A DNA stretch of 64,000 nt from an uncultured Phycisphaerae bacterium. GTDB lineage: Bacteria > Planctomycetota > Phycisphaerae > UBA1845 > Fen-1342. Location of the stretch: contig CALGJV010000012.1 of NCBI GenBank assembly GCA_937928595.1, forward strand, positions 1 to 64,000. The letters are read 5' to 3'. Positions 1 to 64,000 of this stretch are shown in pieces (the stretch's first letter is position 1; each line of letters begins with the position of its first letter). Made by a program: the position numbers and the translations under genes. The notes beneath the pieces are model-generated. The model was not told the origin of the DNA, made no database searches, and saw only the letters and a program-made list of their open reading frames with translations.

Positions 1-138
1 CGGGCCGGCTCTCGGGTGCGGACGCGGCGGCCGTCGAGGGGAGCGCTGGAGCGGGAGGGATTCGGGCCTGCGGGTAGGACGTCGCGGATGCAGAGCGGAT
101 GAGGATGTCCTAACTCTTTTGCTGGACAAGGATTCCGC

Positions 139-167
139 TTGAACGGCTTCGGCGGTTCACTTATCAT
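139..167 (+). promoter_or_regulatory. Sigma-70-type promoter of the HU-like gene
   Basis: TTGAAC at 139-144 and TATCAT at 162-167 are separated by 17 bases. The -35 matches the consensus at 4 of 6 positions and the -10 at 5 of 6. It points at the HU-like gene, giving a leader of about 105 bases. The first 138 bases of the window show no gene I can support. Confidence 0.55.
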
Positions 168-278
168 GCAGTCAGTCAGGGATCCACGTCAGACCGTGGA
201 GAACGGTGGCAGCGAGGCGGAGCGTGCGGGCCGTGGGCACCGCGGCTCGAAGCGGAGCAGCGAGAGCTGGGGAACGTG

Positions 279-623
279 ATGAGCACGATCACAAAGAAGG
301 ATCTCGTCGATCGGATCGCGGACCGGACGGGGAACAAGCGGGTGGTCGTGAAGCAGATCGTCCAGCTCTTTCTCGACGAGATCGTCCGCGAGCTTGGTGA
401 GGGCAACCGCTTGGAGTTCCGGGATTTCGGCGTGTTCGAGCTCCGCTCCCGCGCGGCCCGCGTCGCCCAGAATCCCAAGACGATGGAGAAGGTCTACGTC
501 CCCTGCAAGCGGACGGTGAAGTTCAAGATCGGCCGGTTGATGAAGCAGCGGCTGTTCGCGGACAACGGCAAACCCAGCGAGGCGGGGATCCCGGCCCACC
601 CGGAGGGCCCTGCGGGCGGCTGA
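279..623 (+). CDS. HU/IHF-family DNA-binding protein
   Basis: A 114-residue histone-like protein expected to bind and bend DNA as a dimer. The N-terminal helical dimerisation part (TKKDLVDRIADRTG) and the later beta-arm region (RNPKT-like AQNPKT, then VPCKRTVKFKIGR) follow the HU/IHF pattern over residues 3-90. A tail of about 20 residues extends beyond the usual 90-residue family length and is rich in Pro, Gly and Ala. A GTG at 276 directly precedes the ATG at 279. I chose the ATG; the preceding purine-rich GGGGAAC gives a weak ribosome site for either. The gene stands alone, convergent with aconitase, and has its own promoter at 139-167. Whether it is HU or IHF cannot be decided from sequence reading alone. 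Confidence 0.9.
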   Translation: MSTITKKDLVDRIADRTGNKRVVVKQIVQLFLDEIVRELGEGNRLEFRDFGVFELRSRAARVAQNPKTMEKVYVPCKRTVKFKIGRLMKQRLFADNGKPSEAGIPAHPEGPAGG

Positions 624-698
624 GGCCGGTCCTGTCGCCGTAAGTTCATAGAGATCAACAAGTAGCGTACAGGCACCCGGGACCGCCCTGGGGCATGT

Positions 699-3395
699 TC
701 ACTTGCGCAGCAGCTTCCGCAGGACCAGCGGCAGCACGCCGCCGTGGCGGTAGTACTCGACATCCACCGGCGTGTCGAGCCGGCAGATCGCTTTGAACTC
801 GATCCGTTGGTCCGTCTCCGGGTTGTTCGCGATGACCGTCAACTCCTGGAGCGGGCGCACACGGTCGGTCAAATCGGGGATGTCGTAGTAGCCGCGGCCG
901 GTGAGCCCGAGCGACTCGGGGGTCTGGCCCTCGCGGAACTGGAGCGGCAGGACGCCCATGCCCACGAGGTTGCTGCGGTGGATCCGCTCGAAGCTGACAG
1001 CGAGCACGGCCCGGACGCCGAGCAAGGCGGTGCCCTTGGCGGCCCAGTCGCGCGAGCTGCCCATGCCGTAGTCGCGACCGGCGAGGATGATGAGCGGTGT
1101 GCCGGTCTCGCGGTATTTTTCGGCCGCGTCGAAGATGCTCATCTGGATGCCGGTCGGCAGGTGGACCGTCATGTTGCCTTCGGTGCCGGGTACCAGCAGG
1201 TTTCGCAGGCGGACGTTGGCGAACGTTCCGCGCGTCATGACGCGGTCGTTGCCCCGGCGAGCGCCGTAGCTGTTGAAGTCCGCCGGCTCGACGCCCTGCT
1301 CCTGGAGGTAGCGGCCAGCGGGAGAGTTCGGGTCGATGCTGCCGGCGGGGCTGATGTGGTCGGTGGTCACGCTGTCGCCCAGGAAGGCGAGGCACCGCGC
1401 GCCCCGCAGGGGCGCGACCGGGGGCGGCTCGAGGGTGAGTGTCGTGAAGAACGGCGGCTCCTGAATGTAGGTGCTGCCCTCGTCCCAGGGGTAGACGTCG
1501 CCCTCGGAGGCGCTCAGGCGCTGCCACTCCGGCGGACCGGCGAACACGTCGGCGTAGCGCTGGCGGAAGATTTCGGGTGTGACGAAGTGCGCGATGGCCG
1601 CGTCGATCTCGGCCTGCGTCGGCCAGAGCTCGCGGAGGTACACCGGACGGCCCTGCGGGTCGGTGCCGAGCGGCTCGGCGTGCAGGTCAATGTCCGTTGT
1701 GCCCGCCAGCGCGTAGGCCACGACCAGCGGGGGCGACGCCAGGTAGTTCGCCTTCACGAGCGGATTGACGCGGCCTTCGAAGTTGCGATTGCCGCTCAGA
1801 ACCGAGGCGACCACCAGGTCGTGCCGCTGGACGGCGCGGGCGATCTCGTCCGGCAGCGGCCCGCTGTTGCCGATGCAGGTCGTGCAGCCGTACCCCACGG
1901 TCTGGAACCCGAGCTGGTCGAAGTAGGGCGTCAGCCCGGCCGCGTCCAGGTAGCTCGTGACCACGCGCGAACCCGGCGCCAGCGAGGTCTTGACCCACGG
2001 GGGCGTGCGCAGGCCGCGCTCGACGGCCTTCTTCGCCAGCAGGCCGGCCGCGAGCATGACCGAAGGATTGCTCGTGTTCGTGCAACTCGTGATCGCCGCA
2101 ATCACGACCGAGCCGTGCTTCAGCCGGAACCGGCCGGAGGGGTGGTCCACTTCGACACCGTCGCCGCCAGCGTTCTTGCCGAAGGATTTGGATAGCTCCT
2201 GCTGCCACCGCGGCTTCATCTGGGAGAGCGGCACGCGGTCCTGCGGTCGCTTCGGTCCGGCCAGACTCGGCTCGACGGAGGCGAGGTCGAGCTCGACCGT
2301 CTGCGTGTAGCGCGGTTCCGGGCTGGCGGCGGTGCGGAACAGCCCCTGCTCCTTGCTATAGCGCTCGACCAAGTCGAGGGTCTCCTCGGACCGGCCGGTA
2401 AGCCGGAGGTACTCGAGCGTGCGGTCGTCGACGGGAAAGAAGCCGACGGTCGCGCCGTACTCGGGGGCCATGTTCGCGATCGTGGCGCGATCGGGCAGGC
2501 TCATCGCCGCCAGACCCTCCCCGAAGAACTCGACGAACTTGTTGACGACGCCCAGCTTGCGGAGCATTTCCGTGACGCGGAGCACAAGGTCCGTGGCCGT
2601 CGCGCCCTCGCGCAGGCCGCCGGTCAACCGCACGCCGACCACCTGCGGCACGAGCATGTACATGGGCTGGCCGAGCATGGCCGCCTCGGCCTCGATGCCG
2701 CCGACCCCCCAGCCGAGCACGCCGAGGCCGTTGATCATCGTGGTGTGGCTGTCGGTGCCGACCAGCGTGTCCGGGAACGCAACGGGTCGGTCGCCGCCAG
2801 AGCGCCGCATGACCACCTGTGCGAGGTACTCGAGATTGACCTGATGGACGATGCCCGTCGCCGGGGGGACGACCCGGAAGTCGCGAAAAGCGCGCTGGCC
2901 CCAACGGAGGAACTCGTAGCGTTCGCGGTTGCGGTGGAACTCGAGCCGCGCGTTGAGCTGGAGGGCGTCGGCCCGCCCGAAGTGGTCCACTTGGACCGAG
3001 TGGTCGATCACGAGGTCGGCCGGGATCAGCGGGTTGATGCGCCGCGGATCGCCGCCGAGCCGCCGCATCGCCGAGCGCATGGCCGCGAGGTCTACCAGCG
3101 CCGGCACGCCGGTGAAGTCCTGGAGAATGACGCGCGCCGGCGTGAACGGGATTTCCTTCTCGGGCAGCGGCCCGGGCGTCCACGCCGCCAGCGTGCGCAC
3201 GTGCTCATCGAGCACCGCGAAGCCGTCCACGTTGCGGAGGACGTTCTCCAGCAGCACACGGATCGAATACGGCAACTCGGCCATCCGGCCGAGACCCGCG
3301 CGCTCGAGCGCGTCGAGTCGGAAGATGTCGACCGGGCCGCCGCGTGTCTCGAGGGCAGCGCGAGCCGCGAAACCGGAAGTTGCTGAATGGGTCAT
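699..3395 (-). CDS. acnA: Aconitate hydratase (AcnA/IRP1 type)
   Basis: An 898-residue monomeric [4Fe-4S] enzyme that isomerises citrate to isocitrate in the citric acid cycle; the family usually runs to about 890-900 residues. Visible hallmarks are the substrate-channel motif [13 protein letters not shown], the cluster ligand Cys near residue 437 ([13 protein letters not shown]), two further ligands near 503 and 506 ([11 protein letters not shown]), and the C-terminal swivel domain with [16 protein letters not shown]. All catalytic segments are intact. A GGGAG sits 9 bases before the ATG at 3395. On the minus strand a TAGAGT element (3464-3459) lies about 65 bases upstream and could be a -10, but I see no convincing -35. 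With fumarase and ETF genes in the same window it fits an oxidative TCA cycle. Confidence 0.96.
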
Positions 3396-3582
3396 CGGAC
3401 GTCACTCCCGCGAAATCATTCGCCGCCGCCCGCGCGAGAGGCGGGGCCCGAATACACGACTCTAACCGGTGCTCACTGGAAACGCACGCGTCGCGCCGGG
3501 CGCGGTTGAGTGCCCTTCGTTGCCGCTCGCGCTCGATTGCGGCCCTCGCGACGCACGCGCCGCCGCACACCCGTTTCGGCCG

Positions 3583-5301
3583 CTAGCCGCATCTTCCGGT
3601 CGCCGGGGCCGGTACCGCCCCGGCCGCCGGCTCCACGCCCCGGGGAAACACGCACCGGTACACACGCAGGCCGCCCGACAAGTTGCGGCACGGCACGCCC
3701 CGCTGCCGGAGGAACCGGCACGCATAGTATGCCCGCTGCCCGGCGGCGCAGTGAACAACGATCGGCTTGTCCCGCGGAATCTCGCCCCAACGGTCCCGCA
3801 GCTCGCCGAGGGGGATCAGGTGCGCGCCCGGGATGCGGGCCGCGGCGTGCTCGCCAGGCTCGCGGACATCCACGATCGTGTACCGGTCGCGGCGGGCCTC
3901 GTCCAGCTCCTCGGCGTAGATCACCTCGTCGTCGCCGGACAGCACGTTCGCCGCGACGAACCCGGCCATGTTCACGGGGTCCTTGGCCGAGCCGAACTGC
4001 GGCGCGTAGGCCAGCTCCGCTTCCGCCAGGTCCGTGACGGTGAGCCGGGCTTGAATCGCCAGCGCCAGCACGTCGATCCGCTTGTCGACCCCCTCGCCGC
4101 CGACGATCTGAGCCCCGAGCACGCGTCCGTCGTCCGGTGTGAAGAGCAGCTTGAGGATCATCGGCTGTGCGCCGGGAAAGTAGGCCGCGTGCTGGTTGGG
4201 AACGATGTACACCTTCCGATAGGGCCGCCCTGTCGCCTTGAGGCGCTTCTCCGAAGCGCCCGTTGCCGCTGCCACCACGCCGAAGACGCGCACGATGCTC
4301 GTTCCCTGCGTGCCGCGGAAGCGGGCCGAGCGGCCGAAAATGTTGTCCACCGCGATACGGGCCTGGCGGTTGGCCGGGCCGGCCAGCGGCACGAACACTC
4401 GGTCCCCCAGCACCGGATCGCCCACCTCGACCGCGTCGCCGACCGCGTAGATGTGCGGATTGCTTGTCTGCATGCGGTCGTCCACGACGATGGCCCCGCG
4501 CGGCGTGAGCCGCAGGCCGGCCGACTGCGCCAACCCGGTGTCGGGCCGGACGCCGACGGCAAGCACGACGAGGTCGGCCGCGAGCGTCGCGCCGCTCCGA
4601 AGTGTGGCGCGTACCCGGCCGTCCTCGTCCGCGAAGCCCGTCACCGCGTCGCCGAGGAGGACCTGCACGCCGTTGCGGGCCAGTTCCTCCTGCACCGGCG
4701 TCGCCATCTCCGCGTCGAGCGGCGGCAGCACTTGCGGCAGCAGCTCGACCAGCGTGACGGCCGTGCCGCGGCGTCGCAGGTTCTCCGCCATCTCCAGCCC
4801 GATGAAGCCGCCGCCGACGATCAGCGTCTGCGGCGCGCCGGCGTCGACGACCGCCTTGATCCGATCCATGTCCGAGAGGTTGCGGAGCGTCAGGATGCGC
4901 GGATGCTCGATGCCCGGCAGGGGCGGCCGCACCGGGGCCGCGCCGGGCGACAGCAGCAGCGCGTCGTACGGTTCCTCGTATTCCCGGCCGGTCGCCAGAT
5001 CGCGCAGTCGCACGCGTCGAGCCGCCGCGTCAAGCGCCACGGCCTCGGTGCGGGTGCGAATGTCGAGCCGAAAGCGTTCCGCGAGGCCGGTGCGCGTCTG
5101 TACGAGCAGGCGACGCCGGTCCGCGATTTCACCGCCGACGTGGTACGGAAGGCCGCAGTTGGCGAACGACACCTCCGCACCGCGCTCGACGAGCACGATG
5201 TCGGCGTCCTCGGACAGGCGACGGGCACGGGCCGCGGCAGTGGCTCCGCCGGCGACGCCGCCGATGATGACGAGTCGAACGGGCACGGGCTGACACTCCA
5301 T
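3583..5301 (-). CDS. cdr: CoA-disulfide reductase-like flavoprotein with rhodanese domain
   Basis: A 572-residue pyridine-nucleotide-disulfide oxidoreductase fused to a C-terminal rhodanese domain, the CoADR-RHD architecture. Members use FAD, NAD(P)H and one active-site Cys to reduce CoA disulfide, CoA persulfide or polysulfide. An FAD Rossmann motif (IIGGVAGGATAA) lies at residues 12-23, and the single-Cys active site SFANCGLPY puts Cys at residue 49. A second nucleotide motif (LIVGGGFIGLEMAE) lies mid-protein, and FAD contacts (YAVGDAVEV) follow. The rhodanese domain carries the catalytic loop VHCAAGQR near residue 517. The start is uncertain: ATG at 5301 is listed, but GTG at 5286 has a better spaced GGAG and would begin MPVRLVIIGG, as in most relatives. 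The physiological substrate is not certain. Confidence 0.88.
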   Translation of the reverse strand: MECQPVPVRLVIIGGVAGGATAAARARRLSEDADIVLVERGAEVSFANCGLPYHVGGEIADRRRLLVQTRTGLAERFRLDIRTRTEAVALDAAARRVRLRDLATGREYEEPYDALLLSPGAAPVRPPLPGIEHPRILTLRNLSDMDRIKAVVDAGAPQTLIVGGGFIGLEMAENLRRRGTAVTLVELLPQVLPPLDAEMATPVQEELARNGVQVLLGDAVTGFADEDGRVRATLRSGATLAADLVVLAVGVRPDTGLAQSAGLRLTPRGAIVVDDRMQTSNPHIYAVGDAVEVGDPVLGDRVFVPLAGPANRQARIAVDNIFGRSARFRGTQGTSIVRVFGVVAAATGASEKRLKATGRPYRKVYIVPNQHAAYFPGAQPMILKLLFTPDDGRVLGAQIVGGEGVDKRIDVLALAIQARLTVTDLAEAELAYAPQFGSAKDPVNMAGFVAANVLSGDDEVIYAEELDEARRDRYTIVDVREPGEHAAARIPGAHLIPLGELRDRWGEIPRDKPIVVHCAAGQRAYYACRFLRQRGVPCRNLSGGLRVYRCVFPRGVEPAAGAVPAPATGRCG

Positions 5302-5398
5302 CTGCCGCCCTGTGGCGGCGGGGCAAGGGTACGGGGGCTCCGCGGGGCCGGCCGCGCGGACCCGGCGGCGCACACGCCGCGCGTTGCGTAAATCGCCG

Positions 5399-6325
5399 TT
5401 ACTCCTCCGGGGCCGTCGGCTTGTCCTCTTCGACCGGTGGCTTGGGGAGCTCCGGGTAACCTGCGGGCGTCCGGGTCGCCGGCCCGTGGGGCGGTGTGGC
5501 CGCCGGACCGTTGCCGGGGGCGGTCGTGGGCGGTGCGACCGGCGGTGCCGCCACGGCCCCCGCGAGCGCTCGGTACGCACGCCGGATGTGGGGCGGATCG
5601 ATCGGCTGCGACTTCTCGGGATCGGGCACCGCTCGTCCCGCTTGCCGTTCCGCGTCGGTCTTGGCCTGAAGCTCTGGCGCGACGCGCGTCTCGACGTTGC
5701 GGATGCGATCCACGACCTCAAGCCCCTCGATGACACGGCCGAAGACGCAGTAGCCCCAGCCGTCGTGGCCGGGGTAGTCCAGGCGCGGGTTGTTCTCGAC
5801 GTTGATGAAGAATTGCGACGTCGCCGAGTGCGGGGCGGAGGCGCGGGCCAGCGCGATCGTCCCGCGGAGATTCTTCAGGTGGTTGGTGGCCTCGTTCCTG
5901 ACCGGGGCCAACAACCCCTCTTTCTTCGGTTCGTTCAGGCTGGTGTATCCGCCGCCCTGGATGACGAAGTCGGGCAGGACCCGGTGGAAAATCGTGCCGT
6001 TGTAGAACCCGGAGTCCACATATCTGAGGAAATTCTCGACTGAATGCGGGGCCGCCGTGCGGTTGAGCTCCAGCACAATGTTGCCCCAGACCTCGTCGCC
6101 CCGGCCAATCTCGAGAATGACGCGCGGCAGGTTGTCGGCCGCGGTCGGGGGCGCGGGCGGCGCGGGAACCGCCGGCTGTGGCGCGGGGGTGGCGGGCGGC
6201 GGCACGGGGTGGGGGGCCGGGGCCGGCGTCGGGTTGGGGGGCTCGGGCGGCGTCTGCCCCGCGGCCGGCGCGATGAGCAGCGCCAGCGTCGCCACGATCC
6301 CCGTCAGCAGCAGGTACGACCTCAT
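5399..6325 (-). CDS. Secreted cyclophilin-type peptidyl-prolyl isomerase
   Basis: A 308-residue exported PPIase predicted to catalyse proline isomerisation during folding of periplasmic proteins. A signal peptide (residues 1-23, ending near APAAG) is followed by a Pro/Ala-rich linker to about residue 67. The cyclophilin fold then includes [28 protein letters not shown] and GYCVFGRVIEGLEVV. A second Pro-rich tail with acidic end follows. I chose ATG 6325 because GGAGG lies 7 bases upstream on the minus strand; a longer frame to 6382 has no such site and would bury the signal peptide. It lies just downstream of a second, fused PPIase gene on the same strand, with a 168-base gap between them. 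Confidence 0.93.
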   Translation of the reverse strand: MRSYLLLTGIVATLALLIAPAAGQTPPEPPNPTPAPAPHPVPPPATPAPQPAVPAPPAPPTAADNLPRVILEIGRGDEVWGNIVLELNRTAAPHSVENFLRYVDSGFYNGTIFHRVLPDFVIQGGGYTSLNEPKKEGLLAPVRNEATNHLKNLRGTIALARASAPHSATSQFFINVENNPRLDYPGHDGWGYCVFGRVIEGLEVVDRIRNVETRVAPELQAKTDAERQAGRAVPDPEKSQPIDPPHIRRAYRALAGAVAAPPVAPPTTAPGNGPAATPPHGPATRTPAGYPELPKPPVEEDKPTAPEE

Positions 6326-6493
6326 GACCAACCTCCGACCGCTGAGGCAAACCAAGGCCCCGTCCGGGGCGCCCGTCCACACGCGCGACCGCCCGGGTCG
6401 AACGACATGGCCCGGCCGGGGGCCGCGACGATCCTCCCCGCGGCCTCGAGCCGCGCGACGCCGCAGGTCGCGCGGACGCGGCCCGCGGTGTGT

Positions 6494-7636
6494 TCAGTTA
6501 ATCGCCAGCAGTTCGACATCGAACACGAGCGTGGCGTTCGGCGGAATCCGCGGCGGCGAACCGCGCGCGCCGTAGCCCAACTCGCCGGGGATCACGAGCC
6601 GGCACTTCTCCCCGACCTTCATGCGGCCGACCCCCTCGGTCCAGCCCGCGATCACGCGGTTGAGCGGGAAGCTCGTCGGCTCGCCGCGGTCGACCGAGCT
6701 GTCGAACTTGGTGCCGTCGAGCAGCCAGCCGGTGTAGTGCACCTTGACCGTGTCGGTCGGCTTCGGCGACGGGCCGGTGCCTTCCTTCAGAATCATGTAG
6801 CGCAGGCCGGAGGACGTCTGTTCGAACTTCTTGCCCTGCTCGGCCTCGACTTTGGCGAGGTACGTCATCAGTTCCTTCTCAGCCGCCATGCGGATCTCCT
6901 CTGCGGCGCCGCGAATGGCCGCCAGCACCGCGGCGCGTTCCGCCGCGCGGGTGTCGGCGGCCGGCAGCGGCGCATCGGGTTTGGCCGCGGCGGCCTTGAC
7001 CTCGTCTTCCAGCAACAGCCGGACCGACTTGATGAGAATCGGCGTCTCGGGCACCACGCGGCCCATGCCGAGGTTGGCGTCGTCGCGCGTCGGCGTGTTG
7101 CGGATCGTCTCGACGGTTTCCATTCCGCCGATCACCTTCCCGAACACGGCGTAGCCCGCCCCGTCGGGTTGCGGCTTGTCGAGCTGCGGGTTGTCCACCA
7201 CGTTGATGAAGAATTGGGAGGTGGCCGAGTCGGCATTCCCACCGATGCGGGCCATCGCCACGGTGCCCTTCTCGTTCTTGAGCCCGTTTTTCCACTCGTT
7301 CTTGATCGGCTTGCGCTGGCCTTCCTTTTTCGGCTCCAGCGCCGGCGTGAGGCCGCCGCCCTGAATCATGAACGTCGGGATGACGCGGTGGAAGATGGTG
7401 CCCGTGTAGTAACCGCTCGCGGCGTACTCGGCGAAGTTGGCCACCGAGATCGGCGCCTTCGCGAGGTCCAGCTCCAGCACGATGTTCCCGACGCTGGTCT
7501 CAATCGCGTAGTACACGTGTCCCGGGTACGCGGTCGCAGTGGTGGGTTGCTCCGCCGCGGCCGGCTTGGCGTCCTGGGCGGCGGCCAGCAGGGCCCCGCT
7601 GAGCAGTACCGCCACCGTCATCCCGCTTCGCAACAT
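6494..7636 (-). CDS. Secreted cyclophilin-FKBP fusion peptidyl-prolyl isomerase
   Basis: A 380-residue protein that joins two unrelated PPIase folds. A signal peptide (about residues 1-20) precedes a cyclophilin domain at roughly 40-215, with [16 protein letters not shown] and [14 protein letters not shown] helical linker rich in Ala and Glu (about 225-285) resembles the FkpA-type N-terminal dimerisation segment. An FKBP domain follows at about 290-380, with [29 protein letters not shown] and the terminal FDVELL strand. Active residues of both folds appear conserved. GGAG lies 8 bases before ATG 7636. A promoter (7715-7743) overlaps the end of the upstream thioesterase gene. Dual PPIases are known in some bacteria and protists, but this order and size look uncommon. 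A periplasmic folding role is inferred from the signal peptide. Confidence 0.93.
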
Positions 7637-7714
7637 TTTCTGGCTCCGTCACTGGGGTGAAAAACCGGCATGGGCCGGAGCGGCGGCATCGGCCGCCAGC
7701 CCGCCCACTGTGGC

Positions 7715-7743
7715 AGTCTAGCCGAGTCCGCGGAGGGTGTCAC
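7715..7743 (-). promoter_or_regulatory. Promoter of the cyclophilin-FKBP gene
   Basis: On the minus strand GTGACA (7743-7738) and TAGACT (7720-7715) are separated by 17 bases. The -35 matches TTGACA at 5 of 6 positions. The -35 overlaps the stop codon of the upstream thioesterase gene, so the PPIase gene probably has its own start of transcription. Confidence 0.5.
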
Positions 7744-8156
7744 GACGGCCCGGCGCCGGTGAGCTGCGCGTAGAGGTCGTCCGGCAGCGGATGGGGGCGG
7801 CCGTCCCGGCCCACGGCCACGAGCGTCGAGCGGGCCTCGGTCAGCAGCCGGTCGCCGTTGCGCAGCCGGTACTCGTGCTCAACGAGCAGGGGGGTCAGCC
7901 GCGCGGTGGCCGTGGTCAGCGTCAGGAGGTCGTCGTAGCGGGCCGGCGCCCGGAAGCGGCACTCGAGCTTGGCCACGACGTAGAACACGCCGCGGGCCTC
8001 CATGTCGCGATAGCGTACGCCGTTGCGGCGGAGCAGCTCGGTGCGGCCGAGCTCGAAGTAGACGAAGTACTGCGCGTGGTGCAGATAGCCCATCGCGTCC
8101 GCCTCGGCGTAGCGGACCCGGATCTCGACGTCGCAACTGGGTACGGGACTCGTCAT
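7740..8156 (-). CDS. Acyl-CoA thioesterase, 4HBT/YbgC family
   Basis: A 138-residue single hotdog-fold protein of the 4-hydroxybenzoyl-CoA thioesterase/YbgC group, which hydrolyses acyl-CoA thioesters. The N-terminal signature RVRYAEADAMGYLHHAQYFVYFELGRTELLR contains the catalytic Asp region and the following HHAQY segment; the typical long helix and beta sheet follow. Length is normal for the family. No Shine-Dalgarno sequence precedes ATG 8156. Instead a TACACT element at 8168-8163 would place transcription start at or near the ATG, so a leaderless transcript is possible, though no good -35 supports it. The substrate cannot be read from sequence. Confidence 0.88.
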   Translation of the reverse strand: MTSPVPSCDVEIRVRYAEADAMGYLHHAQYFVYFELGRTELLRRNGVRYRDMEARGVFYVVAKLECRFRAPARYDDLLTLTTATARLTPLLVEHEYRLRNGDRLLTEARSTLVAVGRDGRPHPLPDDLYAQLTGAGPS

Positions 8157-8195
8157 GCCGCGAGTGTAGCGGCGGCCGCGCGGGTTGGCGCGGGG

Positions 8196-9062
8196 CTAGC
8201 GGCCGTCGTAGAGTCGGTTGCCGAGCAGGTCGTCCAGTGCCGGCTCGGCTAGGATCTTCTGGACGGTCTGCTCGAGGTCGTACTCGACGCGGACGAACTC
8301 GACGCGCTCGACGCTGCTGCGCAGGGCGGCGTCGACCAGGCTTTCGGCCCCGTCTTCGGCGCCGGGGCGGCGGTGCACGACGACGTAGCTGGCGCGCTGA
8401 TCGCGGTCGCGGGGCTGACCGACACTGCCGACGTTGATGATCGCCCGCTCGTCCTCGACCTCGTAGAAGGGGGCGTCCAGCAGCTCGTTCGGCGGATCGA
8501 AGTAGGGGTCGTCGAGAAACACGCCGGGCTGGTGGGTGTGACCCACGAAGCACAGCCGGGCGTCCAGCCGCTCGAAGTTCGCGATGACCTTCTGCGGGTT
8601 GGTGAACACGTCCTCGGGAAAGATGTACTCATTCAGCGGTCGGCGGGGGGAGGCATGCACGAAGAGGATGTCGCCTTCCTTCACGCGGACCCGCAGCTCG
8701 CCCAGGAACTTCCAACGGGCAGCCCGCAGGGCCGGGTCGGGCTCGGCCTCGAGCATCTGCCGCGTCCAGTAACACGCCTTCTCGGCCGGCAGGTTGAAGT
8801 TGGTGGGCTCATAGAGCACCGCGTGGTCGTGGTTGCCCATGAGCGTGAGGCGGCAGCGCGTGCGGATCAGGTCCAGGCACTCGCACGGGTTGGCGCCGTA
8901 GCCGGTCAGGTCGCCGAGGCACACGATCTCGGTGATCCCCCGGGTGTCGATGTCGTCCAGCACGGCCTGGAGCGCTTCCAGGTTGGAGTGAATATCGCTG
9001 ATGATCGCGAACGCCGGACTGCGCGGCGCCGGCGGCGCGGACTTGCCCTTGCTCTTGGTCAT
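8196..9062 (-). CDS. Calcineurin-like metallophosphoesterase
   Basis: A 288-residue phosphoesterase with the complete dinuclear metal set in order: SDIHSN near residue 22, CLGDLTGYG near 50, GNHDHAV near 78, and later HTHQPG. The close spacing and short length resemble YfcE/serine-threonine phosphatase-like predicted phosphodiesterases rather than Mre11-type nucleases. No signal peptide is visible, so it should be cytoplasmic. The start ATG overlaps the stop of the upstream Trm112-like gene by four bases (9059-9062), indicating translational coupling. The first 15 residues are Lys/Pro-rich. Substrate unknown. Confidence 0.88.
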   Translation of the reverse strand: MTKSKGKSAPPAPRSPAFAIISDIHSNLEALQAVLDDIDTRGITEIVCLGDLTGYGANPCECLDLIRTRCRLTLMGNHDHAVLYEPTNFNLPAEKACYWTRQMLEAEPDPALRAARWKFLGELRVRVKEGDILFVHASPRRPLNEYIFPEDVFTNPQKVIANFERLDARLCFVGHTHQPGVFLDDPYFDPPNELLDAPFYEVEDERAIINVGSVGQPRDRDQRASYVVVHRRPGAEDGAESLVDAALRSSVERVEFVRVEYDLEQTVQKILAEPALDDLLGNRLYDGR

Positions 9063-9250
9063 GCGTGCGGCTCGCGGTTCGCGGCCGGCAGCTCGGCCTC
9101 ATCGGGGATCAGCACGGGCCAGCGCTCCTCCATCCGGTAGAGCCGGCCGCAGCGCGGACAGTGCAAGCCGCGCTCGTGTTCGCGCAGCGGCGCGCGGCAC
9201 TCCGGCACCGGGCACACGAGTATGGCGAGCAAATCCGGAGGAAGCGACAT
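9059..9250 (-). CDS. Trm112/YcaR-family small zinc-ribbon-like protein
   Basis: A 63-residue protein beginning MSLPPDLLAILVCPVPEC. It follows the Trm112/UPF0434 pattern, with two Cys pairs (CPVPEC and HCPRCG) and the terminal WPVLIPDEAEL strand typical of the family. Family members are small partners or activators of methyltransferases, but bacterial copies have varied contexts, so no partner is assigned. The Cys spacing CPVPEC is wider than the usual CPxC. The ATG at 9250 was chosen because it begins at the conserved domain; the ribosome site is weak. It is coupled to the metallophosphoesterase downstream by a 4-base overlap. Confidence 0.78.
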   Translation of the reverse strand: MSLPPDLLAILVCPVPECRAPLREHERGLHCPRCGRLYRMEERWPVLIPDEAELPAANREPHA

Positions 9251-9420
9251 CCGGCGCGTCCCCAGCCAAGGTTCTCCGCCGCCGCGGCGGTGCCAGAGGA
9301 TAGGTGCCGCCCACGGCGGAATCAATCGCGCCGGACGGCCCCACCGGCCGCCCGGGCGCGAGCCGGTTCAACCGGCTCGCGCAGGTATCGCAGCATCCAC
9401 GGCGTGTCGTGAAGAAACAC

Positions 9421-9454
9421 TTGACACCGGCCGATTATGAGCATATGACCATAA
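9421..9454 (+). promoter_or_regulatory. Promoter with overlapping palindromic operator for the DUF134 operon
   Basis: TTGACA (9421-9426, perfect match) and TATGAC (9444-9449) are 17 bases apart. A 20-base near-palindrome, 9435-9454 (arms TTATG/CATAA around a central CATATG), covers the -10. The placement is what an autorepressor site would show; DUF134 itself is the natural candidate to bind. Transcription would start about 20 bases before the ATG. Confidence 0.6.
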
Positions 9455-9476
9455 CAGGGAAGAAGGTGAACCGCGT

Positions 9477-10049
9477 ATGCCGCGTCCCTGCAAGTGTCGC
9501 CGTGTCCGCGCCGACCCGCCCTGCAAGCTGTTCAAGCCGGCGGGTGTTCCGGGGCGTGGTTTGCCGCGCGTGACGCTGGGCCTGGACGAGGTTGAGGCGC
9601 TGCGACTGGCCGACGTGGAGGGGCTGTATCACGACGCAGCGGCGGCCGAGATGGGCGTGTCGCGGGCGACGTTCGGGCGGCTCATCGAGCAGGCCCGCCG
9701 CAAGGTGGCGACGGCCCTGCTGCACGGACAAGCGCTGGCGATGGAAGGAGGACCGATCACGCGCGTGGATGAGCGGGAGTTTCGGTGTGCTGATTGCGGT
9801 GAGGCGTGGCGGGTGCCGTTCGGGGTTCCGCGGCCGACGGCCTGTCCCAAGTGCGGCGGTCCCCGTCTGCACCGCGCGGACGCGGGGCGGGGGGCCGCGG
9901 GTGGCCGAGGGGGCGCAGGACACGGGCGCTGCCGACGCCGCGGGCGGGGCGGTGTCGGGGCGGGCGTTGCGGCGACCGGCCGGGCGGGTGCACTTCCGGT
10001 GAGTGAGCCGTGCGGGTCGATGGAAACGGGGGTGGAGGAACAGTCGTGA
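9477..10049 (+). CDS. DUF134-family (UPF0251) predicted DNA-binding regulator
   Basis: A 190-residue protein whose first 80 residues carry the DUF134 signature: Cys-rich start (PRPCKCRRV), then TLGLDEVEALRLADVEGLYH and a helix-turn-helix-like AAEMGVSRATFGRLIEQARRKVA. Residues 100-125 hold a zinc ribbon (FRCADCGEAW...CPKCGG). The remaining Gly/Arg/Ala-rich tail is low complexity. AAGGTGA lies 7 bases before the ATG. The gene is preceded by a strong promoter with an overlapping palindrome and is coupled by a GTGA overlap to a NifX-like gene. DUF134 and NifX/NifB-type proteins are neighbours in many anaerobes and facultative bacteria, which supports a joint role in metal or iron-sulfur handling. 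The role itself is inferred. Confidence 0.85.
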   Translation: MPRPCKCRRVRADPPCKLFKPAGVPGRGLPRVTLGLDEVEALRLADVEGLYHDAAAAEMGVSRATFGRLIEQARRKVATALLHGQALAMEGGPITRVDEREFRCADCGEAWRVPFGVPRPTACPKCGGPRLHRADAGRGAAGGRGGAGHGRCRRRGRGGVGAGVAATGRAGALPVSEPCGSMETGVEEQS

Positions 10050-10444
10050 GAATCGCCGTTGCATCGGATGACGGGGCCCGCGTCGCGCAACACACGGGGC
10101 GCTGTGCGGGCTTCGTGGTGTACGAGGTGCTGGACAGGGCCGCGCAGCGGCTCGAGTACCGCCGGAATCGGTTCACGGCGCATGCCCGCGGGGAGTGCGC
10201 CGGGGAGGGCGGCGCCGCGCCGGGGCACGCGCACCACTCACACGCCGCGCTGGTCGAGGCATTGTCCGATTGCTGCGTACTGGTCACGCGTGGGCTGGGA
10301 CCGCGGCTGGTCGCGGACCTTGCGGCGCGCGGCGTCGACGCGTACGTTTGCCCGGTGGAATCGGTGGACGAGGCGGCGACCCTGTTTGCCCGCGGGGCAC
10401 TGCCGCGGGCGGGCGGCTGTGGCTGCCGACACCACGGCGTCTGA
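10046..10444 (+). CDS. NifX/NifB-type dinitrogenase iron-molybdenum cofactor family protein
   Basis: A 132-residue protein of the small NifX/MTH1175-like fold, beginning VRIAVASDDGARVAQHTGRC, the usual start of the family. Middle and end segments (VLVTRGLGPRLVADLAARGVDAYV) also fit. A His-rich loop (HAHHSHA) and a C-terminal CGCRHHG suggest metal binding. GTG 10046 was chosen because GGAGGA lies 7 bases upstream and it overlaps the DUF134 stop codon (GTGA). No nitrogenase gene is in the window, so participation in nitrogen fixation is not implied; many such proteins occur in non-fixing bacteria. Confidence 0.85.
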   Translation: MRIAVASDDGARVAQHTGRCAGFVVYEVLDRAAQRLEYRRNRFTAHARGECAGEGGAAPGHAHHSHAALVEALSDCCVLVTRGLGPRLVADLAARGVDAYVCPVESVDEAATLFARGALPRAGGCGCRHHGV

Positions 10445-10481
10445 CGGCCGCTCGGTGCCCCGACCAAGGACTTTACGCACG

Positions 10482-10916
10482 GTGCACGACCCGTACGAGT
10501 TCGCGGCCGCGTGTCACCCGGCCTGCGTGGCCTGTCGGCCGCGCGGCGCGGGCGGCCTCGGGCTGCGTTTCGAGGGGGATGCGGAGGGGGTGCGGGCCGA
10601 GTTCGCCTGTGACACGACCTATCAGGGGTATCCGGACCGCGTGCACGGCGGCGTGATCGCGACGTTGCTGGACGCCGCGATGACCCACTGCCTCTTCGCC
10701 CGTCAGGTGCGCGGCTACACGGTGCGACTCAACATCCGTTTCCACGCGCCGCTGCAACTCGGGCCGCCGGCCGTCGTGCGTGCGGCCGTCACGGGTGCCC
10801 GTCCGCCGCTGTACCTGCTGCGGGCGGAGGTGCGGCAAGCCGACCGGCGATGTGCGTCGGCGGAGGCCAGCTTCTTCGGTGAAAGAAACCCGGATCCGTC
10901 GCGCGACGCGCACTGA
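10482..10916 (+). CDS. PaaI-family hotdog thioesterase
   Basis: A 144-residue acyl-CoA thioesterase-like protein. The hotdog core shows the conserved HGGVIATLLDAAMTHC helix and the following sheet (VRLNIRFHAPLQLGPPAVVRAAV). The N-terminal segment CHPACVACRPRGAGGLGL is a Cys-rich start seen in one subgroup of these proteins. I chose GTG 10482 with AAGGA 11 bases upstream; a GTG at 10455 would add nine residues and lacks a site. It follows the NifX-like gene by 37 bases and may be cotranscribed. Substrate is unknown. Confidence 0.8.
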   Translation: MHDPYEFAAACHPACVACRPRGAGGLGLRFEGDAEGVRAEFACDTTYQGYPDRVHGGVIATLLDAAMTHCLFARQVRGYTVRLNIRFHAPLQLGPPAVVRAAVTGARPPLYLLRAEVRQADRRCASAEASFFGERNPDPSRDAH

Positions 10917-10977
10917 CCCGCGTGGGGTCGGATGCTCCGCGTCTGCACGGCGGCGGGTCTTTTCTGGAGATCGGGAT

Positions 10978-11430
10978 ATGGACGCTGTTCGACGTGGTCT
11001 GCTGGGTGTGATGATCACGGGCCTTGCGTGGCTGGTGGTCGGTTGTCAGGCACCCGGTTCCACCGGGGCCGCGCCGCGCGACGGGGTTTTCGTGCATATC
11101 AGCCGCGGCCCGGGCGATCCGCATGCCGTCCTGATGGGGCTCAAGATGGCCACGCTGATGGCCGCCGACCGGGACGTACTCGTGTACTTCGACCTCAAGG
11201 GCGTCGAAGTCGTGCTGGCGGACGCCCCGGACCTCCGTTACGACGGCTTCGAGTCATCGCGGGTGCAACTCCGGGCGCTGCTGGACCGCGGCGTCCCGGT
11301 GCTGGCCTGCCCGGGCTGCCTGCGGGCCGCCGGACACAAAGCGGAGGACCTGATGCCGCGCGTGCAGGTGGCCGATAAGGACCGCTTTTTCTCCTTCACG
11401 CGCGGCCGCATCCTCACGCTCGACTACTGA
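10978..11430 (+). CDS. Lipoprotein with DsrE-like domain
   Basis: A 150-residue predicted lipoprotein. The signal peptide ends in the lipobox VVGC at about residue 22, so the mature protein is membrane anchored outside the cytoplasm. The body fits the DsrE/DsrF/YchN fold: SRGPGDPHAVLMGLKMATLMA, then DVLVYFDLKGVEVVLAD, and a late VPVLACPGCLRAAG segment with a CPGC pair where many DsrE proteins place functional Cys. GGAG lies 8 bases before ATG 10978. Exported DsrE proteins are less common than cytoplasmic sulfur carriers, so a sulfur-transfer role is only a possibility. Confidence 0.8.
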   Translation: MDAVRRGLLGVMITGLAWLVVGCQAPGSTGAAPRDGVFVHISRGPGDPHAVLMGLKMATLMAADRDVLVYFDLKGVEVVLADAPDLRYDGFESSRVQLRALLDRGVPVLACPGCLRAAGHKAEDLMPRVQVADKDRFFSFTRGRILTLDY

Positions 11431-11498
11431 GCTGGGCCGACCGTCGTCGGGGCCGCCGGCTTCCGGGCCGTCGGTCCGGGCCCTGGCCGGCACCGGCC

Positions 11499-11526
11499 TT
11501 GGCAGGCCCCGCCCGCCCGGTATACT
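11499..11526 (+). promoter_or_regulatory. Promoter of the EF-G-like gene
   Basis: TTGGCA (11499-11504) and TATACT (11521-11526) are 16 bases apart, each matching the consensus at 5 of 6 positions. Expected leader length is about 50 bases. It is the best-scoring vegetative promoter I found in the window. Confidence 0.6.
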
Positions 11527-11584
11527 AGGGATTCTTTGGACATTCCGGGCGGGATGAGGAACGCTTCGCAGCGGAGGTTGGTGC

Positions 11585-13630
11585 ATGTGCGCGGCTCAGA
11601 TCGACCAGATTCGCAACGTGGTTCTCGCCGGTCACAGCGGAGCCGGCAAGACCACCCTCGCCGAGGCGCTGCTGCACAAGGCGGGCGTCACCACCCGGCT
11701 CGGGAGCGTTGACGACGGGACCACTCTGCTGGACTTCGACGAGGAGTCGCGCGAGCGGAAGCACACCGTTGATTCCGCCGTATTCCACCTCGACCATGGC
11801 GGCTGCCTGATGAACTTCATCGACACGCCCGGCCTGCCCGACTACGCCGGGCAGGCCATCGCCGCCTTGGCCGCCGCCGAGACGGCCGCGATCGTCATCT
11901 CGGCCGCGTCCGGCATCGGCGTGAACACGCGTCGCATGTTCAATTTGGCGAAGACCTACGGGTTGGCGCGGATGATCATCGTGACGCGGATTGACGCGGA
12001 GAACGTCAACCTGGCGGACGTCGTGGCGGGGATCCGGGAGTCGTTCGGGCACGAGTGCCGCCCGGTGAACTTGCCGACCGGCGGGGGGCGGGCGGTGGTG
12101 GATTGCCTGGCGGCGGAGGGGGGACAGGCGGACGTGCTGAATGTCGGCGAATGCCACACGGCCCTGTGCGACGCGATCGTGGAGACGGACGAAAAGTTGA
12201 TGGAGAAGTTTCTCGAGACGGGCTCGGTACCGGCCGAGGCGCTGGGGCCGGCCATCGGGCAGGCGGTCGCGTCGGGGCACATCGTGCCGGTGCTGTTTTG
12301 CAGCGCCCGCGGCGACGTGGGCGTGAAGGAGGTGCTGGACGCGTTCGTGCGGTTCGCACCGTCACCGCGGGTGGGCAAGCGGCGGGCGCTGGTGATCGGC
12401 GAAGGCGAGAGCGCGAAGTCGGTCGAGATCGAGCCGAAGGCGGAGGGCGACTTCGTCGCGCAGGTGGTCAAGATCACGTCCGATCCGAAGAGCAATATCA
12501 AGTACTCGGTGGCGCGGGTCCACAGCGGCCGTCTGAGCGGCGACGGACAGGTGTTCGTCGCGGGCGACCGCAAGGGTCAGCGGCCGGGGCACCTGTTCAA
12601 GCTGCGGGGGCCGGAGCACGCGGAGATTCCGGAGGCGACGGCGGGGGACCTGGTGGCGTTCGCGAAGCTGGACTTCAAGGTGGGGCAGGTGCTGCTGGGC
12701 AAGGCCGGCGAGGGCACGATCCCGCTGCCGAAGCTGCCGACGCCGATGTACGCGCTGGCGATCGAGCCGAAGGCCCGCGGCGACGTAGAGAAGATCTCGG
12801 GCGCGCTGCACCGTTTCGCGGAGGAGGATCCGTGCTTTGAATGTCACCGCGACGCCGAGACGGGTGAGCTGGTCATGCACGGGCTGGGCGACCAGCACCT
12901 GAACGTGGTGCGCAGCAAGATGAAGCGGTACTTCAAGATCGAGGTGGACACCAAGCCGCCGAAGATCCCTTACCGCGAGACGATCAGCGGCTCGGTCAAG
13001 TACGTCGAGTACACGCACAAGAAGCAGACCGGCGGCGCCGGGCAGTTCGCACGCGTGTTCATCGACCTGGAACCCAACGAGCGCGGCAAGGGCTACGAGT
13101 TCATCGACAAGATCTTCGGCGGCGTGATCGACCAGGCGTTCCGCCCCTCGGTCGACAAGGGCTGCCAGGCCGTGATGAAGAAGGGCGTCATCGCCGGGTA
13201 CCCGGTCGTGGACGTCAAGGTCTCGCTTGTGGACGGCAAAACGCACCCGGTCGACAGCAAGGACATCGCGTTCCAGATCGCCGGCCGGCAGGCGTTCAAG
13301 AAGGCGTTCCTGCAGTGCAAGCCGATCCTGCTCGAGCCGATCGTGAACCTCGAGATCACGGTGCCGACGGAGAACATGGGCGACATCACGCGGGACATCG
13401 CGGGCAAGCGCGGCCAGATTCTCGGGCAGGACATCCTGCCGGGCAACCAGGTCAGCATCCGCGCGCAGGTGCCGCTGGCCGAAGTGGCGAGCTACGCCTC
13501 GCAGCTCAAGAGTGTCACCGGCGGGCAGGGGAGCTTCATCATGGAGCCCAGCCACTACGACGTGGTGCCGCCCAACATCCAGCAGCAGATCATGGCGCAG
13601 TACAAGTCCAAGGACGAGGAGGAGGAATAG
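11585..13630 (+). CDS. fusA: Elongation factor G paralogue (EF-G-like GTPase)
   Basis: A 681-residue five-domain translational GTPase. G1 (GHSGAGKTT, residues 16-24) and G3 (DTPG, near 80) are intact. G4, normally NKxD, reads TRID at about 134-137 in an otherwise well-aligned segment. G5 is FCSARGDVGV. Domains II to V follow with normal spacing, including ERPYRET-like IPYRETI and the domain IV segment HKKQTGGAGQFARV. The pattern matches the EF-G-like group found beside canonical EF-G in many bacteria. Its exact role (translocation, recycling or neither) is not known. GGAGG sits 7 bases before ATG 11585. It ends converging on a minus-strand gene; the gap at 13631-13714 is GC-rich but shows no hairpin with a T tract. 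Confidence 0.92.
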   Translation: MCAAQIDQIRNVVLAGHSGAGKTTLAEALLHKAGVTTRLGSVDDGTTLLDFDEESRERKHTVDSAVFHLDHGGCLMNFIDTPGLPDYAGQAIAALAAAETAAIVISAASGIGVNTRRMFNLAKTYGLARMIIVTRIDAENVNLADVVAGIRESFGHECRPVNLPTGGGRAVVDCLAAEGGQADVLNVGECHTALCDAIVETDEKLMEKFLETGSVPAEALGPAIGQAVASGHIVPVLFCSARGDVGVKEVLDAFVRFAPSPRVGKRRALVIGEGESAKSVEIEPKAEGDFVAQVVKITSDPKSNIKYSVARVHSGRLSGDGQVFVAGDRKGQRPGHLFKLRGPEHAEIPEATAGDLVAFAKLDFKVGQVLLGKAGEGTIPLPKLPTPMYALAIEPKARGDVEKISGALHRFAEEDPCFECHRDAETGELVMHGLGDQHLNVVRSKMKRYFKIEVDTKPPKIPYRETISGSVKYVEYTHKKQTGGAGQFARVFIDLEPNERGKGYEFIDKIFGGVIDQAFRPSVDKGCQAVMKKGVIAGYPVVDVKVSLVDGKTHPVDSKDIAFQIAGRQAFKKAFLQCKPILLEPIVNLEITVPTENMGDITRDIAGKRGQILGQDILPGNQVSIRAQVPLAEVASYASQLKSVTGGQGSFIMEPSHYDVVPPNIQQQIMAQYKSKDEEEE

Positions 13631-13714
13631 CCCGTCGCGCCGCCGGCGGCGGTCGGGGCCGCGGGCCTTGGCGACGTTCCGCCCCCGCGCGGGCGGCCTG
13701 AGACGCGGCCGGCC

Positions 13715-14803
13715 TCACTCCTCCGCGAGCACGAAATCCGTATCGACCCGCGCGAACGCGGTGCGGCCCGCCGCGTCGGCGAGCGTGACGCCGCCCGCCG
13801 TCGTGTCGAGCGTCGTGACGGCATCGAATCCGGGCGGGGTCGGCGCGAGGCCGAAGATGTAGCGGATGCGCAGGGGCGATTCCGGCCGCAGCTCGACCGC
13901 GGTCGGATACCCGCGGGCCGAGACGGCGTTGGGGGCGGTCGCGGCCCGATGGCCGAGATGGAAATACGCGGTGACTTCCTCGAGGCCGATCACATGGGTG
14001 TGCCGCGTGGAGAACGGCGGGTAGCGGCGGCCGCCGTGGCTCATCCAGAGCACCGTGCTGCGTAGTGCGCGGGGGTGCCGGAGGGCGAACCACACCCAGC
14101 CGGCACGCGGGGCCGTGGCCGCGGTCCAGGCCGGCGCGGGCTGCTCGGCCCGCACGAGCATGAGCAGGTCCTCGTGCCGCTCCAGCGCCGGGAACGACCG
14201 CAGGTCGACGGTGCCGCCGGCGGCGAGGCGGACGCAACCCAGGTCGGTGAAGGTCTGGGGGTACGCGAGGAGCGAGGTGCCGCGCTGCGGGTCGGGTTCG
14301 AGCGGCTCCGGCGGCGTCCCGCCCCACACCCAGCGCGAGAAGCCGAGCCGCAGGGGCTCGGCGGCCCGCAACATGGCGTGGTGGCCGATGGGCAGGGCGC
14401 CGGTGCCGCCCGTGAAGATGTGCTCCTGGTACACCGCGGCCTCGCCCGGGCGAACGTGGACGCGCTTGCGCAGCCGCGCGCCGGCGACCGGCCGGCGCAG
14501 CTCGAGTTCGAGCGCGGCGTCGTCGATGCGGATCGGGTCCCAGATGTCGTTGGCCGGTGAGCCGTGGGGGCGGTCCTCCTCGGGCAGCAGGTCGCTGGCG
14601 CCGAAGGGAGCGCAGAAGAAGTCGCCGCGCAGCACGCGCAACATGGGCGGCACGTCGTCGGCATGACCGTCCGGCGGCCACGGTGCCGTGTGAAGCGGCC
14701 GGACGGTGCCGCGGCCGAGGTCGAAGCAGACGTCGTCGAGTTGCCCGCCGAGCGCGGTGACGCCCAGGCGGACGCGCTCGCCCTGAATCCGCCACGTTTG
14801 CAT
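13715..14803 (-). CDS. Hypothetical protein, possible galactose-mutarotase-like fold
   Basis: A 362-residue protein I do not recognise with certainty. There is no signal peptide or membrane segment. The beta-rich sequence with regularly spaced short strands, ending in a run such as GVTLADAAGRTAFARVDTDFVLAEE, and motifs like FFCAPFGASDLLP and GHHAMLRAAEPLRLGF recall large carbohydrate-binding beta-sandwich proteins of the aldose 1-epimerase superfamily. I cannot point to the catalytic His/Glu pair of true mutarotases. GAGGG lies 6 bases before ATG 14803. The gene is divergent from lptF and convergent with the EF-G gene, so it forms a single-gene unit. Confidence 0.55.
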   Translation of the reverse strand: MQTWRIQGERVRLGVTALGGQLDDVCFDLGRGTVRPLHTAPWPPDGHADDVPPMLRVLRGDFFCAPFGASDLLPEEDRPHGSPANDIWDPIRIDDAALELELRRPVAGARLRKRVHVRPGEAAVYQEHIFTGGTGALPIGHHAMLRAAEPLRLGFSRWVWGGTPPEPLEPDPQRGTSLLAYPQTFTDLGCVRLAAGGTVDLRSFPALERHEDLLMLVRAEQPAPAWTAATAPRAGWVWFALRHPRALRSTVLWMSHGGRRYPPFSTRHTHVIGLEEVTAYFHLGHRAATAPNAVSARGYPTAVELRPESPLRIRYIFGLAPTPPGFDAVTTLDTTAGGVTLADAAGRTAFARVDTDFVLAEE

Positions 14804-14876
14804 GACCGACCCTCGCGGGGCCGGCGCCCGGCCGGGCGCCCGACCGCCGCCGCATTCTACCGCGGCCGGGGCGGCG

Positions 14877-14905
14877 TTGCGGGCGGCGGTCCGTCGCTAT
14901 AGAGT
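14877..14905 (+). promoter_or_regulatory. Promoter of the lptF-lptG operon
   Basis: TTGCGG (14877-14882) and TAGAGT (14900-14905) are 17 bases apart. The -10 has the same sequence as the one before the CBS-domain gene at 56900. Confidence 0.4.
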
Positions 14906-14971
14906 CTGTGCGATGATGCGAAGGATCGGCACGCGGCCAACGGGGCGGGCGGCGCGGTGACGGGAGCGGGT

Positions 14972-16645
14972 ATGCCCGTGATGGTCACGCTGCACGGCTA
15001 CGTCCTGCGCGAGCTGCTGAAGACGTTCGGGCTCACGCTGGCGGCGCTGACGGTCCTCATCACGATGGGGGGCGGCCTGTACAACGTGATCAGCCTCGAG
15101 GGGGTCAGCGCGGCCGACGTGGTGCGCTTCGTGCCGCTGCTGGCGCCGATCGCCGCTACGCTCGCGATGCCCATCGCGGCGCTGTTCGCCGCGACGATGA
15201 CGTACGGCCGACTGGCGGCGGACAACGAGCTGACGGCGTGTCGCGCGGCGGGCGTGAACATCCACCGGCTGCTGGCGTCGGCGGCGCTGCTCGCGGTGTT
15301 CGTGGCGGCGTTCACGTTCGTGATGGGAAGCTTCGTCCTGCCCGGCTACGCGGAGCAATTGGAGCGGATGGCCCGCAGCAACGTGCGCGACTTCGTCGCG
15401 CAGCAGCTCCGCGGCAAGGGGTTCATCCACCGCGGGAAGGCCGGCGGCGGCGGCGTCACGCTCACGGCCGAGGACCTGGAGATCGTGGGGGATCCGCAGC
15501 TGCGCGAGCGCGGCTTCGAGACCGGTCCCGGCCTGCATTATCTGCTGATTCACGGGCCGACGTTCCTGCAAACCGATGAGCAGGGGCAGCTCGAGCGGTT
15601 CGCGGCGGCCCGACTGGGCCTGTGCGTGATCGACACGCGCAAGATACCGATGGAAGGGACGCTGTACGTCCGCGACGGGCGGGACTTCGTGATCGGCCGG
15701 CACGCGGTCCTGATCAAACAGCAGCAGATCGGACCGCTGGCGATTCCGCTGCCCTTCACCCAGCGGTTGTCGGTCGCGTTCCTGTCGGACCTGATTCGCT
15801 GGCGGACCGTGCTCTGGGAGGCTCCCCGACTGGCGGACGACGTGCGGTTGTTCCGCATCGAGCTGACCCGACAGCTCTTCGGGGCGATGCTGACGCAAGC
15901 GCTCGGCGCAGGCCAGGCCGTGACGCTCACCGACGAGGCGGGCCAGGTCTACGAGTTGCGTGCCGCCAGCGCCGGACCGACCCGCAAGGGGCTGGAGCTG
16001 GCGGATGGGGAGGTCGCGGTCCGGCGCGCCTCCGGCGAGCGGCTGCGGCGCTACGTGGCCAAGCGCGTCGAGGTGAACATGGCCCCCTTGCCGAACGGGG
16101 AGCTGCTGGGCGAGATCCGGCTGGTGCGCACGGGCGCGCAGGACGTGCTCGAATACCAGGTGCATGCCGGGCGCGAGCGCGAGCCCCGGCGCCAGCCGAC
16201 CGTCAGCCTCGACGGAATCGTCGTGCCGGAGGACGTGCGGGCGCGGGCCGCGGCGTTCACCCCGGCTGCGGTGTTCGACCCGCGGGTGCCGCTGCCGCCC
16301 GGCGTGGAGCTGGGCGATCAGCGCATCGGCCTCCAGAAGGCCGGTACGCGGATGATTCGCAAGCTCACCGGCGCGATTCACTTCCGCCTGGGAATCACCG
16401 CCAGCGCGCTGGTGACCATCATCATGGGCGCCGCGCTGGGCATCCTGTTCCGCGGCGCGCGGGCTCTGGCGGCGTTCGCGCTGTCCCTGGTGCCGTTGTT
16501 CAGCGTGACGATGCTGCTGGTGCTCGGCCGGCAGCTCGCGGAAGGCGAGCTGACGCATCCGGCGGGGCCGGTCGTGACCTGGGGCGGGCTGGCTGCGGCC
16601 GGGGTGGCGAACGCCGTCATGGTCGGGCTGGGGGTGCGGCGATGA
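14972..16645 (+). CDS. lptF: LptF/LptG-family lipopolysaccharide export permease (long form)
   Basis: A 557-residue inner-membrane permease of the LPS transport ABC complex. Three N-terminal membrane segments (about residues 12-34, 50-75, 95-120) include the typical DNELTACRAAGVNIHRLL cytoplasmic coupling motif, and three more lie at the C-terminus. Between them a periplasmic region of over 300 residues replaces the usual jellyroll of about 150 residues, so the protein is much longer than the family norm near 360. ATG 14972 was chosen over GTG 14957 because GGGAG lies 6 bases upstream. It overlaps lptG by ATGA. The extra periplasmic sequence is not recognised. The gene implies an LPS-type outer membrane. 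Confidence 0.87.
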   Translation: MPVMVTLHGYVLRELLKTFGLTLAALTVLITMGGGLYNVISLEGVSAADVVRFVPLLAPIAATLAMPIAALFAATMTYGRLAADNELTACRAAGVNIHRLLASAALLAVFVAAFTFVMGSFVLPGYAEQLERMARSNVRDFVAQQLRGKGFIHRGKAGGGGVTLTAEDLEIVGDPQLRERGFETGPGLHYLLIHGPTFLQTDEQGQLERFAAARLGLCVIDTRKIPMEGTLYVRDGRDFVIGRHAVLIKQQQIGPLAIPLPFTQRLSVAFLSDLIRWRTVLWEAPRLADDVRLFRIELTRQLFGAMLTQALGAGQAVTLTDEAGQVYELRAASAGPTRKGLELADGEVAVRRASGERLRRYVAKRVEVNMAPLPNGELLGEIRLVRTGAQDVLEYQVHAGREREPRRQPTVSLDGIVVPEDVRARAAAFTPAAVFDPRVPLPPGVELGDQRIGLQKAGTRMIRKLTGAIHFRLGITASALVTIIMGAALGILFRGARALAAFALSLVPLFSVTMLLVLGRQLAEGELTHPAGPVVTWGGLAAAGVANAVMVGLGVRR

Positions 16646-17739
16646 CGACCGTGGACCGCTACATCGCCGCGTCCTTCCTGAGCAGCTACGTACTCCTGCT
16701 GCTGATCGGCATGGGTGTGTACATCTTCAGCGACCTGCTGGTGAACCTGGACGAGTTCACGGAGACCCGGGCGCCGGGGCTGGTCGAGATCCTCGGCCAC
16801 ATGGCCGACTTCTACGGCTACAACCTGCCGCGCTACTACCAGCAGCTCGGTGGCGTCCTGCTGGCGATGGCCGCGGGCTTCACGTTCGCGCTGATGCTGC
16901 GCAACAACGAGCTGACGCCGCTGGTGGCGGCGGGCGTGCCGCTCCAGCGTCTGGCGGCACCGGCTCTGCTGGTGTCGGTCGTGCTGGTGGCAGCGTGGGT
17001 GATCAACGGCGAGGTGGTCGTCCCGGCGCTGGCCCACAAGATCGCGCGGCAGCACGGCGACCTGGGCGACGCCGTCGGCGGCACGGCTGTGCTCTGTGTG
17101 CGCGACGACCACAACGCGATCCTGTCGGCCCGCGAACTGCACGTGCAGCGGGGGCAGTTGCGGGGCGTGATGATCATCGAGCCGACGGCGGAGGGGGCGC
17201 CGGCGTACCTGGTCCGGGCCGACGCCGCCCAGTACGACCCGGCCCGGTCGGTCTGGCGGCTGGAGCGCGGCGCGCGGCTCACGATGGGGCCCGCGTTCAG
17301 CGACGAGACGCTGGGCCACGTCGTCCAGTGGGAACCGGTGGACGAGTATCCCTTCACCCTCGCGCCGGACGGCATCCGCTTGCGCCAGTCGGCCCAGTGG
17401 ACGGACCTGATGAGCATTCGCCAGATGAACGCGCTGTTGCGCAGCCGCAACCTGCCGAACGCACCCGCGATCGCGCGGGCGCAGCACGTCCGCTTCATGC
17501 AGCCGCTCTTGGCCTGGATCATGATGCTGCTGGTCGTGCCGTTCTTCCTGACCCGGCAGCCCCAGAACGTGCTCGTGGCCGGCGGCAAGGCGCTGCTGCT
17601 GGCCGGGAGCTGCTTCGTGTTCACTTTCCTGTGTCACAGCCTGGCCGCGGACCCCCGCACCGCGCTCCTGGCGGCGGCGGCCCCGGTGCTGGCCTTCGGC
17701 CCGGTGGCGGTCCTGTTCTTCACGAACGTGAGGACGTAG
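16642..17739 (+). CDS. lptG: LptF/LptG-family lipopolysaccharide export permease
   Basis: A 365-residue permease of normal family length and the likely partner of the preceding protein in an LptB2FG complex. Membrane segments lie at about residues 9-32, 62-84, 98-118 and three at the C-terminus. The coupling motif LRNNELTPLVAAGVPLQRL is present, and the periplasmic jellyroll region lies at about 130-260. The start codon overlaps the lptF stop (ATGA), indicating translational coupling. A response-regulator gene follows after two bases. Confidence 0.88.
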   Translation: MTTVDRYIAASFLSSYVLLLLIGMGVYIFSDLLVNLDEFTETRAPGLVEILGHMADFYGYNLPRYYQQLGGVLLAMAAGFTFALMLRNNELTPLVAAGVPLQRLAAPALLVSVVLVAAWVINGEVVVPALAHKIARQHGDLGDAVGGTAVLCVRDDHNAILSARELHVQRGQLRGVMIIEPTAEGAPAYLVRADAAQYDPARSVWRLERGARLTMGPAFSDETLGHVVQWEPVDEYPFTLAPDGIRLRQSAQWTDLMSIRQMNALLRSRNLPNAPAIARAQHVRFMQPLLAWIMMLLVVPFFLTRQPQNVLVAGGKALLLAGSCFVFTFLCHSLAADPRTALLAAAAPVLAFGPVAVLFFTNVRT

Positions 17740-17741
17740 CC

Positions 17742-18425
17742 ATGGCGCGCATCGTGGTCATCGAGGACGAGCCCGAACTGGCCCGCGGGCTGCGTGACAA
17801 CCTGGAGTTCGAGGGCTACACGGTGGCCCACGGGGCGACGGCGGCCGACGGCCTCCAGCTCGTCGCGGCTGAGCCGACCGACCTGGTGCTGCTGGACATC
17901 ATGTTGCCGGACCAGGACGGCTTCGAAGTCTGCCGCCGGCTGCGGGCCGGCGGCTACCGCATGCCGATCATCATGCTGAGCGCGCGTAGCCAGGAGCTCG
18001 ACAAGGTGCGCGGGCTGGAGCTCGGCGCCGACGACTACGTCACCAAGCCGTTCAGCCTGCGCGAGCTGCTGGCGCGCGTCCACGCGGCGCTGCGGCGGGC
18101 CGCGCCGAAGCCGGGCGCCGGCGCCGCGGAGTTTCGCGTCGGCGAACGCGTCGTCGACCTGGCCCGGCAGGTCGTGCGGCACGGCCGGACCGAGACGCCG
18201 CTGGGGTACTACGAGACGGAGATCCTGCGGATGCTGTTCGAGCGCGCCGGCGAGGCCGTCGGACGCGCCGAGCTGCTCGAGCGCATCTGGGGCGTCGGCC
18301 TCGGCCCGGCGGACCGGACCGTGGACAACCACATCGTGAGCCTGCGGCGGAAGCTGGAGCCCGACCCAAAGCGCCCCCGCCACATCCTGACGGCCCACGC
18401 CGTCGGCTACAAGCTCGTCGTGTGA
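17742..18425 (+). CDS. OmpR/PhoB-family response regulator
   Basis: A 227-residue two-component response regulator. The receiver domain has acidic residues E8/D9, the phospho-acceptor D52 (LLDIMLPDQDG), S80 and K102 (TKPFS). A winged-helix DNA-binding domain at about 130-227 ends in VDNHIVSLRRKLEPDPKRPRHI...GYKLVV, typical of OmpR/PhoB. AGGA lies 7 bases before ATG 17742, inside the lptG end. It is the last gene of the lptFG operon and has no histidine kinase next to it, so its signal is unknown. A link to envelope or LPS stress is plausible from position only. Confidence 0.93.
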   Translation: MARIVVIEDEPELARGLRDNLEFEGYTVAHGATAADGLQLVAAEPTDLVLLDIMLPDQDGFEVCRRLRAGGYRMPIIMLSARSQELDKVRGLELGADDYVTKPFSLRELLARVHAALRRAAPKPGAGAAEFRVGERVVDLARQVVRHGRTETPLGYYETEILRMLFERAGEAVGRAELLERIWGVGLGPADRTVDNHIVSLRRKLEPDPKRPRHILTAHAVGYKLVV

Positions 18426-18434
18426 GGCGCCTCT

Positions 18435-18872
18435 TCAGGTCGCCGGGCCCGGGCCGGGCGGCGTCGGCAGCGGCCGCGTCAGCACCTGGAACCGGCGTCG
18501 GCCGAGCGGCTCGCCGCGGGAGAGGATCTCGAACGCGTACTGCCCGGCCACCGGGATCTGGAGCCCCTGCATCGCGAAGAGCAGGTCCACGACGGCAAGC
18601 GGGTCCGGCGCGTCCACGGCGCCGCGGCCGCTGAACAGGACGCTGTTGTCGCCGTCGTTGACGAGCCGGATCTCCAGCTCGGCGCGCCCGTTGATTTCGG
18701 TGATCGACGCCAGCAGCGCGAGCTGGTTGATGGTCGTGGGCGTCTTGGGCACGAGCACGGTGTTGAAGATGCCGATGGCGCTCTTCTTGTTGGTGAGCTT
18801 GTCGTCGATGACCTGGTCGCAGATCACCAGGGACACGAGCGTCGGCGTGCTGGCGGACTCGCGCGGGTTCAT
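18435..18872 (-). CDS. Conserved hypothetical protein (possible DUF6941 family)
   Basis: A 145-residue soluble protein with no signal peptide. Its N-terminal part (LVSLVICDQVIDDKLTNKKSAIGIFNTV) and the rest (beta-strands ending in FEILSRGEPLGRRRFQV) resemble a small uncharacterised beta-rich family, which I tentatively equate with DUF6941. No catalytic motif is visible. GGAGG lies 6 bases before ATG 18872. It converges with the response regulator and is divergent from batD. The 107-base space to batD contains a symmetrical TATCATA (18895-18901) that could serve as -10 on either strand. Confidence 0.6.
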   Translation of the reverse strand: MNPRESASTPTLVSLVICDQVIDDKLTNKKSAIGIFNTVLVPKTPTTINQLALLASITEINGRAELEIRLVNDGDNSVLFSGRGAVDAPDPLAVVDLLFAMQGLQIPVAGQYAFEILSRGEPLGRRRFQVLTRPLPTPPGPGPAT

Positions 18873-18979
18873 GCCGGCCTCCAGGGTGGCGCGCTATCAT
18901 ACACGGCGCTGCCGCCGGCGGCACGCGCACCCCCGCAGCGCTTGACGGCGGCCGCCCGCGGGACCAGATTCGAGCCCCG

Positions 18980-20722
18980 ATGACCGGTCGCGACCATCTT
19001 GCTGCCTGTAACGCGCCGCGCGCTCCGGCCGCGCTGCTCGTGCTGTGCGCCGGCGCGGTGCTGGCGGCGGCCGAGCCGAGCGTCGAGCTGCGACTGGGTG
19101 CACGCCAGGCGTACCAGAACGAAGCGTTCGAGGTCGTGATCGAGGTCCGCGACTTCCAGACGGTCGAGCCGCCGGCGTTTCCGGCCCTGCCCGGTTGTGC
19201 GGTCCGGGCGCTGGGGGCCGGCAGCGACAGCACGCAGATCACGATCATCAACGGGCGGCGGCAGGAGTCGCGCAGCCGCACGTACGCGTTCGAGCTGACC
19301 CCGACGGTGGTGGGAGAGTTGACCGTTCCGCCGATCGAGGTCCGCGTCGACGGCCGGACGCTGCGGACGCGTCCCGCGCGCATCACCGTCGTGCCCAGCG
19401 ACGCCGACGAGCTGTTCGCCGTCGAGGTGGCCGTCGATCGGCAGCGTCTTTACGTCGGTCAGCGCGTCACCGCGCTGCTGCGCATCGCGGTGCGGCCGGC
19501 CCGCTTCGGCGGGCAGCTGCTCGACGCCGGGACCATGCTGCGGTGCGTGCAGCCGATCGACTTCGGCCCGTTCCCGCGGCAGGTGCAGAGCGTGACGCAG
19601 CAGACGCGCTCCGTCGGCGGCCAGGACGTGCAGTTCTACGTGTACCAGTTCGCGGCCGAGTTCGTGCCGGAGCAACCGGGCCCGCTGCGTTTCGATCAGG
19701 TCGAGGTCGGGCTGGCGTACCCAACCGGCGGGGGCGCGACGCGCAACCTGCGCCGGCGGCCGACGGTGCCCGCGCTCGAGGTGCAGCCGGTGCCGATGGA
19801 GGGTCGCCCCGCGAACTTCGCCGGCGCGGTCGGCGTGTTCAGCATCGAGACGCACGCGACGCCCACGGAAGTGCGCGTCGGCGACCCGATCGAGTTGACG
19901 ATCGATGTCTTTGGCGACGGGCCCGTCGAGCGCCTGCCGCCGCCGCTGCTGTCCGCGACGCCGGGGCTGGCGGACCAGTTCCGCCTGTCGGCCGAGCCGC
20001 TCACGGGCGAGTTGGTGGAATCCAAGCGCCGTTTCCGCGTCACGCTGCGGGCGCTGCGCACCGACGTGCGGGCGATCCCGGCGCTGGAGTACCCGTACTT
20101 CGATCCGGATGCCGAGCGGTTCATCATCACCCGTAGCCGACCGATTCCGCTGACTGTCACCGCCGCCGCCGAGGCGGGGCTGCCCGACATCGGGCCGCGG
20201 GCCGCGCCCTCCGACGGTGCCATCGAGACACTCGACGGCCTGCGCGACATTGAGACGCGCGAAGGGGCACTCCTCGCCGCGGTCGCTCCGCCCGGACCGC
20301 GCGCGGTGGAGGCGTGGCTGGTCGGGCCGCCGGCGGTCTTCGGGCTGGCGTGGCTGGCCGCGAGCCTGGTCCGGAGTCGCCGCGGGGATGTGTCCGCCGT
20401 GCGCCGGGCCCGCGCCGCGCGTTTCGCCCGCCGCCGGTTGCGTGCCGCGCGGGGGCAGGCGCCCAGCGAGCAGGCCGCCGCAGTGTCCGCAGCGCTTGCG
20501 CAATACCTGACGGACCGACTCGGCGAGCCCATCGGCCGCTGCGCCGGTCCGGCGGGCGGGGCGGTGCTGAGCGCCCGCGGAGCCGGGCCGGGGACCATCG
20601 CCGCATGGGAGTCGCTCGCGGCGCGCTGCGCCGAGGCGGCGTTTGCCGGAGGCGAAGCTGGTGAAGACCTCGTGGATGCGGCGCTGGACCTGCTGCATCG
20701 CCTCGAACGGGAGCCGCTGTGA
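18980..20722 (+). CDS. batD: BatD-like membrane protein
   Basis: A 580-residue exported protein. A signal peptide (to about residue 30, ending LAAAEP) is followed by repeated immunoglobulin-like beta domains such as SVELRLGARQAYQNEAFEVVIEV and later GVFSIETHATPTEVRVGDPIELTIDV. A C-terminal membrane segment (about 450-470) and a basic cytoplasmic tail follow. This is the BatD (oxygen tolerance) layout. BatD usually sits with MoxR, a DUF58 protein and BatA/B; none is adjacent here, only a BatE-like gene with which it overlaps by GTGA. The upstream ribosome site for ATG 18980 is weak. Molecular function is unknown. Confidence 0.8.
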   Translation: MTGRDHLAACNAPRAPAALLVLCAGAVLAAAEPSVELRLGARQAYQNEAFEVVIEVRDFQTVEPPAFPALPGCAVRALGAGSDSTQITIINGRRQESRSRTYAFELTPTVVGELTVPPIEVRVDGRTLRTRPARITVVPSDADELFAVEVAVDRQRLYVGQRVTALLRIAVRPARFGGQLLDAGTMLRCVQPIDFGPFPRQVQSVTQQTRSVGGQDVQFYVYQFAAEFVPEQPGPLRFDQVEVGLAYPTGGGATRNLRRRPTVPALEVQPVPMEGRPANFAGAVGVFSIETHATPTEVRVGDPIELTIDVFGDGPVERLPPPLLSATPGLADQFRLSAEPLTGELVESKRRFRVTLRALRTDVRAIPALEYPYFDPDAERFIITRSRPIPLTVTAAAEAGLPDIGPRAAPSDGAIETLDGLRDIETREGALLAAVAPPGPRAVEAWLVGPPAVFGLAWLAASLVRSRRGDVSAVRRARAARFARRRLRAARGQAPSEQAAAVSAALAQYLTDRLGEPIGRCAGPAGGAVLSARGAGPGTIAAWESLAARCAEAAFAGGEAGEDLVDAALDLLHRLEREPL

Positions 20723-21531
20723 CGCGCCGCGCCACCGGACTCGTCTCGTGGCTGGTTTGGGTCGCGGCCGGCGCCGCGGGCGCGGAGCCGATGCCGCCCG
20801 ACCGGGCCCGGGCCGTGCTGCGCGAGGCGCTCGCGGCTTTCGATCAGGCGACCGCGGTGGCGCAGCAGGATCCCGCGACGGCGGCCGAGCGCTACCGGCA
20901 GGCGGCCGCGGGCTTCGAGGCGCTGCGGGATGCCGGTTACGACAACGCCGTGCTCGAGTACAACCTCGGCAACACGTACTTCCGCCTCGGTGAGCTGGGC
21001 CGCGCGATTCTGCACTATCGGCGCGCGGAGCGCCTTGGACTTCCGGATGCGCAGCGGTCGGCGAACCTGCGCTACGCGCGCGAGCGCGTCGAGCCGCGAA
21101 TCGAGCCGAGCGGACAGGCCCGCCTGTCCCGCAGCCTGCTCTTCTGGCACTACGACACCACGCCGCGGCAGCGCTATCGAGTGCTCGTCGTGCTCGCGCT
21201 GGTGGGCTGGCCTTTGCTGCTGGCGTGGCTGCGCTGGCGGCGGCCGGCGCTGCTCGGGGCCGGGGTCGTCGCGGCAGCGCTGGCGGTAGCCTGCGGGGTG
21301 TCGCTGCGTTGGCAGTTGTACGATGAAGCCGTGCGGCCTCCGGCGGTCGTCATCGCCCGCGAAGTGCCTGTGCGTCTCGGGCGCGGCGAGGGCTCGGACC
21401 TGGCACTCAAGCAGCCGCTCGGGCCGGGCGTCGAGGTGCGGATTCTCGAAACGCGCGGCGATTGGGTGCGGGTGCGGCTTCCGAATGACCAGGTCGGCTG
21501 GCTGCCCGCCGGCGCGGTGGAGCCCGTGTGA
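20719..21531 (+). CDS. BatE-like TPR and SH3 protein
   Basis: A 270-residue membrane protein. After a signal peptide come TPR-like helices (about 30-125: YNLGNTYFRLGELGRAILHYRRAERL). Two membrane segments follow (about 150-170 and 175-193). A bacterial SH3 domain at about 210-270 ends in RGDWVRVRLPNDQVGWLPAGAVEPV. The combination of TPRs, membrane span and terminal SH3 is that of BatE. The GTG start overlaps the batD stop codon, showing coupling. It probably acts with BatD at the inner membrane; the process is unknown. Confidence 0.78.
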   Translation: MTRRATGLVSWLVWVAAGAAGAEPMPPDRARAVLREALAAFDQATAVAQQDPATAAERYRQAAAGFEALRDAGYDNAVLEYNLGNTYFRLGELGRAILHYRRAERLGLPDAQRSANLRYARERVEPRIEPSGQARLSRSLLFWHYDTTPRQRYRVLVVLALVGWPLLLAWLRWRRPALLGAGVVAAALAVACGVSLRWQLYDEAVRPPAVVIAREVPVRLGRGEGSDLALKQPLGPGVEVRILETRGDWVRVRLPNDQVGWLPAGAVEPV

Positions 21532-21626
21532 GCGGGGTGGACTTCTGGTAGGTTGCCACACGCAACGATAATGGGGCGAAGCGCCCGGGGGGCCGCGGCG
21601 GCGGCGCAAAAGGGCCCGGAGCAGAC

Positions 21627-22787
21627 ATGGCGAACCGATTCCGCGGAGTTGGCACGGCGGCGCGGCGATGGCTCGGGGGTGCGTGGGTGGCCGTGCTGGC
21701 GATCGGCTCGTGCACCGGCACCCCACTGGAAGTGCTTTGGCGCACCCTCCCGACCGCCGTTGAAGGCACAGCGTACGAGCAGCCGCTCGGCGACGTTGGG
21801 GGCCGCGGGCTGACTTGGACGCTGGCCGCGGGGTCACTCCCTGACGGCCTCCGGCTGGAACGCTCGACCGGCCGGCTCAGTGGAACCCCTCGGACCGCCG
21901 GCACTTTCGACTTCGTCGTCGCAGTAGGCCAGGGCGGTTTCGGCAGCCGGCGCGCTGAGCAGCCGTTCACGCTCACGGTACTGCCGCGGCTCGTTGTCAC
22001 GCCGGCTTTCCCGGCCGGTCGGGTCGGCGAGGCGTACGACGCACCGCTCGACATTCGCGGCGGCGTTCCTCCGTACGCGGTCACGATTGCCGGGCTGCCT
22101 GGTGGTCTCGATTACGATCGAACCACCGGCCGGGTGTTCGGCACGCCGCAGTTCGACTACACCGGCCTGCCCTTGTTCATCACCGTGAGCGATCGGGGGA
22201 CGCCGACCCAAACCGTCGAGGCTCGGGGCACGCTGGTCATCCGCCCCCGCGGCGTCGCGATCGCGACCGACGGCTTGCCCGCCGCGGCTTACAACGTCTT
22301 GTATGCCGCGAACGTTTCGGCAACCGACGGCCGTCGGCCGTACGTCTGGTCGGTGGTCGAGGGTGTATTGCCAGATGGCTTGCGGCTGGCGCGGGCCACG
22401 GGCACGATCGCCGGGGTGCCGACGGCCGCCGCGCAGACGCGCGAGTTCACCGTGCAGGTGGAGGATGCGGACACGCCGCCGTCGCGCGACACGCGGTCGT
22501 ACAAGCTCGTCGTGCCGGTCGTGCTGGTGACGGCGTCCCTGCCCGACGGGACGGTCGGGCAGGCGTATCGGCAGACGCTCGCCGCGGTGGCGGGCCGGCC
22601 GCCGTACACGTGGCAAATCGTCAGCGGTGCGCCGCCCGCGGGGCTGGTACTGGACGCGGCGAGCGGGGTTCTCGCCGGCACACCGACGGTGGGGGCCGGC
22701 GGCGCGACGTTCACGGTTCGGGTCACCGATGCGGACAGCCCGGCGACGATCGCCGAGCGGACGTTCACGATCGCGATTCAGCCCTGA
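21627..22787 (+). CDS. Lipoprotein with four putative-Ig (He_PIG) repeats
   Basis: A 386-residue predicted lipoprotein; the lipobox-like AIGSC ends the signal peptide at about residue 29. Four tandem beta-sandwich repeats of about 85-90 residues follow. Each has the He_PIG pattern of a short entry strand, GxPPYxW-type turn, then LPDGLRLxxxTGxxxGTP, for example LPDGLRLERSTGRLSGTP and LPDGLRLARATGTIAGVP. Such domains are found on surface proteins and bind sugars or other proteins. GGAGCAG precedes the ATG. GATAAT at 21567-21572, after a GTTGC/GCAAC hairpin (21552-21566), may be a -10. Ligand unknown. Confidence 0.82.
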   Translation: MANRFRGVGTAARRWLGGAWVAVLAIGSCTGTPLEVLWRTLPTAVEGTAYEQPLGDVGGRGLTWTLAAGSLPDGLRLERSTGRLSGTPRTAGTFDFVVAVGQGGFGSRRAEQPFTLTVLPRLVVTPAFPAGRVGEAYDAPLDIRGGVPPYAVTIAGLPGGLDYDRTTGRVFGTPQFDYTGLPLFITVSDRGTPTQTVEARGTLVIRPRGVAIATDGLPAAAYNVLYAANVSATDGRRPYVWSVVEGVLPDGLRLARATGTIAGVPTAAAQTREFTVQVEDADTPPSRDTRSYKLVVPVVLVTASLPDGTVGQAYRQTLAAVAGRPPYTWQIVSGAPPAGLVLDAASGVLAGTPTVGAGGATFTVRVTDADSPATIAERTFTIAIQP

Positions 22788-22811
22788 GTTGCGGAGCCTG
22801 CGGAGGTACAC

Positions 22812-23510
22812 GTGAGGCAGCGGATGTGTGTACTCGGCCTGGCGGTCGCGGCGGCGGGCGTTCTCGGCGGTTCGTGCGCGGTGTTCGGCCCGGACGGCAT
22901 CGTGATCGACACCCGCATCCCGCTGGATCGGCTGCGGGCGGAGATCCGGATCGAACCGGCCGAGACGGCCGGCCAGGTCCGCGCGACGGCCCTCTTCTCC
23001 GACACGCTGGGGCGCGCTGTGCGCCTGGGCGACGACCAGTCGGTGACGCTGAACGGCGAACCTCTGCGGGCGGTGGGGTTCGGACCGGCCTATGCGGCCG
23101 CGCTCCCCGGGGCGGCCGCGTACGACGTGACCGTCCGCGAGCCCACCCGCGGCGTCGAGACGACCCGTGTACCCGGCCCGGCGGCGTTCGAGATTACCGC
23201 GCCGGGGGTGGGCGGGGCGGTGTCGCTCCTCGGGTTCCAGCTTGAGTGGTCCGGCGCGGACGCCGGGCAACAGGTCGAGATCGAGATTGCCCAAACGTTC
23301 GGGGGCCAGCGCGCGGTAACGCGGTTCGGTTCGGAGACCGACACCGGCCGCCAGGTTCTGGAGGCGGCGGACTTGCGCAAGTTCGTGCAAGGGGCGGACT
23401 TGGAAATCACGGTGCGGAAGGTTCGCAGCAGCGCCGCGGTGGCGGGGTTCCGCTCGGCGGCGGTGACGGTCGAGGTCGTGGCGAAGCGGGTCGCGACGCC
23501 GCGACCTTAG
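22812..23510 (+). CDS. Hypothetical lipoprotein
   Basis: A 232-residue predicted lipoprotein that I do not recognise. The signal peptide ends at a lipobox-like LGGSC (Cys near residue 22). The mature part is beta-rich, with two possible sandwich segments (about 40-125 and 130-230) and no Cys or catalytic motif. It starts at GTG 22812 with GGAGG 6 bases upstream, and lies 24 bases after the He_PIG lipoprotein gene, so the two are probably cotranscribed and may act together at the outer membrane. Confidence 0.7.
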   Translation: MRQRMCVLGLAVAAAGVLGGSCAVFGPDGIVIDTRIPLDRLRAEIRIEPAETAGQVRATALFSDTLGRAVRLGDDQSVTLNGEPLRAVGFGPAYAAALPGAAAYDVTVREPTRGVETTRVPGPAAFEITAPGVGGAVSLLGFQLEWSGADAGQQVEIEIAQTFGGQRAVTRFGSETDTGRQVLEAADLRKFVQGADLEITVRKVRSSAAVAGFRSAAVTVEVVAKRVATPRP

Positions 23511-24090
23511 CGGGCCGGGGGCTGAGCGGTTCGCGCGAGCGCGGGGCGGCGCTGCCGGGTGTCACGGAGCCCCCGAAGGTTCGCGCGGCGCGCGGGAGGG
23601 GGCCTGTGGGCGGGGGGCCGCTTTTTGTTCGACGCGGGAACCCGGGGCGTTTGACAGGCGTCTTAGGATCGGATAACGGTACGGTGAGCCGCAGCGGGCT
23701 TCCCGGCGACGGTGTTCACCGGGTCTTGCAGGAGGCACAGACAGCAGCGAGCAGAGCGACGACAATCCGATCGCCGGCCGCACGGACCCCCTCCCGCACC
23801 GACCGGCCCCCGCGATGCACGACGGCCCGCGTAATCGGCCTCATACATCGATATCCTTCCAGACGATGCCGTCGTGATGAGCTCAGGGCGGCGGCCGCGG
23901 CTTTCGGGCTGCGGCGGAAACCAAACCGAAGTGCCAATGCAACGGTGACTGTGCGGCGCGTCTGCGCCGCTTTCGGGTCCGAACGGCGAGCCCCGCGGGT
24001 GCGGGCCGCGCCGGCGCAGACCCGCAGGATGGTTGTGGTCGCGCACCCCGGCCGGGCAGCCCGGGCGCGTCAGCGGTCAGGAGAGTTGCC
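23511..24090 (+). other. 580-base intergenic region before the first pilus-like operon
   Basis: No convincing gene. It holds a perfect TTGACA at 23651-23656 followed 15 bases later by GATAAC (23672-23677). The spacing is short, but this could drive the operon at 24091 with a leader of about 400 bases. On the minus strand a 42-codon frame (23844-23716) has AAGGA upstream and ends in a hydrophobic stretch with two Cys. Its third-codon GC is lower than that of the neighbouring genes, so I do not call it. Base composition is slightly less GC-rich than the flanks around 23640-23900. Confidence 0.5.
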
Positions 24091-26280
24091 ATGCCAGCCG
24101 GAAACGCGGTGTGGGGCATCGACGTCGGGCAGTGCGCGCTGAAGGCGCTGAAGCTGCGGGCGGTCGAGGGCGGCAAGGTCGAGGCGGTCGCGTTCGACGT
24201 GATCGAGCACCCGAAGATCCTCTCGCAGCCGGACGCCGACCGGGACGAGCTGATCGCGGCGGCGTTGGAGAAGTTCGCTTCCCGCAACGAATGGCAGGGG
24301 GACGCGTTCTTCGTGGGCGTGCCGGGGCAGCAGACCTTCGCCCGGTTCTGCAAGATGCCGCCGATCGACCTGAAGAAGGACGCCAAGAAGATCCCGGACC
24401 TGGTGCGGTACGAGGCCAGCCAGCAGATCCCGTTCGACATCGAGGACGTGGTCTGGGACTATCAGGTGTTCACGAGCGAGTCCTCGCCCGACATCGAAGT
24501 CGGCATCTTCGCGATCCGCAAGGACCTGATCCGCAAGCACCTCGGGTTCTTCGCGAAGGTCGGAATTGCGCCGCTGGGCGTGCAGACGACCCCGGCGGCA
24601 CTCTACAACTTCGCCCACTTCGACGGGCAGCTCGCGGGGGAGGGCGGCGCGGCCGTCCTCATCGACGTCGGCGCTCAGAACACCGACCTCGTCATCGCCG
24701 AGCCCAACGCGGCCTGGACCCGGAGCATCCCCAGCGGCGGCAACACGTTCACCGAGGCCCTCGTGCGGGCCTTCAAGCTGTCCTTCGCCAAGGCCGAGAG
24801 CCTCAAGCGCACGGCCGCGACCAGTCAGTACGCCCGGCAGATCTTCCAGGCCATGCGCCCGATCTTCGCCGACCTGGTCGCCGAGATCCAGCGCTCGATC
24901 GGGTTCTACTCCTCGACGCACCGCGACGTCGAGCTGCGCAAGGTGCTGGCGCTGGGCAACGCCTTCCGGCTGCCGGGCCTCCAGAAGTACCTCGAGAACA
25001 ACCTGACGATCGCGAAGGTCGCCAAGCTCGAGAAGTTCGAGCGGCTGGTGCCCAACGCGACCACGAACGCGCCGCAGTTCACGGAGAACTTGCTCAGCTT
25101 CGCGGCGGCGTACGGCCTGGCGATCCAGGGCCTGGGGCTCGGCAAGATCCGGGCGTCGCTGCTGCCGATCGAGCTGGCCCGGGTGGCGGTGTGGCGCAAG
25201 AAGCGGCCGTACTTCATCGCCAGCGCGACGGCGCTCGTGGCGGCGTCGGTCGTCCCCGTGGCGGCCAACTACCTGGACAAGCAGACGCTCGCGAGCAGCC
25301 GGGCGGCCGAGGCGCAGCGTTCGACGGCGGCGATCCTCAACGAGTGCAGCGAGGCGGTGAAGCGCTTCCAACAGGCGCAGACCAACACGTCGCAGTGGGA
25401 GACGGACATCCAGAACGTGCTGAACCTGCGGAAGGACAAGCTCACAGTGCCGCGCGTACTGGCGCTGGTGACCGAGGCCCTTCCGCCCGTTCAGCCTCCG
25501 GAACTGGCCCGCGTGGAGTCCGGAGAGAAGCTCATGGAGCTGATCAAGCAGGATCCCAAGAGGTACGATCGCACGCTGCGCGGCCAGTTCTACATCGACT
25601 CGTTCTCGTTGGAGTACGTGCCGAACGTCGACAGCACGCCGCTGGTGACAATGAGCGGCACGGAATCCGGCGCGGGCGGCCCGCTGGGCGGCGGTCCTCC
25701 GGGCGGATTCGGCGGCGGCCCGCCGGGCGGATGGGGCGGCGGCCCGCCGGGCGGATGGGGCGGACCACCCGGAGCCGGACCTCCGGGGATGGGGCGCGGC
25801 GGCCGCCCGGCCGCCCCCGAGGCGGCGCTGGAGGCCGGGTCGCCCGGCGCGGGCGGCTTCATCGTCCGCGTGACGGGGCGACTCCTCTACGGGCGGCGGC
25901 AGTCCGACGCCTCGCGCTGGCTGGAGAGCGAGTACTTCGTGAACCTGCGCGAGCTCAGCCGCAAACAGGGCTGGGGCTTCTACATCCCGGACGACGATCC
26001 GAAGGAGCCTGACAAGCGGGCGATCGTCAAGGTGTCGCTCGCGCCGTACTACGCGGACCTGCGGCCCGGTACCGGGTTCGCGCCGCCCGGCGGGGCGGGA
26101 CCGGACGCCAACAAGCCCCGCGACCCGATCACCGATGAGGACGCGTCCAACGACTGGAGGGTCGAGTTGGCGTTCAAGGTCAAGCTGGGCGAGCCGCCGG
26201 CCAAGACCGACGCGGCGGCCGGGCACGCGGCCGGGGAGGGCGGGGCTCCGACGCCGGCGGGGCCGCGGCAACCGGGATGA
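24091..26280 (+). CDS. pilM: PilM-PilN-like fusion of a type IV pilus-like system
   Basis: A 729-residue protein. Residues 1-365 are an actin-fold PilM domain: WGIDVGQCALKALKLR at the start, the phosphate-2 motif LIDVGAQNTDLVI near 190, and ALGNAFRLPGLQKYL near 290. A membrane segment lies at about 371-394, followed by a coiled-coil-like stretch and a PilN-like periplasmic domain (about 395-525 and 590-715). In PilM-type systems PilM is cytoplasmic and binds a short peptide of PilN; here the two appear joined. A GGPPGG-type linker splits the periplasmic part at about 526-570. The ribosome site GGAGAG lies 10 bases before ATG 24091. It heads a three-gene operon with two bitopic proteins. Confidence 0.87.
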   Translation: MPAGNAVWGIDVGQCALKALKLRAVEGGKVEAVAFDVIEHPKILSQPDADRDELIAAALEKFASRNEWQGDAFFVGVPGQQTFARFCKMPPIDLKKDAKKIPDLVRYEASQQIPFDIEDVVWDYQVFTSESSPDIEVGIFAIRKDLIRKHLGFFAKVGIAPLGVQTTPAALYNFAHFDGQLAGEGGAAVLIDVGAQNTDLVIAEPNAAWTRSIPSGGNTFTEALVRAFKLSFAKAESLKRTAATSQYARQIFQAMRPIFADLVAEIQRSIGFYSSTHRDVELRKVLALGNAFRLPGLQKYLENNLTIAKVAKLEKFERLVPNATTNAPQFTENLLSFAAAYGLAIQGLGLGKIRASLLPIELARVAVWRKKRPYFIASATALVAASVVPVAANYLDKQTLASSRAAEAQRSTAAILNECSEAVKRFQQAQTNTSQWETDIQNVLNLRKDKLTVPRVLALVTEALPPVQPPELARVESGEKLMELIKQDPKRYDRTLRGQFYIDSFSLEYVPNVDSTPLVTMSGTESGAGGPLGGGPPGGFGGGPPGGWGGGPPGGWGGPPGAGPPGMGRGGRPAAPEAALEAGSPGAGGFIVRVTGRLLYGRRQSDASRWLESEYFVNLRELSRKQGWGFYIPDDDPKEPDKRAIVKVSLAPYYADLRPGTGFAPPGGAGPDANKPRDPITDEDASNDWRVELAFKVKLGEPPAKTDAAAGHAAGEGGAPTPAGPRQPG

Positions 26281-26329
26281 GACGGCGCGGCCCGGACCCC
26301 GCGCGGGTCCGACTGACAGGAGATGAGCG

Positions 26330-27706
26330 ATGCAGTTCCTGAAAGCCCACTGGGTGCCCCTGGCGTGCGGCGTGGTGAGCCTGGCCGCGGTCGTGGTCCT
26401 GATCCTCGGCCTGCTCAGCGATGACGTCGTGACGGAGATGAACAAGCGCGTCAGCGCGGCCGGCCAGATCCAGTCGCTGGCCTCCAGTCCCAAGAACGAC
26501 GAGATCATCCTGGCGGAGCAGAGGCGCGGGGAGCGGTTCAAGGAGCAGTACGAGAACGTCGTGCGGCAGACGGCCGAGTTCAACCGCCGGGCGCCGCTGC
26601 TGGAGGGGGTGTTCCCCAAGCCGGCGCAGGAAGAACTTCGTTACCGCTTCAAGGAGGAGTACAAGGACCAGCTCTACGAGCTGCCGCGCGACCTGGCCGC
26701 GGGCGACCTGCCCACACCGCAGGATGTGCAGGATGTGGCCGAGGCGATGGCGGACGAGGCCCGCCGGAAGGCGGAGCAGGGTGAGCCGACGACGCCGGAG
26801 CCGGCCGCACCACCGACGGGCGGACCGGGGCTGGGTCCGCCGGGCGGCTGGGGCGGCGGGCCCCCGGGCGGCTGGGGTGGCGGTCCGCCGGGGGGTTGGG
26901 GCGGTGGGCCGCCGGGCGGGCGACCCCCTCCGGGCTTCGGCGGCGGACCACCGGGCGGATTCGGAGGAGGACCGCCGGGGGGAACGCCCGGCGGCGCGCC
27001 GGTGACGGAGGCCGCGCAGCAGCGCGCCGCGGTCAAGAAGGCCCGCGAAATTCAGGTGTACGCGTCGCTCGACCGGACGCGCCCCTCGTTCCACATCAGT
27101 CCGATTGTGGATACGCTCGACGCGCCCAGCCCGCGGGAGATGTGGTACGCGCAGGTGTCCCTGTGGATCCAGCAGGATTTCGTCCGGGCGGTGCGGATGC
27201 TCAACGATGCCTTCGCCCGCAGCCTGGGCGACAAGCCCGCGAATGTCACGACCTTGCCCGTGAAGCGGATCGTGGAGCTGCGCGTGCTGGGCTACGTCAC
27301 CTCCACCGGCGCGCTGCTCGAGATCCCGGCGGCGGGTGTGCAGTCCAGCACGGGGGCGGGCGGCTCGGCGACGCCGGCGGCCGAGGCCGGACCGTCGCTG
27401 ACCGGGCGCAAGAGCGACGAGCAGTTTGACGTGGTGCGGTTCACGGCGACCGTGGTGGTGGACCAGCGCTATCTGCCGCAGCTGATTGACGCGGTGACGC
27501 GCGTGAACTTCTACCAGTGCATCGACCTCGACTTTACGGCGCAGAACACGGACGAGCGGGCCGCGGGCTATTACTACGGCCCGGACCCGGTGGTCCGCGC
27601 CACGCTGACGTTCGAGGGCTACATGGCGCGCAAGATTTACAAGGAACTGATGCCGCCGGAGGTGCTCCAGGACCTCGGTGCGGCGCAGCCGCCGGCCGGG
27701 CAGTGA
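26330..27706 (+). CDS. Bitopic pilus-like periplasmic protein (PilO-like; Amuc_1100-type layout)
   Basis: A 458-residue protein with one N-terminal membrane anchor (about 7-29). A coiled-coil-like region (about 35-130) is followed by a GGPPGGWGG-type linker at about 163-224 and a C-terminal alpha-beta periplasmic domain (about 230-450). This is the layout of PilN/PilO-type inner-membrane alignment proteins. Position between a PilM-type gene and a second bitopic protein recalls Amuc_1101-1100-1099 of Akkermansia; that comparison is by architecture, not alignment. AGGAGATG precedes ATG 26330, 50 bases after the previous stop. Confidence 0.7.
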   Translation: MQFLKAHWVPLACGVVSLAAVVVLILGLLSDDVVTEMNKRVSAAGQIQSLASSPKNDEIILAEQRRGERFKEQYENVVRQTAEFNRRAPLLEGVFPKPAQEELRYRFKEEYKDQLYELPRDLAAGDLPTPQDVQDVAEAMADEARRKAEQGEPTTPEPAAPPTGGPGLGPPGGWGGGPPGGWGGGPPGGWGGGPPGGRPPPGFGGGPPGGFGGGPPGGTPGGAPVTEAAQQRAAVKKAREIQVYASLDRTRPSFHISPIVDTLDAPSPREMWYAQVSLWIQQDFVRAVRMLNDAFARSLGDKPANVTTLPVKRIVELRVLGYVTSTGALLEIPAAGVQSSTGAGGSATPAAEAGPSLTGRKSDEQFDVVRFTATVVVDQRYLPQLIDAVTRVNFYQCIDLDFTAQNTDERAAGYYYGPDPVVRATLTFEGYMARKIYKELMPPEVLQDLGAAQPPAGQ

Positions 27707-27725
27707 AGACGGCGGAGGTGCAACC

Positions 27726-29693
27726 ATGTCCCAGAAAGGTTCGCTGAGCTTCATCGAGCTGCACGTGGAGAAGCTGGTGCTCGGGCTGGCGGGAGCGCTG
27801 CTGCTCGGGCTGGTGGTGTACTTCTTCGTCATCGGTCCGAACAAGGTCGAGTTCGGCGGCACGACCCTGGGGCCGGGCGCGCTCGACGAGGCGATCCTCC
27901 AGCGGGCGCAGGACCTCAAGCGCACGTTCGCCAGCAAGAAGGCCGAAGAGACGCCCGTGCCGAACTACTCGCAGCAGCTCAGCCAGAAGCTGAACGAGGG
28001 TGTGCTGGGCGTCGAGAACGCGCTGGTGCCGCGCGCGCTGCGGGTGACGGCGGCGTTCGGGCCGCCGCTGCCGGTCTTCGCGGAAGAGCAGCAGGGGCCG
28101 GACGACGTGGTCGTGGTGACGCCGCTGCCGCCGAGCCAGCCGGTCGTGCGGACCGGCATCAGCCTGGTGTACCGCCAGCCGGCGGTGCTCGGCGAGCGCC
28201 GCCAGCCGGGCCTCGGCGACGAGCCCGAGGGCCTCTCGTGGGTGACGGTCGCGGCGTACTTCCCGCGGAGTCAGCAGAGCAACGCGATGCTGAGCGCGGG
28301 GTACGCCGGCTACCTGTCAAAGGTGTTCGTCGTGGGCACGGACGTGCAGCGGCAGGAGTTGCGGGCCGACGGCACATACGGGGAGTGGGAAGACGTCTCG
28401 GCCAGCAAGGCCATGCCGACCGTCGACGTGCCGACGCCGGTGATCGACGACCGGACCGGCGCGGTGCTCAACCAGGCCGAGCTCGACCGCGCGTTCGAGC
28501 AGATCCGGGCGTACCAGGACACGCTGCTCCAGCCCGCGTTCTACGAGTGGAAGGGCGGCGATCCGTGGCAGGTTCCGCCGCTGCGCGGCCATGAGGACAT
28601 CGAGGAAGAAGAGGTGGAGGCGGATCGGCCGACGCCGAAGGAGCCCGACCGGCCCAGACCGCCGCAGCCGCCCCGCCCGCCTCCGGGTGGCACGCCGCCG
28701 GGACAGCGGCCGGGCGGCGGCGGATTGCCGCCGGGCGGGGGCGGTTGGGCCGGAGGCCCGCCGGGCGGGTTCGGGCCCCCGGGCGCGCCGCCCGGCCAGC
28801 GCCCCGGTGGTCCGGGCGGTGACAACAAGGCCGCCGCGCGCCGTGAGATCGCCAAGGCGCTGTCGGATGCCTCGAAGGCGCTCGCGAAGAACCCCCAGGA
28901 ATCGCTGCGCCTGGCGCAGAGCGTGCTCAGCAACCCGCACAAGACGAAGTCAGACGAGCGCCGCGCGAACGAAATCGTTAAAAAGGCTGAGAAGGCCATT
29001 CAGAAGCAGACCGAGGGGACGGGCCCGCGTCCGCGCGGCGGCACGACCACCGAGGGCACGCTGGTGGTTGACCCGGAGACGAGCGAGCCGGCGGTCTGGT
29101 TCCATGACGACGCGGTCACGCCCGGCAAGACGTACCGCTATCGGATGCGGGTCAAGCTGTGGAACCGCTACGTCGGCCGGATGCAGTCCCTCAAGGATCC
29201 GGCGCAAGCTCGGCAGGCGGTGCTGGTCGGGGACTGGTCGCTGCCCAGCGATCCCGTGACGGTCGCGCCGCGGACGCACTTCTTCGTGCGCGGCCCGCGC
29301 CCGCGCGGCACGGAGCCCACCGCCAGCGTGGACGTCTTCACCTGGCACGAGGGCGCGTGGCTCAAGGAGAGCTTCGACGTCCAGGTCGGCGACGTGATCG
29401 GCGGGCGGCGCGAAACCCGGATCGCCGAGCGCGACGAAGACAACAAGCCGAAGAAGGCGACCGTCGATTTCAACACGGACGCCGTCGTGCTCGACATCCG
29501 CCTGGACGAGCCCACGCTCCAGCGGCGCCTGGCCGGCAAGTCCGGCGAGTTCGCGTACACCCCGCGGCCGTCGCTCGTGCTGGTCTACCTGGATCCGGCG
29601 GACGGACAGGTGAAGGAGCGTCTGGCCGTGGCCGACCTCAACGACCGGCTCTACAAGAAGCTGAACGACGAGTACAAGGAAGTCATCGAGTAG
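27726..29693 (+). CDS. Bitopic pilus-like periplasmic protein (Amuc_1099-type layout)
   Basis: A 655-residue protein with a short cytoplasmic start (SLSFIELHVEKLVLGLAG) and a membrane segment at about 17-40. A long, mostly beta periplasmic part follows, interrupted by a Gly/Pro-rich linker at about 318-366 and a charged helical segment (about 370-435). The FIELHVEKLVLG start resembles the N-terminal anchor of Amuc_1099-like proteins. I know of no catalytic role; it probably forms part of the inner-membrane platform with the two upstream products. ATG 27726 is preceded by GGAGGTG and lies 19 bases after the upstream stop. It is the last gene of this operon. Confidence 0.65.
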   Translation: MSQKGSLSFIELHVEKLVLGLAGALLLGLVVYFFVIGPNKVEFGGTTLGPGALDEAILQRAQDLKRTFASKKAEETPVPNYSQQLSQKLNEGVLGVENALVPRALRVTAAFGPPLPVFAEEQQGPDDVVVVTPLPPSQPVVRTGISLVYRQPAVLGERRQPGLGDEPEGLSWVTVAAYFPRSQQSNAMLSAGYAGYLSKVFVVGTDVQRQELRADGTYGEWEDVSASKAMPTVDVPTPVIDDRTGAVLNQAELDRAFEQIRAYQDTLLQPAFYEWKGGDPWQVPPLRGHEDIEEEEVEADRPTPKEPDRPRPPQPPRPPPGGTPPGQRPGGGGLPPGGGGWAGGPPGGFGPPGAPPGQRPGGPGGDNKAAARREIAKALSDASKALAKNPQESLRLAQSVLSNPHKTKSDERRANEIVKKAEKAIQKQTEGTGPRPRGGTTTEGTLVVDPETSEPAVWFHDDAVTPGKTYRYRMRVKLWNRYVGRMQSLKDPAQARQAVLVGDWSLPSDPVTVAPRTHFFVRGPRPRGTEPTASVDVFTWHEGAWLKESFDVQVGDVIGGRRETRIAERDEDNKPKKATVDFNTDAVVLDIRLDEPTLQRRLAGKSGEFAYTPRPSLVLVYLDPADGQVKERLAVADLNDRLYKKLNDEYKEVIE

Positions 29694-29735
29694 CGCGATC
29701 CGGGCCGGGGCGGGCCGACGGGTCCGCCCCGGGCT

Positions 29736-29978
29736 TCAGGCCGGCCGCTCATGCGTGCCGTCGCAGAACGGCATCGTGGCGCTGCGGTGGCACTGGCAGA
29801 TCCACAATTCGCCCGGCTGTGTGATCTCGACCTTGGCCGAGTGACAGCCCGTCTCCAGGCGTTTGTGCGCGCCGTCGCAGTACGGGAGCTTCTCCGACCA
29901 GCCGCAGGTGCAGTAGGCTTTGCGGCCGGGGGTTTCGTTGACGCAGATGGGGCCGGTGCCGTGCTTCGGGGGCGTCAT
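29736..29978 (-). CDS. Double CDGSH iron-sulfur domain protein
   Basis: An 80-residue protein with two complete [2Fe-2S] CDGSH sites. The first has Cys23, Cys25, Cys34 and His38 (CTCGWSEKLPYCDGAH); the second has Cys61, Cys63, Cys72 and His76 (CQCHRSATMPFCDGTH). Both have the C-x-C-x8-C-x3-H pattern of 3Cys-1His ligation. Such small prokaryotic proteins are cytoplasmic electron- or cluster-transfer candidates. ATG 29978 was chosen because GAGGAG lies 5 bases upstream; a longer frame exists but has no site. A TATAAT at 30026-30021 may be its -10. Confidence 0.92.
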   Translation of the reverse strand: MTPPKHGTGPICVNETPGRKAYCTCGWSEKLPYCDGAHKRLETGCHSAKVEITQPGELWICQCHRSATMPFCDGTHERPA

Positions 29979-30020
29979 GGTGCTCCTCGTGACGCGGGGG
30001 TCTTGGACCGCCGACGGGGG

Positions 30021-30026
30021 ATTATA
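30021..30026 (-). promoter_or_regulatory. Possible -10 element of the CDGSH gene
   Basis: TATAAT on the minus strand (30026-30021) is a perfect -10 in a very GC-rich setting, 43 bases before the start codon. No clear -35 is seen at 17 bases upstream. Confidence 0.35.
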
Positions 30027-30211
30027 CCGGCCCGGCCCGGTCGCAGGGCGCCGGTTGCGCAGCGCGGCCGGAGGGGCCGACGCCCCAGACGCCCCCAGCG
30101 ACGACGGTCGTGGAGCGGCGCGGGACGAGTGGGGGTTGCCGGTACCCAGGGGCAAGCCGGACTATAAGCGGTGGTCCCCGCCGGGCGGGGTGCGGACCGC
30201 CGGAGCGCGCC

Positions 30212-31945
30212 ATGACGAACGCCGATGTGGCCCGCGTGTTCGAGGAAATCGCCGACCTGCTCGAGATCAAGGGCGAGGAGGCGTTCCGCGTCAACGCGTA
30301 CCGCCGCGTGGCGCGCACGCTGGCGGACCTGACCGAGGACCTGCACGCCGTCGCGGCCCGCGGCAGTCTGGCGGATCTGCCGGGTGTGGGCAAGGCGTCG
30401 GCACAGAAGATCGCCGAACTGCTCGAAACCGGCACGCTCGCGCTGCGGCGGGAGCTCGCGGCCGAGGTGCCGGAAACGCTGCTCGAGCTGTTGCGGATCC
30501 CCTCGGTCGGACCGAGGAAAGCCGCGCTGCTCTGGAAGGAGCTGGGGGTGCGCAGCGTCGCGGAGCTGGAAGCGGCGCTGGCGGCCGGGCGGCTCGCCGG
30601 GTTGAAGGGGTTCGGCGCCAAGAGCATCGAGCAGATCGCGCGCGGGATCGCATTCCGGGCGCAGAGCGCGGGCCGCACACGGCTGGGTGACGCCTGGGCG
30701 CTGGCGGAAGAGCTGCGGGCGGCGCTGGCGGCGCTGCCGGGGGTGGAGCGCGTCGAGTGCGCCGGGTCGCTGCGGCGGGCGCGGGAGACGGTCGGCGACC
30801 TGGATCTGCTGTGCGTGGCGCGCGACGGGCCGCGCATCGTCGAGGCCTTCACGCACCTGCCGCCCGTGCGCGAGGTGCTCGCCGCGGGCGCGACGAAGGG
30901 CTCGGTGCGCGTGGCCGTCGGGGCGGGCAGCATCCAGGTGGACCTGCGGGTGATCCCGGCCGACTCGTTCGGCGCGGCGTGGCAGTATTTCACGGGCAGC
31001 AAGGAGCACAACGTCCGGCTGCGCGAGCTGGCGGTGCGACGCGGCTGGAGCCTGAGCGAGTACGGGCTGACCGAAGGGGAACGCACGCTGGCGGCGCGGA
31101 CCGAGGAGGAGATCTACGCCGCGCTCGGACTGCCCTGGATCCCGCCGGAGCTGCGCGAGGACCGCGGCGAGTTCGAGCCCGGGGCGGTCCCGGCCGACCT
31201 GCTGACGGAGCGCGCCGTGCGCGGCGACCTGCACATGCACACCAGCGCGAGCGACGGCCGCCACTCGGTCGAGGAGCTCGCGGCCGCGGCCCGCGCCCGC
31301 GGTTACGCGTACATCTGCGTGACCGACCATTCACAGAGCAGCGCGATCGCGGGCGGGTTGAAGGTGGCCGCGCTGCGAGCTCATGCCGAGCGGGTGCGCG
31401 CCGCGGCGGCGCGGATCTGCGACCTCACCGTCTGGATCGGCACCGAGGTGGACATTCTCGCAGACGGGCGGCTGGACTATCCTGACGAGGTGTTGGCGGA
31501 GCTGGATTTCGTGATCGCGTCGATCCACTCCGGGCTGGGCCACGACAGCGCGGCGAATACGCGGCGCACGCTGGCGGCGATCGAGAACCCGTACGTGAAC
31601 TGCATCGGCCACCCGACGGGGCGGCTGATCAACGAACGCGAGGCGATGCCGCTCGATGTCGACGCGGTCGCGCAGGCCGCGGCTCGGACCGGCACGGCGC
31701 TGGAGATCAACGCCAATTACTACCGGCTGGACCTGAAGGACCAGCACGCGCGGCGGGCGCGTGACCTGGGTGCGACGTTGTGCATCAACACGGACACGCA
31801 CAGCGTGGACCAGTTCGACCAGATGCGGTTCGGCGTGCTCACGGCGCGGCGGGCGGGCCTGCGCGCGGGCGACGTGCTGAACACGCGCACGGCTGAAGAG
31901 GTGCGGGCGTTCGTGGAGCGGAAGCGCCGCGGCGCGCGGCGCTAG
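30212..31945 (+). CDS. polX: DNA polymerase/3'-5' exonuclease PolX
   Basis: A 577-residue family X DNA polymerase with a C-terminal PHP nuclease domain, the usual length for bacterial PolX. An N-terminal helix-hairpin-helix region (about 1-130, with LPGVGKASAQKIAELL and IPSVGPRKAALLW) is followed by the polymerase palm with ETVGDLDLLC metal-binding Asp residues and a third Asp in VDLRVI. The PHP domain starts at about 330 with GDLHMHTSASDGRHS and VTDHSQS, then HPTGRLI and NTDTHSVDQFD. It fills short gaps in base excision repair. ATG 30212 has GGAG 6 bases upstream. TATAAG (30163-30168) may be a -10. Confidence 0.95.
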   Translation: MTNADVARVFEEIADLLEIKGEEAFRVNAYRRVARTLADLTEDLHAVAARGSLADLPGVGKASAQKIAELLETGTLALRRELAAEVPETLLELLRIPSVGPRKAALLWKELGVRSVAELEAALAAGRLAGLKGFGAKSIEQIARGIAFRAQSAGRTRLGDAWALAEELRAALAALPGVERVECAGSLRRARETVGDLDLLCVARDGPRIVEAFTHLPPVREVLAAGATKGSVRVAVGAGSIQVDLRVIPADSFGAAWQYFTGSKEHNVRLRELAVRRGWSLSEYGLTEGERTLAARTEEEIYAALGLPWIPPELREDRGEFEPGAVPADLLTERAVRGDLHMHTSASDGRHSVEELAAAARARGYAYICVTDHSQSSAIAGGLKVAALRAHAERVRAAAARICDLTVWIGTEVDILADGRLDYPDEVLAELDFVIASIHSGLGHDSAANTRRTLAAIENPYVNCIGHPTGRLINEREAMPLDVDAVAQAAARTGTALEINANYYRLDLKDQHARRARDLGATLCINTDTHSVDQFDQMRFGVLTARRAGLRAGDVLNTRTAEEVRAFVERKRRGARR

Positions 31946-31951
31946 CGTTGT

Positions 31952-33427
31952 TCAGCGTCGGAACTTGCGCGGTGTGCGGAAGCGGCTGCCCAGCGTGCGG
32001 CGCACCGGCCGGTAGCCGAGCGCGTCGAGCACCGCGTCGCGCCGGCGGGCCTCCCGATAGCGCGTCGGCGCCAGCCCCGCGGGTGCCGGGGCGGTGGCCG
32101 TCGCGGCGGCCCGGTCGGCCTCGGTCGGGGCCCGCTTCACCAGCCACTGCGGATCGAACTTCGGCAGCTCCTTGTTGATCCGTTTTTCGATCTCCGTCAG
32201 CAGCTTGCCCTCCTCGGGCGTCACGAACGTCACCGCGTAGCCGGTCTTGCCCATCCGGGCGGTCCGGCCGATGCGGTGCACGTACGCGGCCGGGTCCTCG
32301 GGCGCGTCGTAGTTGATGATGTGGGAGATGTCCATGACGTCGAGGCCGCGCGAGGCGAGGTCGGTCGCGACCAGCACCTGGATGGACTGCGAGCGGAAAC
32401 TCTTCATCACGCGGTCGCGCCGCTCCTGCACCAGATCGCCGTGGATCTCCTTGCAGTTCACGCCCTCCTTCCTGAGGTTCTGCGCGACGCGGCGGGCCTT
32501 GTGCTTGGTGTTCGTGAAGACGATCGCCAGGGTGGGGGCCTCGTGCTTGAGCAGTCCGACCAGCGTGCGGAACTTGTCCTCCGGGTGCACCGTCACGAAG
32601 CCGTGATCGATGCTCTCGACGGTCAGCATGTCGTGCGACACGTTGACCTCGACCGGCTCGTGCATGAACGAGCGGGCCAGCTTCTGGATCTCGTCATCCA
32701 GCGTGGCCGACACGAAGATCGTCTGGTGCGGGGCCTCGATCGCCCGCAGGATCTTGCGGATGTCGTCCCGGAAGCCGATGTCCAGCATCCGGTCGACCTC
32801 ATCCAGCACCGCCATCCGCAGCTGGCTGATGTCGAGCTGCTTGCGGTGCATCAGGTCGAGCACGCGCCCCGGCGTGCCGATCGCGATCTCCGGCCGGCCT
32901 TTCAGCGCCGCCAACTGATCGCGCATGTTCCGGCCGCCGAGAATCACCACGGTCTTGAGCGGCTTGGTGGCCGTCAGCTTCCGCACGTGCTCGTGAACCT
33001 GGTCGGCCAGTTCCCGCGTCGGCACCAGCACGAGTGCCTGCAGCCCCTCGCCGGGCGTAATCCGCTGGATGATCGGCAACGCGAAGGCGGCCGTCTTGCC
33101 GGTGCCCGTGCGAGCCTGGCCGAGGCAATCCTTGCCCTCGAGCGCCAGCGGAATGAGCTCACGCTGGATGTCCGTGGGCTGCGCGAACTGGACGCGCTCG
33201 AGCACGGCGATCAGATCGTCGTCGAGCCTGAGCTTGCGCCAGGCCTCGGCGTCGAACGGAGCGGCCGGCTCGGCAGGCTCCGCGGCGCGGGTCTCCGCGA
33301 CCGCGGTGGCCGGTGTGTCCGGGCTGCCCGGGTGTTGAGCCTCGCGGGGCCGTTCGCTCCGTCCCCCGCGTCCTCGTCGCCGCCCGCGGCGGGCCGGGCG
33401 GTCCTCGCGGTCACTGGTGTGCGTCAT
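31952..33427 (-). CDS. DEAD-box ATP-dependent RNA helicase
   Basis: A 491-residue RNA helicase. The motifs appear in order: Q motif region (FAQPTDIQ), I (ARTGTGKTAA), Ia (PTRELAD), II (DEVD, where the family norm is DEAD), III (SAT), V (ATDLASRGLD) and VI (HRIGRTARMG). N-terminal residues 1-70 are Arg/Gly-rich and charged; the C-terminal tail is basic. DEVD is a rarer, still acidic motif II and is compatible with ATP hydrolysis. ATG 33427 was chosen because it starts at the charged N-terminus expected for the family; the frame remains open much further upstream without support. It converges with polX at a 6-base gap. Confidence 0.93.
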   Translation of the reverse strand: MTHTSDREDRPARRGRRRGRGGRSERPREAQHPGSPDTPATAVAETRAAEPAEPAAPFDAEAWRKLRLDDDLIAVLERVQFAQPTDIQRELIPLALEGKDCLGQARTGTGKTAAFALPIIQRITPGEGLQALVLVPTRELADQVHEHVRKLTATKPLKTVVILGGRNMRDQLAALKGRPEIAIGTPGRVLDLMHRKQLDISQLRMAVLDEVDRMLDIGFRDDIRKILRAIEAPHQTIFVSATLDDEIQKLARSFMHEPVEVNVSHDMLTVESIDHGFVTVHPEDKFRTLVGLLKHEAPTLAIVFTNTKHKARRVAQNLRKEGVNCKEIHGDLVQERRDRVMKSFRSQSIQVLVATDLASRGLDVMDISHIINYDAPEDPAAYVHRIGRTARMGKTGYAVTFVTPEEGKLLTEIEKRINKELPKFDPQWLVKRAPTEADRAAATATAPAPAGLAPTRYREARRRDAVLDALGYRPVRRTLGSRFRTPRKFRR

Positions 33428-33894
33428 GTGTGGCAGTGTTCCCAAGCCTTTCCGACTGTCGCAGTGCGGCCGGGTCGCCCCGTCACCGGCACGCACCGCG
33501 TGTTTGCAGCCCCCAAGTGTTTCGCGTCCGGTGCCCCGCGTTTTCTCGCCTGGGGGCGACGTCCGATAACGCGACGACCTACTCCACGCTTGCTTCGTTG
33601 CGCATAATGTAGCTAACTTTTGCGGCGGCACAAGCTTCGGCCTCCCGGGCGCGCGGCTGCCGGGACGGGCATGCGGTCCCGGGCGCGCGGTGGTCGGCCG
33701 ATAGAAACATCTGCTGGGCCGATAGTTGTGGCGACGGGCGGCCCGCATCCGCGGGCGATCTGGCGTGTAGAAGAGGGGACGGCGGGCCGACGGCCCGTCG
33801 CTCGGCGGGTGGGGGTGCCCCGTCGAACAGGACCGGGCGCAGGCGACCGGCGGCGGGTGTCGGCGGTGGCTTCGCAGAGGCAGCAGGACAGGCG
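33428..33894 (+). other. 467-base divergent intergenic region (helicase / gspF operon)
   Basis: No gene seen. An AT-rich patch at 33598-33625 (around CATAAT/ATTATG) is the most likely promoter core, but I cannot place a convincing -35 on either strand. Two copies of GGCCGATAG, at 33696-33704 and 33717-33725, repeat at 21 bases, about two helical turns, and could bind a dimeric regulator ahead of the secretion operon. Confidence 0.45.
33696..33725 (+). repeat. Direct repeat GGCCGATAG upstream of gspF
   Basis: Two identical 9-base copies spaced 21 bases start to start. A related TCGGCCGATA lies upstream of the giant secretin gene (42582-42591). A regulatory role is inferred from spacing and position. 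Confidence 0.35.
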
Positions 33895-35100
33895 ATGCCG
33901 ACGTTTGCCTACAAGGCGCGGAACACATCCGGCGAGCAGATTCGGGGGACGCTGATCGCGGAGTCGTCGCACGCGGCGGCGCGGCTGCTGGACGAGCGGT
34001 CGCTGCTGCCGATCGAGCTGGAGGAGGTGCGGTCGCAGCAGCGCTCGCTGCTGACGGGGCGGACGCGGCGCGTGAGCCTGTCGAAGGTCGGGCAGATGTA
34101 CGAGCAGCTCGCCGACCTGCTGCGGGCGGGCGTGCCGATCTTGCGGGCGCTGGAGGTGCTGGCGCAGCAGGCGTCGACGCCGGCCCTGGGGCGCGTGCTG
34201 CGGGAGGTGCGGGACAGCGTGGCGGGGGGCGAGGCGCTGGCCGACGCGATGCTCAAGCACCCGCACGCGTTTCCGGAGCTGCACGCGTCGATGGTGCGCG
34301 CGGGCGAGAAGGGCGGGTTCCTCGAGGACGTGCTTTCACGGTTGTCGGAGTTCGTGTCGCGACAGGACGCGCTGCGGAACAAGTTCATCGGCGCGCTGGT
34401 CTACCCGTGCGTGCTGCTGGTCGGAGCGACGGGGGCGGTGGCGTTCATCATGGCGTACGTAGTGCCGAAGATCCGGCAGGTGCTGGAGAACCAGCCGCTG
34501 CCGCTGCCGACGGTGATCGTGTTCGGCGCGAGCGACGGCCTGCGGTTGTACTGGCACTGGCTGCTGGGGGGCCTCGTGCTGCTGGTCGGTGCGCTCATGG
34601 CGTACTTTCGCAGCGAATCCGGGCAGGCGTTGTGGGCGAAGCTGCAACTCCGCACGCCGGGGCTGGGTCGGATCTACACGATGATCTCGATCTGCCGGTT
34701 CTGCCGCATTCTGGGCACGCTGCTGACCAACGGCATTCCGATCCTGCAAGCGCTGAAGGTGGCGAAGGATTCGACCGGCAACCAGATCCTGGCCGACGCC
34801 GTGGACGAGGCGGCCGAGAGCGTGCGGGGCGGGCAGTCGCTGGCCCGGCCGCTGGCGGCGAGCAAGGTGTTCCCGCCGGCGATCATCGACATGATCGCGG
34901 TGGCGGAGGAGAGCAACAGCCTGGACAAGGTGCTGATCGAGGTCGCGAACACGCAGGAGGAGCGGACCGCGCGGCAGATTGACCTTACAATGCGGATGGT
35001 CGAGCCGCTGTTGCTGATGTTCATGGGCGTGGCGATCGCCCTGATCGCGGTCGCGTTGCTCGTGCCGATTCTGCGGATGTCGACCGGTGGATTGCGGTAG
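33895..35100 (+). CDS. gspF: Type II secretion inner-membrane platform protein GspF
   Basis: A 401-residue polytopic protein of the GspF/PilC family, the usual length. It begins PTFAYKARNTSGEQIRGTL. Two homologous cytoplasmic helical domains (about 65-170 and 265-370) share the family pattern (QLADLLRAGVPILRALEVL and RILGTLLTNGIPILQALKV), with membrane segments at about 170-195, 220-240 and 375-397. It forms the membrane platform that couples the assembly ATPase to pseudopilus growth. AGGACAGG precedes ATG 33895. It heads the operon gspF-G-H-I-J-K-L-M-D. No GspE ATPase gene precedes it, unlike in most T2SS operons. Confidence 0.95.
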   Translation: MPTFAYKARNTSGEQIRGTLIAESSHAAARLLDERSLLPIELEEVRSQQRSLLTGRTRRVSLSKVGQMYEQLADLLRAGVPILRALEVLAQQASTPALGRVLREVRDSVAGGEALADAMLKHPHAFPELHASMVRAGEKGGFLEDVLSRLSEFVSRQDALRNKFIGALVYPCVLLVGATGAVAFIMAYVVPKIRQVLENQPLPLPTVIVFGASDGLRLYWHWLLGGLVLLVGALMAYFRSESGQALWAKLQLRTPGLGRIYTMISICRFCRILGTLLTNGIPILQALKVAKDSTGNQILADAVDEAAESVRGGQSLARPLAASKVFPPAIIDMIAVAEESNSLDKVLIEVANTQEERTARQIDLTMRMVEPLLLMFMGVAIALIAVALLVPILRMSTGGLR

Positions 35101-35152
35101 CGGGCGCGCGACACGCGTGTGTCGGGACCCTCAGAGCGTACTGGAGACTGCG

Positions 35153-35608
35153 ATGAACCGACGTGCACACAAGCGAGTCAACCGGAAGCGGGCGTTCACG
35201 CTGCTCGAAGTGCTGATGGTGGTCGTCATCATCGGCCTGCTGGCGGCGTTCGTCGTCCCGAACTTCTTCGGCGCGGGTGAGAAGGCCAAGAAGGACCTCA
35301 CGCAGGCGCTGGTGGACTCGGGCCTGAACGGCGCGCTGGACCTCTACCGCGCGCACATGGGCAGCTACCCGCGCAGCGACGAGGGCGGACTGCAACTGCT
35401 GCTCGAGAAGCCCAACGACGAGGAGAAGGCCAAGCGGTGGGCCGGCCCCTACATCAAGCGCGCCCAGGACATCAAGGACGCCTGGCAGAGGGAACTGATC
35501 TACAAGTGTCCGGGCGACGTGAACTCGGAAAGCTACGACCTCTCGAGCGCCGGCCCCGACGGCCAGGAAGGGACCGACGACGACATCCGGAACTGGCAGC
35601 GGACCTGA
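35153..35608 (+). CDS. gspG: Major pseudopilin GspG
   Basis: A 151-residue type IV pilin-like protein. A basic leader (MNRRAHKRVNRKRA) precedes the methylation and cleavage motif, then FTLLEVLMVVVIIGLLA with Glu at mature position 5. Residue -1 is Ala, not the usual Gly. The C-terminal domain has the conserved calcium loop region of GspG (SSAGPDGQEGTDDDIRNW). It should be the main subunit of the pseudopilus. GGAGA lies 7 bases before ATG 35153, 52 bases after gspF. Length and the calcium loop identify it as GspG rather than a type IV pilin. Confidence 0.94.
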   Translation: MNRRAHKRVNRKRAFTLLEVLMVVVIIGLLAAFVVPNFFGAGEKAKKDLTQALVDSGLNGALDLYRAHMGSYPRSDEGGLQLLLEKPNDEEKAKRWAGPYIKRAQDIKDAWQRELIYKCPGDVNSESYDLSSAGPDGQEGTDDDIRNWQRT

Positions 35609-35672
35609 CGGTCCGGCCCGGCGGCACGCGACGCAGCGCGCCGCCGGCCCGGCGACGCGGCCGAGGAACGAC

Positions 35673-36317
35673 GTGCGCGCGGCCTTCACACTGATCGAGC
35701 TCGTGCTGGTCATCGTCATCGTCGGCGTGATCGCCGTGATGGCGTGGCCGAACGTGGACCGCTTCGCCGACGCGGAGCAGTTGCGGGAGTCGGCCCAGCG
35801 GCTCAAGTCGCTGGTGGCGATGTGCCGGGCCGAGGCGATGAACCAGAGTCGCCGCTATCGTCTCGAGTTCGCGTCCGACGGCAGGCTGCGGACGCTGGCC
35901 CAGCGGGACCCGCTCACCGCCCCGCACGAATACGTGCCGCCGCCGGTCGACTGGGCGCAGCGCGAGATTTTGCAACGCGGCGTCCGGATCGAGGCCGTGC
36001 AGCTCCTGCCCGAGGGGCCGCCGCCGATCCGCATCATCGACGAGAAGCTCGTCTTTCCCGAGACCGAGATCCACCTGACGCCGGTGGGCGAGTTCGATCC
36101 ACCCGCGCGCCTCGATTTCGAGCCGGACGGCTCGTGCCCCTCGATGCGTTGGGTCCTCCGCGACGCGGCCGGCCGCGCCGTGCTCGTCACGCTCGACGGC
36201 CGCACGAGCCGTGTCGGGATCGAGTTCTGGGCCGGGGCGGCAGATGAGTCGGACGCCAAGCGGCCCGCGCCCCCGGCGGCCGAGACCGTGCGTCAGCTCC
36301 AGGAGTCCCGCCGATGA
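35673..36317 (+). CDS. gspH: Minor pseudopilin GspH-like
   Basis: A 214-residue pseudopilin with a very short leader (MRAA) and FTLIELVLVIVIVGVIAVM, Glu at position 5 and Ala at -1. The C-terminal beta-rich domain (IRIIDEKLVFPETEIHLTP, then FEPDGSC) fits the GspH/FimT group. A Pro/Ala-rich tail follows. It starts at GTG 35673 with GAGGAA 5-6 bases upstream and overlaps the next gene by ATGA. In T2SS, GspH joins GspG to the tip complex I-J-K. Confidence 0.85.
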   Translation: MRAAFTLIELVLVIVIVGVIAVMAWPNVDRFADAEQLRESAQRLKSLVAMCRAEAMNQSRRYRLEFASDGRLRTLAQRDPLTAPHEYVPPPVDWAQREILQRGVRIEAVQLLPEGPPPIRIIDEKLVFPETEIHLTPVGEFDPPARLDFEPDGSCPSMRWVLRDAAGRAVLVTLDGRTSRVGIEFWAGAADESDAKRPAPPAAETVRQLQESRR

Positions 36318-37378
36318 AGCCGGCCGCGTTGTTGCTCGAGGTGGTGATCGCCCTGGCCGTCATGACGGCCGCGCTGGGCCTGTTGGGGGCGCAGCTCGCG
36401 GGCGGGCTCGACATGACCGGGGCGGTCGAAGACCAACTGAACGCCGCGCTGCTGGGCGATCGGGCGCTGACGCTCGTGCAGCTCGACCGCACGATCCAGG
36501 AACGCATCAGGGAGGCGGGTGACGTCGAGGCCACGCTCGAGGACAAGTTCGGCAGCGAGTACCCGGGGTACTTCTGGCGCGTCCATGTGCGGCCGGTGGA
36601 CCGCCAGACCCAGGACCTGTCCGTCGTCACGGTCGAGGTGCTGCGCCAGCCCGATGCGCGGCGGGCGGATTCGCCGGACGGCGCGCAGGTGATCCGCCGG
36701 CTGGCCTTTCTGAAGGCGCCGCTGGCCCGATTGGACCTGGTGGAGGATGGGGGCCTGGACGAAGGCATGGTCGAGCAACTGCGCCAGATGGTGCAGATCC
36801 CGGACTTCGACCCGCGCGCAGTGGACTTGCAGCAGCTCGCGGCGCTGGATCCCGAGACGCTGATGCAACTTCTGCCGCAGCTCACCGCGCTGCTGGGCAT
36901 GGCCGGGCAACTGAGCGGCGGCGACCTCAGCGGTCTACAGGCGCAGTTGGGGCAGTTGCCGCCGGATGCGCAACAGCAGCTCGGCCAGCTCCTGGACGGC
37001 GCCGGAGATCCGGGCGGTTCCCGATCGCCGGGAGCTCCTGGGCCGCGGGGCGGTCGTGGGCCGCAGGCGGGTCCGGACGGAGCGCCGCCGATGGATGGCG
37101 CCGCTCCGCCGCGCGGGATGCGTGGCAACCGGGGCAACCGCGGGAACCGGGGCGGCGGCGACGCGCAGGCGGGTGGCGATCTGCCCGACGGCGGCTTCCC
37201 GGGCGGTGGACCGGACGGCGGTCCGCCGGGGCCGCGCGCCGGCGGTGGGCGGCGGGGCGGCGGCGCCGCCGGCGGGCAGGGCTTGCCGCCGGGACGGGGC
37301 TCCGGCCCGGGTGGCCGCTACACCATCGAGGACCTGATGCGGATGCGTGACGAGGCCCGCCGGCAGGGGGGCGGCTGA
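36314..37378 (+). CDS. gspI: Minor pseudopilin GspI-like with long Gly-rich tail
   Basis: A 354-residue protein. The N-terminus MKPAALLLEVVIALAVMTAALGLL is a pilin-like helix with Glu at position 5 and Ala at -1, and the gene order places it as GspI. The family is normally about 120-130 residues. Here a helical Gln/Leu-rich part (about 155-225) and a Gly/Pro/Arg-rich low-complexity region (about 230-335) are added. How a disordered tail fits into the tip complex is unknown. Overlaps with both neighbours (ATGA and TGATG) indicate tight coupling. Confidence 0.78.
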   Translation: MKPAALLLEVVIALAVMTAALGLLGAQLAGGLDMTGAVEDQLNAALLGDRALTLVQLDRTIQERIREAGDVEATLEDKFGSEYPGYFWRVHVRPVDRQTQDLSVVTVEVLRQPDARRADSPDGAQVIRRLAFLKAPLARLDLVEDGGLDEGMVEQLRQMVQIPDFDPRAVDLQQLAALDPETLMQLLPQLTALLGMAGQLSGGDLSGLQAQLGQLPPDAQQQLGQLLDGAGDPGGSRSPGAPGPRGGRGPQAGPDGAPPMDGAAPPRGMRGNRGNRGNRGGGDAQAGGDLPDGGFPGGGPDGGPPGPRAGGGRRGGGAAGGQGLPPGRGSGPGGRYTIEDLMRMRDEARRQGGG

Positions 37379-38391
37379 TGCGGCGCAGTCGGCATGCGCT
37401 GACGCTGTTCGAAGTGCTGATCGCGATCTCGCTGATCGCGATGCTGCTGGGGGCCCTGCTGACGTTTTTCTGGCAGACGCTCCAGGCGCGCGAGACGGTG
37501 GCCTTGTACGGCGACCGGACGCAGATCGCGCAGCAGGTGCTGGAGCGAATGGCGGCGGAGCTCCGTGCCGCGGTGGCGCTGGACCGGTCGGGCTTCCCGG
37601 TGCAGCAGTTCGCCGGGACGCGGCGCAAGGTCACGTTCCTGGCATCGCCGCTGCCGCCGGACGCCGGTGATACGCAGTACGGCACGGTCGGGGGCGGTCC
37701 GTTGCCGCTGGGCGACCTGCGCGAGATCACGTACGAGTTGTGGATCGATCCGGAGCAGACCACGGAGAGCGGCGATCCGGTGATCGGCGGCATCCTGCGG
37801 ACCGAGCGCCGGCCGATCGAGCCCGCCGTGAGCGGGGAGGACGTGTCCGAGGACACGGCGCTCGAGTACCTGCGGCGCGACCTGTGGTCGCACGAGCTGG
37901 GCTACCTTGAGTTCCGCTACTTCGACGGCGTCGAGTGGAGCACGACCTGGGAGGTCAAGTCGGGTAACGCCGTGCCGCACCTGGTGCAGGTAACGGTCGG
38001 ATTTGACTCGCTCACGAAGTTCGAGCTCGAGGACCAGGATCTGGACGAGGAGCGCGCGATGTCCGAGCTGGATCGGATCGGGCCGCCGGTCAAGACCGGT
38101 TTCGGGCGGTACAGCACCATCGTGCGCTTGCCGGCGGCGGATGTGATGTTCGCGGCGCGGCTGAACAAGCTGGGTGACCAGGCCGAGGAGCTCTACTCGT
38201 TCGTCAACCCGCAGGCCGCGGGTGAAGGCGGTGGGCCGCCGCCCACGGGTCTGCCGGGGTGGGGGCCGGGCGGACCCGGCGGCGCCGGTGGCCGCGATGG
38301 AGCGGGCGGCCGGGGACCCGGGGGCGCGGGCGGTGCAATGCGCGGCGGCGGGCGCGACTTGCCCGAGAAGCCGTCGGAGCCCGAGGAATGA
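37378..38391 (+). CDS. gspJ: Minor pseudopilin GspJ-like
   Basis: A 337-residue pseudopilin beginning MRRSRHA then LTLFEVLIAISLIAMLLGALL, with Glu at position 5 and Ala at -1. The middle beta domain (QQVLERMAAELRAAVALD, FRYFDGVEWSTTWEV) is typical of GspJ. A Gly-rich tail (about 285-325) extends it beyond the usual length of about 200. It overlaps gspI by one base and gspK by ATGA. With GspI and GspK it should form the pseudopilus tip. Confidence 0.85.
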   Translation: MRRSRHALTLFEVLIAISLIAMLLGALLTFFWQTLQARETVALYGDRTQIAQQVLERMAAELRAAVALDRSGFPVQQFAGTRRKVTFLASPLPPDAGDTQYGTVGGGPLPLGDLREITYELWIDPEQTTESGDPVIGGILRTERRPIEPAVSGEDVSEDTALEYLRRDLWSHELGYLEFRYFDGVEWSTTWEVKSGNAVPHLVQVTVGFDSLTKFELEDQDLDEERAMSELDRIGPPVKTGFGRYSTIVRLPAADVMFAARLNKLGDQAEELYSFVNPQAAGEGGGPPPTGLPGWGPGGPGGAGGRDGAGGRGPGGAGGAMRGGGRDLPEKPSEPEE

Positions 38392-39605
38392 CGCGGCGGC
38401 GCGGTCTCATCCTGCCCGTGGTGCTCGTGCTGACGGGTCTGCTGGCACTGATCCTCGCCAGCTTCCTGTTTCACGTGCGGGCCGAGGTGGCCGGCGCCCA
38501 GGCGCAGCGCGACGCGCAGCAGGCGCGCCTGGCGGCCGAGTCGGCGCTGGAGGAGGTGACGTACATCCTGCGGCAGGCGAAGGGCGATTCGTCGCAGTGG
38601 TTCGACGTGCCCGACCGGTTCCGACACGCGCTGGTCTGGTCGGAGGCGTTCGACCGCGACGGCGACCCGGTGAAGAAGATGGGCTCGCGCAAGGAGGTGC
38701 TGGAGGCCGGCCGCGCGCCGGAGACGTGGCGCTACAGTGTCGTCGCGCAGAACCTGGACGGCCTGCCCGACACGCTGCGGTACGGCGTGACGCCCGAAGC
38801 GAGCAAGCTGAATCTCAACACGGCGGACGAAGCGGAGCTCGAGAGGCTGCTGCTGAAGCTGCTGATGGACCTGGGAGTCGAGAACGCACCGGAACTGCTG
38901 GCCACGCTGCTGGATTGGCTCGACGAGGACAGCGAAACGCGGCCGGGCGGGGCCGAGGACGACTACTACGCGACGCTCGATTCGCCCTACCACGCCAAGA
39001 ACGGACCGCTGACGACGCTGGAGGAACTGCTGTTCGTGAAGGGCTGGAATGCCGCGCTGCTGTACGGCGAGGACACGAACCGCAACGGGATTCTCGATCC
39101 GAACGAGAACGACGGCCGCACGTCGCCGCCGGTGTACGACAACGGCGACGGCATTCTCCAGCGCGGCATTGCCCCGTACGTGACCGTCTGGACGACCGAG
39201 CCGGGCACCGACGGCCAGAGCAAGACCGCGCGGGTGGACCTCAACACCGCCCCGGCGGTCGTGCTGGCGGCGCTGGAGGGCATGACGGCCGAAGCGGCCG
39301 ACACGATCGTGGCTTTGCGCAAGACGCTCGAGCCGCAGGCCCTGCTGAACCCGGAGTGGCCGGTGACGTCCGGCGCGCTGGATCCGGCCACCCACCAGGC
39401 GATCCGGGAGAAGGTGACCGTCCAGCCGACGGTGTTCCACGTCGAGGTCGTCGCGTACGGCGACCACACGAAGCTGGTCCGGCGCTACGAGTGGATCGTC
39501 GCCCTCCGCGGCGGGCTGCCGCAGGTGCTCTATCATCGGGACCTGACCCGGCTCGGCCTCGCCTGGCCGGTCGATAACGACGAATTGCTGCTCCGCGGTC
39601 GCTGA
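38388..39605 (+). CDS. gspK: Minor pseudopilin GspK
   Basis: A 405-residue tip pseudopilin. The leader MTRRRG ends in Gly, and the helix begins LILPVVLVLTGLLALILA without Glu at position 5, as expected for GspK. A long alpha domain with LNLNTADEAELERLL and later VDLNTAPAVVLAALEG matches the family's repeated helix-hairpin segments. A calcium-type loop DTNRNGILDPNEND lies at about 230-243. The length is above the typical 320-330. It overlaps gspJ by 4 bases. GspK caps the pseudopilus and usually binds calcium. Confidence 0.9.
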   Translation: MTRRRGLILPVVLVLTGLLALILASFLFHVRAEVAGAQAQRDAQQARLAAESALEEVTYILRQAKGDSSQWFDVPDRFRHALVWSEAFDRDGDPVKKMGSRKEVLEAGRAPETWRYSVVAQNLDGLPDTLRYGVTPEASKLNLNTADEAELERLLLKLLMDLGVENAPELLATLLDWLDEDSETRPGGAEDDYYATLDSPYHAKNGPLTTLEELLFVKGWNAALLYGEDTNRNGILDPNENDGRTSPPVYDNGDGILQRGIAPYVTVWTTEPGTDGQSKTARVDLNTAPAVVLAALEGMTAEAADTIVALRKTLEPQALLNPEWPVTSGALDPATHQAIREKVTVQPTVFHVEVVAYGDHTKLVRRYEWIVALRGGLPQVLYHRDLTRLGLAWPVDNDELLLRGR

Positions 39606-39625
39606 CGGCGGCCGATGAGGTGTTT

Positions 39626-41236
39626 GTGCTGAAGCTGGCGCGCAAGGTGCTGTGCCTGGACTGGGACAAGCGGTCCCTGCGGCTGGTCGTGGCCCGGGTC
39701 GGCGGCGGGCGTATGAAGCTGGAGGATGCGCACGCACACCGCCTGCCGCACACGGTGGATGCCGACGATCCGGCCGCGCTCGGCGAGTTCATCCGCCAGC
39801 AGCTTCGACGCCACCACCTGCGCCCACGGCACGTGGTGATCGACGTGCCGCGCGAGCGCGCGGTCATCAACCGGCTCACGCTGCCCCCGACCCCCGACGC
39901 CGAGGTGGCGGCCGCGGTCCGCTTCCAGGCCATGAAGGAGCTCCCGTTCCCGGTTGACGCGGCCGCGGTGGACTACGTGATCGTGGGGCGCGAGGCGCGC
40001 GGCCTGGCGGTGGAGGTGCTGCTGGCCGCGGTGACGCTCGAGACACTGGAGCGGATCAAGGCGACGTGCGCGGCGGCGGGGCTCATGCCGGAGCGGATCG
40101 GGCTGCGGCCGTACGCCAACGTGGTGAGCGTCGAGCAGGTACTGGGGGCGACGGACGAGCACGTGCTGTTCGTGGACGTGGGTCCGGGCGCGACGGAGAT
40201 CGACGTGATCCGCGGGCGGCAGCTCGCCTTCGCCCGCTCGGCGAACGTGAACGTGCCGGTGCCCAAGCCGCTGGAGACGGACGGGCGCGAGGGCTCGCGG
40301 ATCATTTCGATCAGCGAGATCGCGGAGTTGATGGCGGGCGACGCGGGGGCGGAGGCGGCGGTCGACGAGCTGCTGGTGGAGGTGACGCGCACGCTCCAGG
40401 CGTTCCGCGCGACGGACGCGGAAGCGGTGGTGGGGCGCGTGGTCGTGGCGGGCGGCACGGGTATCGAGACCGCGCTGGCTGAGCGGCTCGAGCAGCGGCT
40501 CGGCTACCCGGCGGTCATCTACGACCCGACCGGGCCGCTGGGCGTGGCCCCGAGCGACGGGCCGAAACTGCGGTCGTTCTCGGCGGTGCTCGGACTGGCG
40601 TGGGGGCTCAGCCGCGAAGGGTTGCTGGCGCTCGACTTCCTGAACCCGAAGCGCCCGGTGTCGGGGCGGGCGGTGCTTCAGCGGCGGCTCCGGCTGGCGG
40701 GACTCGCCGCGGCGGCCGTGGCGGTGCTGGGCGCGGGCCTCTGGTTCCGCGAGTACGACGCGCTCCGGCGGCAGCATCAGCAGATGTTGACGGCCAACAA
40801 CAAGTTGTGGGACGGCGTGCTCGCCAAGGCCAAGATCCGCAACCGCGTCGACGAGGTGCAGGAGTGGACCGCGCAGGCGCTCTGGCCGGACGAGCTGCTG
40901 CATCTTACGCAGCTGGCGGTGGAGCCGGGGCAGAAGATGGTGGTGCAGGAGATCCAGCTCGACGCGGTGGCGAAGACGCCGCTCGTGCAACTGCGGAACG
41001 TGTCGGTGGCCGACTGGCGGATTCCGACGCAGTACGTCGAGAGACTGAAGGACTTCGAGTGGAACGGAACGCGGCCGTACGACGCGAAGCAGGGGACCTG
41101 GAACGGAAATCCGGACGGGCAGCGGTTCAAGGGCACGGTGGACATTCAGGTCACGCTGCGGCGGCTCAAGGAGTTTCGGGACGCGCAGGCGCAGCGCGAG
41201 AAGGAACGGCGGGAGCGACTTCAGGAGCCGCGGTAA
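39626..41236 (+). CDS. gspL: GspL/PilM-PilN-like fusion
   Basis: A 536-residue protein. Residues 1-345 form an actin-like domain (LCLDWDKRSLRLVVARV; LFVDVGPGATEIDVI near 180; VVVAGGTGIETALAERL near 270). A membrane segment lies at about 354-374, then a coiled coil and a PilN-like periplasmic domain (about 375-520). GspL normally has this cytoplasmic-TM-periplasmic plan, and the first half reads more like PilM than classical GspL. I chose GTG 39626 because GATGAGG lies 5 bases upstream; GTG 39620 overlaps that site. It is a second copy of the same plan as the gene at 24091. It should link the ATPase to the inner-membrane platform. Confidence 0.83.
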   Translation: MLKLARKVLCLDWDKRSLRLVVARVGGGRMKLEDAHAHRLPHTVDADDPAALGEFIRQQLRRHHLRPRHVVIDVPRERAVINRLTLPPTPDAEVAAAVRFQAMKELPFPVDAAAVDYVIVGREARGLAVEVLLAAVTLETLERIKATCAAAGLMPERIGLRPYANVVSVEQVLGATDEHVLFVDVGPGATEIDVIRGRQLAFARSANVNVPVPKPLETDGREGSRIISISEIAELMAGDAGAEAAVDELLVEVTRTLQAFRATDAEAVVGRVVVAGGTGIETALAERLEQRLGYPAVIYDPTGPLGVAPSDGPKLRSFSAVLGLAWGLSREGLLALDFLNPKRPVSGRAVLQRRLRLAGLAAAAVAVLGAGLWFREYDALRRQHQQMLTANNKLWDGVLAKAKIRNRVDEVQEWTAQALWPDELLHLTQLAVEPGQKMVVQEIQLDAVAKTPLVQLRNVSVADWRIPTQYVERLKDFEWNGTRPYDAKQGTWNGNPDGQRFKGTVDIQVTLRRLKEFRDAQAQREKERRERLQEPR

Positions 41237-41261
41237 GGGACCGGCCGGAGGAGCGGCGGGC

Positions 41262-42476
41262 ATGACGCGACGGGAACGAACGCTGGCGCTGTGCGTGGCG
41301 GGGGCGCTGGGCGCGTTCGGCCTCTACAAGGCCGGCCGGCTGGTCCTGTGGGCGCCGCTCGAGGCGCAGCGGGCCGGCCTGGATCGGGAGCAAGCCCGCG
41401 CGGTACGGCTCCAGAACCGGCTCCGGGAGTTCGAGCGGGCCGAGGATGACTGGCAGGCCCTCACGCGGCGGACGCTGAGCACCGACCCGACCGACGCCCA
41501 GCGGCGGTTCCGCGAGGACATCCAGGAACTGCTCGAGGTGCACGGGCTGCGCAACCCGAAGGTCACGCCCGGCAACTTCGCCAAGCGCAAGAACGAGTTC
41601 GTCGACGTTCCCCTGACGATCACCGCTTCGGGCACGCTCCAGGAGATCGTCGGCTTCCTGACCGACTTCTATCGCCGCGACTACCTCGCGCGCCTCGACA
41701 AGGTCACGCTCGCGGCCGACCAGAGCGTTGTCGGCAACATCAACAATCCGCGCCGGCGTCCGGGCGGCACGCGCCGCGGCCGCACCGGCGGAGCGGATGC
41801 CGCCGCCGCGGCCCCCGCGGCCGAGTCCCTGCCGCCCGAGCCGCTCTACGGTCCCGAGGGCCCGCTGCTGCGCGTGAACATCACCGCGGTGACGCTCGTG
41901 CTGCCCGTGATCAAGGGCGTGCCGCACCCGGTGATGGAGAAGATCGGCCCGACGGCCGACGCGGGGCAGCTGAGCTATGAATTGGCGGCCTACAACCAGA
42001 TCGTCGACCACAACCTGTTCAAGCCCTGGGAGGCGCCGCGGCCGGTCGTTACGCCGCCCCCTGCGCCCCCGGACGTGGCGGTCGGACCTCAGCCCACGCC
42101 CCCGCCGCCGCCACCCCCGCCCGCGAACCCGCGCCCGAACGCGGACAAGTACAAGCTCGTCGCAACAACGTCGCTGCGCGGGCAGCGGATGGCGTGCGTC
42201 CTGGATGAGACCGTGCTCGAGCGCGTCGAGGTCAAGCGCTTCCGCCTCGACGAGCCGGTCGACGACGGGACCCTCGTGCTGGTTCACCCCAGCGGCATCG
42301 TCGTGCGGGCCGTCGAGGGCGGCCACCCGACGGATTTCTTCTACCGCCTCGGCACGACGTTCGCCGAGCGCCAGCACCTCGATCCGGTCGAGCACGCCGA
42401 CGTGTACGAGGCGCTCGAGGCCGAACTGCCCTCCACGTCCGCGGCCGCCGTCGTACCGCCGGCCGGAACGCACTGA
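41262..42476 (+). CDS. gspM: GspM/PilO-like protein fused to a GspC/PilP-like domain
   Basis: A 404-residue bitopic protein with a membrane anchor at about 8-24, a coiled-coil segment (about 35-85) and a PilO/GspM-like ferredoxin fold (about 86-230). A Pro-rich linker follows at about 270-295. The C-terminal domain contains IVDHNLFKPW before the linker and KYKLVATTSLRGQRMACVLD after it, which reads like the homology region of GspC or the beta domain of PilP. GspC/PilP is the periplasmic link to the secretin N0 domain. If correct, one chain replaces two proteins. GGAGGAG precedes ATG 41262. Confidence 0.72.
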   Translation: MTRRERTLALCVAGALGAFGLYKAGRLVLWAPLEAQRAGLDREQARAVRLQNRLREFERAEDDWQALTRRTLSTDPTDAQRRFREDIQELLEVHGLRNPKVTPGNFAKRKNEFVDVPLTITASGTLQEIVGFLTDFYRRDYLARLDKVTLAADQSVVGNINNPRRRPGGTRRGRTGGADAAAAAPAAESLPPEPLYGPEGPLLRVNITAVTLVLPVIKGVPHPVMEKIGPTADAGQLSYELAAYNQIVDHNLFKPWEAPRPVVTPPPAPPDVAVGPQPTPPPPPPPPANPRPNADKYKLVATTSLRGQRMACVLDETVLERVEVKRFRLDEPVDDGTLVLVHPSGIVVRAVEGGHPTDFFYRLGTTFAERQHLDPVEHADVYEALEAELPSTSAAAVVPPAGTH

Positions 42477-42940
42477 GAACGGGCCCGGGGCGCGGGCCGT
42501 AGCCCGGCGTCGAGCCGCACCGGGCGCGGTGTGCCCGCGCTCGAGTCCAGACCTGCGCCCCTCGCCAGCTGGTCGGCCGAATCGGCCGATAATCCTGGAG
42601 GAACCGGGTTTCGACGAGCGGCCGCGGACCGAACGGCTCCGCGTCGCAGGCAACCGCCCGCACCCGGTTCTAAGTGTTGCCGGGCAAGGATGTTGGAACC
42701 TCCAGGACTTTGCGGTTTGCCCCTGGAAGCTCTGCCACCCCGGCGACGGTTGCGGGTATAAATAGCGGACGTGTAGCGGGCCCACCGGCCCTGCGGCGAC
42801 CGTGTCGCCCAAGGTGGCCGACGCGCTGCGAGGCGCGGCGGTTGTGAATGCGGGCCTGTCGGCGGCGTCTCAGTGAGCCGTCGACGCCAGTGAGTGCCGC
42901 CCCGGCGCGGGGCGTTTCCGTTTCTGCAAGAGGTGCAGGC
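42477..42940 (+). other. 464-base leader/intergenic region before the giant secretin
   Basis: No gene. Nested inverted repeats span 42593-42707: TCCTGGAGG (42593-42601) pairs with CCTCCAGGA (42699-42707), and GAACCGGGT (42601-42609) pairs with ACCCGGTTC (42662-42670). This would fold into a long stem in RNA. TATAAA at 42757-42762 may be a -10 for a separate secretin transcript. TCGGCCGATA at 42582-42591 repeats a motif seen upstream of gspF. Confidence 0.5.
42593..42707 (+). repeat. Nested inverted repeat, possible structured mRNA leader
   Basis: Two consecutive 9-base arms pair perfectly with two later 9-base arms (42593-42601/42699-42707 and 42601-42609/42662-42670), leaving an interior loop with further GC-rich pairing (GCGGA/TCCGC). 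There is no T tract after it. I could not match it to a known riboswitch. Confidence 0.45.
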
Positions 42941-45900
42941 ATGACGCTGCGGATGTCCGAGCTCGGACGGAACAGCGCGACGCTCTTGACTCTCCTGATG
43001 ATTCTCGCCGGCGCGACGGTGTGCCTGGCGGACCCGCCCGCGGAGCCGGCCGGCGCACCGGCGGCGAGCCAGCCCGCGGCGACGCGGCCGGCGTCGTCGC
43101 CGGCCTCGCAGGAGGGGATGAAGAGGCTTCAGGAGATTCGCGAGAAGATGCAGCGCGAGCGGGAGGCAAACGCCGCGGGCCAGTCGCAGGCCGCACCGAA
43201 CGGCGCGCCGCCGGCGGACGCGGATCACCCGGCTCCGCAGAGTTCGCCTCCCCGTCCGGCGCCCACACCGGCCAACGATCCGGCGGCACGGGCCGCGCTC
43301 CGGCAGCGCGCGGCGCAGCAGCGGGCGGGCGCGGACGTCGCCCCCGACTTCGTCGGTCCGCCGGCGCATCTGGCCGGTCCCGCGCCGGCGCCGGGTACCC
43401 CGATCGACGTGACGCCCGCGCCGAGCGCGCCCGCCGCGGTGGCCCCGCTGGAAGGCGCCGCGCCGGTGACGCCGCCCGCGAGCGGCGAAGTGCCGCATGC
43501 CGCGACGGTTGAGACGGCGCCGCCGGCGCGCGTCGAGCCTCCGCCGCCCGACGACGGCCGCACCGAGTGGTTCAACTTCAAGGACACGCCGTGGGAGGAG
43601 GTGATCCAGCAGTTCGTGGATCGGATCGGCAAGCCGCTGATGAACGCGGACACGCTGATCATCGGGGGGACGCTGACGTACCAGACGACCCGCCGGTTCA
43701 CGCTCGAGGAGGCGATCGACGAGCTGAACTTCATCCTGTGCGAGCAGGGATACTACTTCGTCGAGCAGGAGCACCACATCCGCGTGGTGCCGACTTCCGA
43801 GATGCGGCAGTGGGTGCCGGTCGACCGGACGTTCCCGTCGTTGCAGGCGTTCCTGGAGGCCGAGCCGCGCGACATGGAGTTCGTGACGGTCTACTACCAG
43901 GTCCGCGACCTGCCGGCGCAGCAGTACGTGGACCTGTTCCTCGATGCGCTGTCGGAGGGCACGCTGATGCAGGCCCTCAAGGACAGCAACCAGATCAAGA
44001 TCACGGCGCTGGCCCGCGACGTGCGGAAGTTCGTGACGCTCAAGGACATGATCAACATCGAGCCGTCCGACCCGCGCAAGCTGAAGATTTTCCCGATCAA
44101 GACCAGCGCGACGGACATCGAGGCCCGCGTGCGGGCGTTTCTCGACCTGAGCAACCCCGCGGCCCCGCAGATGCGGATGGTGCGCGACCCGCGGACCGGC
44201 CAGATGATTCCGCAGCCCGTGCCGGCGGCGGCCGGCGGTGCGCAGGCCGAGGTGCAGATGGTCGCCGACGAGCGGACGAACGCGATCATCGTCAAGGCGA
44301 CCGAGGACAAGCTCAAGGAGATCGAGAAGCTGGTTGCGACGCTCGACGAGCGGCCGCCGCTGGGCGAGTTCAAGACGACCGTCGTTCCGGTCAAGTACGG
44401 TGACGCGGTCGAGTTCGCGAACCTGCTGAACCAGATTCTCCAGCAGGAGCAGGGGCAGGCCCGCGCCATGATGCCGAACTGGCAGATGCAGCGCCAGGCG
44501 CAGCTCGCGCAGATGGCGGCAATGCGCAACATGCGGAACCGCCCCGGCCAGCCGCCGCAGCCGATGCCGCAGCCCATGCCGAACCCCGGCGTGATGCAGG
44601 CCGGGACCGTGCAGCCCGAGGACCTGATGGGGGAGGGGCTGTTCGAGCGCGCCCGGAAGACCGTGCGGATGGTCGCCGAGCCGCGCACCAACTCGCTGAT
44701 CGTTTACGCGAACGAGGACGGCCTCAAGCGCGTCAAGGAAATCCTCGAAATCATCGACCAGCCGATCCCCGACCAGCTCAAGACGATCGTGCTCGTCAAC
44801 GCCAAGGTCGGCGACATCGCCGCGCTCGTCAACGATCTCGTGCTGGCCACGTCGCAGGCCACGGCGACCGGCGGCCGCGTCCCGACCATCGTGCCCGACG
44901 AGAACAACAACGCGTTCCACGTGATCGCGGAGCGGGCGGACCTCGCGCGGATCGAGGCCATCATCGAACGGTTCGACGTGCCGGGGCCGGAGCGCACCCG
45001 GCACGTCGTGGAGCTCAGGAATCTGCGACCCAGCCAGGTCGCGCAGTTGGTTCAGCCGTTGCTGCAGGCCAAGGGCGGCGGCGGCCCGGCCGCACCGACG
45101 CCGCAGCGCTTCGGCGGCCGCCGCGGGAACCTGGGCGGCGGCTTCACCCCGCCGACGCCGTCGGCGACGGCCAGCAACGACTTCCAGCTTATTCCGCTGG
45201 ACGAGGCCCAGGTCCTGATCGTGATCTGCAGCGATGACGACTGGGACAAGATCGCCGAGACGATCCAGCTCTGGGACGAGCGGGCCCTGACCAACACGCC
45301 GCAGATGCGGACGTTCACCGTCAAGCAGGGCAACCCGGCGGCGGTCGCGACGCTGCTGGGGAACATGTACCGCACGTACGACCACCCGACGCTCGGCCGG
45401 TCGCAGGTCTTCGTCCAGGCCGAGGGCAAGACGCTGTACGCGTACGGCGTGAAGCCGGCGCTGGAGGAGATCGAGCAGCTCCTGCCGCAGATCGACGTGG
45501 AGAGCAGCGAGCAGATCGCGATCCTGCCGCTGGCCAACGCCGACGCGTCGCAGGTCGCGCAGCAGGCGCAGCAGCTCTTCGCTGGCCGCGGCGGCGGCGG
45601 GATGCCGGGCGGGCGCGGCGGAATGCCGATGGGCGGCGGCGGCCCGCTGATCCAGGCCGAGCCGATGACCAACTCGCTCATTGTGCAGGGCGAGCCGGCC
45701 GACATCGACAAGGTCAAGGACTACGCGATGCAGATGGACCAGCGGATCGCCACGCTGGCCACCGAGCAGCGGTTTTACACGCCGGAGAACGTCCCCGCGG
45801 CGGAAATCGCGGCGGCGATCCAGAATTTTTTCGCCAACGCCGCCCGCAGCATCCGGACCGGTATGCCCAGCGGCTCGCAGGTGAAGGCGTCGGCGAGCGG

Positions 45901-48900
45901 CGCGGTGGTGATCGTCGAGGCCCCCAAGGAGAAGTTCGCCGAGATTGAGACGTTCATCAAACGCATCGACGCCAAGAAGGCCGAGCTGGTCACAAAGCTC
46001 GTCAAGCTTCCCGGCGCCGACGTGAACCAGGTGGCCCAGATGCTGAACCAGACGGTCAGCCGCTGGGCCCCGCGGGCCGACCGGCAGCAGGCCACGTTCA
46101 TCCCGGACGTGGCGACCGAGACGGTGATCGTCAGCGCCCCGGTGGACTGGATCCCGGAGATCGACCGCATCCTCCAGCAGTTCGCCACCGGCGGCGAGGA
46201 GCTTACGCTCGAGCGCCGCATTTATCCGGTCAAGCAGGTCGACGCGGCCTGGGCGGCGGAGATCCTGCGGCAGAGCCTGCTGTCCGAGGCCGGCAAGAAG
46301 GGCCCGCAGATTGCCAACCGCATCAGCCTGGCGATCGACGACCGCCAGAATCAGATCATCCTCAACGCGCCGCGCTTCCTGCACGGCACGGCCGACACGC
46401 TGCTCAAGGAACTCGACCGCGAGGGCCCTGACCAGACGCCGGTGGCGATCACGCCGAAGTACGCGGATCCGAACCAGCTGGCGCAGATGATTCAGACGAT
46501 GTTTCGGCCGAGCGGGGGCGGCGGGCGTGCGGCGCAGGACGTGCAGGTGGCCGTGACGAACAACCAGCTGATTGTGAAGGCGCCGCCGAAGAAGCTGGCG
46601 GAGATCCGGGAGGTGGTGGAGGCCGCGGACACGCCCGACACGGGCGGGGTGCAGGTCAAGATGTACGACCTGAAGGTGCTGAATGCGGCCCAGGTTCAGC
46701 TTGCGGTGCAGGGTTTTCTGGCGCAGCTGAAGAAGAACCAGAAGGCGGGCCAGCTTCAGCCCGGGGCCTACGCGGAGCCGACCACCAACACGCTGGTGGT
46801 GCTGGCGCCGCCGGACGTGCTGCCGCTCATCGACACGATGATCCTGGAGCTGGAGGGCAAGACGCCCCCGACGGCGCGGGCGCAGTCGTACACGTTGCGT
46901 TTTGCGCGTGCGGATCAGCTCTGGCAGCAGGTGGATGCGATGCTCAAGGCCAAGGTGGCGGAGCGGGAGGGGGTCAAGAGGGGCACGATCCAGACGCTGG
47001 TGACCGCCGACCCGGCCGGCAATCGGCTGTTCGTGTACGCGCCGGAAGACTACCAGGAGCTTGCCGCCAGCCTGATTGCGATGGTGGACACCGAGGTGGA
47101 GACCGCGGAGATCGTCCACATTCTTCCGCTCAACGACGGCGACGCCCAGCAGGTGGCGCAGGCGCTCAACGCGACGCTGGCGGGCGGCGGCCGGACGGGG
47201 ACGACCGCGCCGCGCGTCCGGATCACGGCGGACCCGGGCAGCAACTCGCTGCTGATTGCGGGCCTGCCGAAGGACGTGGCCGACGCCGAGAAGCTGGTGC
47301 GCGACCTGGAGATCAACAGCGTCCGCGTGCCGGAGCTGCAGCGCTTCCGGCTGAAGTACGCCATGGCCAAGCAGATCGAGGACGTGCTCAAGAGCGCGTA
47401 CCCGGCGGCGCGCGGCGGCAGCCCGCAGGACGCGGTCACGATCACCGTCGACGAGTACGCCAACACGGTGCTCGTCAGCGCCAACAAGCGCAAGATGCGC
47501 GAGGTCGAGCGCTTCATCGCCGAGCTCGACGCCGCGCCGACGGCGGAGGAGGAGCGGGGGACGGACGGCCGCGGCCGGATCGTCTACTTCGTCGACATCG
47601 CCCGCGGCCGGGCCAGCGACGTCGCCTGGGACGTGCGGGCGCTGTTCCCGCGCGAGTCGGAGGGCGGCCCGAGCATCGAGTCCGACTGGTTCGACGAGTA
47701 CCTGATCGTCAAGTGCCGCGAGACCGAGTTCCCGAAGATCCTCCAGTACATCCGCGAGTTCGAGAAGCGCGCCAAGATCGAGCGCAAGGTCGTCACGTAC
47801 CGGCCCAAGGCCAACACCGACGCGCTGCTCCAATACCTGACGGCCCGCGACGAGAACATCGTCGTCGAGCAGGCCGGCGCAGCGCCGCGGCGCGAGTCCA
47901 TCGTCCGCGAGTTGTGGGGCCCGGACGAGGAGCCCGAGTCCGTCAAGCAGAAGCGCGAGAAGCAGGACAAGCCCGACGCTCCGAAGCCGGGCACGCCGGC
48001 CGCGACCGAACGCGGCCGCACCGAGCGGCCCCAGCGCGCGCCGCTGGCGTGGCGCGACGGGCTGGCCGACGCTGAGTTGCGGGTGGCGCTGTGCAGCCTC
48101 ACGCTGGAAGATCCGGCGCCGGCGGCGACGAAGCCCGCGCCGCGGGGGCCGGTGGTCGTGCCGGCGGAGCGGGAAGACGAGGCGGCGCCGGCCGTGGGCG
48201 GCGCTGCGCAACGGGTGCCGTCGCCGCTGGCGAAGGAGCCGCCGCGCGTCGTGCGGCAGCCCGACGGCACGCTGATCATTCTCGGTGACAAGAAGAAGGT
48301 GGACGACATCGTCGACACGCTGGACGTCCTCCAGCAGGACCTGGCGTCCGGCGAGGTCATCCGCATCTACAAATTCCGCTACGGCGACGTGTCGGCCGCG
48401 GCCGAGATTCTTCAGCTCATGTTCAACGAGACGCGGCAACTGCTGCTTCAGCAGGCCATGCAGCCGCAGCAGCCGCAGCAGCGGCGCGGCGGGCAGGGCG
48501 GCCGGGAGGACGAGGACCCGCGGGCGCAGGGCATGTTCGACCAGCTCCGGGGCATGGTGGGCGGTCCGGCCGGGCCGCAGCAGCGCGGCGGCGCGCGCGC
48601 CGGGCAGGCCGGTGGGCAGCGCATGCGCATCGCGACCGACCCGGGGCACAACTACCTGATCATCAAGTGTGACGAGGTCGATTTGCCGGAAATCGAGCGG
48701 CTGCTCCGCGAGCTCGACATTCCGCCGGGGGAAGTGCAGGTCAAGATCTTCCAGCTCAAGAACCTGCTGGCCGACGAGACGGCCCAGAACATCAGCGACG
48801 TGCTGGGCATCTCCAAGGCCCAGTCGCGCCGCGGCGGCACCGCCGGGCGGAACCTGCCGATGGGCGGGCGGCCGGGTATGCCGGGCGGGCAGCAGCAACA

Positions 48901-51900
48901 GCTCATCGAGATGCTCCAGCAGCAGCTCGTGTCGGTGCCGGGCGTGGAGGGCGGCGCGAAGGTCGAGCGCGTGGAGATCGTGCCCAACAGCACGACCAAC
49001 GCGCTGCTCGTGTCGGCCCCGCCCGAGGTGATGGACCTGATCGAGCGCGTCATCGGCGAGCTGGAGGAGCTGGAAGGGCGGGACGTGATCGGCATCCACC
49101 ACTACCCGCTTCAGAAGGCCCGCGTGGACGACGTGCTGCCGCTGCTGCAGGAGATCTTCGAGGCGGCGGGCGCCGGCGGCGGGGGCGGCGGCCGGAGTCC
49201 GATGATGTTCCGCATGGGCGGCTTCGGCGGCTTTGGTGGTTTCGGCGGCGGCGGCAAGTCGCCCGCGGCGCTGGGGCCCGTGACGGTCTCGGCCGACCCG
49301 CGGACGAACACGATCATCTACACGGCCGAGGCCAAGGACGTGCCGACGATCGAGCACCACATCCGGATGCTCGACCTGGAAGGTCCGGTGGCGGAGGCCG
49401 AGCTGTACGTCTGCGAATACGGCAACGCCGAGTCGATCGCGGGCGTGGTGACCGCGATCTACGGCGGCGGCGTCGGCGCCGGACGGTCGGGCCGCCGCAC
49501 CGGTTTCATGCCGGGCGGCGAGACGGCCGGCGGCAGCGACGTGCGGATCGAGGCCGAGCCGGCCACGAACTCCATCGTCGTGTTCGCCCCGCGCGACAAG
49601 CGCGACCTGATCCTGAGCAAGATCCGTGAACTCGACCGGCTCGCCGACCAGATCATCCGCGAGATCCCGGTGCAGTTCGCCGACCCGACCAAGCTGGCCC
49701 AGACACTGTCCGACATGTTCGCGGACATCGGCGGCAGCGGCGCCCGGTCGACGGGCGGCGCGCGCCGCACCCGCAACCCGCTGGGCGGCGCGCTCGGCGG
49801 CGGCAGCCCGGTCGTCTCGAGCGGTCGCATCACGATTCTGGGCGACAAGCCGTCGAAGAAGCTGCTGGTCCGCGCGCCGAACGAGATCTTCCGCCAGATC
49901 AACGAACTGGTGACGGTGCTCGACCGCCCGGACGAGATGCTGAAGCTCAAGGCGTTCCCGTTGCAGCACGCCGACGCGGAGACCGTGGTAGAGTCGGTCA
50001 AGCAGGCGATGACGGAATACCTCCAGCTCGCCCGCACGACCGGCACGGAGACCGATTTCGACGCCTTCACGGCCATGCCCGACCCGCGGACCAACAGCGT
50101 GGTCGTGGTCGGCTCGGACAAGACGTTCCTCTTCGTGGCCAACGTCGTCAACGCCATCGACGTTCCGGGCATTCCGAAGGAATTCCGCATCTTCAAGCTG
50201 GAGAAGGCGGAAGCGGCCACCGTCGCGGACGCGATCAACTCGTTCGCCGGCAGCGGCGGGGGGGCGGGCGGGGGCGGCCGCCGGCGCGGCGGCATGCCGG
50301 GCGCGGGCGGCGGCACGTCGACCCGCGAACTGAGCGTGACGGCGGTGCCCGACGAGGCCACCAACACCGTCATGGTCTTCGGCAAACCCGAGGACATCGA
50401 CCGCATCGAGACGGCGGTGATCAACCGCCTGGAAGAAGCGGTCACCCTTCAGATCGCGACGTTGCCGGTGGTGAACGTGCCGCCGTCGCAGCTCGTCGGC
50501 TTCATCACGCCGTTCCTCGATCAGGGGGCGGGAGCGGGCAGCGCGGGGCGCGGCGGCGCACGGCCCGCGGGCAGCGGCACAGGCGGCCCGCAGATGGTGC
50601 CGAATGACGGGGCCCGGTCGCTGGTCGTGCGCGGCACAAAGCGACAGATCGATGAGGTTCGGCGGCTGGTGGAGCAGTTCGACGACGCCAACGCGATCCA
50701 GGATCGCATCAAGGTCATCCAGGTGCCGTACGGGCAGGATGCCGTCCAGCTCGCGGCCGACATCGAGCGCATCGTCAACAAGAGCGAGGACGATGCGGCC
50801 AAGGCGGCCGGGCGGCCGGCGCGGCTGGTGTCGATCGGCGCTGACGTGTTCACGAACACGCTGATCGTGGCGGGCGACCCAGCGCAATTCGGGCTGGTCG
50901 CGGCCGTGGTGCAGCAGCTCGCCGACATCGGCGGGCCGACGAACGTCGTGACGCGGGTGATCGAGTTCAAGAACCTCTCCGCGCGGGACGCGGAAGACGC
51001 GGTGAACCTGCTCCAGCAGAAGAAGAGCGGGTCCGGCGCGGGCCGGTCGGCGGCTCCGTCCCGGCGTTCGACCGGCGGCGGGAGTGCCGCGCCGGCGCGG
51101 CCGTCGGGCAATGTAACGCCACCCCCGGCGCGTCCGAGCACGCCGTCGACGCCGCCCGCGGCCCCGCGCAGCGGGGGCGCGGCCCCGGCGCCCCGGCGTC
51201 CTGCGCCGGGCGGTGGTGGCGGCGGCGCCAAGCCCGGCGGCGGGATGGCACCGCTGGTCAACCCGAGCATCCTGACCAGTCTGCCGACGCTGGCGACAAC
51301 GCTGTCGCTCGCGGGTCCGGTCATCGCGCAGGAGCGGATCATCCCGATCCTGGGGCGCCGCGGCGGCCTGCTCGAGGACGACCCGCCGGCCCGCAAGCCG
51401 GCGCCGGCGACCCCGCCGGCCACGGCGCCGTCGAGTGCCGAACGGCTGCGTCGACTCCGGGAGGCGATTGAAGCGGGCGAGGCGGCCGACCCGGCCGAGC
51501 CGCGGCCGAGGCCGGCCCGCGGGCCGGCCGTCGATGCGGCCGTAAACGAGCCGGCGGATGAGGCGGCGACGACCGGGCCGACGGACCTGACGGCGACGCT
51601 GAGCGGCGTGAGCGGGGCGCTGCGCGGCGAAGTCGTGGCGCGGGCCGTGGACGGCCAGCGGCTGATCATCACCGGCGACGCGCGCGACCTGGACTTCGTC
51701 GAGGAAATCCTGCGGATGATGGAGGTGAGCACGCCGCAGCCGCAGATCGAGGTATTCGTGCTCCAGTCGGCGAAGGCGACGGCGCTGGCGCCGATCATCG
51801 AGAAGGCGGTCAAGGGCGAGCTGGATATCCGGGCGTCGCAGGAGCGCTTCAGCATCAACGCCGAGGCTCGCAGCAACGCCCTGATCGTGGCGGCCGCGCC

Positions 51901-54900
51901 GCACATCATGGAGCGGATCGCGGAGCTCGTGGACCGGCTGGACGGCGCGACGACCACCGAAGGCGCGGACGTCCGCTCGGTCGTGCTCGAGCACATCCGG
52001 GCGTCGGAGGCGGTTTCACTGCTGCGCCCGACGATCGAACGCCTGAATCGCATGCGCGAGGTGCCGACCGAATCGCAGGCGGCGATCGAGCCGGTCGACC
52101 GGAACAACAGCGTGCTCATCACCGGCACCAAGAAGGATGTCGAGGAGATCGAGCAGCTCATCCGCACGATCGACGTGGAGATCTCGGCCAAGCAGGAAGG
52201 CAAGAGCTTCGTCGCGGCCGACGTAGTGCTGGTGCAGCTCGAGAACGCCTCGGCCGAGGACGTCGCCAAGGTCCTGTCGGACATGATCGACAAGGAGCAG
52301 GAGGCGGCGACGCAGGCGGGCGGCACGGGCGCGGCCCGCGCCGGCAAGCCGTTCGTCAAGAAGCTGCGCCTGCGGCTGGCCGACGGTCGCGAGCTGCCCG
52401 AGCTCGACCTCGAGCGGCCGATCAAGGTCATCGCCGAGAAGGGCACGAACTCGCTGATCATCTTCTCAAGCAAGGACAACAACGAAGCCCTGGCCGCGAT
52501 CGTGGGCGTGTTCGACACGCTGCCCAGCGCGCCGGACACGGACGTGAAGGTGTTCGTGCTCCAGCACGCCGCGGCCGAGACGGTCGCCAAGCTGCTGCAG
52601 GACACGTTCAGCGACAAGTCGTACCTGAAGCGGCCGGTGGAGGGCAGCGACGGGAAGAACCTGCCGCAGGGCAAGCTGCCGCCGGTGCCGCCGGGCCTGG
52701 CGGCCAAGGGCCTGCCGTACCCGCTGGCGGTGCAGTTCGACGCGCGGACGAACACGGTCCTCCTGATCGGGCGGCGGGACGCGGTCGTGCTGGCCGGCGG
52801 GCTGATCAAGGAACTGGACCGGCCGACGACCGACCTGGGCGTCAAGGCGCACGTGATCGAGCTTCGCAACGCGACCGCCACGACGCTGATGGACAAGTTG
52901 CGTAAGCTGCTGGATGACCGCTCGAAGGCGCTGGGGGCCGACAAGAACGCGGCCCGCGACAACGCGGTGATCCAGGCGGACGAGCGGGCCAACGCCCTGA
53001 TCGTGCTGGCGACCGACCCGATCTACGACATGATCGAGGACCTGGCGCAACAGCTCGACACGGCCGAGAGGTACAGCATCGTCGACACGCGCTACCGGCC
53101 GCTGCTGAAGGCCGACGCGGCCAAGCTGAAGGGCCTGCTGGACGAGTCGTTCAAGGCCAAGAAGGACGCCGAGGCCAAGTCGAACAAGGAATCCAGCGAT
53201 ACGCTCAGCGTCCTGGCCGACCCGCGCGGCAACGGGCTGCTGCTGACCGGCACGCGCGATTACCTGGCCGAGGCCGAGAAGCTCATCGTGCAGTTCGACC
53301 GCGACTTCGACGGCGCGGTGGTGCTCAAGGCCATCAAGCTCAAGCTCAACACGGCCCCGAACGTGGCCGCGCTGCTTCAGGACATGGTCGACAAGGCGCT
53401 GAAGCAGACCGACAGCAAGCTGAGCGGCACGCCGATCCACGTGAGGGCCGACCCGGTGTCGGACACGCTGCTCCTGGCCGCGGCCCGCGACGACATGGCG
53501 ATGCTGGAGCGCTGGGTCGAGATCCTCGACCGGCCGAGCGAGGTCGGGCGGATGATCAAGATCCTGCCGCTGCGGCAGGGCGTGGCGGAGGACGTCAGCA
53601 AGGCCGTGACGGACATCTTCAAGAGGCCGGCCGGCGGCACGAGCGGCGGCGGCGCGATCGACGTGACCGTCACCGCCGACAAGGTGACGAACTCGGTCGT
53701 CGCCTTCGGGCCGCCCGCCCTGGTGGCCGACATCGAGAAGTTCGTGCAGGAGTACGACGGCGTCGAGGGCCGCAAGGGCGCGATGGTCCGCATGTTCAAG
53801 CTCAAGCAGGCCGACGCCGAGCAGGCCGGCGACCTGCTCCAGCGGATCCTCGATCTGCGCGGTGGGTCCGTGGGCGGCTCGACCGGAGGCGGCGGCACGA
53901 CCGGCACGGGCCGGACGGACGACGCCGCCAGCCGCGTGCTGCTCATCTTCCAGAAGGACCACCCCGACCTCGGACTCGAGACGCTCAAGGCGCTGCGCAC
54001 CGAAATCACGGTGATTTCCGACCTGCGCACGAACACCCTGACGGTCATGGCCCCGGCCGAAAGCATGCCGCTGATGGAATCGCTCGTCGCGGCCGTGGAC
54101 GTGCCGCCCGAGGACGCCAAGATCCGCGTGTTCCGCCTGCGGAACGCCGACGCCGAGCAGATGGTGACGATGCTTGAAGCGCTGTTCGGGCGCGGCACGA
54201 GCGGCTCGACGACGCGGGGGCGTACCGGCACGACCACGGGCGAGACGGAGCGCGTCCTGACGCTGGCCGAGGGCATCGCGCCCGGCGGGCGGCAGGAGAT
54301 CGCGTTCACGACCGACGTGCGGACGAATTCGGTGATCGCGGCGGGCACGCCGGGGTATCTCGACCTGGTCGAGAAGATGATCGTGGAGCTCGACACGGTG
54401 CCGATCGAGGACCGCAAGACGTTCGTGTACGCGCCGCGGAACATCAAGGCCCAGACGCTGGCCGAGTCGATCACGAGCCGGAGCGACGCCGAGCAGCAGC
54501 GGCTCCAGGAGATCGGCGACGAGATCTCGACCTCGCAGAAGCAGGCCCGCCGAGTGACGGCCATCGCGAACGAGGACGCCAACCGCGTGGTGCTGGACTA
54601 CAGCCCGCGCTTCGAGGACGAGGTCATGAACCTCGTGCGGCAGCTCGACCAGCCGCCGCCGCAGGTCATGATCCAGGTGCTGATCCTCGAGGTGACGATG
54701 AGCAACGCCCTGGACCTGGGGGTCGAGTTCGCGTTCCAGGACCTCCAGTACGCCAAGGCCGGCCCGGCCGACACGACCACGTTCGACTATGTGGGCGGCA
54801 CGGACGTGGGCGCATCCGGCAGCGGCCTGGGCGGGTTCACGTTCACGGTGACCGGCGCGGACTTCAACTTCCTGTTCCGCACGCTCCAGAGCGAGAACAA

Positions 54901-55657
54901 CCTCAAAGTGCTGAGCCGGCCGCAGGTCGTGGCGATCAACAACAAGGAAGCCACGATCGACATCAGCAACGACGTACCGTACGTGACGGGCACGTCGACC
55001 ACCACCGGCGGGCAGATCACGACGAGCGTGGCCCGCGAGCGCATCGGCATCAAGCTGGTCGTGACGCCGCAGATCAACGACGACGGCTACGTGCTGATGG
55101 ACATCTCGCAGGAAGTGTCCGACTTCAGCGGTTCGACCGTCTCGGTCGGCAACGGTGTGACGGCGCCGGTCTTCTTCCGCCGCAACGTGCAGACGACCAT
55201 CACGGTGAAGGACCAGGAGACGGTCGTGCTCGGCGGCCTGATCACGTCGCGGTCCGAGAACAAGGAAAACAAGGTCCCGATCGTCGGCGACATCCCCGGT
55301 CTCGGTTGGCTGATGCGAAGCCAGTCCGACAGCACGTCGCGCACCGAACTGCTCGTCGTGCTGACGCCGCAGATCGTCCGGACGGTGGAGGACTACCGCC
55401 ACCTGTCGGCCCGCGAGCGCGACAACATGCACGTGATCCCGGGCGAGCTGCTCAGCGACCCGCTGATGCAGGGCCTGCGCCGTGAGGAGCCGCTGGGCTT
55501 CGACGAGTTCCGCGGCGAGCCACAGCCGCTGGACGTGCCCGCCGACGGCGCGGACGAGCCGTACGGGCCTGTGCGGCCGGCCCTCCACCCGGAACGCGGC
55601 CCGGCCGAGGATCCGGACACGTACAATGTGCCGCTGACGCTCCGGACCGGCTCGTGA
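42941..55657 (+). CDS. gspD: Giant multi-module secretin (GspD/PilQ-like)
   Basis: A 4,238-residue outer-membrane secretin, several times the usual 550-800. A signal peptide (about 1-30, ending TVCLA) is followed by an Ala/Pro-rich region. An N0-type domain lies at about 208-290 (WFNFKDTPWEEVIQQF; FTLEEAIDELNFILCEQGYYF). About 38 tandem ring-building (secretin N1/NolW-type) modules averaging 94 residues run from about 312 to 3904. Each has a beta-alpha half and a second half like DPRTNSLIVYAP followed by a helix ending in LD. Gly-rich loops often lie between the halves. The C-terminal secretin domain (about 3905-4150) is complete: LILEVTMSNALDLGVEF, LSRPQVVAINNKEATI, VLGGLITSRSENKENKVPIVGDIPGLGWLM, LVVLTPQIVR. 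ATG 42941 has GAGGTG 5 bases upstream. It ends the gsp operon and overlaps a lipoprotein gene. Confidence 0.93.
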   Translation: MTLRMSELGRNSATLLTLLMILAGATVCLADPPAEPAGAPAASQPAATRPASSPASQEGMKRLQEIREKMQREREANAAGQSQAAPNGAPPADADHPAPQSSPPRPAPTPANDPAARAALRQRAAQQRAGADVAPDFVGPPAHLAGPAPAPGTPIDVTPAPSAPAAVAPLEGAAPVTPPASGEVPHAATVETAPPARVEPPPPDDGRTEWFNFKDTPWEEVIQQFVDRIGKPLMNADTLIIGGTLTYQTTRRFTLEEAIDELNFILCEQGYYFVEQEHHIRVVPTSEMRQWVPVDRTFPSLQAFLEAEPRDMEFVTVYYQVRDLPAQQYVDLFLDALSEGTLMQALKDSNQIKITALARDVRKFVTLKDMINIEPSDPRKLKIFPIKTSATDIEARVRAFLDLSNPAAPQMRMVRDPRTGQMIPQPVPAAAGGAQAEVQMVADERTNAIIVKATEDKLKEIEKLVATLDERPPLGEFKTTVVPVKYGDAVEFANLLNQILQQEQGQARAMMPNWQMQRQAQLAQMAAMRNMRNRPGQPPQPMPQPMPNPGVMQAGTVQPEDLMGEGLFERARKTVRMVAEPRTNSLIVYANEDGLKRVKEILEIIDQPIPDQLKTIVLVNAKVGDIAALVNDLVLATSQATATGGRVPTIVPDENNNAFHVIAERADLARIEAIIERFDVPGPERTRHVVELRNLRPSQVAQLVQPLLQAKGGGGPAAPTPQRFGGRRGNLGGGFTPPTPSATASNDFQLIPLDEAQVLIVICSDDDWDKIAETIQLWDERALTNTPQMRTFTVKQGNPAAVATLLGNMYRTYDHPTLGRSQVFVQAEGKTLYAYGVKPALEEIEQLLPQIDVESSEQIAILPLANADASQVAQQAQQLFAGRGGGGMPGGRGGMPMGGGGPLIQAEPMTNSLIVQGEPADIDKVKDYAMQMDQRIATLATEQRFYTPENVPAAEIAAAIQNFFANAARSIRTGMPSGSQVKASASGAVVIVEAPKEKFAEIETFIKRIDAKKAELVTKLVKLPGADVNQVAQMLNQTVSRWAPRADRQQATFIPDVATETVIVSAPVDWIPEIDRILQQFATGGEELTLERRIYPVKQVDAAWAAEILRQSLLSEAGKKGPQIANRISLAIDDRQNQIILNAPRFLHGTADTLLKELDREGPDQTPVAITPKYADPNQLAQMIQTMFRPSGGGGRAAQDVQVAVTNNQLIVKAPPKKLAEIREVVEAADTPDTGGVQVKMYDLKVLNAAQVQLAVQGFLAQLKKNQKAGQLQPGAYAEPTTNTLVVLAPPDVLPLIDTMILELEGKTPPTARAQSYTLRFARADQLWQQVDAMLKAKVAEREGVKRGTIQTLVTADPAGNRLFVYAPEDYQELAASLIAMVDTEVETAEIVHILPLNDGDAQQVAQALNATLAGGGRTGTTAPRVRITADPGSNSLLIAGLPKDVADAEKLVRDLEINSVRVPELQRFRLKYAMAKQIEDVLKSAYPAARGGSPQDAVTITVDEYANTVLVSANKRKMREVERFIAELDAAPTAEEERGTDGRGRIVYFVDIARGRASDVAWDVRALFPRESEGGPSIESDWFDEYLIVKCRETEFPKILQYIREFEKRAKIERKVVTYRPKANTDALLQYLTARDENIVVEQAGAAPRRESIVRELWGPDEEPESVKQKREKQDKPDAPKPGTPAATERGRTERPQRAPLAWRDGLADAELRVALCSLTLEDPAPAATKPAPRGPVVVPAEREDEAAPAVGGAAQRVPSPLAKEPPRVVRQPDGTLIILGDKKKVDDIVDTLDVLQQDLASGEVIRIYKFRYGDVSAAAEILQLMFNETRQLLLQQAMQPQQPQQRRGGQGGREDEDPRAQGMFDQLRGMVGGPAGPQQRGGARAGQAGGQRMRIATDPGHNYLIIKCDEVDLPEIERLLRELDIPPGEVQVKIFQLKNLLADETAQNISDVLGISKAQSRRGGTAGRNLPMGGRPGMPGGQQQQLIEMLQQQLVSVPGVEGGAKVERVEIVPNSTTNALLVSAPPEVMDLIERVIGELEELEGRDVIGIHHYPLQKARVDDVLPLLQEIFEAAGAGGGGGGRSPMMFRMGGFGGFGGFGGGGKSPAALGPVTVSADPRTNTIIYTAEAKDVPTIEHHIRMLDLEGPVAEAELYVCEYGNAESIAGVVTAIYGGGVGAGRSGRRTGFMPGGETAGGSDVRIEAEPATNSIVVFAPRDKRDLILSKIRELDRLADQIIREIPVQFADPTKLAQTLSDMFADIGGSGARSTGGARRTRNPLGGALGGGSPVVSSGRITILGDKPSKKLLVRAPNEIFRQINELVTVLDRPDEMLKLKAFPLQHADAETVVESVKQAMTEYLQLARTTGTETDFDAFTAMPDPRTNSVVVVGSDKTFLFVANVVNAIDVPGIPKEFRIFKLEKAEAATVADAINSFAGSGGGAGGGGRRRGGMPGAGGGTSTRELSVTAVPDEATNTVMVFGKPEDIDRIETAVINRLEEAVTLQIATLPVVNVPPSQLVGFITPFLDQGAGAGSAGRGGARPAGSGTGGPQMVPNDGARSLVVRGTKRQIDEVRRLVEQFDDANAIQDRIKVIQVPYGQDAVQLAADIERIVNKSEDDAAKAAGRPARLVSIGADVFTNTLIVAGDPAQFGLVAAVVQQLADIGGPTNVVTRVIEFKNLSARDAEDAVNLLQQKKSGSGAGRSAAPSRRSTGGGSAAPARPSGNVTPPPARPSTPSTPPAAPRSGGAAPAPRRPAPGGGGGGAKPGGGMAPLVNPSILTSLPTLATTLSLAGPVIAQERIIPILGRRGGLLEDDPPARKPAPATPPATAPSSAERLRRLREAIEAGEAADPAEPRPRPARGPAVDAAVNEPADEAATTGPTDLTATLSGVSGALRGEVVARAVDGQRLIITGDARDLDFVEEILRMMEVSTPQPQIEVFVLQSAKATALAPIIEKAVKGELDIRASQERFSINAEARSNALIVAAAPHIMERIAELVDRLDGATTTEGADVRSVVLEHIRASEAVSLLRPTIERLNRMREVPTESQAAIEPVDRNNSVLITGTKKDVEEIEQLIRTIDVEISAKQEGKSFVAADVVLVQLENASAEDVAKVLSDMIDKEQEAATQAGGTGAARAGKPFVKKLRLRLADGRELPELDLERPIKVIAEKGTNSLIIFSSKDNNEALAAIVGVFDTLPSAPDTDVKVFVLQHAAAETVAKLLQDTFSDKSYLKRPVEGSDGKNLPQGKLPPVPPGLAAKGLPYPLAVQFDARTNTVLLIGRRDAVVLAGGLIKELDRPTTDLGVKAHVIELRNATATTLMDKLRKLLDDRSKALGADKNAARDNAVIQADERANALIVLATDPIYDMIEDLAQQLDTAERYSIVDTRYRPLLKADAAKLKGLLDESFKAKKDAEAKSNKESSDTLSVLADPRGNGLLLTGTRDYLAEAEKLIVQFDRDFDGAVVLKAIKLKLNTAPNVAALLQDMVDKALKQTDSKLSGTPIHVRADPVSDTLLLAAARDDMAMLERWVEILDRPSEVGRMIKILPLRQGVAEDVSKAVTDIFKRPAGGTSGGGAIDVTVTADKVTNSVVAFGPPALVADIEKFVQEYDGVEGRKGAMVRMFKLKQADAEQAGDLLQRILDLRGGSVGGSTGGGGTTGTGRTDDAASRVLLIFQKDHPDLGLETLKALRTEITVISDLRTNTLTVMAPAESMPLMESLVAAVDVPPEDAKIRVFRLRNADAEQMVTMLEALFGRGTSGSTTRGRTGTTTGETERVLTLAEGIAPGGRQEIAFTTDVRTNSVIAAGTPGYLDLVEKMIVELDTVPIEDRKTFVYAPRNIKAQTLAESITSRSDAEQQRLQEIGDEISTSQKQARRVTAIANEDANRVVLDYSPRFEDEVMNLVRQLDQPPPQVMIQVLILEVTMSNALDLGVEFAFQDLQYAKAGPADTTTFDYVGGTDVGASGSGLGGFTFTVTGADFNFLFRTLQSENNLKVLSRPQVVAINNKEATIDISNDVPYVTGTSTTTGGQITTSVARERIGIKLVVTPQINDDGYVLMDISQEVSDFSGSTVSVGNGVTAPVFFRRNVQTTITVKDQETVVLGGLITSRSENKENKVPIVGDIPGLGWLMRSQSDSTSRTELLVVLTPQIVRTVEDYRHLSARERDNMHVIPGELLSDPLMQGLRREEPLGFDEFRGEPQPLDVPADGADEPYGPVRPALHPERGPAEDPDTYNVPLTLRTGS
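43875..54650 (+). repeat. About 38 tandem secretin N-domain modules
   Basis: Hand count of the signature [DE]xxTN[ST][LIV][IV]V followed by a helix and a terminal LD pair gives 37 copies; one diverged copy precedes them at 43875. Clear copies include DERTNAIIVKA, EPRTNSLIVYA, DPRTNTIIYTA, EPATNSIVVFA and DVRTNSVIAAG. Copies are diverged at DNA level, so the array is old rather than a recent amplification. The count may be off by about three. Confidence 0.8.
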
Positions 55658-56361
55658 GCGGACCGATCCCCGGGCGCGCGGCGCCGGCCCGGGGACACGG
55701 GTCGTCGGGACGGCGCCGCGCTGCGGGACGGTCGCGCGTGCGATCTGCGGGTTCGAGCGGATGGTTGGTCGTGGGGGTGGCGGCGGTGCTGTCGCTGGCG
55801 GCCGGGTGCCAGTCGCTCGGCAGCGGGTCATCTTCGCTGACGTCGGGCCCCAACGTGCGCGACGATGTCGTGGGCGTGTTCTCCTTCAAATACCCGGCGC
55901 CGTTCCTCAAGGCGGATGACGGTCGCGTGGGCGGCATCCGCACCCGCGTCTATTTCCAGTCCGCCAAGACGGGCAAGGGCGTCTTTGTCCCGGGGACCAT
56001 CGAGATCGAGCTTTTCGGTCGGCAGCGCAAACCGGACGGAGGCTACGTGCGGGTGCCGCTGCACACGTGGACGTTCGATCCGCGGTCGGCGGAGGGCTTC
56101 CGCATCCCCAAGGAAGCAGTTCCCGGTTTCGGTTACGGCTTCTTCCTGTATTGGCCGGAGAGCGTCGACGTCGCGGGGCAGACGGTCGACCTTCGCATCA
56201 GCTATCGACGGCTGGACGGGCGTTACATCCGCAGCACCTACAAGGAGTACCAGGTGCCGCCGCCGGTGCGCGACCGCGTCTCGGACTCGCCGGCGACTTC
56301 GGCTCCGCGGACGACCACGCGTCCCGCCGCCGCGGCGCCGGCACCGGGCGGGCGTCCGTGA
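55654..56361 (+). CDS. Hypothetical lipoprotein, pilotin candidate
   Basis: A 235-residue protein with a basic N-terminus, a hydrophobic signal segment and the lipobox LAAGC (Cys 52). The mature domain is beta-rich (VGVFSFKYPAPFLKADDG, then VRVPLHTWTFDPRSAEGF and GYGFFLYWPESVDV) and I do not recognise its family. Its GTG start overlaps the secretin stop codon (GTGA). A GTG at 55738 would give a more normal signal peptide with Cys at about residue 24. Small lipoproteins encoded with secretins often act as pilotins that target the secretin to the outer membrane; that role is inferred from location only. It overlaps the next gene by one base. Confidence 0.65.
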   Translation: MSGPIPGRAAPARGHGSSGRRRAAGRSRVRSAGSSGWLVVGVAAVLSLAAGCQSLGSGSSSLTSGPNVRDDVVGVFSFKYPAPFLKADDGRVGGIRTRVYFQSAKTGKGVFVPGTIEIELFGRQRKPDGGYVRVPLHTWTFDPRSAEGFRIPKEAVPGFGYGFFLYWPESVDVAGQTVDLRISYRRLDGRYIRSTYKEYQVPPPVRDRVSDSPATSAPRTTTRPAAAAPAPGGRP

Positions 56362-56852
56362 TGCCCTGGTCGCTTTATGCCGTGGGTCTGGTGGCCGCGT
56401 TCCTGTTGCAGACCGCGGTGCTGCCGCTGCTGCATCTGGGGGCCGTCGATCTGCTGCTCACGCTCGCCCTCGTCTGCGGGCTGGCGGCGCCGGTGCCGGA
56501 TGCCCGGCTGGCCGGCTGGGGCGCCGGGTTCGTCAAGGATCTCGACACGGACGGCCCGTTGGGCCTGCACGCGGTGCTCTGCGGGCTGGCGGTGCTGCTG
56601 CTGACCGTGGTGCGCGCACAGTTGAACCTGCACCTGTGGTGGGTGCGCTGGCTGCTGGCCGCAGCGGTCGCTTGGCCGGTTGAGCTGGCCGCGCGGCTGC
56701 ACCAGCACTTTACGCTGGGCACGAGCGCGACGGCGGGCGGTCTGGTGTTCGGTTCTCTCCTGACGGCGGTGGTGGCGGGGCTCCTGGCGACGCTGCTCCT
56801 GGCGTTGCCCGGCCGGGCGGGACGGCGCGCCGCGGCGCGCCGCCGCTGGTAA
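56361..56852 (+). CDS. MreD-like polytopic membrane protein
   Basis: A 163-residue protein with about five hydrophobic segments (about 4-24, 28-47, 63-82, 92-108, 126-150) and a basic C-terminus (RRAAARRRW). The start MPWSLYAVGLVAAFLLQTAVLPLLHLGAVDLLL and the GFVKDLDTDGPLGLHAVLCGL segment fit the MreD (rod-shape determining) pattern. MreB and MreC are not in the window. TGATG overlap with the upstream lipoprotein gene suggests cotranslation with the secretin operon, which is unusual for MreD. It may instead be an unrelated membrane protein of the secretion system. Confidence 0.6.
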   Translation: MPWSLYAVGLVAAFLLQTAVLPLLHLGAVDLLLTLALVCGLAAPVPDARLAGWGAGFVKDLDTDGPLGLHAVLCGLAVLLLTVVRAQLNLHLWWVRWLLAAAVAWPVELAARLHQHFTLGTSATAGGLVFGSLLTAVVAGLLATLLLALPGRAGRRAAARRRW

Positions 56853-56876
56853 CGGCGCCAGCGGCGCGGAATCCCG

Positions 56877-56905
56877 TCGACGTGGCCGACCGGCCGCGCT
56901 AGAGT
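56877..56905 (+). promoter_or_regulatory. Promoter of the CBS-domain gene
   Basis: TCGACG (56877-56882; 4 of 6) and TAGAGT (56900-56905) are 17 bases apart, about 55 bases ahead of the ATG. Confidence 0.45.
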
Positions 56906-56958
56906 ATGTGCGGCCGAAAGTGCACTTCCCGTAGCGGAAGCGTGAGCGAGGGCACGGT

Positions 56959-57396
56959 ATGGGCACGGTCCAAAAGATTCTCGAGCGCAAAGGGCGGCAG
57001 GTGCACAGCATCTCCGAGGACGCGTCCGTGCTGGAGGCCGCGCGGCAGATGAACGAGCACCGGGTGGGGGCGCTGGTCGTGACCCGCGCGGAGCGTGTCG
57101 TGGGGATCTTCACGGAGCGGGATATTCTCTGCCGCGTTGTGGCCGCGCAGCGCGACCCGGCCCAAACGAAGGTCGGATCCGTGATGACCGCCCCGGTGGC
57201 GGTCTGCACGCCCGAAACGACCCGGGAGGAGTGCCGCAATGTGATGCGGGCCCGGCGGATCCGGCACCTGCCGGTCGTCAGCGAGGGGCGGCTGACGGGT
57301 ATTATCTCGATCGGCGACGTGCTGGAGGCGACCGAGGCGGACCAGCACGCCACGATCCAGTACCTGTACGAGTACATGCACGGCGAGTGGAGCTGA
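56959..57396 (+). CDS. CBS-pair domain protein
   Basis: A 145-residue stand-alone pair of CBS domains (about 8-65 and 75-135) with typical ends ALVVTRAERVVGIFTERDIL and HLPVVSEGRLTGIISIGDVLEA. Such proteins bind adenosine nucleotides and regulate partners. Both copies keep the TxRD/SxxD-type ribose-binding positions (TERDI, SIGDV). GAGGG lies 6 bases before ATG 56959. It has its own promoter and no obvious functional neighbour, so its partner is unknown. Confidence 0.93.
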   Translation: MGTVQKILERKGRQVHSISEDASVLEAARQMNEHRVGALVVTRAERVVGIFTERDILCRVVAAQRDPAQTKVGSVMTAPVAVCTPETTREECRNVMRARRIRHLPVVSEGRLTGIISIGDVLEATEADQHATIQYLYEYMHGEWS

Positions 57397-57411
57397 CGGG
57401 GGCCGGGCCGG

Positions 57412-57440
57412 TTCCCGCCGGCCGGGGGGGCCGCTAAACT
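57412..57440 (+). promoter_or_regulatory. Possible promoter of fumC
   Basis: TTCCCG (57412-57417; 3 of 6) and TAAACT (57435-57440; 4 of 6) lie 17 bases apart, giving a leader of about 80 bases. Confidence 0.35.
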
Positions 57441-57526
57441 CAAGCGCTCGGGCGACCCGGCCCGGCGCGGGCCCGGGCCGGAGGCAGGGCCGAACCCGCT
57501 TTTCAGGACGCACACAAAGGACACAC

Positions 57527-58930
57527 ATGGCACCGACGCGCATCGAACGCGACTCGATGGGGGAGATGGAAGTCCCGGCGCACGCTTTGTGGGGGGCCTC
57601 GACGCAACGGGCGGCCCTCAACTTCCCGATCAGCGGCTACCGCTTCGGCCGGCGGATGATCCGGGCGCTGGGCCTGGTGAAATACGCAGCCGCGATGGCC
57701 AACGAGAAGCTCGGCAAGCTCGACGCGGCCCGCGCGACGGCCATCAAGCAGGCGGCGCGCGAGGTGATCGAGGGCCGGCACGACGACCAGTTCGTGCTGG
57801 ACGTCTTCCAGACCGGCTCGGGCACCAGCACGAACATGAACGCCAACGAGGTCATCGCGACGCGCGCGATGCAGCTGGCGCCCGGGCTCAAGGTCCATCC
57901 GAACGACCACGTGAACATGGGGCAGTCGTCCAACGACGTGATCCCGACGGCGATTCACGTGGCCGTCGTCGAGGCGCTGCGGGGCGACCTGATGCCCGCG
58001 CTGCACCAGCTCCACCAGGCCTTGCAGGCCAAGGCGCAGGCCTGGGACGAAATTATCAAGATCGGCCGCACGCACCTGATGGACGCGACGCCGATCCGGC
58101 TCGGGCAGGAGTTCAGCGGCTACGCGAGCCAGGTCGCGCACGCCGACCGCCGGATTCTATCGAAGGTCATTATCCTGCGCGAGCTGCCCATCGGCGGGAC
58201 GGCCGTTGGGACGGGGATCAACACGCACCCCGATTTCGCCCGGCACGTCTGCGAGATCCTCAACCACGAGACGCGCGAGGCGTTCCACGAGGCCCGCAAC
58301 CACTTCGAGGCCCAGGCGGCCAAGGATGCGCTGGTCGGGGCCGCCGGCGTGCTGCGGGTCATCGCCATCAGCCTGACGAAGATCGCCAACGACATCCGCT
58401 GGCTCGGCAGCGGCCCGCGCTGCGGCCTGGGCGAGCTGATCCTGCCGGCGACGCAGCCCGGCAGTTCGATCATGCCCGGCAAGGTCAACCCCGTCATCTG
58501 CGAGGCCGTTCTCCAGGTCTGCGCGCAGGTCATCGGCAACGACGCGGCCGTCACGTACGCCGCCGCCCTGCTGGGCAACTTCGAGCTGCACACCGGCATG
58601 CCGGTCCTCGCCCATAACTTGCTCGAGTCCATCCGTCTGCTGGCCGGCGCGTGCCAGGTCTTCACGGACAAGTGCATCACAAGCCTGCGGCCCAATCATC
58701 AGCGCTGTGCGGAGCTCATCGAGCAGTCGCTGGCGATGTGCACGAGTCTGGCCCCGCTGATCGGCTACGACGCGGCGGCCGAGATCGCCAAGGAGGCGGC
58801 CGCCACCGGCAAGACCGTGCGGCAGGTGGCGCTGGAGAAGAAGGTGTTGCCGGAGGCCGAGCTGAACGCGGCGCTCGACCCGCGCGCGATGACCATGCCG
58901 AGCGACCGCGTGCTGCCGGTCTCGGCGTGA
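57527..58930 (+). CDS. fumC: Fumarate hydratase, class II
   Basis: A 467-residue enzyme that interconverts fumarate and malate in the citric acid cycle; length is typical. The start RIERDSMGEMEVPAHALWGASTQRA, the TGSGTSTNMNANEV segment (fumarase type; aspartases differ here), HVNMGQSSNDVIPT, and the superfamily signature GSSIMPGKVNPV near residue 312 are all intact. It is cytoplasmic, oxygen-stable and independent of iron. AAAGGA precedes ATG 57527. It converges with etfA across a short repeat-bearing gap. Confidence 0.95.
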   Translation: MAPTRIERDSMGEMEVPAHALWGASTQRAALNFPISGYRFGRRMIRALGLVKYAAAMANEKLGKLDAARATAIKQAAREVIEGRHDDQFVLDVFQTGSGTSTNMNANEVIATRAMQLAPGLKVHPNDHVNMGQSSNDVIPTAIHVAVVEALRGDLMPALHQLHQALQAKAQAWDEIIKIGRTHLMDATPIRLGQEFSGYASQVAHADRRILSKVIILRELPIGGTAVGTGINTHPDFARHVCEILNHETREAFHEARNHFEAQAAKDALVGAAGVLRVIAISLTKIANDIRWLGSGPRCGLGELILPATQPGSSIMPGKVNPVICEAVLQVCAQVIGNDAAVTYAAALLGNFELHTGMPVLAHNLLESIRLLAGACQVFTDKCITSLRPNHQRCAELIEQSLAMCTSLAPLIGYDAAAEIAKEAAATGKTVRQVALEKKVLPEAELNAALDPRAMTMPSDRVLPVSA

Positions 58931-58934
58931 GGGT

Positions 58935-58990
58935 CGTCGCGCGCGACGGATCACCGCAAAGGCGCCAAGAGCGCCGAGGGCGCAGAGCGG
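58935..58990 (+). repeat. Palindrome plus degenerate 9-base tandem repeats between fumC and etfA
   Basis: A perfect 14-base palindrome (58935-58948, CGTCGCGCGCGACG) is followed by four units with consensus CGCNRAGRG at 58955-58990. The palindrome could end transcription of the convergent genes, but no T tract follows. The short repeat resembles purine-rich GCCAAGGACGC-like elements scattered in many environmental genomes. Confidence 0.5.
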
Positions 58991-59042
58991 GCCGTCAGGG
59001 AGTGTTCGCGCGCCGGGTCCGAAGGCCGCGACGGGTGCGACC

Positions 59043-60029
59043 TCAGTTCTTCAGGCGGCGGACCTCCTCCGTCAGCGCCGGCACGACCTTGAACAGGTCG
59101 CCGATGATGGCGTAATCCGCGACCTTGAGCAGCGGCGCTTCCTTGTCCGTGTTGATCGCGACGATGACCTTGCTGCCCCGCATGCCGGCCAGATGCTGGA
59201 TCGCGCCGCTGATGCCGCACGCGATGTACAGGCGCGGCGTGACCGTCTTGCCCGTCAGGCCGACCTGGCGGCTGTGCGGCTGATACCCCGCGTCGCACGC
59301 GGCCCGCGACGCGCCCACCGCCGCGTCGAGCTCCTTGGCCAGGTCGTACAGGATCTTGAAATTCTCGGCGCTCTTCAGCGCCCGCCCGCCCGACACGATG
59401 ATGTCCGCCTCCGCGACGTCCTTCACCTCGCCGCCGGCCTTCACCACCTCCTTCACCGTCAGCCGGTCGTCGCCCGCGGCCGGCGCGTACGGCAGCGCCG
59501 TCCGCGGCGCGCCGCCCGCCCCCGGCGCCGGCGCCGCGAACGCGTTCGGCCGCACCGACGCGATCGCCGGCCGCTCCTTTGGGAAGACCACGCCCGCCGA
59601 CGCCTTGCCGTTGTAGATCGGCCGCCGCGCGACCAGCCCGCCGTCCGGCCCGATATCCAGCGCGATCACGTCCGTCGCCAGCGCGGCCCGCGTCCGCACG
59701 GCCACACGCGGCGCCAGGTCGCGCCCCATGAACGTCGCCGGCAGGAGCATGATCCGCGGCTGCACCTGCCCGATCGCCGCCGCCAGGGCCGTCCGGTACC
59801 GCAGCGCCGAATAGTGGGCCAGCGCCGGGTCGCTGATCGTCAGCAGCCCGTCCACACCGGCCTTGTCGGTGGCCGCGGCGGCCGCCTCCACCGGGCCGCC
59901 GATGACGACCGCATGCACCTTGCCGCCCGTCTTGCCCGCCAGTTGCCGCGCGACGGTAACAATCTGGAGTGCGGCCGGGTGCAGTTTGTCATCACGCTGT
60001 TCCGCGAACACGAGGATGTCGTCGGTCAT
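59043..60029 (-). CDS. etfA: Electron transfer flavoprotein, alpha subunit
   Basis: A 328-residue ETF alpha subunit that carries FAD and passes electrons from acyl-CoA and other dehydrogenases to the quinone pool. The C-terminal FAD domain shows [33 protein letters not shown], followed by [28 protein letters not shown], as in the family. GAGGGAA lies directly before ATG 60029. It is 39 bases downstream of etfB on the same strand, so the pair forms an operon. No acyl-CoA dehydrogenase or ETF:quinone oxidoreductase is in the window. Confidence 0.96.
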
Positions 60030-60068
60030 GGTTCCCTCGCTGGCGCCAAGTCGCGCGATACGGTCCGG

Positions 60069-60863
60069 TCAGATGACCTTGGCTTCTTCCCGCAGCAGCC
60101 GCACGAGCTCGCGGGCGGCCTGTTCGGGCTCACCGGGAATGATTTTGCCGGGGGGGCGTTCCGGCGGCGGCTGGAGATCCTGCATGCGCGTGCCGCCGAG
60201 GGCCCCGGTCGCGGCCGCCAGCCCCGGCACATCGGCCGCGCCGAGCGTTCGGACCGGTTTCTTCTTGGCCCTCATGAGGTTCGGCAGCGACGGGTAGCGC
60301 ATTTCGCACAATCCCTTGTCGATGGTCAGCACGGCGGGCAGCCGCACCTCGACGACCTCCTCGGCCCCCTCGATCCGGCGGCCGGCCGTGACGGACCGGC
60401 CGTCGGCCGCAAACTCGGCCTTGACGGTGGCGCCGACGTGGGGCCAGTCGAGGCACTCGGCCAGGGCCGGGCCGAGCTGGCCGCTGTCGAGGTCGATCTC
60501 CTGCTTGCCGAGCAGGATCAGGTCGTAGCCGCCGTCGCGAACGACGGCGGCGATCGCGGCCGCGAGCTGGAGCTCGTCGAATCCGTCAAATGCCGGATCC
60601 TGGAGGTGCACGCCGTCGTCGGCGCCGACGGCCAGCGCCGTGCGGAGCGCCTCGGCTGCGGCGGCCGGGCCGACGATCAGCGCGGTGACCGCGGACACGT
60701 CGGCGCGCTTCTCGCGGAGCTGGACGGCGAGCTCGATGGCGAACTCGTCGAACGGGTTGACCACCATCTTGACGCCCGTGCGCTCGATGTCGCAGCCGTC
60801 GAGGCGGATCTTGATCGTGGTGGTGGAATCGGGAACCTGCCGGACGACCACGAGCACCTTCAT
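60069..60863 (-). CDS. etfB: Electron transfer flavoprotein, beta subunit
   Basis: A 264-residue ETF beta subunit that pairs with the downstream alpha subunit and binds AMP. It starts MKVLVVVRQVPDSTTTIKI, with GVKMVVNPFDEFAIELAVQL, and ends with the recognition-loop region (RYPSLPNLMRAKKKPVRTL) that contacts dehydrogenases. AAGGAA precedes ATG 60863 by 6 bases; a longer frame upstream is not supported. A -10-like TATCAT (60915-60910) lies about 50 bases upstream. Confidence 0.95.
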   Translation of the reverse strand: MKVLVVVRQVPDSTTTIKIRLDGCDIERTGVKMVVNPFDEFAIELAVQLREKRADVSAVTALIVGPAAAAEALRTALAVGADDGVHLQDPAFDGFDELQLAAAIAAVVRDGGYDLILLGKQEIDLDSGQLGPALAECLDWPHVGATVKAEFAADGRSVTAGRRIEGAEEVVEVRLPAVLTIDKGLCEMRYPSLPNLMRAKKKPVRTLGAADVPGLAAATGALGGTRMQDLQPPPERPPGKIIPGEPEQAARELVRLLREEAKVI

Positions 60864-60909
60864 AGCGTGTTCCTTGGCGGCAGACGAAGGGATTCGGTCG
60901 ACGCGTCCG

Positions 60910-60938
60910 ATGATAGCGGCGGTCGCCGCGGGCGCGAA
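60910..60938 (-). promoter_or_regulatory. Possible promoter of etfBA
   Basis: On the minus strand TTCGCG (60938-60933; 3 of 6) and TATCAT (60915-60910; 5 of 6) are 17 bases apart. Confidence 0.35.
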
Positions 60939-61027
60939 GGGCGGCGCGTTGACGATTCGGCCCCGGCGGGGCAAGCTGCCCGCTGCGGCTCGCGGCGCGA
61001 GCGGCGCTGCTGGAGGAGCCCCGGGCC

Positions 61028-61924
61028 ATGCGGATACGCGAATTGCTCTCGACCGGCCGGCCGAGCTTCTCATTCGAGTTCTTCCCGCCGAAGGACGAGG
61101 CGGGCTTTGCGCAGCTCCGCGAGACGCTGGCATCGCTGCGCGACCTGCGGCCGACGTACGTGTCGGTGACGTACGGCGCCGGCGGCAGCACGCGGCAGCG
61201 CACCATCGAGCTGGTGACGCGCATCCGACGCGACTACGGCATCGAAGCCATGGCGCACCTCACGTGCGTCGGCGCGTCGCGGTCGGAGATTCTCGCGGTG
61301 CTGGAGTGCCTGGACGAGGCCGGCGTGGAGAACGTCCTGGCGCTGCGCGGTGATCCGCCCGGGGGGACGGGGCCGTTCGCACCGCACCCGGAGGGCTTCG
61401 CCTACGCGAGCGAGCTGGCCGCGTTCGCCCGCAAGTATTTCAACTTCTGCCTCGGCGGGGCGTGCTACCCGGAGAAGCACGTGGAGGCGGTGAGCCTCGA
61501 GGCCGACATCGCGAATTTGCAGCGCAAGGTCGAGGCTGGGTGCGAGTTTCTCATCACGCAGCTCTTCTTCGACAACCAGCGCTACTTCGATTTCGTCGGC
61601 AAGGTGCGGGCCGCCGGGATCGGGGTGCCGATCATCCCGGGGATCATGCCGATCACCAATGTCGGGCAGATCGAGCGCTTCACCAGGATGTGCGGCACGA
61701 CGATTCCCGAGCCGCTGCTGACGGAGCTGCACAACCAGCGCGAGGATCACCACGCGGTGCTGTCGCTCGGCGTCGCGCAGGCCACGGCCCAGTGCCTCGA
61801 GCTGCTGCACCGCGGGGCGCCCGGCATCCACTTCTACACGCTGAACAAGTCCCCCGCGACGCGAACGATCCTCACCGCGCTGCGCACCGCCTATCCGCCT
61901 GCCCGCTACCCGGCCGGATCCTGA
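61028..61924 (+). CDS. metF: Methylenetetrahydrofolate reductase
   Basis: A 298-residue flavoenzyme that reduces 5,10-methylene-THF to 5-methyl-THF for methionine synthesis. It shows SFEFFPPKDEAG with the catalytic Glu, VSVTYGAGGSTR, ALRGDPPGG, and the FAD-contacting GGACYPEKH. The barrel end FYTLNKSPAT is also intact. Length equals that of bacterial MetF. GGAGGAG lies 9-10 bases before ATG 61028. A TTGACG at 60949-60954 may be part of its promoter, but the -10 is poor. It is divergent from etfB. Confidence 0.95.
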   Translation: MRIRELLSTGRPSFSFEFFPPKDEAGFAQLRETLASLRDLRPTYVSVTYGAGGSTRQRTIELVTRIRRDYGIEAMAHLTCVGASRSEILAVLECLDEAGVENVLALRGDPPGGTGPFAPHPEGFAYASELAAFARKYFNFCLGGACYPEKHVEAVSLEADIANLQRKVEAGCEFLITQLFFDNQRYFDFVGKVRAAGIGVPIIPGIMPITNVGQIERFTRMCGTTIPEPLLTELHNQREDHHAVLSLGVAQATAQCLELLHRGAPGIHFYTLNKSPATRTILTALRTAYPPARYPAGS

Positions 61925-61947
61925 GCGCGCCGCCCGGGCGACCGCGG

Positions 61948-62781
61948 TTAGCGTTCCCCGCCGCAGCTGCCCGCGGTCAGCTTCACGCCGTCCAGCAGGT
62001 GCGTCAGCTCGGCTCGCGGCATCCGCGCCGCGGCCACGAACGTGCGACCCCCTTCGTCCCAGCTCAGGATCGTCACATCCCCATCGACCGCTTCACGGTA
62101 CCGCCGCGCGCTGCCGCACGGGCAATGCGCACACTGCTTGCCGCGGGCACACAACGCGATGGGTCGATCCACCGCGAACACGGAGACCACATCGCCGCCG
62201 GGCGACCGGCTGCGGTAGATCGCGTGTACGACCTTCACACGCTGGTCGGGCGGGCACTGACACGCCCCCGCCAGCACATACTCTCCGTCGTGCGTCAGGT
62301 CCGGCAGGGGGCACTCGAAAGAAGCGCAGCGGAGGAGCTGGGCCGACCCGGCTTCGCCGCCAGGCTTGACCGCCAGCGTGTTGTGGCATTGACCGAGCGC
62401 GCACCGACGGAAAGCGCTGGCGAAACGCGTCGCCTCGACCGACGTGGCCCCCGCCGTCTGCGGCCATACCAGAAACGCCAGCGTTACGACGGCCGCCGCT
62501 GCCATGCCCGAGAAGCTCAGCCCGACCACCCAGCGGCGGCGGCGGGAACCGGCTGCCGATCGCCCCCGGAGACGGCTGCGAACACGGTCCGCCAACCCGG
62601 CCGGCACCGCCCCGTCGGCCAGCGTCCTCCCGATGGCCGCCCGCAACGCCTGCCACCGCTGCAACTCCGCGCGCAGCGCCGGGTCGTGGGCGAGTGCCGC
62701 TTCGATCGCGGCGCGCTCGGCCGTCTCCAGCCCTCCGGCGGCGTAGTCCGCCAACTTGTTGCGAATCTCCGCGGTCGTCAT
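61948..62781 (-). CDS. Membrane anti-sigma factor with Cys-rich outer domain
   Basis: A 277-residue bitopic protein. Residues 1-60 form a helical cytoplasmic anti-sigma-like domain (EIRNKLADYAAGGLETAERAAIEAAL) without the zinc motif HxxxCxxC of many anti-sigma factors. A membrane segment lies at about 85-108. The outer part has 11 Cys, including RCALGQC, RCASFEC, GACQC and QCAHCPCG, suggesting metal or heme binding, disulfides or redox sensing. Its ATG overlaps the stop of the ECF sigma gene (62778-62781), the usual sigma/anti-sigma coupling. The regulon is unknown. Confidence 0.82.
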   Translation of the reverse strand: MTTAEIRNKLADYAAGGLETAERAAIEAALAHDPALRAELQRWQALRAAIGRTLADGAVPAGLADRVRSRLRGRSAAGSRRRRWVVGLSFSGMAAAAVVTLAFLVWPQTAGATSVEATRFASAFRRCALGQCHNTLAVKPGGEAGSAQLLRCASFECPLPDLTHDGEYVLAGACQCPPDQRVKVVHAIYRSRSPGGDVVSVFAVDRPIALCARGKQCAHCPCGSARRYREAVDGDVTILSWDEGGRTFVAAARMPRAELTHLLDGVKLTAGSCGGER

Positions 62782-63335
62782 CGGCGCGTCGGACCTCGCT
62801 GAATCCGATTCTCCCGAGCGTACTCGCCCAGCCGCCCGATCACTTGCTGGCGGGCGCGGTGCAGTCGGCTCATCACCGTGCCGATCGGCACTTCCAGAAT
62901 CTTCGCAATCTCCTGGTAGCTCAACTCATCCGTCGCCCACAGCAACAGCACCATCCGGAACTCCGGCGACAGAGCGTCGAGCGCCTCTTTTACTTCCCCA
63001 TCGAGTCGCTCGTAATCCAGCTCCGGGGGCGGCGACGCTTCGTCCGGCCGCTGGTCCAGCACCTGCTGATCCGCGGTCCGAGGGGCGCTGCGTTCGCGGG
63101 CCTGCCGGTTCAGGAACGTGTTGTTGAGAATCTTCAGTAGCCACGGCCGGATACCGAACGCCCGCGCTTCGTAGCTCGCGAACGCCCGCAGGGCCTTGAA
63201 ATACGTTTCCTGGACGAGGTCTTCCGCCTCGTGGTCGCTGCGCGTCAGGCGTCGGGCCACCCGGTAAAGCGTCTCCAGATGCGGCAGCGCCTGGGCCTCG
63301 AACGCGGCGTTTGACCTGTCGTCCGCACTGGCCAT
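62778..63335 (-). CDS. ECF-type RNA polymerase sigma factor
   Basis: A 185-residue sigma-70-family ECF factor. Region 2 (about 14-85) has LPHLETLYRVARRLTRSDHEAEDLVQETYFKAL. Region 4 (about 125-175) has LSPEFRMVLLLWATDELSYQEIAKILEVPIGTVMSRLHRAR. There is no region 3, as expected. ATG 63335 gives the normal family length; TTG 63407 and ATG 63368 are possible longer starts without ribosome sites. It is coupled to the anti-sigma gene by a 4-base overlap. The N-terminus of the partner and its outer Cys residues suggest that an envelope or redox signal controls it. Confidence 0.92.
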   Translation of the reverse strand: MASADDRSNAAFEAQALPHLETLYRVARRLTRSDHEAEDLVQETYFKALRAFASYEARAFGIRPWLLKILNNTFLNRQARERSAPRTADQQVLDQRPDEASPPPELDYERLDGEVKEALDALSPEFRMVLLLWATDELSYQEIAKILEVPIGTVMSRLHRARQQVIGRLGEYARENRIQRGPTRR

Positions 63336-63526
63336 GCGGTCCGGCCACCGAACTCCGGCGGCCTCCATCGTTTGTAACACGGGGGGTCGGGCGACGATTC
63401 CCGACAACGCGGCCTGGGGCCATTATGGGCCGCCGGGTGGTCCGCGGCCAGCGCAGCGGCTTAGAATACCGGCCTCGGGCGGGGCCGAAACCCCGCCCGG
63501 ACGGCACCTTTCACGGGAGGCGGGCC

Positions 63527-64000
63527 ATGCGAATCGAGAATCGGAACGGCAGAGCGCGGCGCTGCGCCGCGCGGGCGGCGACCGGCGGAGTCGTTGTGAT
63601 CTGTGTCGCAGCGTTCGAGGTGGCGGGCGCAGTTGCGGGCGGCGTGACTTCCAGGCCGGTGAGCTTCACGACCTCCGACGGGCAGCGGATCGCGGCGGAT
63701 TACTACGCGCCGCGGCCGGCGGAGAAAGGCGACGCCCCGATGGTGATCCTCCTGCACATGTACAAGAGCGACCGGACGGCGTGGGTGCCGCTGGTCGCAC
63801 CGCTGCACGAGGCCGGGTTCGCGGTGCTCGCACTGGATCTCCGCGGGCACGGCGAGAGCGCCACGACCGCCACGCGGGACAAGGTCGAGCAGCGCGACCC
63901 GCAGGTCTTCCGCGACATGCAGAACGACGTGCTGGCCGCGTACGACTGGCTCGCGGCGCAGCCGGGCGTGGACCGCGCGCGGTTCGCGCTGGTGGGGGCG
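63527..64000 (+). CDS. Secreted alpha/beta hydrolase (truncated by window end)
   Basis: The first 158 codons of a gene that continues beyond the window. A signal-like hydrophobic segment (about 20-42, VVVICVAAFEVAGAVAG) is followed by an alpha/beta-hydrolase start: ITSDGQRIAADYYAP-like FTTSDGQRIAADYYAP, VILLHMYKSDRTAW (oxyanion loop region) and LDLRGHGES. The sequence stops just before the expected nucleophile elbow (ALVGA...), so the catalytic Ser cannot be seen. Dienelactone-hydrolase or lipase/esterase activity is possible. GGGAGG lies 6 bases before ATG 63527; TAGAAT at 63462-63467 may be a -10. Confidence 0.8.
   Translation, partial: MRIENRNGRARRCAARAATGGVVVICVAAFEVAGAVAGGVTSRPVSFTTSDGQRIAADYYAPRPAEKGDAPMVILLHMYKSDRTAWVPLVAPLHEAGFAVLALDLRGHGESATTATRDKVEQRDPQVFRDMQNDVLAAYDWLAAQPGVDRARFALVGA

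Follow-up and report, generated by a model that had tools for sequence, protein, structure and literature searches.

The 64,000-nucleotide window, the whole stretch of DNA that was analysed, carries within positions 24091-29693 three adjacent + strand open reading frames, P1, P2 and P3, which probably encode an alignment module of inner membrane and periplasm, belonging to a type IV pilus-type machine in the lineage that Amuc_1101-1100-1099 represents in Akkermansia. This reading draws on gene content and order, the family of P1, the predicted fold of P2 and the presence of a secretin, all of which are observed or modelled. As originally predicted, the three frames (24091-26280, 26330-27706 and 27726-29693) form one set, with gaps of 49 bp between P1 and P2 and 19 bp between P2 and P3, and a purine-rich stretch resembling a ribosome site upstream of each start. 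The start of P3 was placed at the ATG at 27726, the longest open frame extending to a GTG at 27678. By hydropathy, P2 and P3 each display one strongly hydrophobic N-terminal span, and P1 a single weaker one around residues 373-393. The features are as follows:

24091-26280, + strand: P1, PilM-type protein, 729 aa (PF11104, TIGR01175 and NF045709 profile matches)
24115-25128, + strand: PilM actin-like domain of P1, residues 9-346 (profile matches)
25207-25269, + strand: predicted membrane span of P1, residues ~373-393 (hydropathy)
25687-25818, + strand: Gly/Pro-rich linker of P1, residues 533-576 (sequence composition)
26330-27706, + strand: P2, PilO/Amuc_1100-like one-span protein, 458 aa (AF2 model, Foldseek, VIA, conservation)
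26351-26416, + strand: membrane helix of P2, residues 8-29 (AF2 model, hydropathy)
26834-26983, + strand: disordered Gly/Pro-rich linker of P2, residues 169-218 (pLDDT mostly <50)
27131-27628, + strand: C-terminal alpha-beta domain of P2, residues 268-433 (Amuc_1100, PilO and PulM/PulL fold matches)
27726-29693, + strand: P3, one-span protein, 655 aa, candidate secretin-side connector (conserved third gene; AF2 model)
27762-27785, + strand: H-x-E-K-x-x-L-G motif at the membrane end of P3 (alignments)
28671-28817, + strand: disordered Gly/Pro-rich linker of P3, residues 316-364 (pLDDT <50)
29088-29624, + strand: beta-rich C-terminal region of P3, residues 455-633 (AF2 model)
39620-41236: PilM/GspL-like gene of the type II secretion (T2SS) cluster
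41262-42476: GspM-like gene of the T2SS cluster (weak T2SSM match)

The set is conserved beyond this genome. From 92 P1 loci found, 80 were considered, and all 67 in which the three genes were detected carry them on a single strand as P1-P2-P3, so the arrangement is beyond chance; in the remaining 13, the sequence stops inside or shortly past P1 or P2. With the window's genome counted and one Gly-rich match (G022) dropped from an initial 57, 56 of 61 genomes have a P2 match, and P3 profile matches, many of them weak and partial, were obtained in 107 of 294 genomes sampled from the phylum. An open frame antisense to P2 was favoured by GC-based frame choice and was rejected, since the conservation of P2 marks it as the true gene. 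In the search for Verrucomicrobiota, a scan of viral contigs yielded no relative, and a scan of plasmids one distant PilM (Miltoncostaea).

The first product is PilM-type, in agreement with the original prediction: P1 matches PilM_2 (PF11104) with 115.6 bits against a cut-off of 27 (E 3.1e-33), and the generic pilM model TIGR01175 with 133.8 bits against a cut-off of 133. Against Amuc_1101_fam (NF045709) it scores 189.9 bits over profile positions 35-448 of 608, far below the equivalog cut-off of 650. The predicted likeness to Amuc_1101 is borne out by the nearer match to this family (190 against 134 bits for generic PilM), bearing in mind that NF045709 is the longer model and that length alone can raise bits. 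Three other planctomycete P1 proteins show the same preference (205-210 against 138-147 bits), which makes four of four P1-type proteins tested; conversely, the second PilM of the window (39620-41236) scores 64.5 bits with Amuc_1101_fam and 102 with generic pilM. The layout of P1, an actin-like domain followed by a span and a tail, suggests a PilM-PilN fusion in which the tail would be PilN-like. GspL is likewise a PilM-PilN-like fusion.

The second product, which had been expected to be a PilO-like single-span protein, combines a strongly hydrophobic N-terminal helix with a predicted fold of the PilO/Amuc_1100 type (AF2 model, pLDDT 82.2). When the model was searched against the PDB with Foldseek, ranks 1-8 were all Amuc_1100 chains (probability 0.96-1.00), with E-values of 2.4e-3 to 1.8e-2 and none below 0.001 among the matches; PilO chains came next (0.97-1.00), and ranks 15-50 of 510 had probabilities of at most 0.47. 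For this product, the structural match on which the original prediction depended was thus found, in first place. In VIA comparisons, the predicted model of P2 aligned with 173 of the 190 residues of Amuc_1100 (Z 11.3, rmsd 4.0), with PilO over 97 residues (Z 7.1), and with PulL/PulM, XcpY and EpsL at Z 4.8-5.8. These results point to a fold shared between P2, as modelled, and the solved Amuc_1100.

At the sequence level, neither phmmer nor profiles built from 47 and 9 sequences retrieved Amuc_1100 from the PDB with P2, and Amuc_1100_fam (NF038287, equivalog cut-off 180 bits) did not match it. Among 47 homologues of P2, eight matched this model at E <=1 (best 3.6e-6), and in the two inspected (E 0.023 and 0.035) the alignment covers the N-terminal span and the coiled coil. 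PilO (PF04350) did not match P2 either, and matched one of the 47 homologues (E 0.16). Over 294 genomes, Amuc_1100_fam gave no match above cut-off, with none in the window's genome (G000), and nine weak ones of at most 23 bits in 8 genomes, in a scan whose B. subtilis control gives matches too. Five of the nine lie where expected, four directly after a PilM-like gene (G221, G076, G201, G170) and one, in G337, on the O gene that precedes X, the third gene; the other four lie elsewhere as far as viewed (G332, two in G259, and G167 with short flanks only). Since the PilM-like genes concerned match P1 only distantly, the five well-placed matches were not counted as proof.

These sequence results bear on the strongest alternative, namely that P1-P3 constitute a generic PilM-PilN-PilO module whose likeness to the Amuc proteins reflects common PilMNO ancestry, with no lineage specific to the PVC group. 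In sequence, P2 and its homologues resemble the Amuc_1100 model marginally or not at all, no likeness was seen for P3, and the predicted structure of P2 also clearly matches PilO. Moreover, in four of eight stretches from other planctomycetes the gene weakly matched by Amuc_1100_fam follows a distant PilM-like gene, and the model may therefore simply detect PilO/GspM-like proteins. However, all four P1 proteins tested prefer Amuc_1101_fam to generic pilM, the alignment with Amuc_1100 runs along nearly its full solved length and well above that with PilO, and the order M-O-X-secretin is common to many relatives, so that we consider the generic module possible but on balance doubtful.

The third product had been predicted to be a single-span protein starting near FIELHVEKLVLG; P3 reads MSQKGSLSFIELHVEKLVLG and carries one N-terminal hydrophobic span. 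By position it is the counterpart of Amuc_1099. The H, E, K, L and G of its membrane-end motif do not vary among 8 divergent aligned sequences, and among 45 sequences K16 is invariant, with H13 and E15 at 90% or more. Compact homologues of P3, of 266-366 aa, occur at loci L155, L158, L161 and L162. P3 had no Pfam match, and family scans gave no match to an Amuc model and brought up no model named Amuc_1099; for the C-terminal region, an FN3-type match in one homologue, that at L148 (E 2.5e-4, 21.6 bits), fell below the cut-off of 25. The fold search of the AF2 model (pLDDT 82.3) against the PDB returned only antibody and cytokine-receptor chains of FN3-like type, with Z of at most 6.6, from which we read that P3 probably contains an Ig/FN3-like part, and nothing further for or against an Amuc_1099 or PilP fold.

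In Akkermansia muciniphila the genes stand in what we take to be the order Amuc_1101-1100-1099-1098, and the original prediction likened our operon to the first three of them, beside the secretin Amuc_1098. In this genome, the operon-type secretin is instead on another contig, C26, apart from P1-P2-P3. This own-genome secretin (L143:5794-8763) scores 644 bits against the profile of adjacent secretins, compared with 38 for the giant secretin of the window, and the C26 type is Amuc_1098/PilQ/MshL-like. The Akkermansia-like order does hold in relatives: of the 53 loci with at least 1.5 kb of downstream sequence, 21 have a secretin match that starts no more than 1.2 kb beyond X (a BLAST cluster of 22 minus L055, whose match is antisense). 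Among whole genomes with both genes, 17 of 31 outside the window's family have the secretin 2.3-4.6 kb beyond P2, and none of 23 inside it do, G034 and G057 being left out because they have P2 and no secretin row of at least 200 bits. A secretin without a P2 match was found in G020, G022, G024 and G028 (all 87-93% complete). The M-O-X-secretin order was also consecutive in 7 of 20 further stretches, chosen for P3 or Amuc_1100-model matches. A count of 67 loci with any secretin match was discarded, as the Gly-rich stretches of the profile were thought to match other frames.

Compared with the Akkermansia Amuc_1098-1101/MUL2 locus, whose gene content is given in PMC5332112 and PMC13174399, the set shares the succession of a PilM-type gene, a PilO-fold one-span gene and a further one-span gene, followed by a secretin in many planctomycete relatives, as well as the predicted fold of P2 and the family preference of P1. 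It differs in its unlinked secretin and in the long Gly/Pro linkers of P2 and P3, two proteins that lack matches to Amuc models. PMC13174399 names rho and dephospho-CoA kinase as neighbours of the Akkermansiaceae locus; near the planctomycete loci neither was seen in a scan for P-loop motifs, which can miss them, a result that would suit the generic module. With the type IVa pilus series PilM-PilN-PilO-PilP-PilQ, the set has in common the PilM domain, the PilO fold and, in relatives, an order ending in a secretin; unlike that series, it has PilM and a putative PilN-like part fused in P1, a P2 without PF04350, and a large, multi-domain third gene.

T2SS genes occur from 33895 onwards, 4 kb downstream of the operon, and the window also contains a GspF gene and pilin-like genes. 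A giant secretin of 4269 aa with 35 N-domain stretches is encoded at 42848-55657, and relatives have similarly long frames. Pilus and T2SS components are homologous, and the operon could accordingly work for type II secretion, with P1 as GspL, P2 as GspM and P3 as GspC of a GspL-GspM-GspC-GspD series, as the matches of P2 to the PulL/PulM, XcpY and EpsL folds would allow. We regard this as improbable, however: the T2SS-like cluster is served by its own PilM/GspL-like and GspM-like genes beside the giant secretin, a different secretin accompanies P1-P2-P3 in relatives, and Amuc_1100 and PilO rank above PulM/PulL for P2. It is more improbable still that P1-P3 form an envelope bridge tying the inner to the outer membrane with no pilus extrusion: the long disordered or Gly/Pro-rich linkers of all three proteins might suit a wide periplasm, but PilM proteins are not known elsewhere than in the motors of pili and secretion systems, and the genome retains four PilT-family ATPases above cut-off. 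PMC5394234 describes planctomycete crateriform structures, some at least joining both membranes, as such a bridge would, and also pili-like fibres on some of them, which speak against it. The genome further contains 35 N-methyl pilin-type matches.

Returning to the pilus-type alignment module, we infer that P1, P2 and P3 form a complex that serves a pilus. P1 would contribute a cytoplasmic actin-like domain, a single span and a periplasmic tail; P2, as the counterpart of PilO, a single span, a coiled coil and a ferredoxin-like dimerisation domain; and P3 would be a multi-domain, single-span connector at the position of PilP, passing on to the Amuc_1098/PilQ/MshL-like secretin, whose gene is on C26 here and beside the operon in many relatives. 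The whole assembly would connect a PilB/PilT motor in the cytoplasm with a pore in the outer membrane, and a pilus would extend and retract through that pore. Weighing against this reading are the absent sequence link between P2 and Amuc_1100, marginal in homologues, the lack of an informative family or fold match for P3, the unlinked secretin, the four genomes that have the secretin and no P2 match, and two further PilM/N/O-type sets in the genome, one at 39620-42476 of the window and one on contig C3.

The original prediction also held that a free-living relative of the Akkermansia locus could shed light on the ancestral role of Amuc_1100. The planctomycete set would be one, but such a relative is not new, as free-living Verrucomicrobiales with an Akkermansia-type locus are already described in PMC13174399; in the open-licence literature, we found no published account of such a locus in Planctomycetota. 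Work on Amuc_1100 has treated it as a probiotic surface protein with a signalling role towards host cells, and its type of predicted fold and neighbourhood are widespread in planctomycetes, which suggests that its origin lay in ordinary pilus scaffolding and not in host signalling. The expected place of a PilO-like protein is the periplasmic face of the inner membrane; thus, the ancestral role of Amuc_1100 becomes testable, and its label of outer membrane protein is brought into question. As a speculative and rather unlikely extension, P1-P2-P3 and the C26-type secretin might form the core of crateriform pilus structures that bind and import polysaccharides, sharing with the Akkermansia mucin locus a glycan-capture pilus ancestry in the PVC group; if so, Amuc_1100 would serve as an inner-membrane scaffold of the PilO type, and its signalling to the host would be incidental. 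P1-P3 and the secretin are candidate genes for the planctomycete fibre and macromolecule-uptake system treated in PMC5394234.

The three genes predicted to form an operon were found at the positions claimed, on one strand and with gaps of 49 and 19 bp, in a genome of 46 contigs and 3.69 Mb in total:

24091-26280, +, P1, PilM-type protein
26330-27706, +, P2, PilO-like protein
27726-29693, +, P3, one-span protein

Family-model matches confirmed P1 as a PilM protein, P2 and P3 each carry one hydrophobic span at the start of the protein, and the phrase with which P3 was said to open, FIELHVEKLVLG, occupies residues 9-20. Upstream of the operon, a protein with four He_PIG Ig-like repeats is encoded (21627-22787, +). 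The Gly/Pro-rich linkers of P1 (25672-25851) and P2 (residues 163-222) display 69% identity, and P3 likewise has such a linker; at the same position of the P2 alignment, several relatives are Gly-rich with a different sequence, and others have no linker.

The operon is real and conserved across many relatives. Using the PilM domain of P1 as query against named contigs, 92 relatives were found, the closest labelled as Phycisphaerae, Phycisphaerales or planctomycete bacteria; 80 were retained and, together with further loci, served to build profiles for the three genes. P1 was detected in all 80 loci and the complete set in 67, every time in the order P1-P2-P3 on a single strand (median start-to-end gaps of 51 and 61 bp), the available sequence of the other 13 stopping too early for all three genes. 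P2 was matched in 57 of 61 genomes by raw count, the window's own included, or 56 once one Gly-rich match was removed. The P3 profile matched 107 genomes of a 294-genome phylum sample, many weakly through the N-terminal motif; in its H-x-E-K-x-x-L-G stretch, H, E, K, L and G are invariant among eight divergent aligned sequences. A gene of unknown function, transcribed divergently from P1 (cluster c5, 18 loci, within L067-L111), is the immediate upstream neighbour of P1 in 15 of the 65 loci having an upstream gene, and its product measures ~850-1025 aa where complete.

Regarding the likeness to Amuc_1101-1100-1099, P1 scored 190 bits against Amuc_1101_fam, below the equivalog cut-off of 650, versus 134 against the generic pilM model; P1 of three relatives behaved similarly (205-210 versus 138-147), whereas the second PilM of the window showed the opposite preference. 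P2 displayed nothing above noise in Pfam or NCBIfam, and did not reach the Amuc_1100 family sequence cut-off. Among 47 P2 homologues, 8 matched Amuc_1100_fam at E-values up to 1 (best 3.6e-6); of ten run singly, two matched (0.023 and 0.035), with the matches confined to the membrane span plus the coiled coil; in these runs other coiled-coil families reached equal scores. In the AlphaFold2 model of P2 (47 sequences, pLDDT 82), a membrane helix and a long coiled coil are present, together with a Gly/Pro stretch that is disordered and, at the C-terminus, an alpha-beta domain. In the Foldseek comparison proposed with the original prediction, the top eight hits of this model were Amuc_1100 chains (6lad, 6laf, 6kny), followed by PilO, with E-values of 0.002-0.02 and none below 0.001. 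VIA-align gave a Z of 11.3 across 173 residues for Amuc_1100, 7.1 for PilO and 4.8-5.8 for PulL/PulM, XcpY and EpsL, values below 8 possibly reflecting merely a common arrangement. Memorisation of Amuc_1100 by AlphaFold2 is unlikely, since the Amuc_1100 structure postdates the training data. A review describes the Amuc_1100 core as two alpha-beta-beta motifs and likens it to proteins of type IV pili and of type II secretion (PMC13119276). P2 is predicted to work like Amuc_1100 and is probably its distant homologue. P3 is a candidate counterpart of Amuc_1099 by position; its AlphaFold2 model (pLDDT 82) showed an Ig/FN3-like part in the fold search, and a P3 homologue (L148) matched FN3 with an E-value of 2.5e-4.

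The secretin adjacency of the Akkermansia cluster did not hold in this genome, where the orthologue is encoded on another contig:

L143:5794-8763, contig C26, own-genome secretin orthologue, 989 aa, 644 bits to the adjacent-secretin profile

The other three secretins of the genome scored 38, 34 and 20 bits. Of the 53 named loci that extend 1.5 kb or more beyond P3, 21 have a secretin within 1.2 kb downstream of it (0/8 in the group nearest to the window, 6/13 and 15/32 in the others), and the four genes stand in a row in 7 of 20 further stretches chosen for P3 or Amuc_1100-model matches (L155, L156, L158, L159, L161, L162, L164). Across the 54 genomes with both genes, P2 and the secretin are linked in 17 of 31 outside the window's family versus 0 of 23 inside. 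The profile of this C26-type secretin matched in 61/61 genomes, some (e.g., G057) with a partial or short-protein type only, and four genomes have the secretin and lack P2. With the orthologue on C26, the window represents a version of the four-gene cluster without the secretin neighbour. NCBIfam naming was mixed: Amuc_1098_fam was top for L058 (91.7 bits), and MshL or PilQ for the other four C26-type secretins tested, the own-genome protein included. Short frames of ~250-500 aa, in this genome (C22:104848-105489) and many relatives, match only the profile middle (~520-730 of 1066) at roughly 90-215 bits, and are possibly secretin N-domain-only proteins.

Two more PilM/N/O-type sets are present in the genome, one in the window, followed by a giant secretin, and one on contig C3:

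33895-42476, +, type II secretion-like cluster with GspF and several pilin-like genes
39620-41236, +, its PilM/GspL-like gene, just before the giant secretin
41262-42476, +, its GspM-like gene, just before the giant secretin
42848-55657, +, giant secretin, one ORF of 4269 aa in which 35 Secretin_N stretches accompany a single secretin domain at the C-terminus
L145 (C3:16000-30000), PilM-, PilN- and PilO-type, GspF and pilin-like genes with their own PilQ/GspD-like secretin

Usual secretins have three or four N-domains, a number far exceeded by the giant secretin, for which a limited literature search found no published description; the matches listed include very long frames of relatives that also carry these domains (e.g., 4383, 4484, 4598, 4916 and 5021 aa).

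Taking the PilM-N-O-P-Q pilus alignment system as a model, the cytoplasmic domain of P1 would by analogy dock on a motor, P2 would pair with the periplasmic tail of P1, P3 would extend towards the secretin, and the latter would be the passage for a pilus. The long linkers of the three proteins may suit a wide or variable periplasm. Candidate motors in the genome include four PilT-family ATPases over cut-off and seven more matches to the T2SSE family. The GspF domain was matched eight times, in about five genes, and N-methyl (pilin-type) matches numbered 35.

In A. muciniphila, PMC5332112 reports Amuc_1098-1102 products as abundant in an envelope fraction, and Amuc_1100 at the cell exterior by immunofluorescence. 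The genes amuc_1099-1102 (MUL2), tied to attachment and glycan uptake, are syntenic in aquatic Akkermansiaceae and often kept in other Verrucomicrobiales (PMC13174399, 2026), a work in which planctomycetes appear in two reference titles only. According to PMC5394234, at least some planctomycete crateriform structures connect to the inner membrane and some carry dextran-binding fibres of 12 nm; the uptake system is described there as uncharacterised. A link between the operon and these structures is speculative. With MUL2 known from Verrucomicrobiales and the planctomycete uptake system uncharacterised, the operon therefore brings the Akkermansia-type order and fold into a second phylum, and provides candidate genes for the planctomycete fibre/uptake system.
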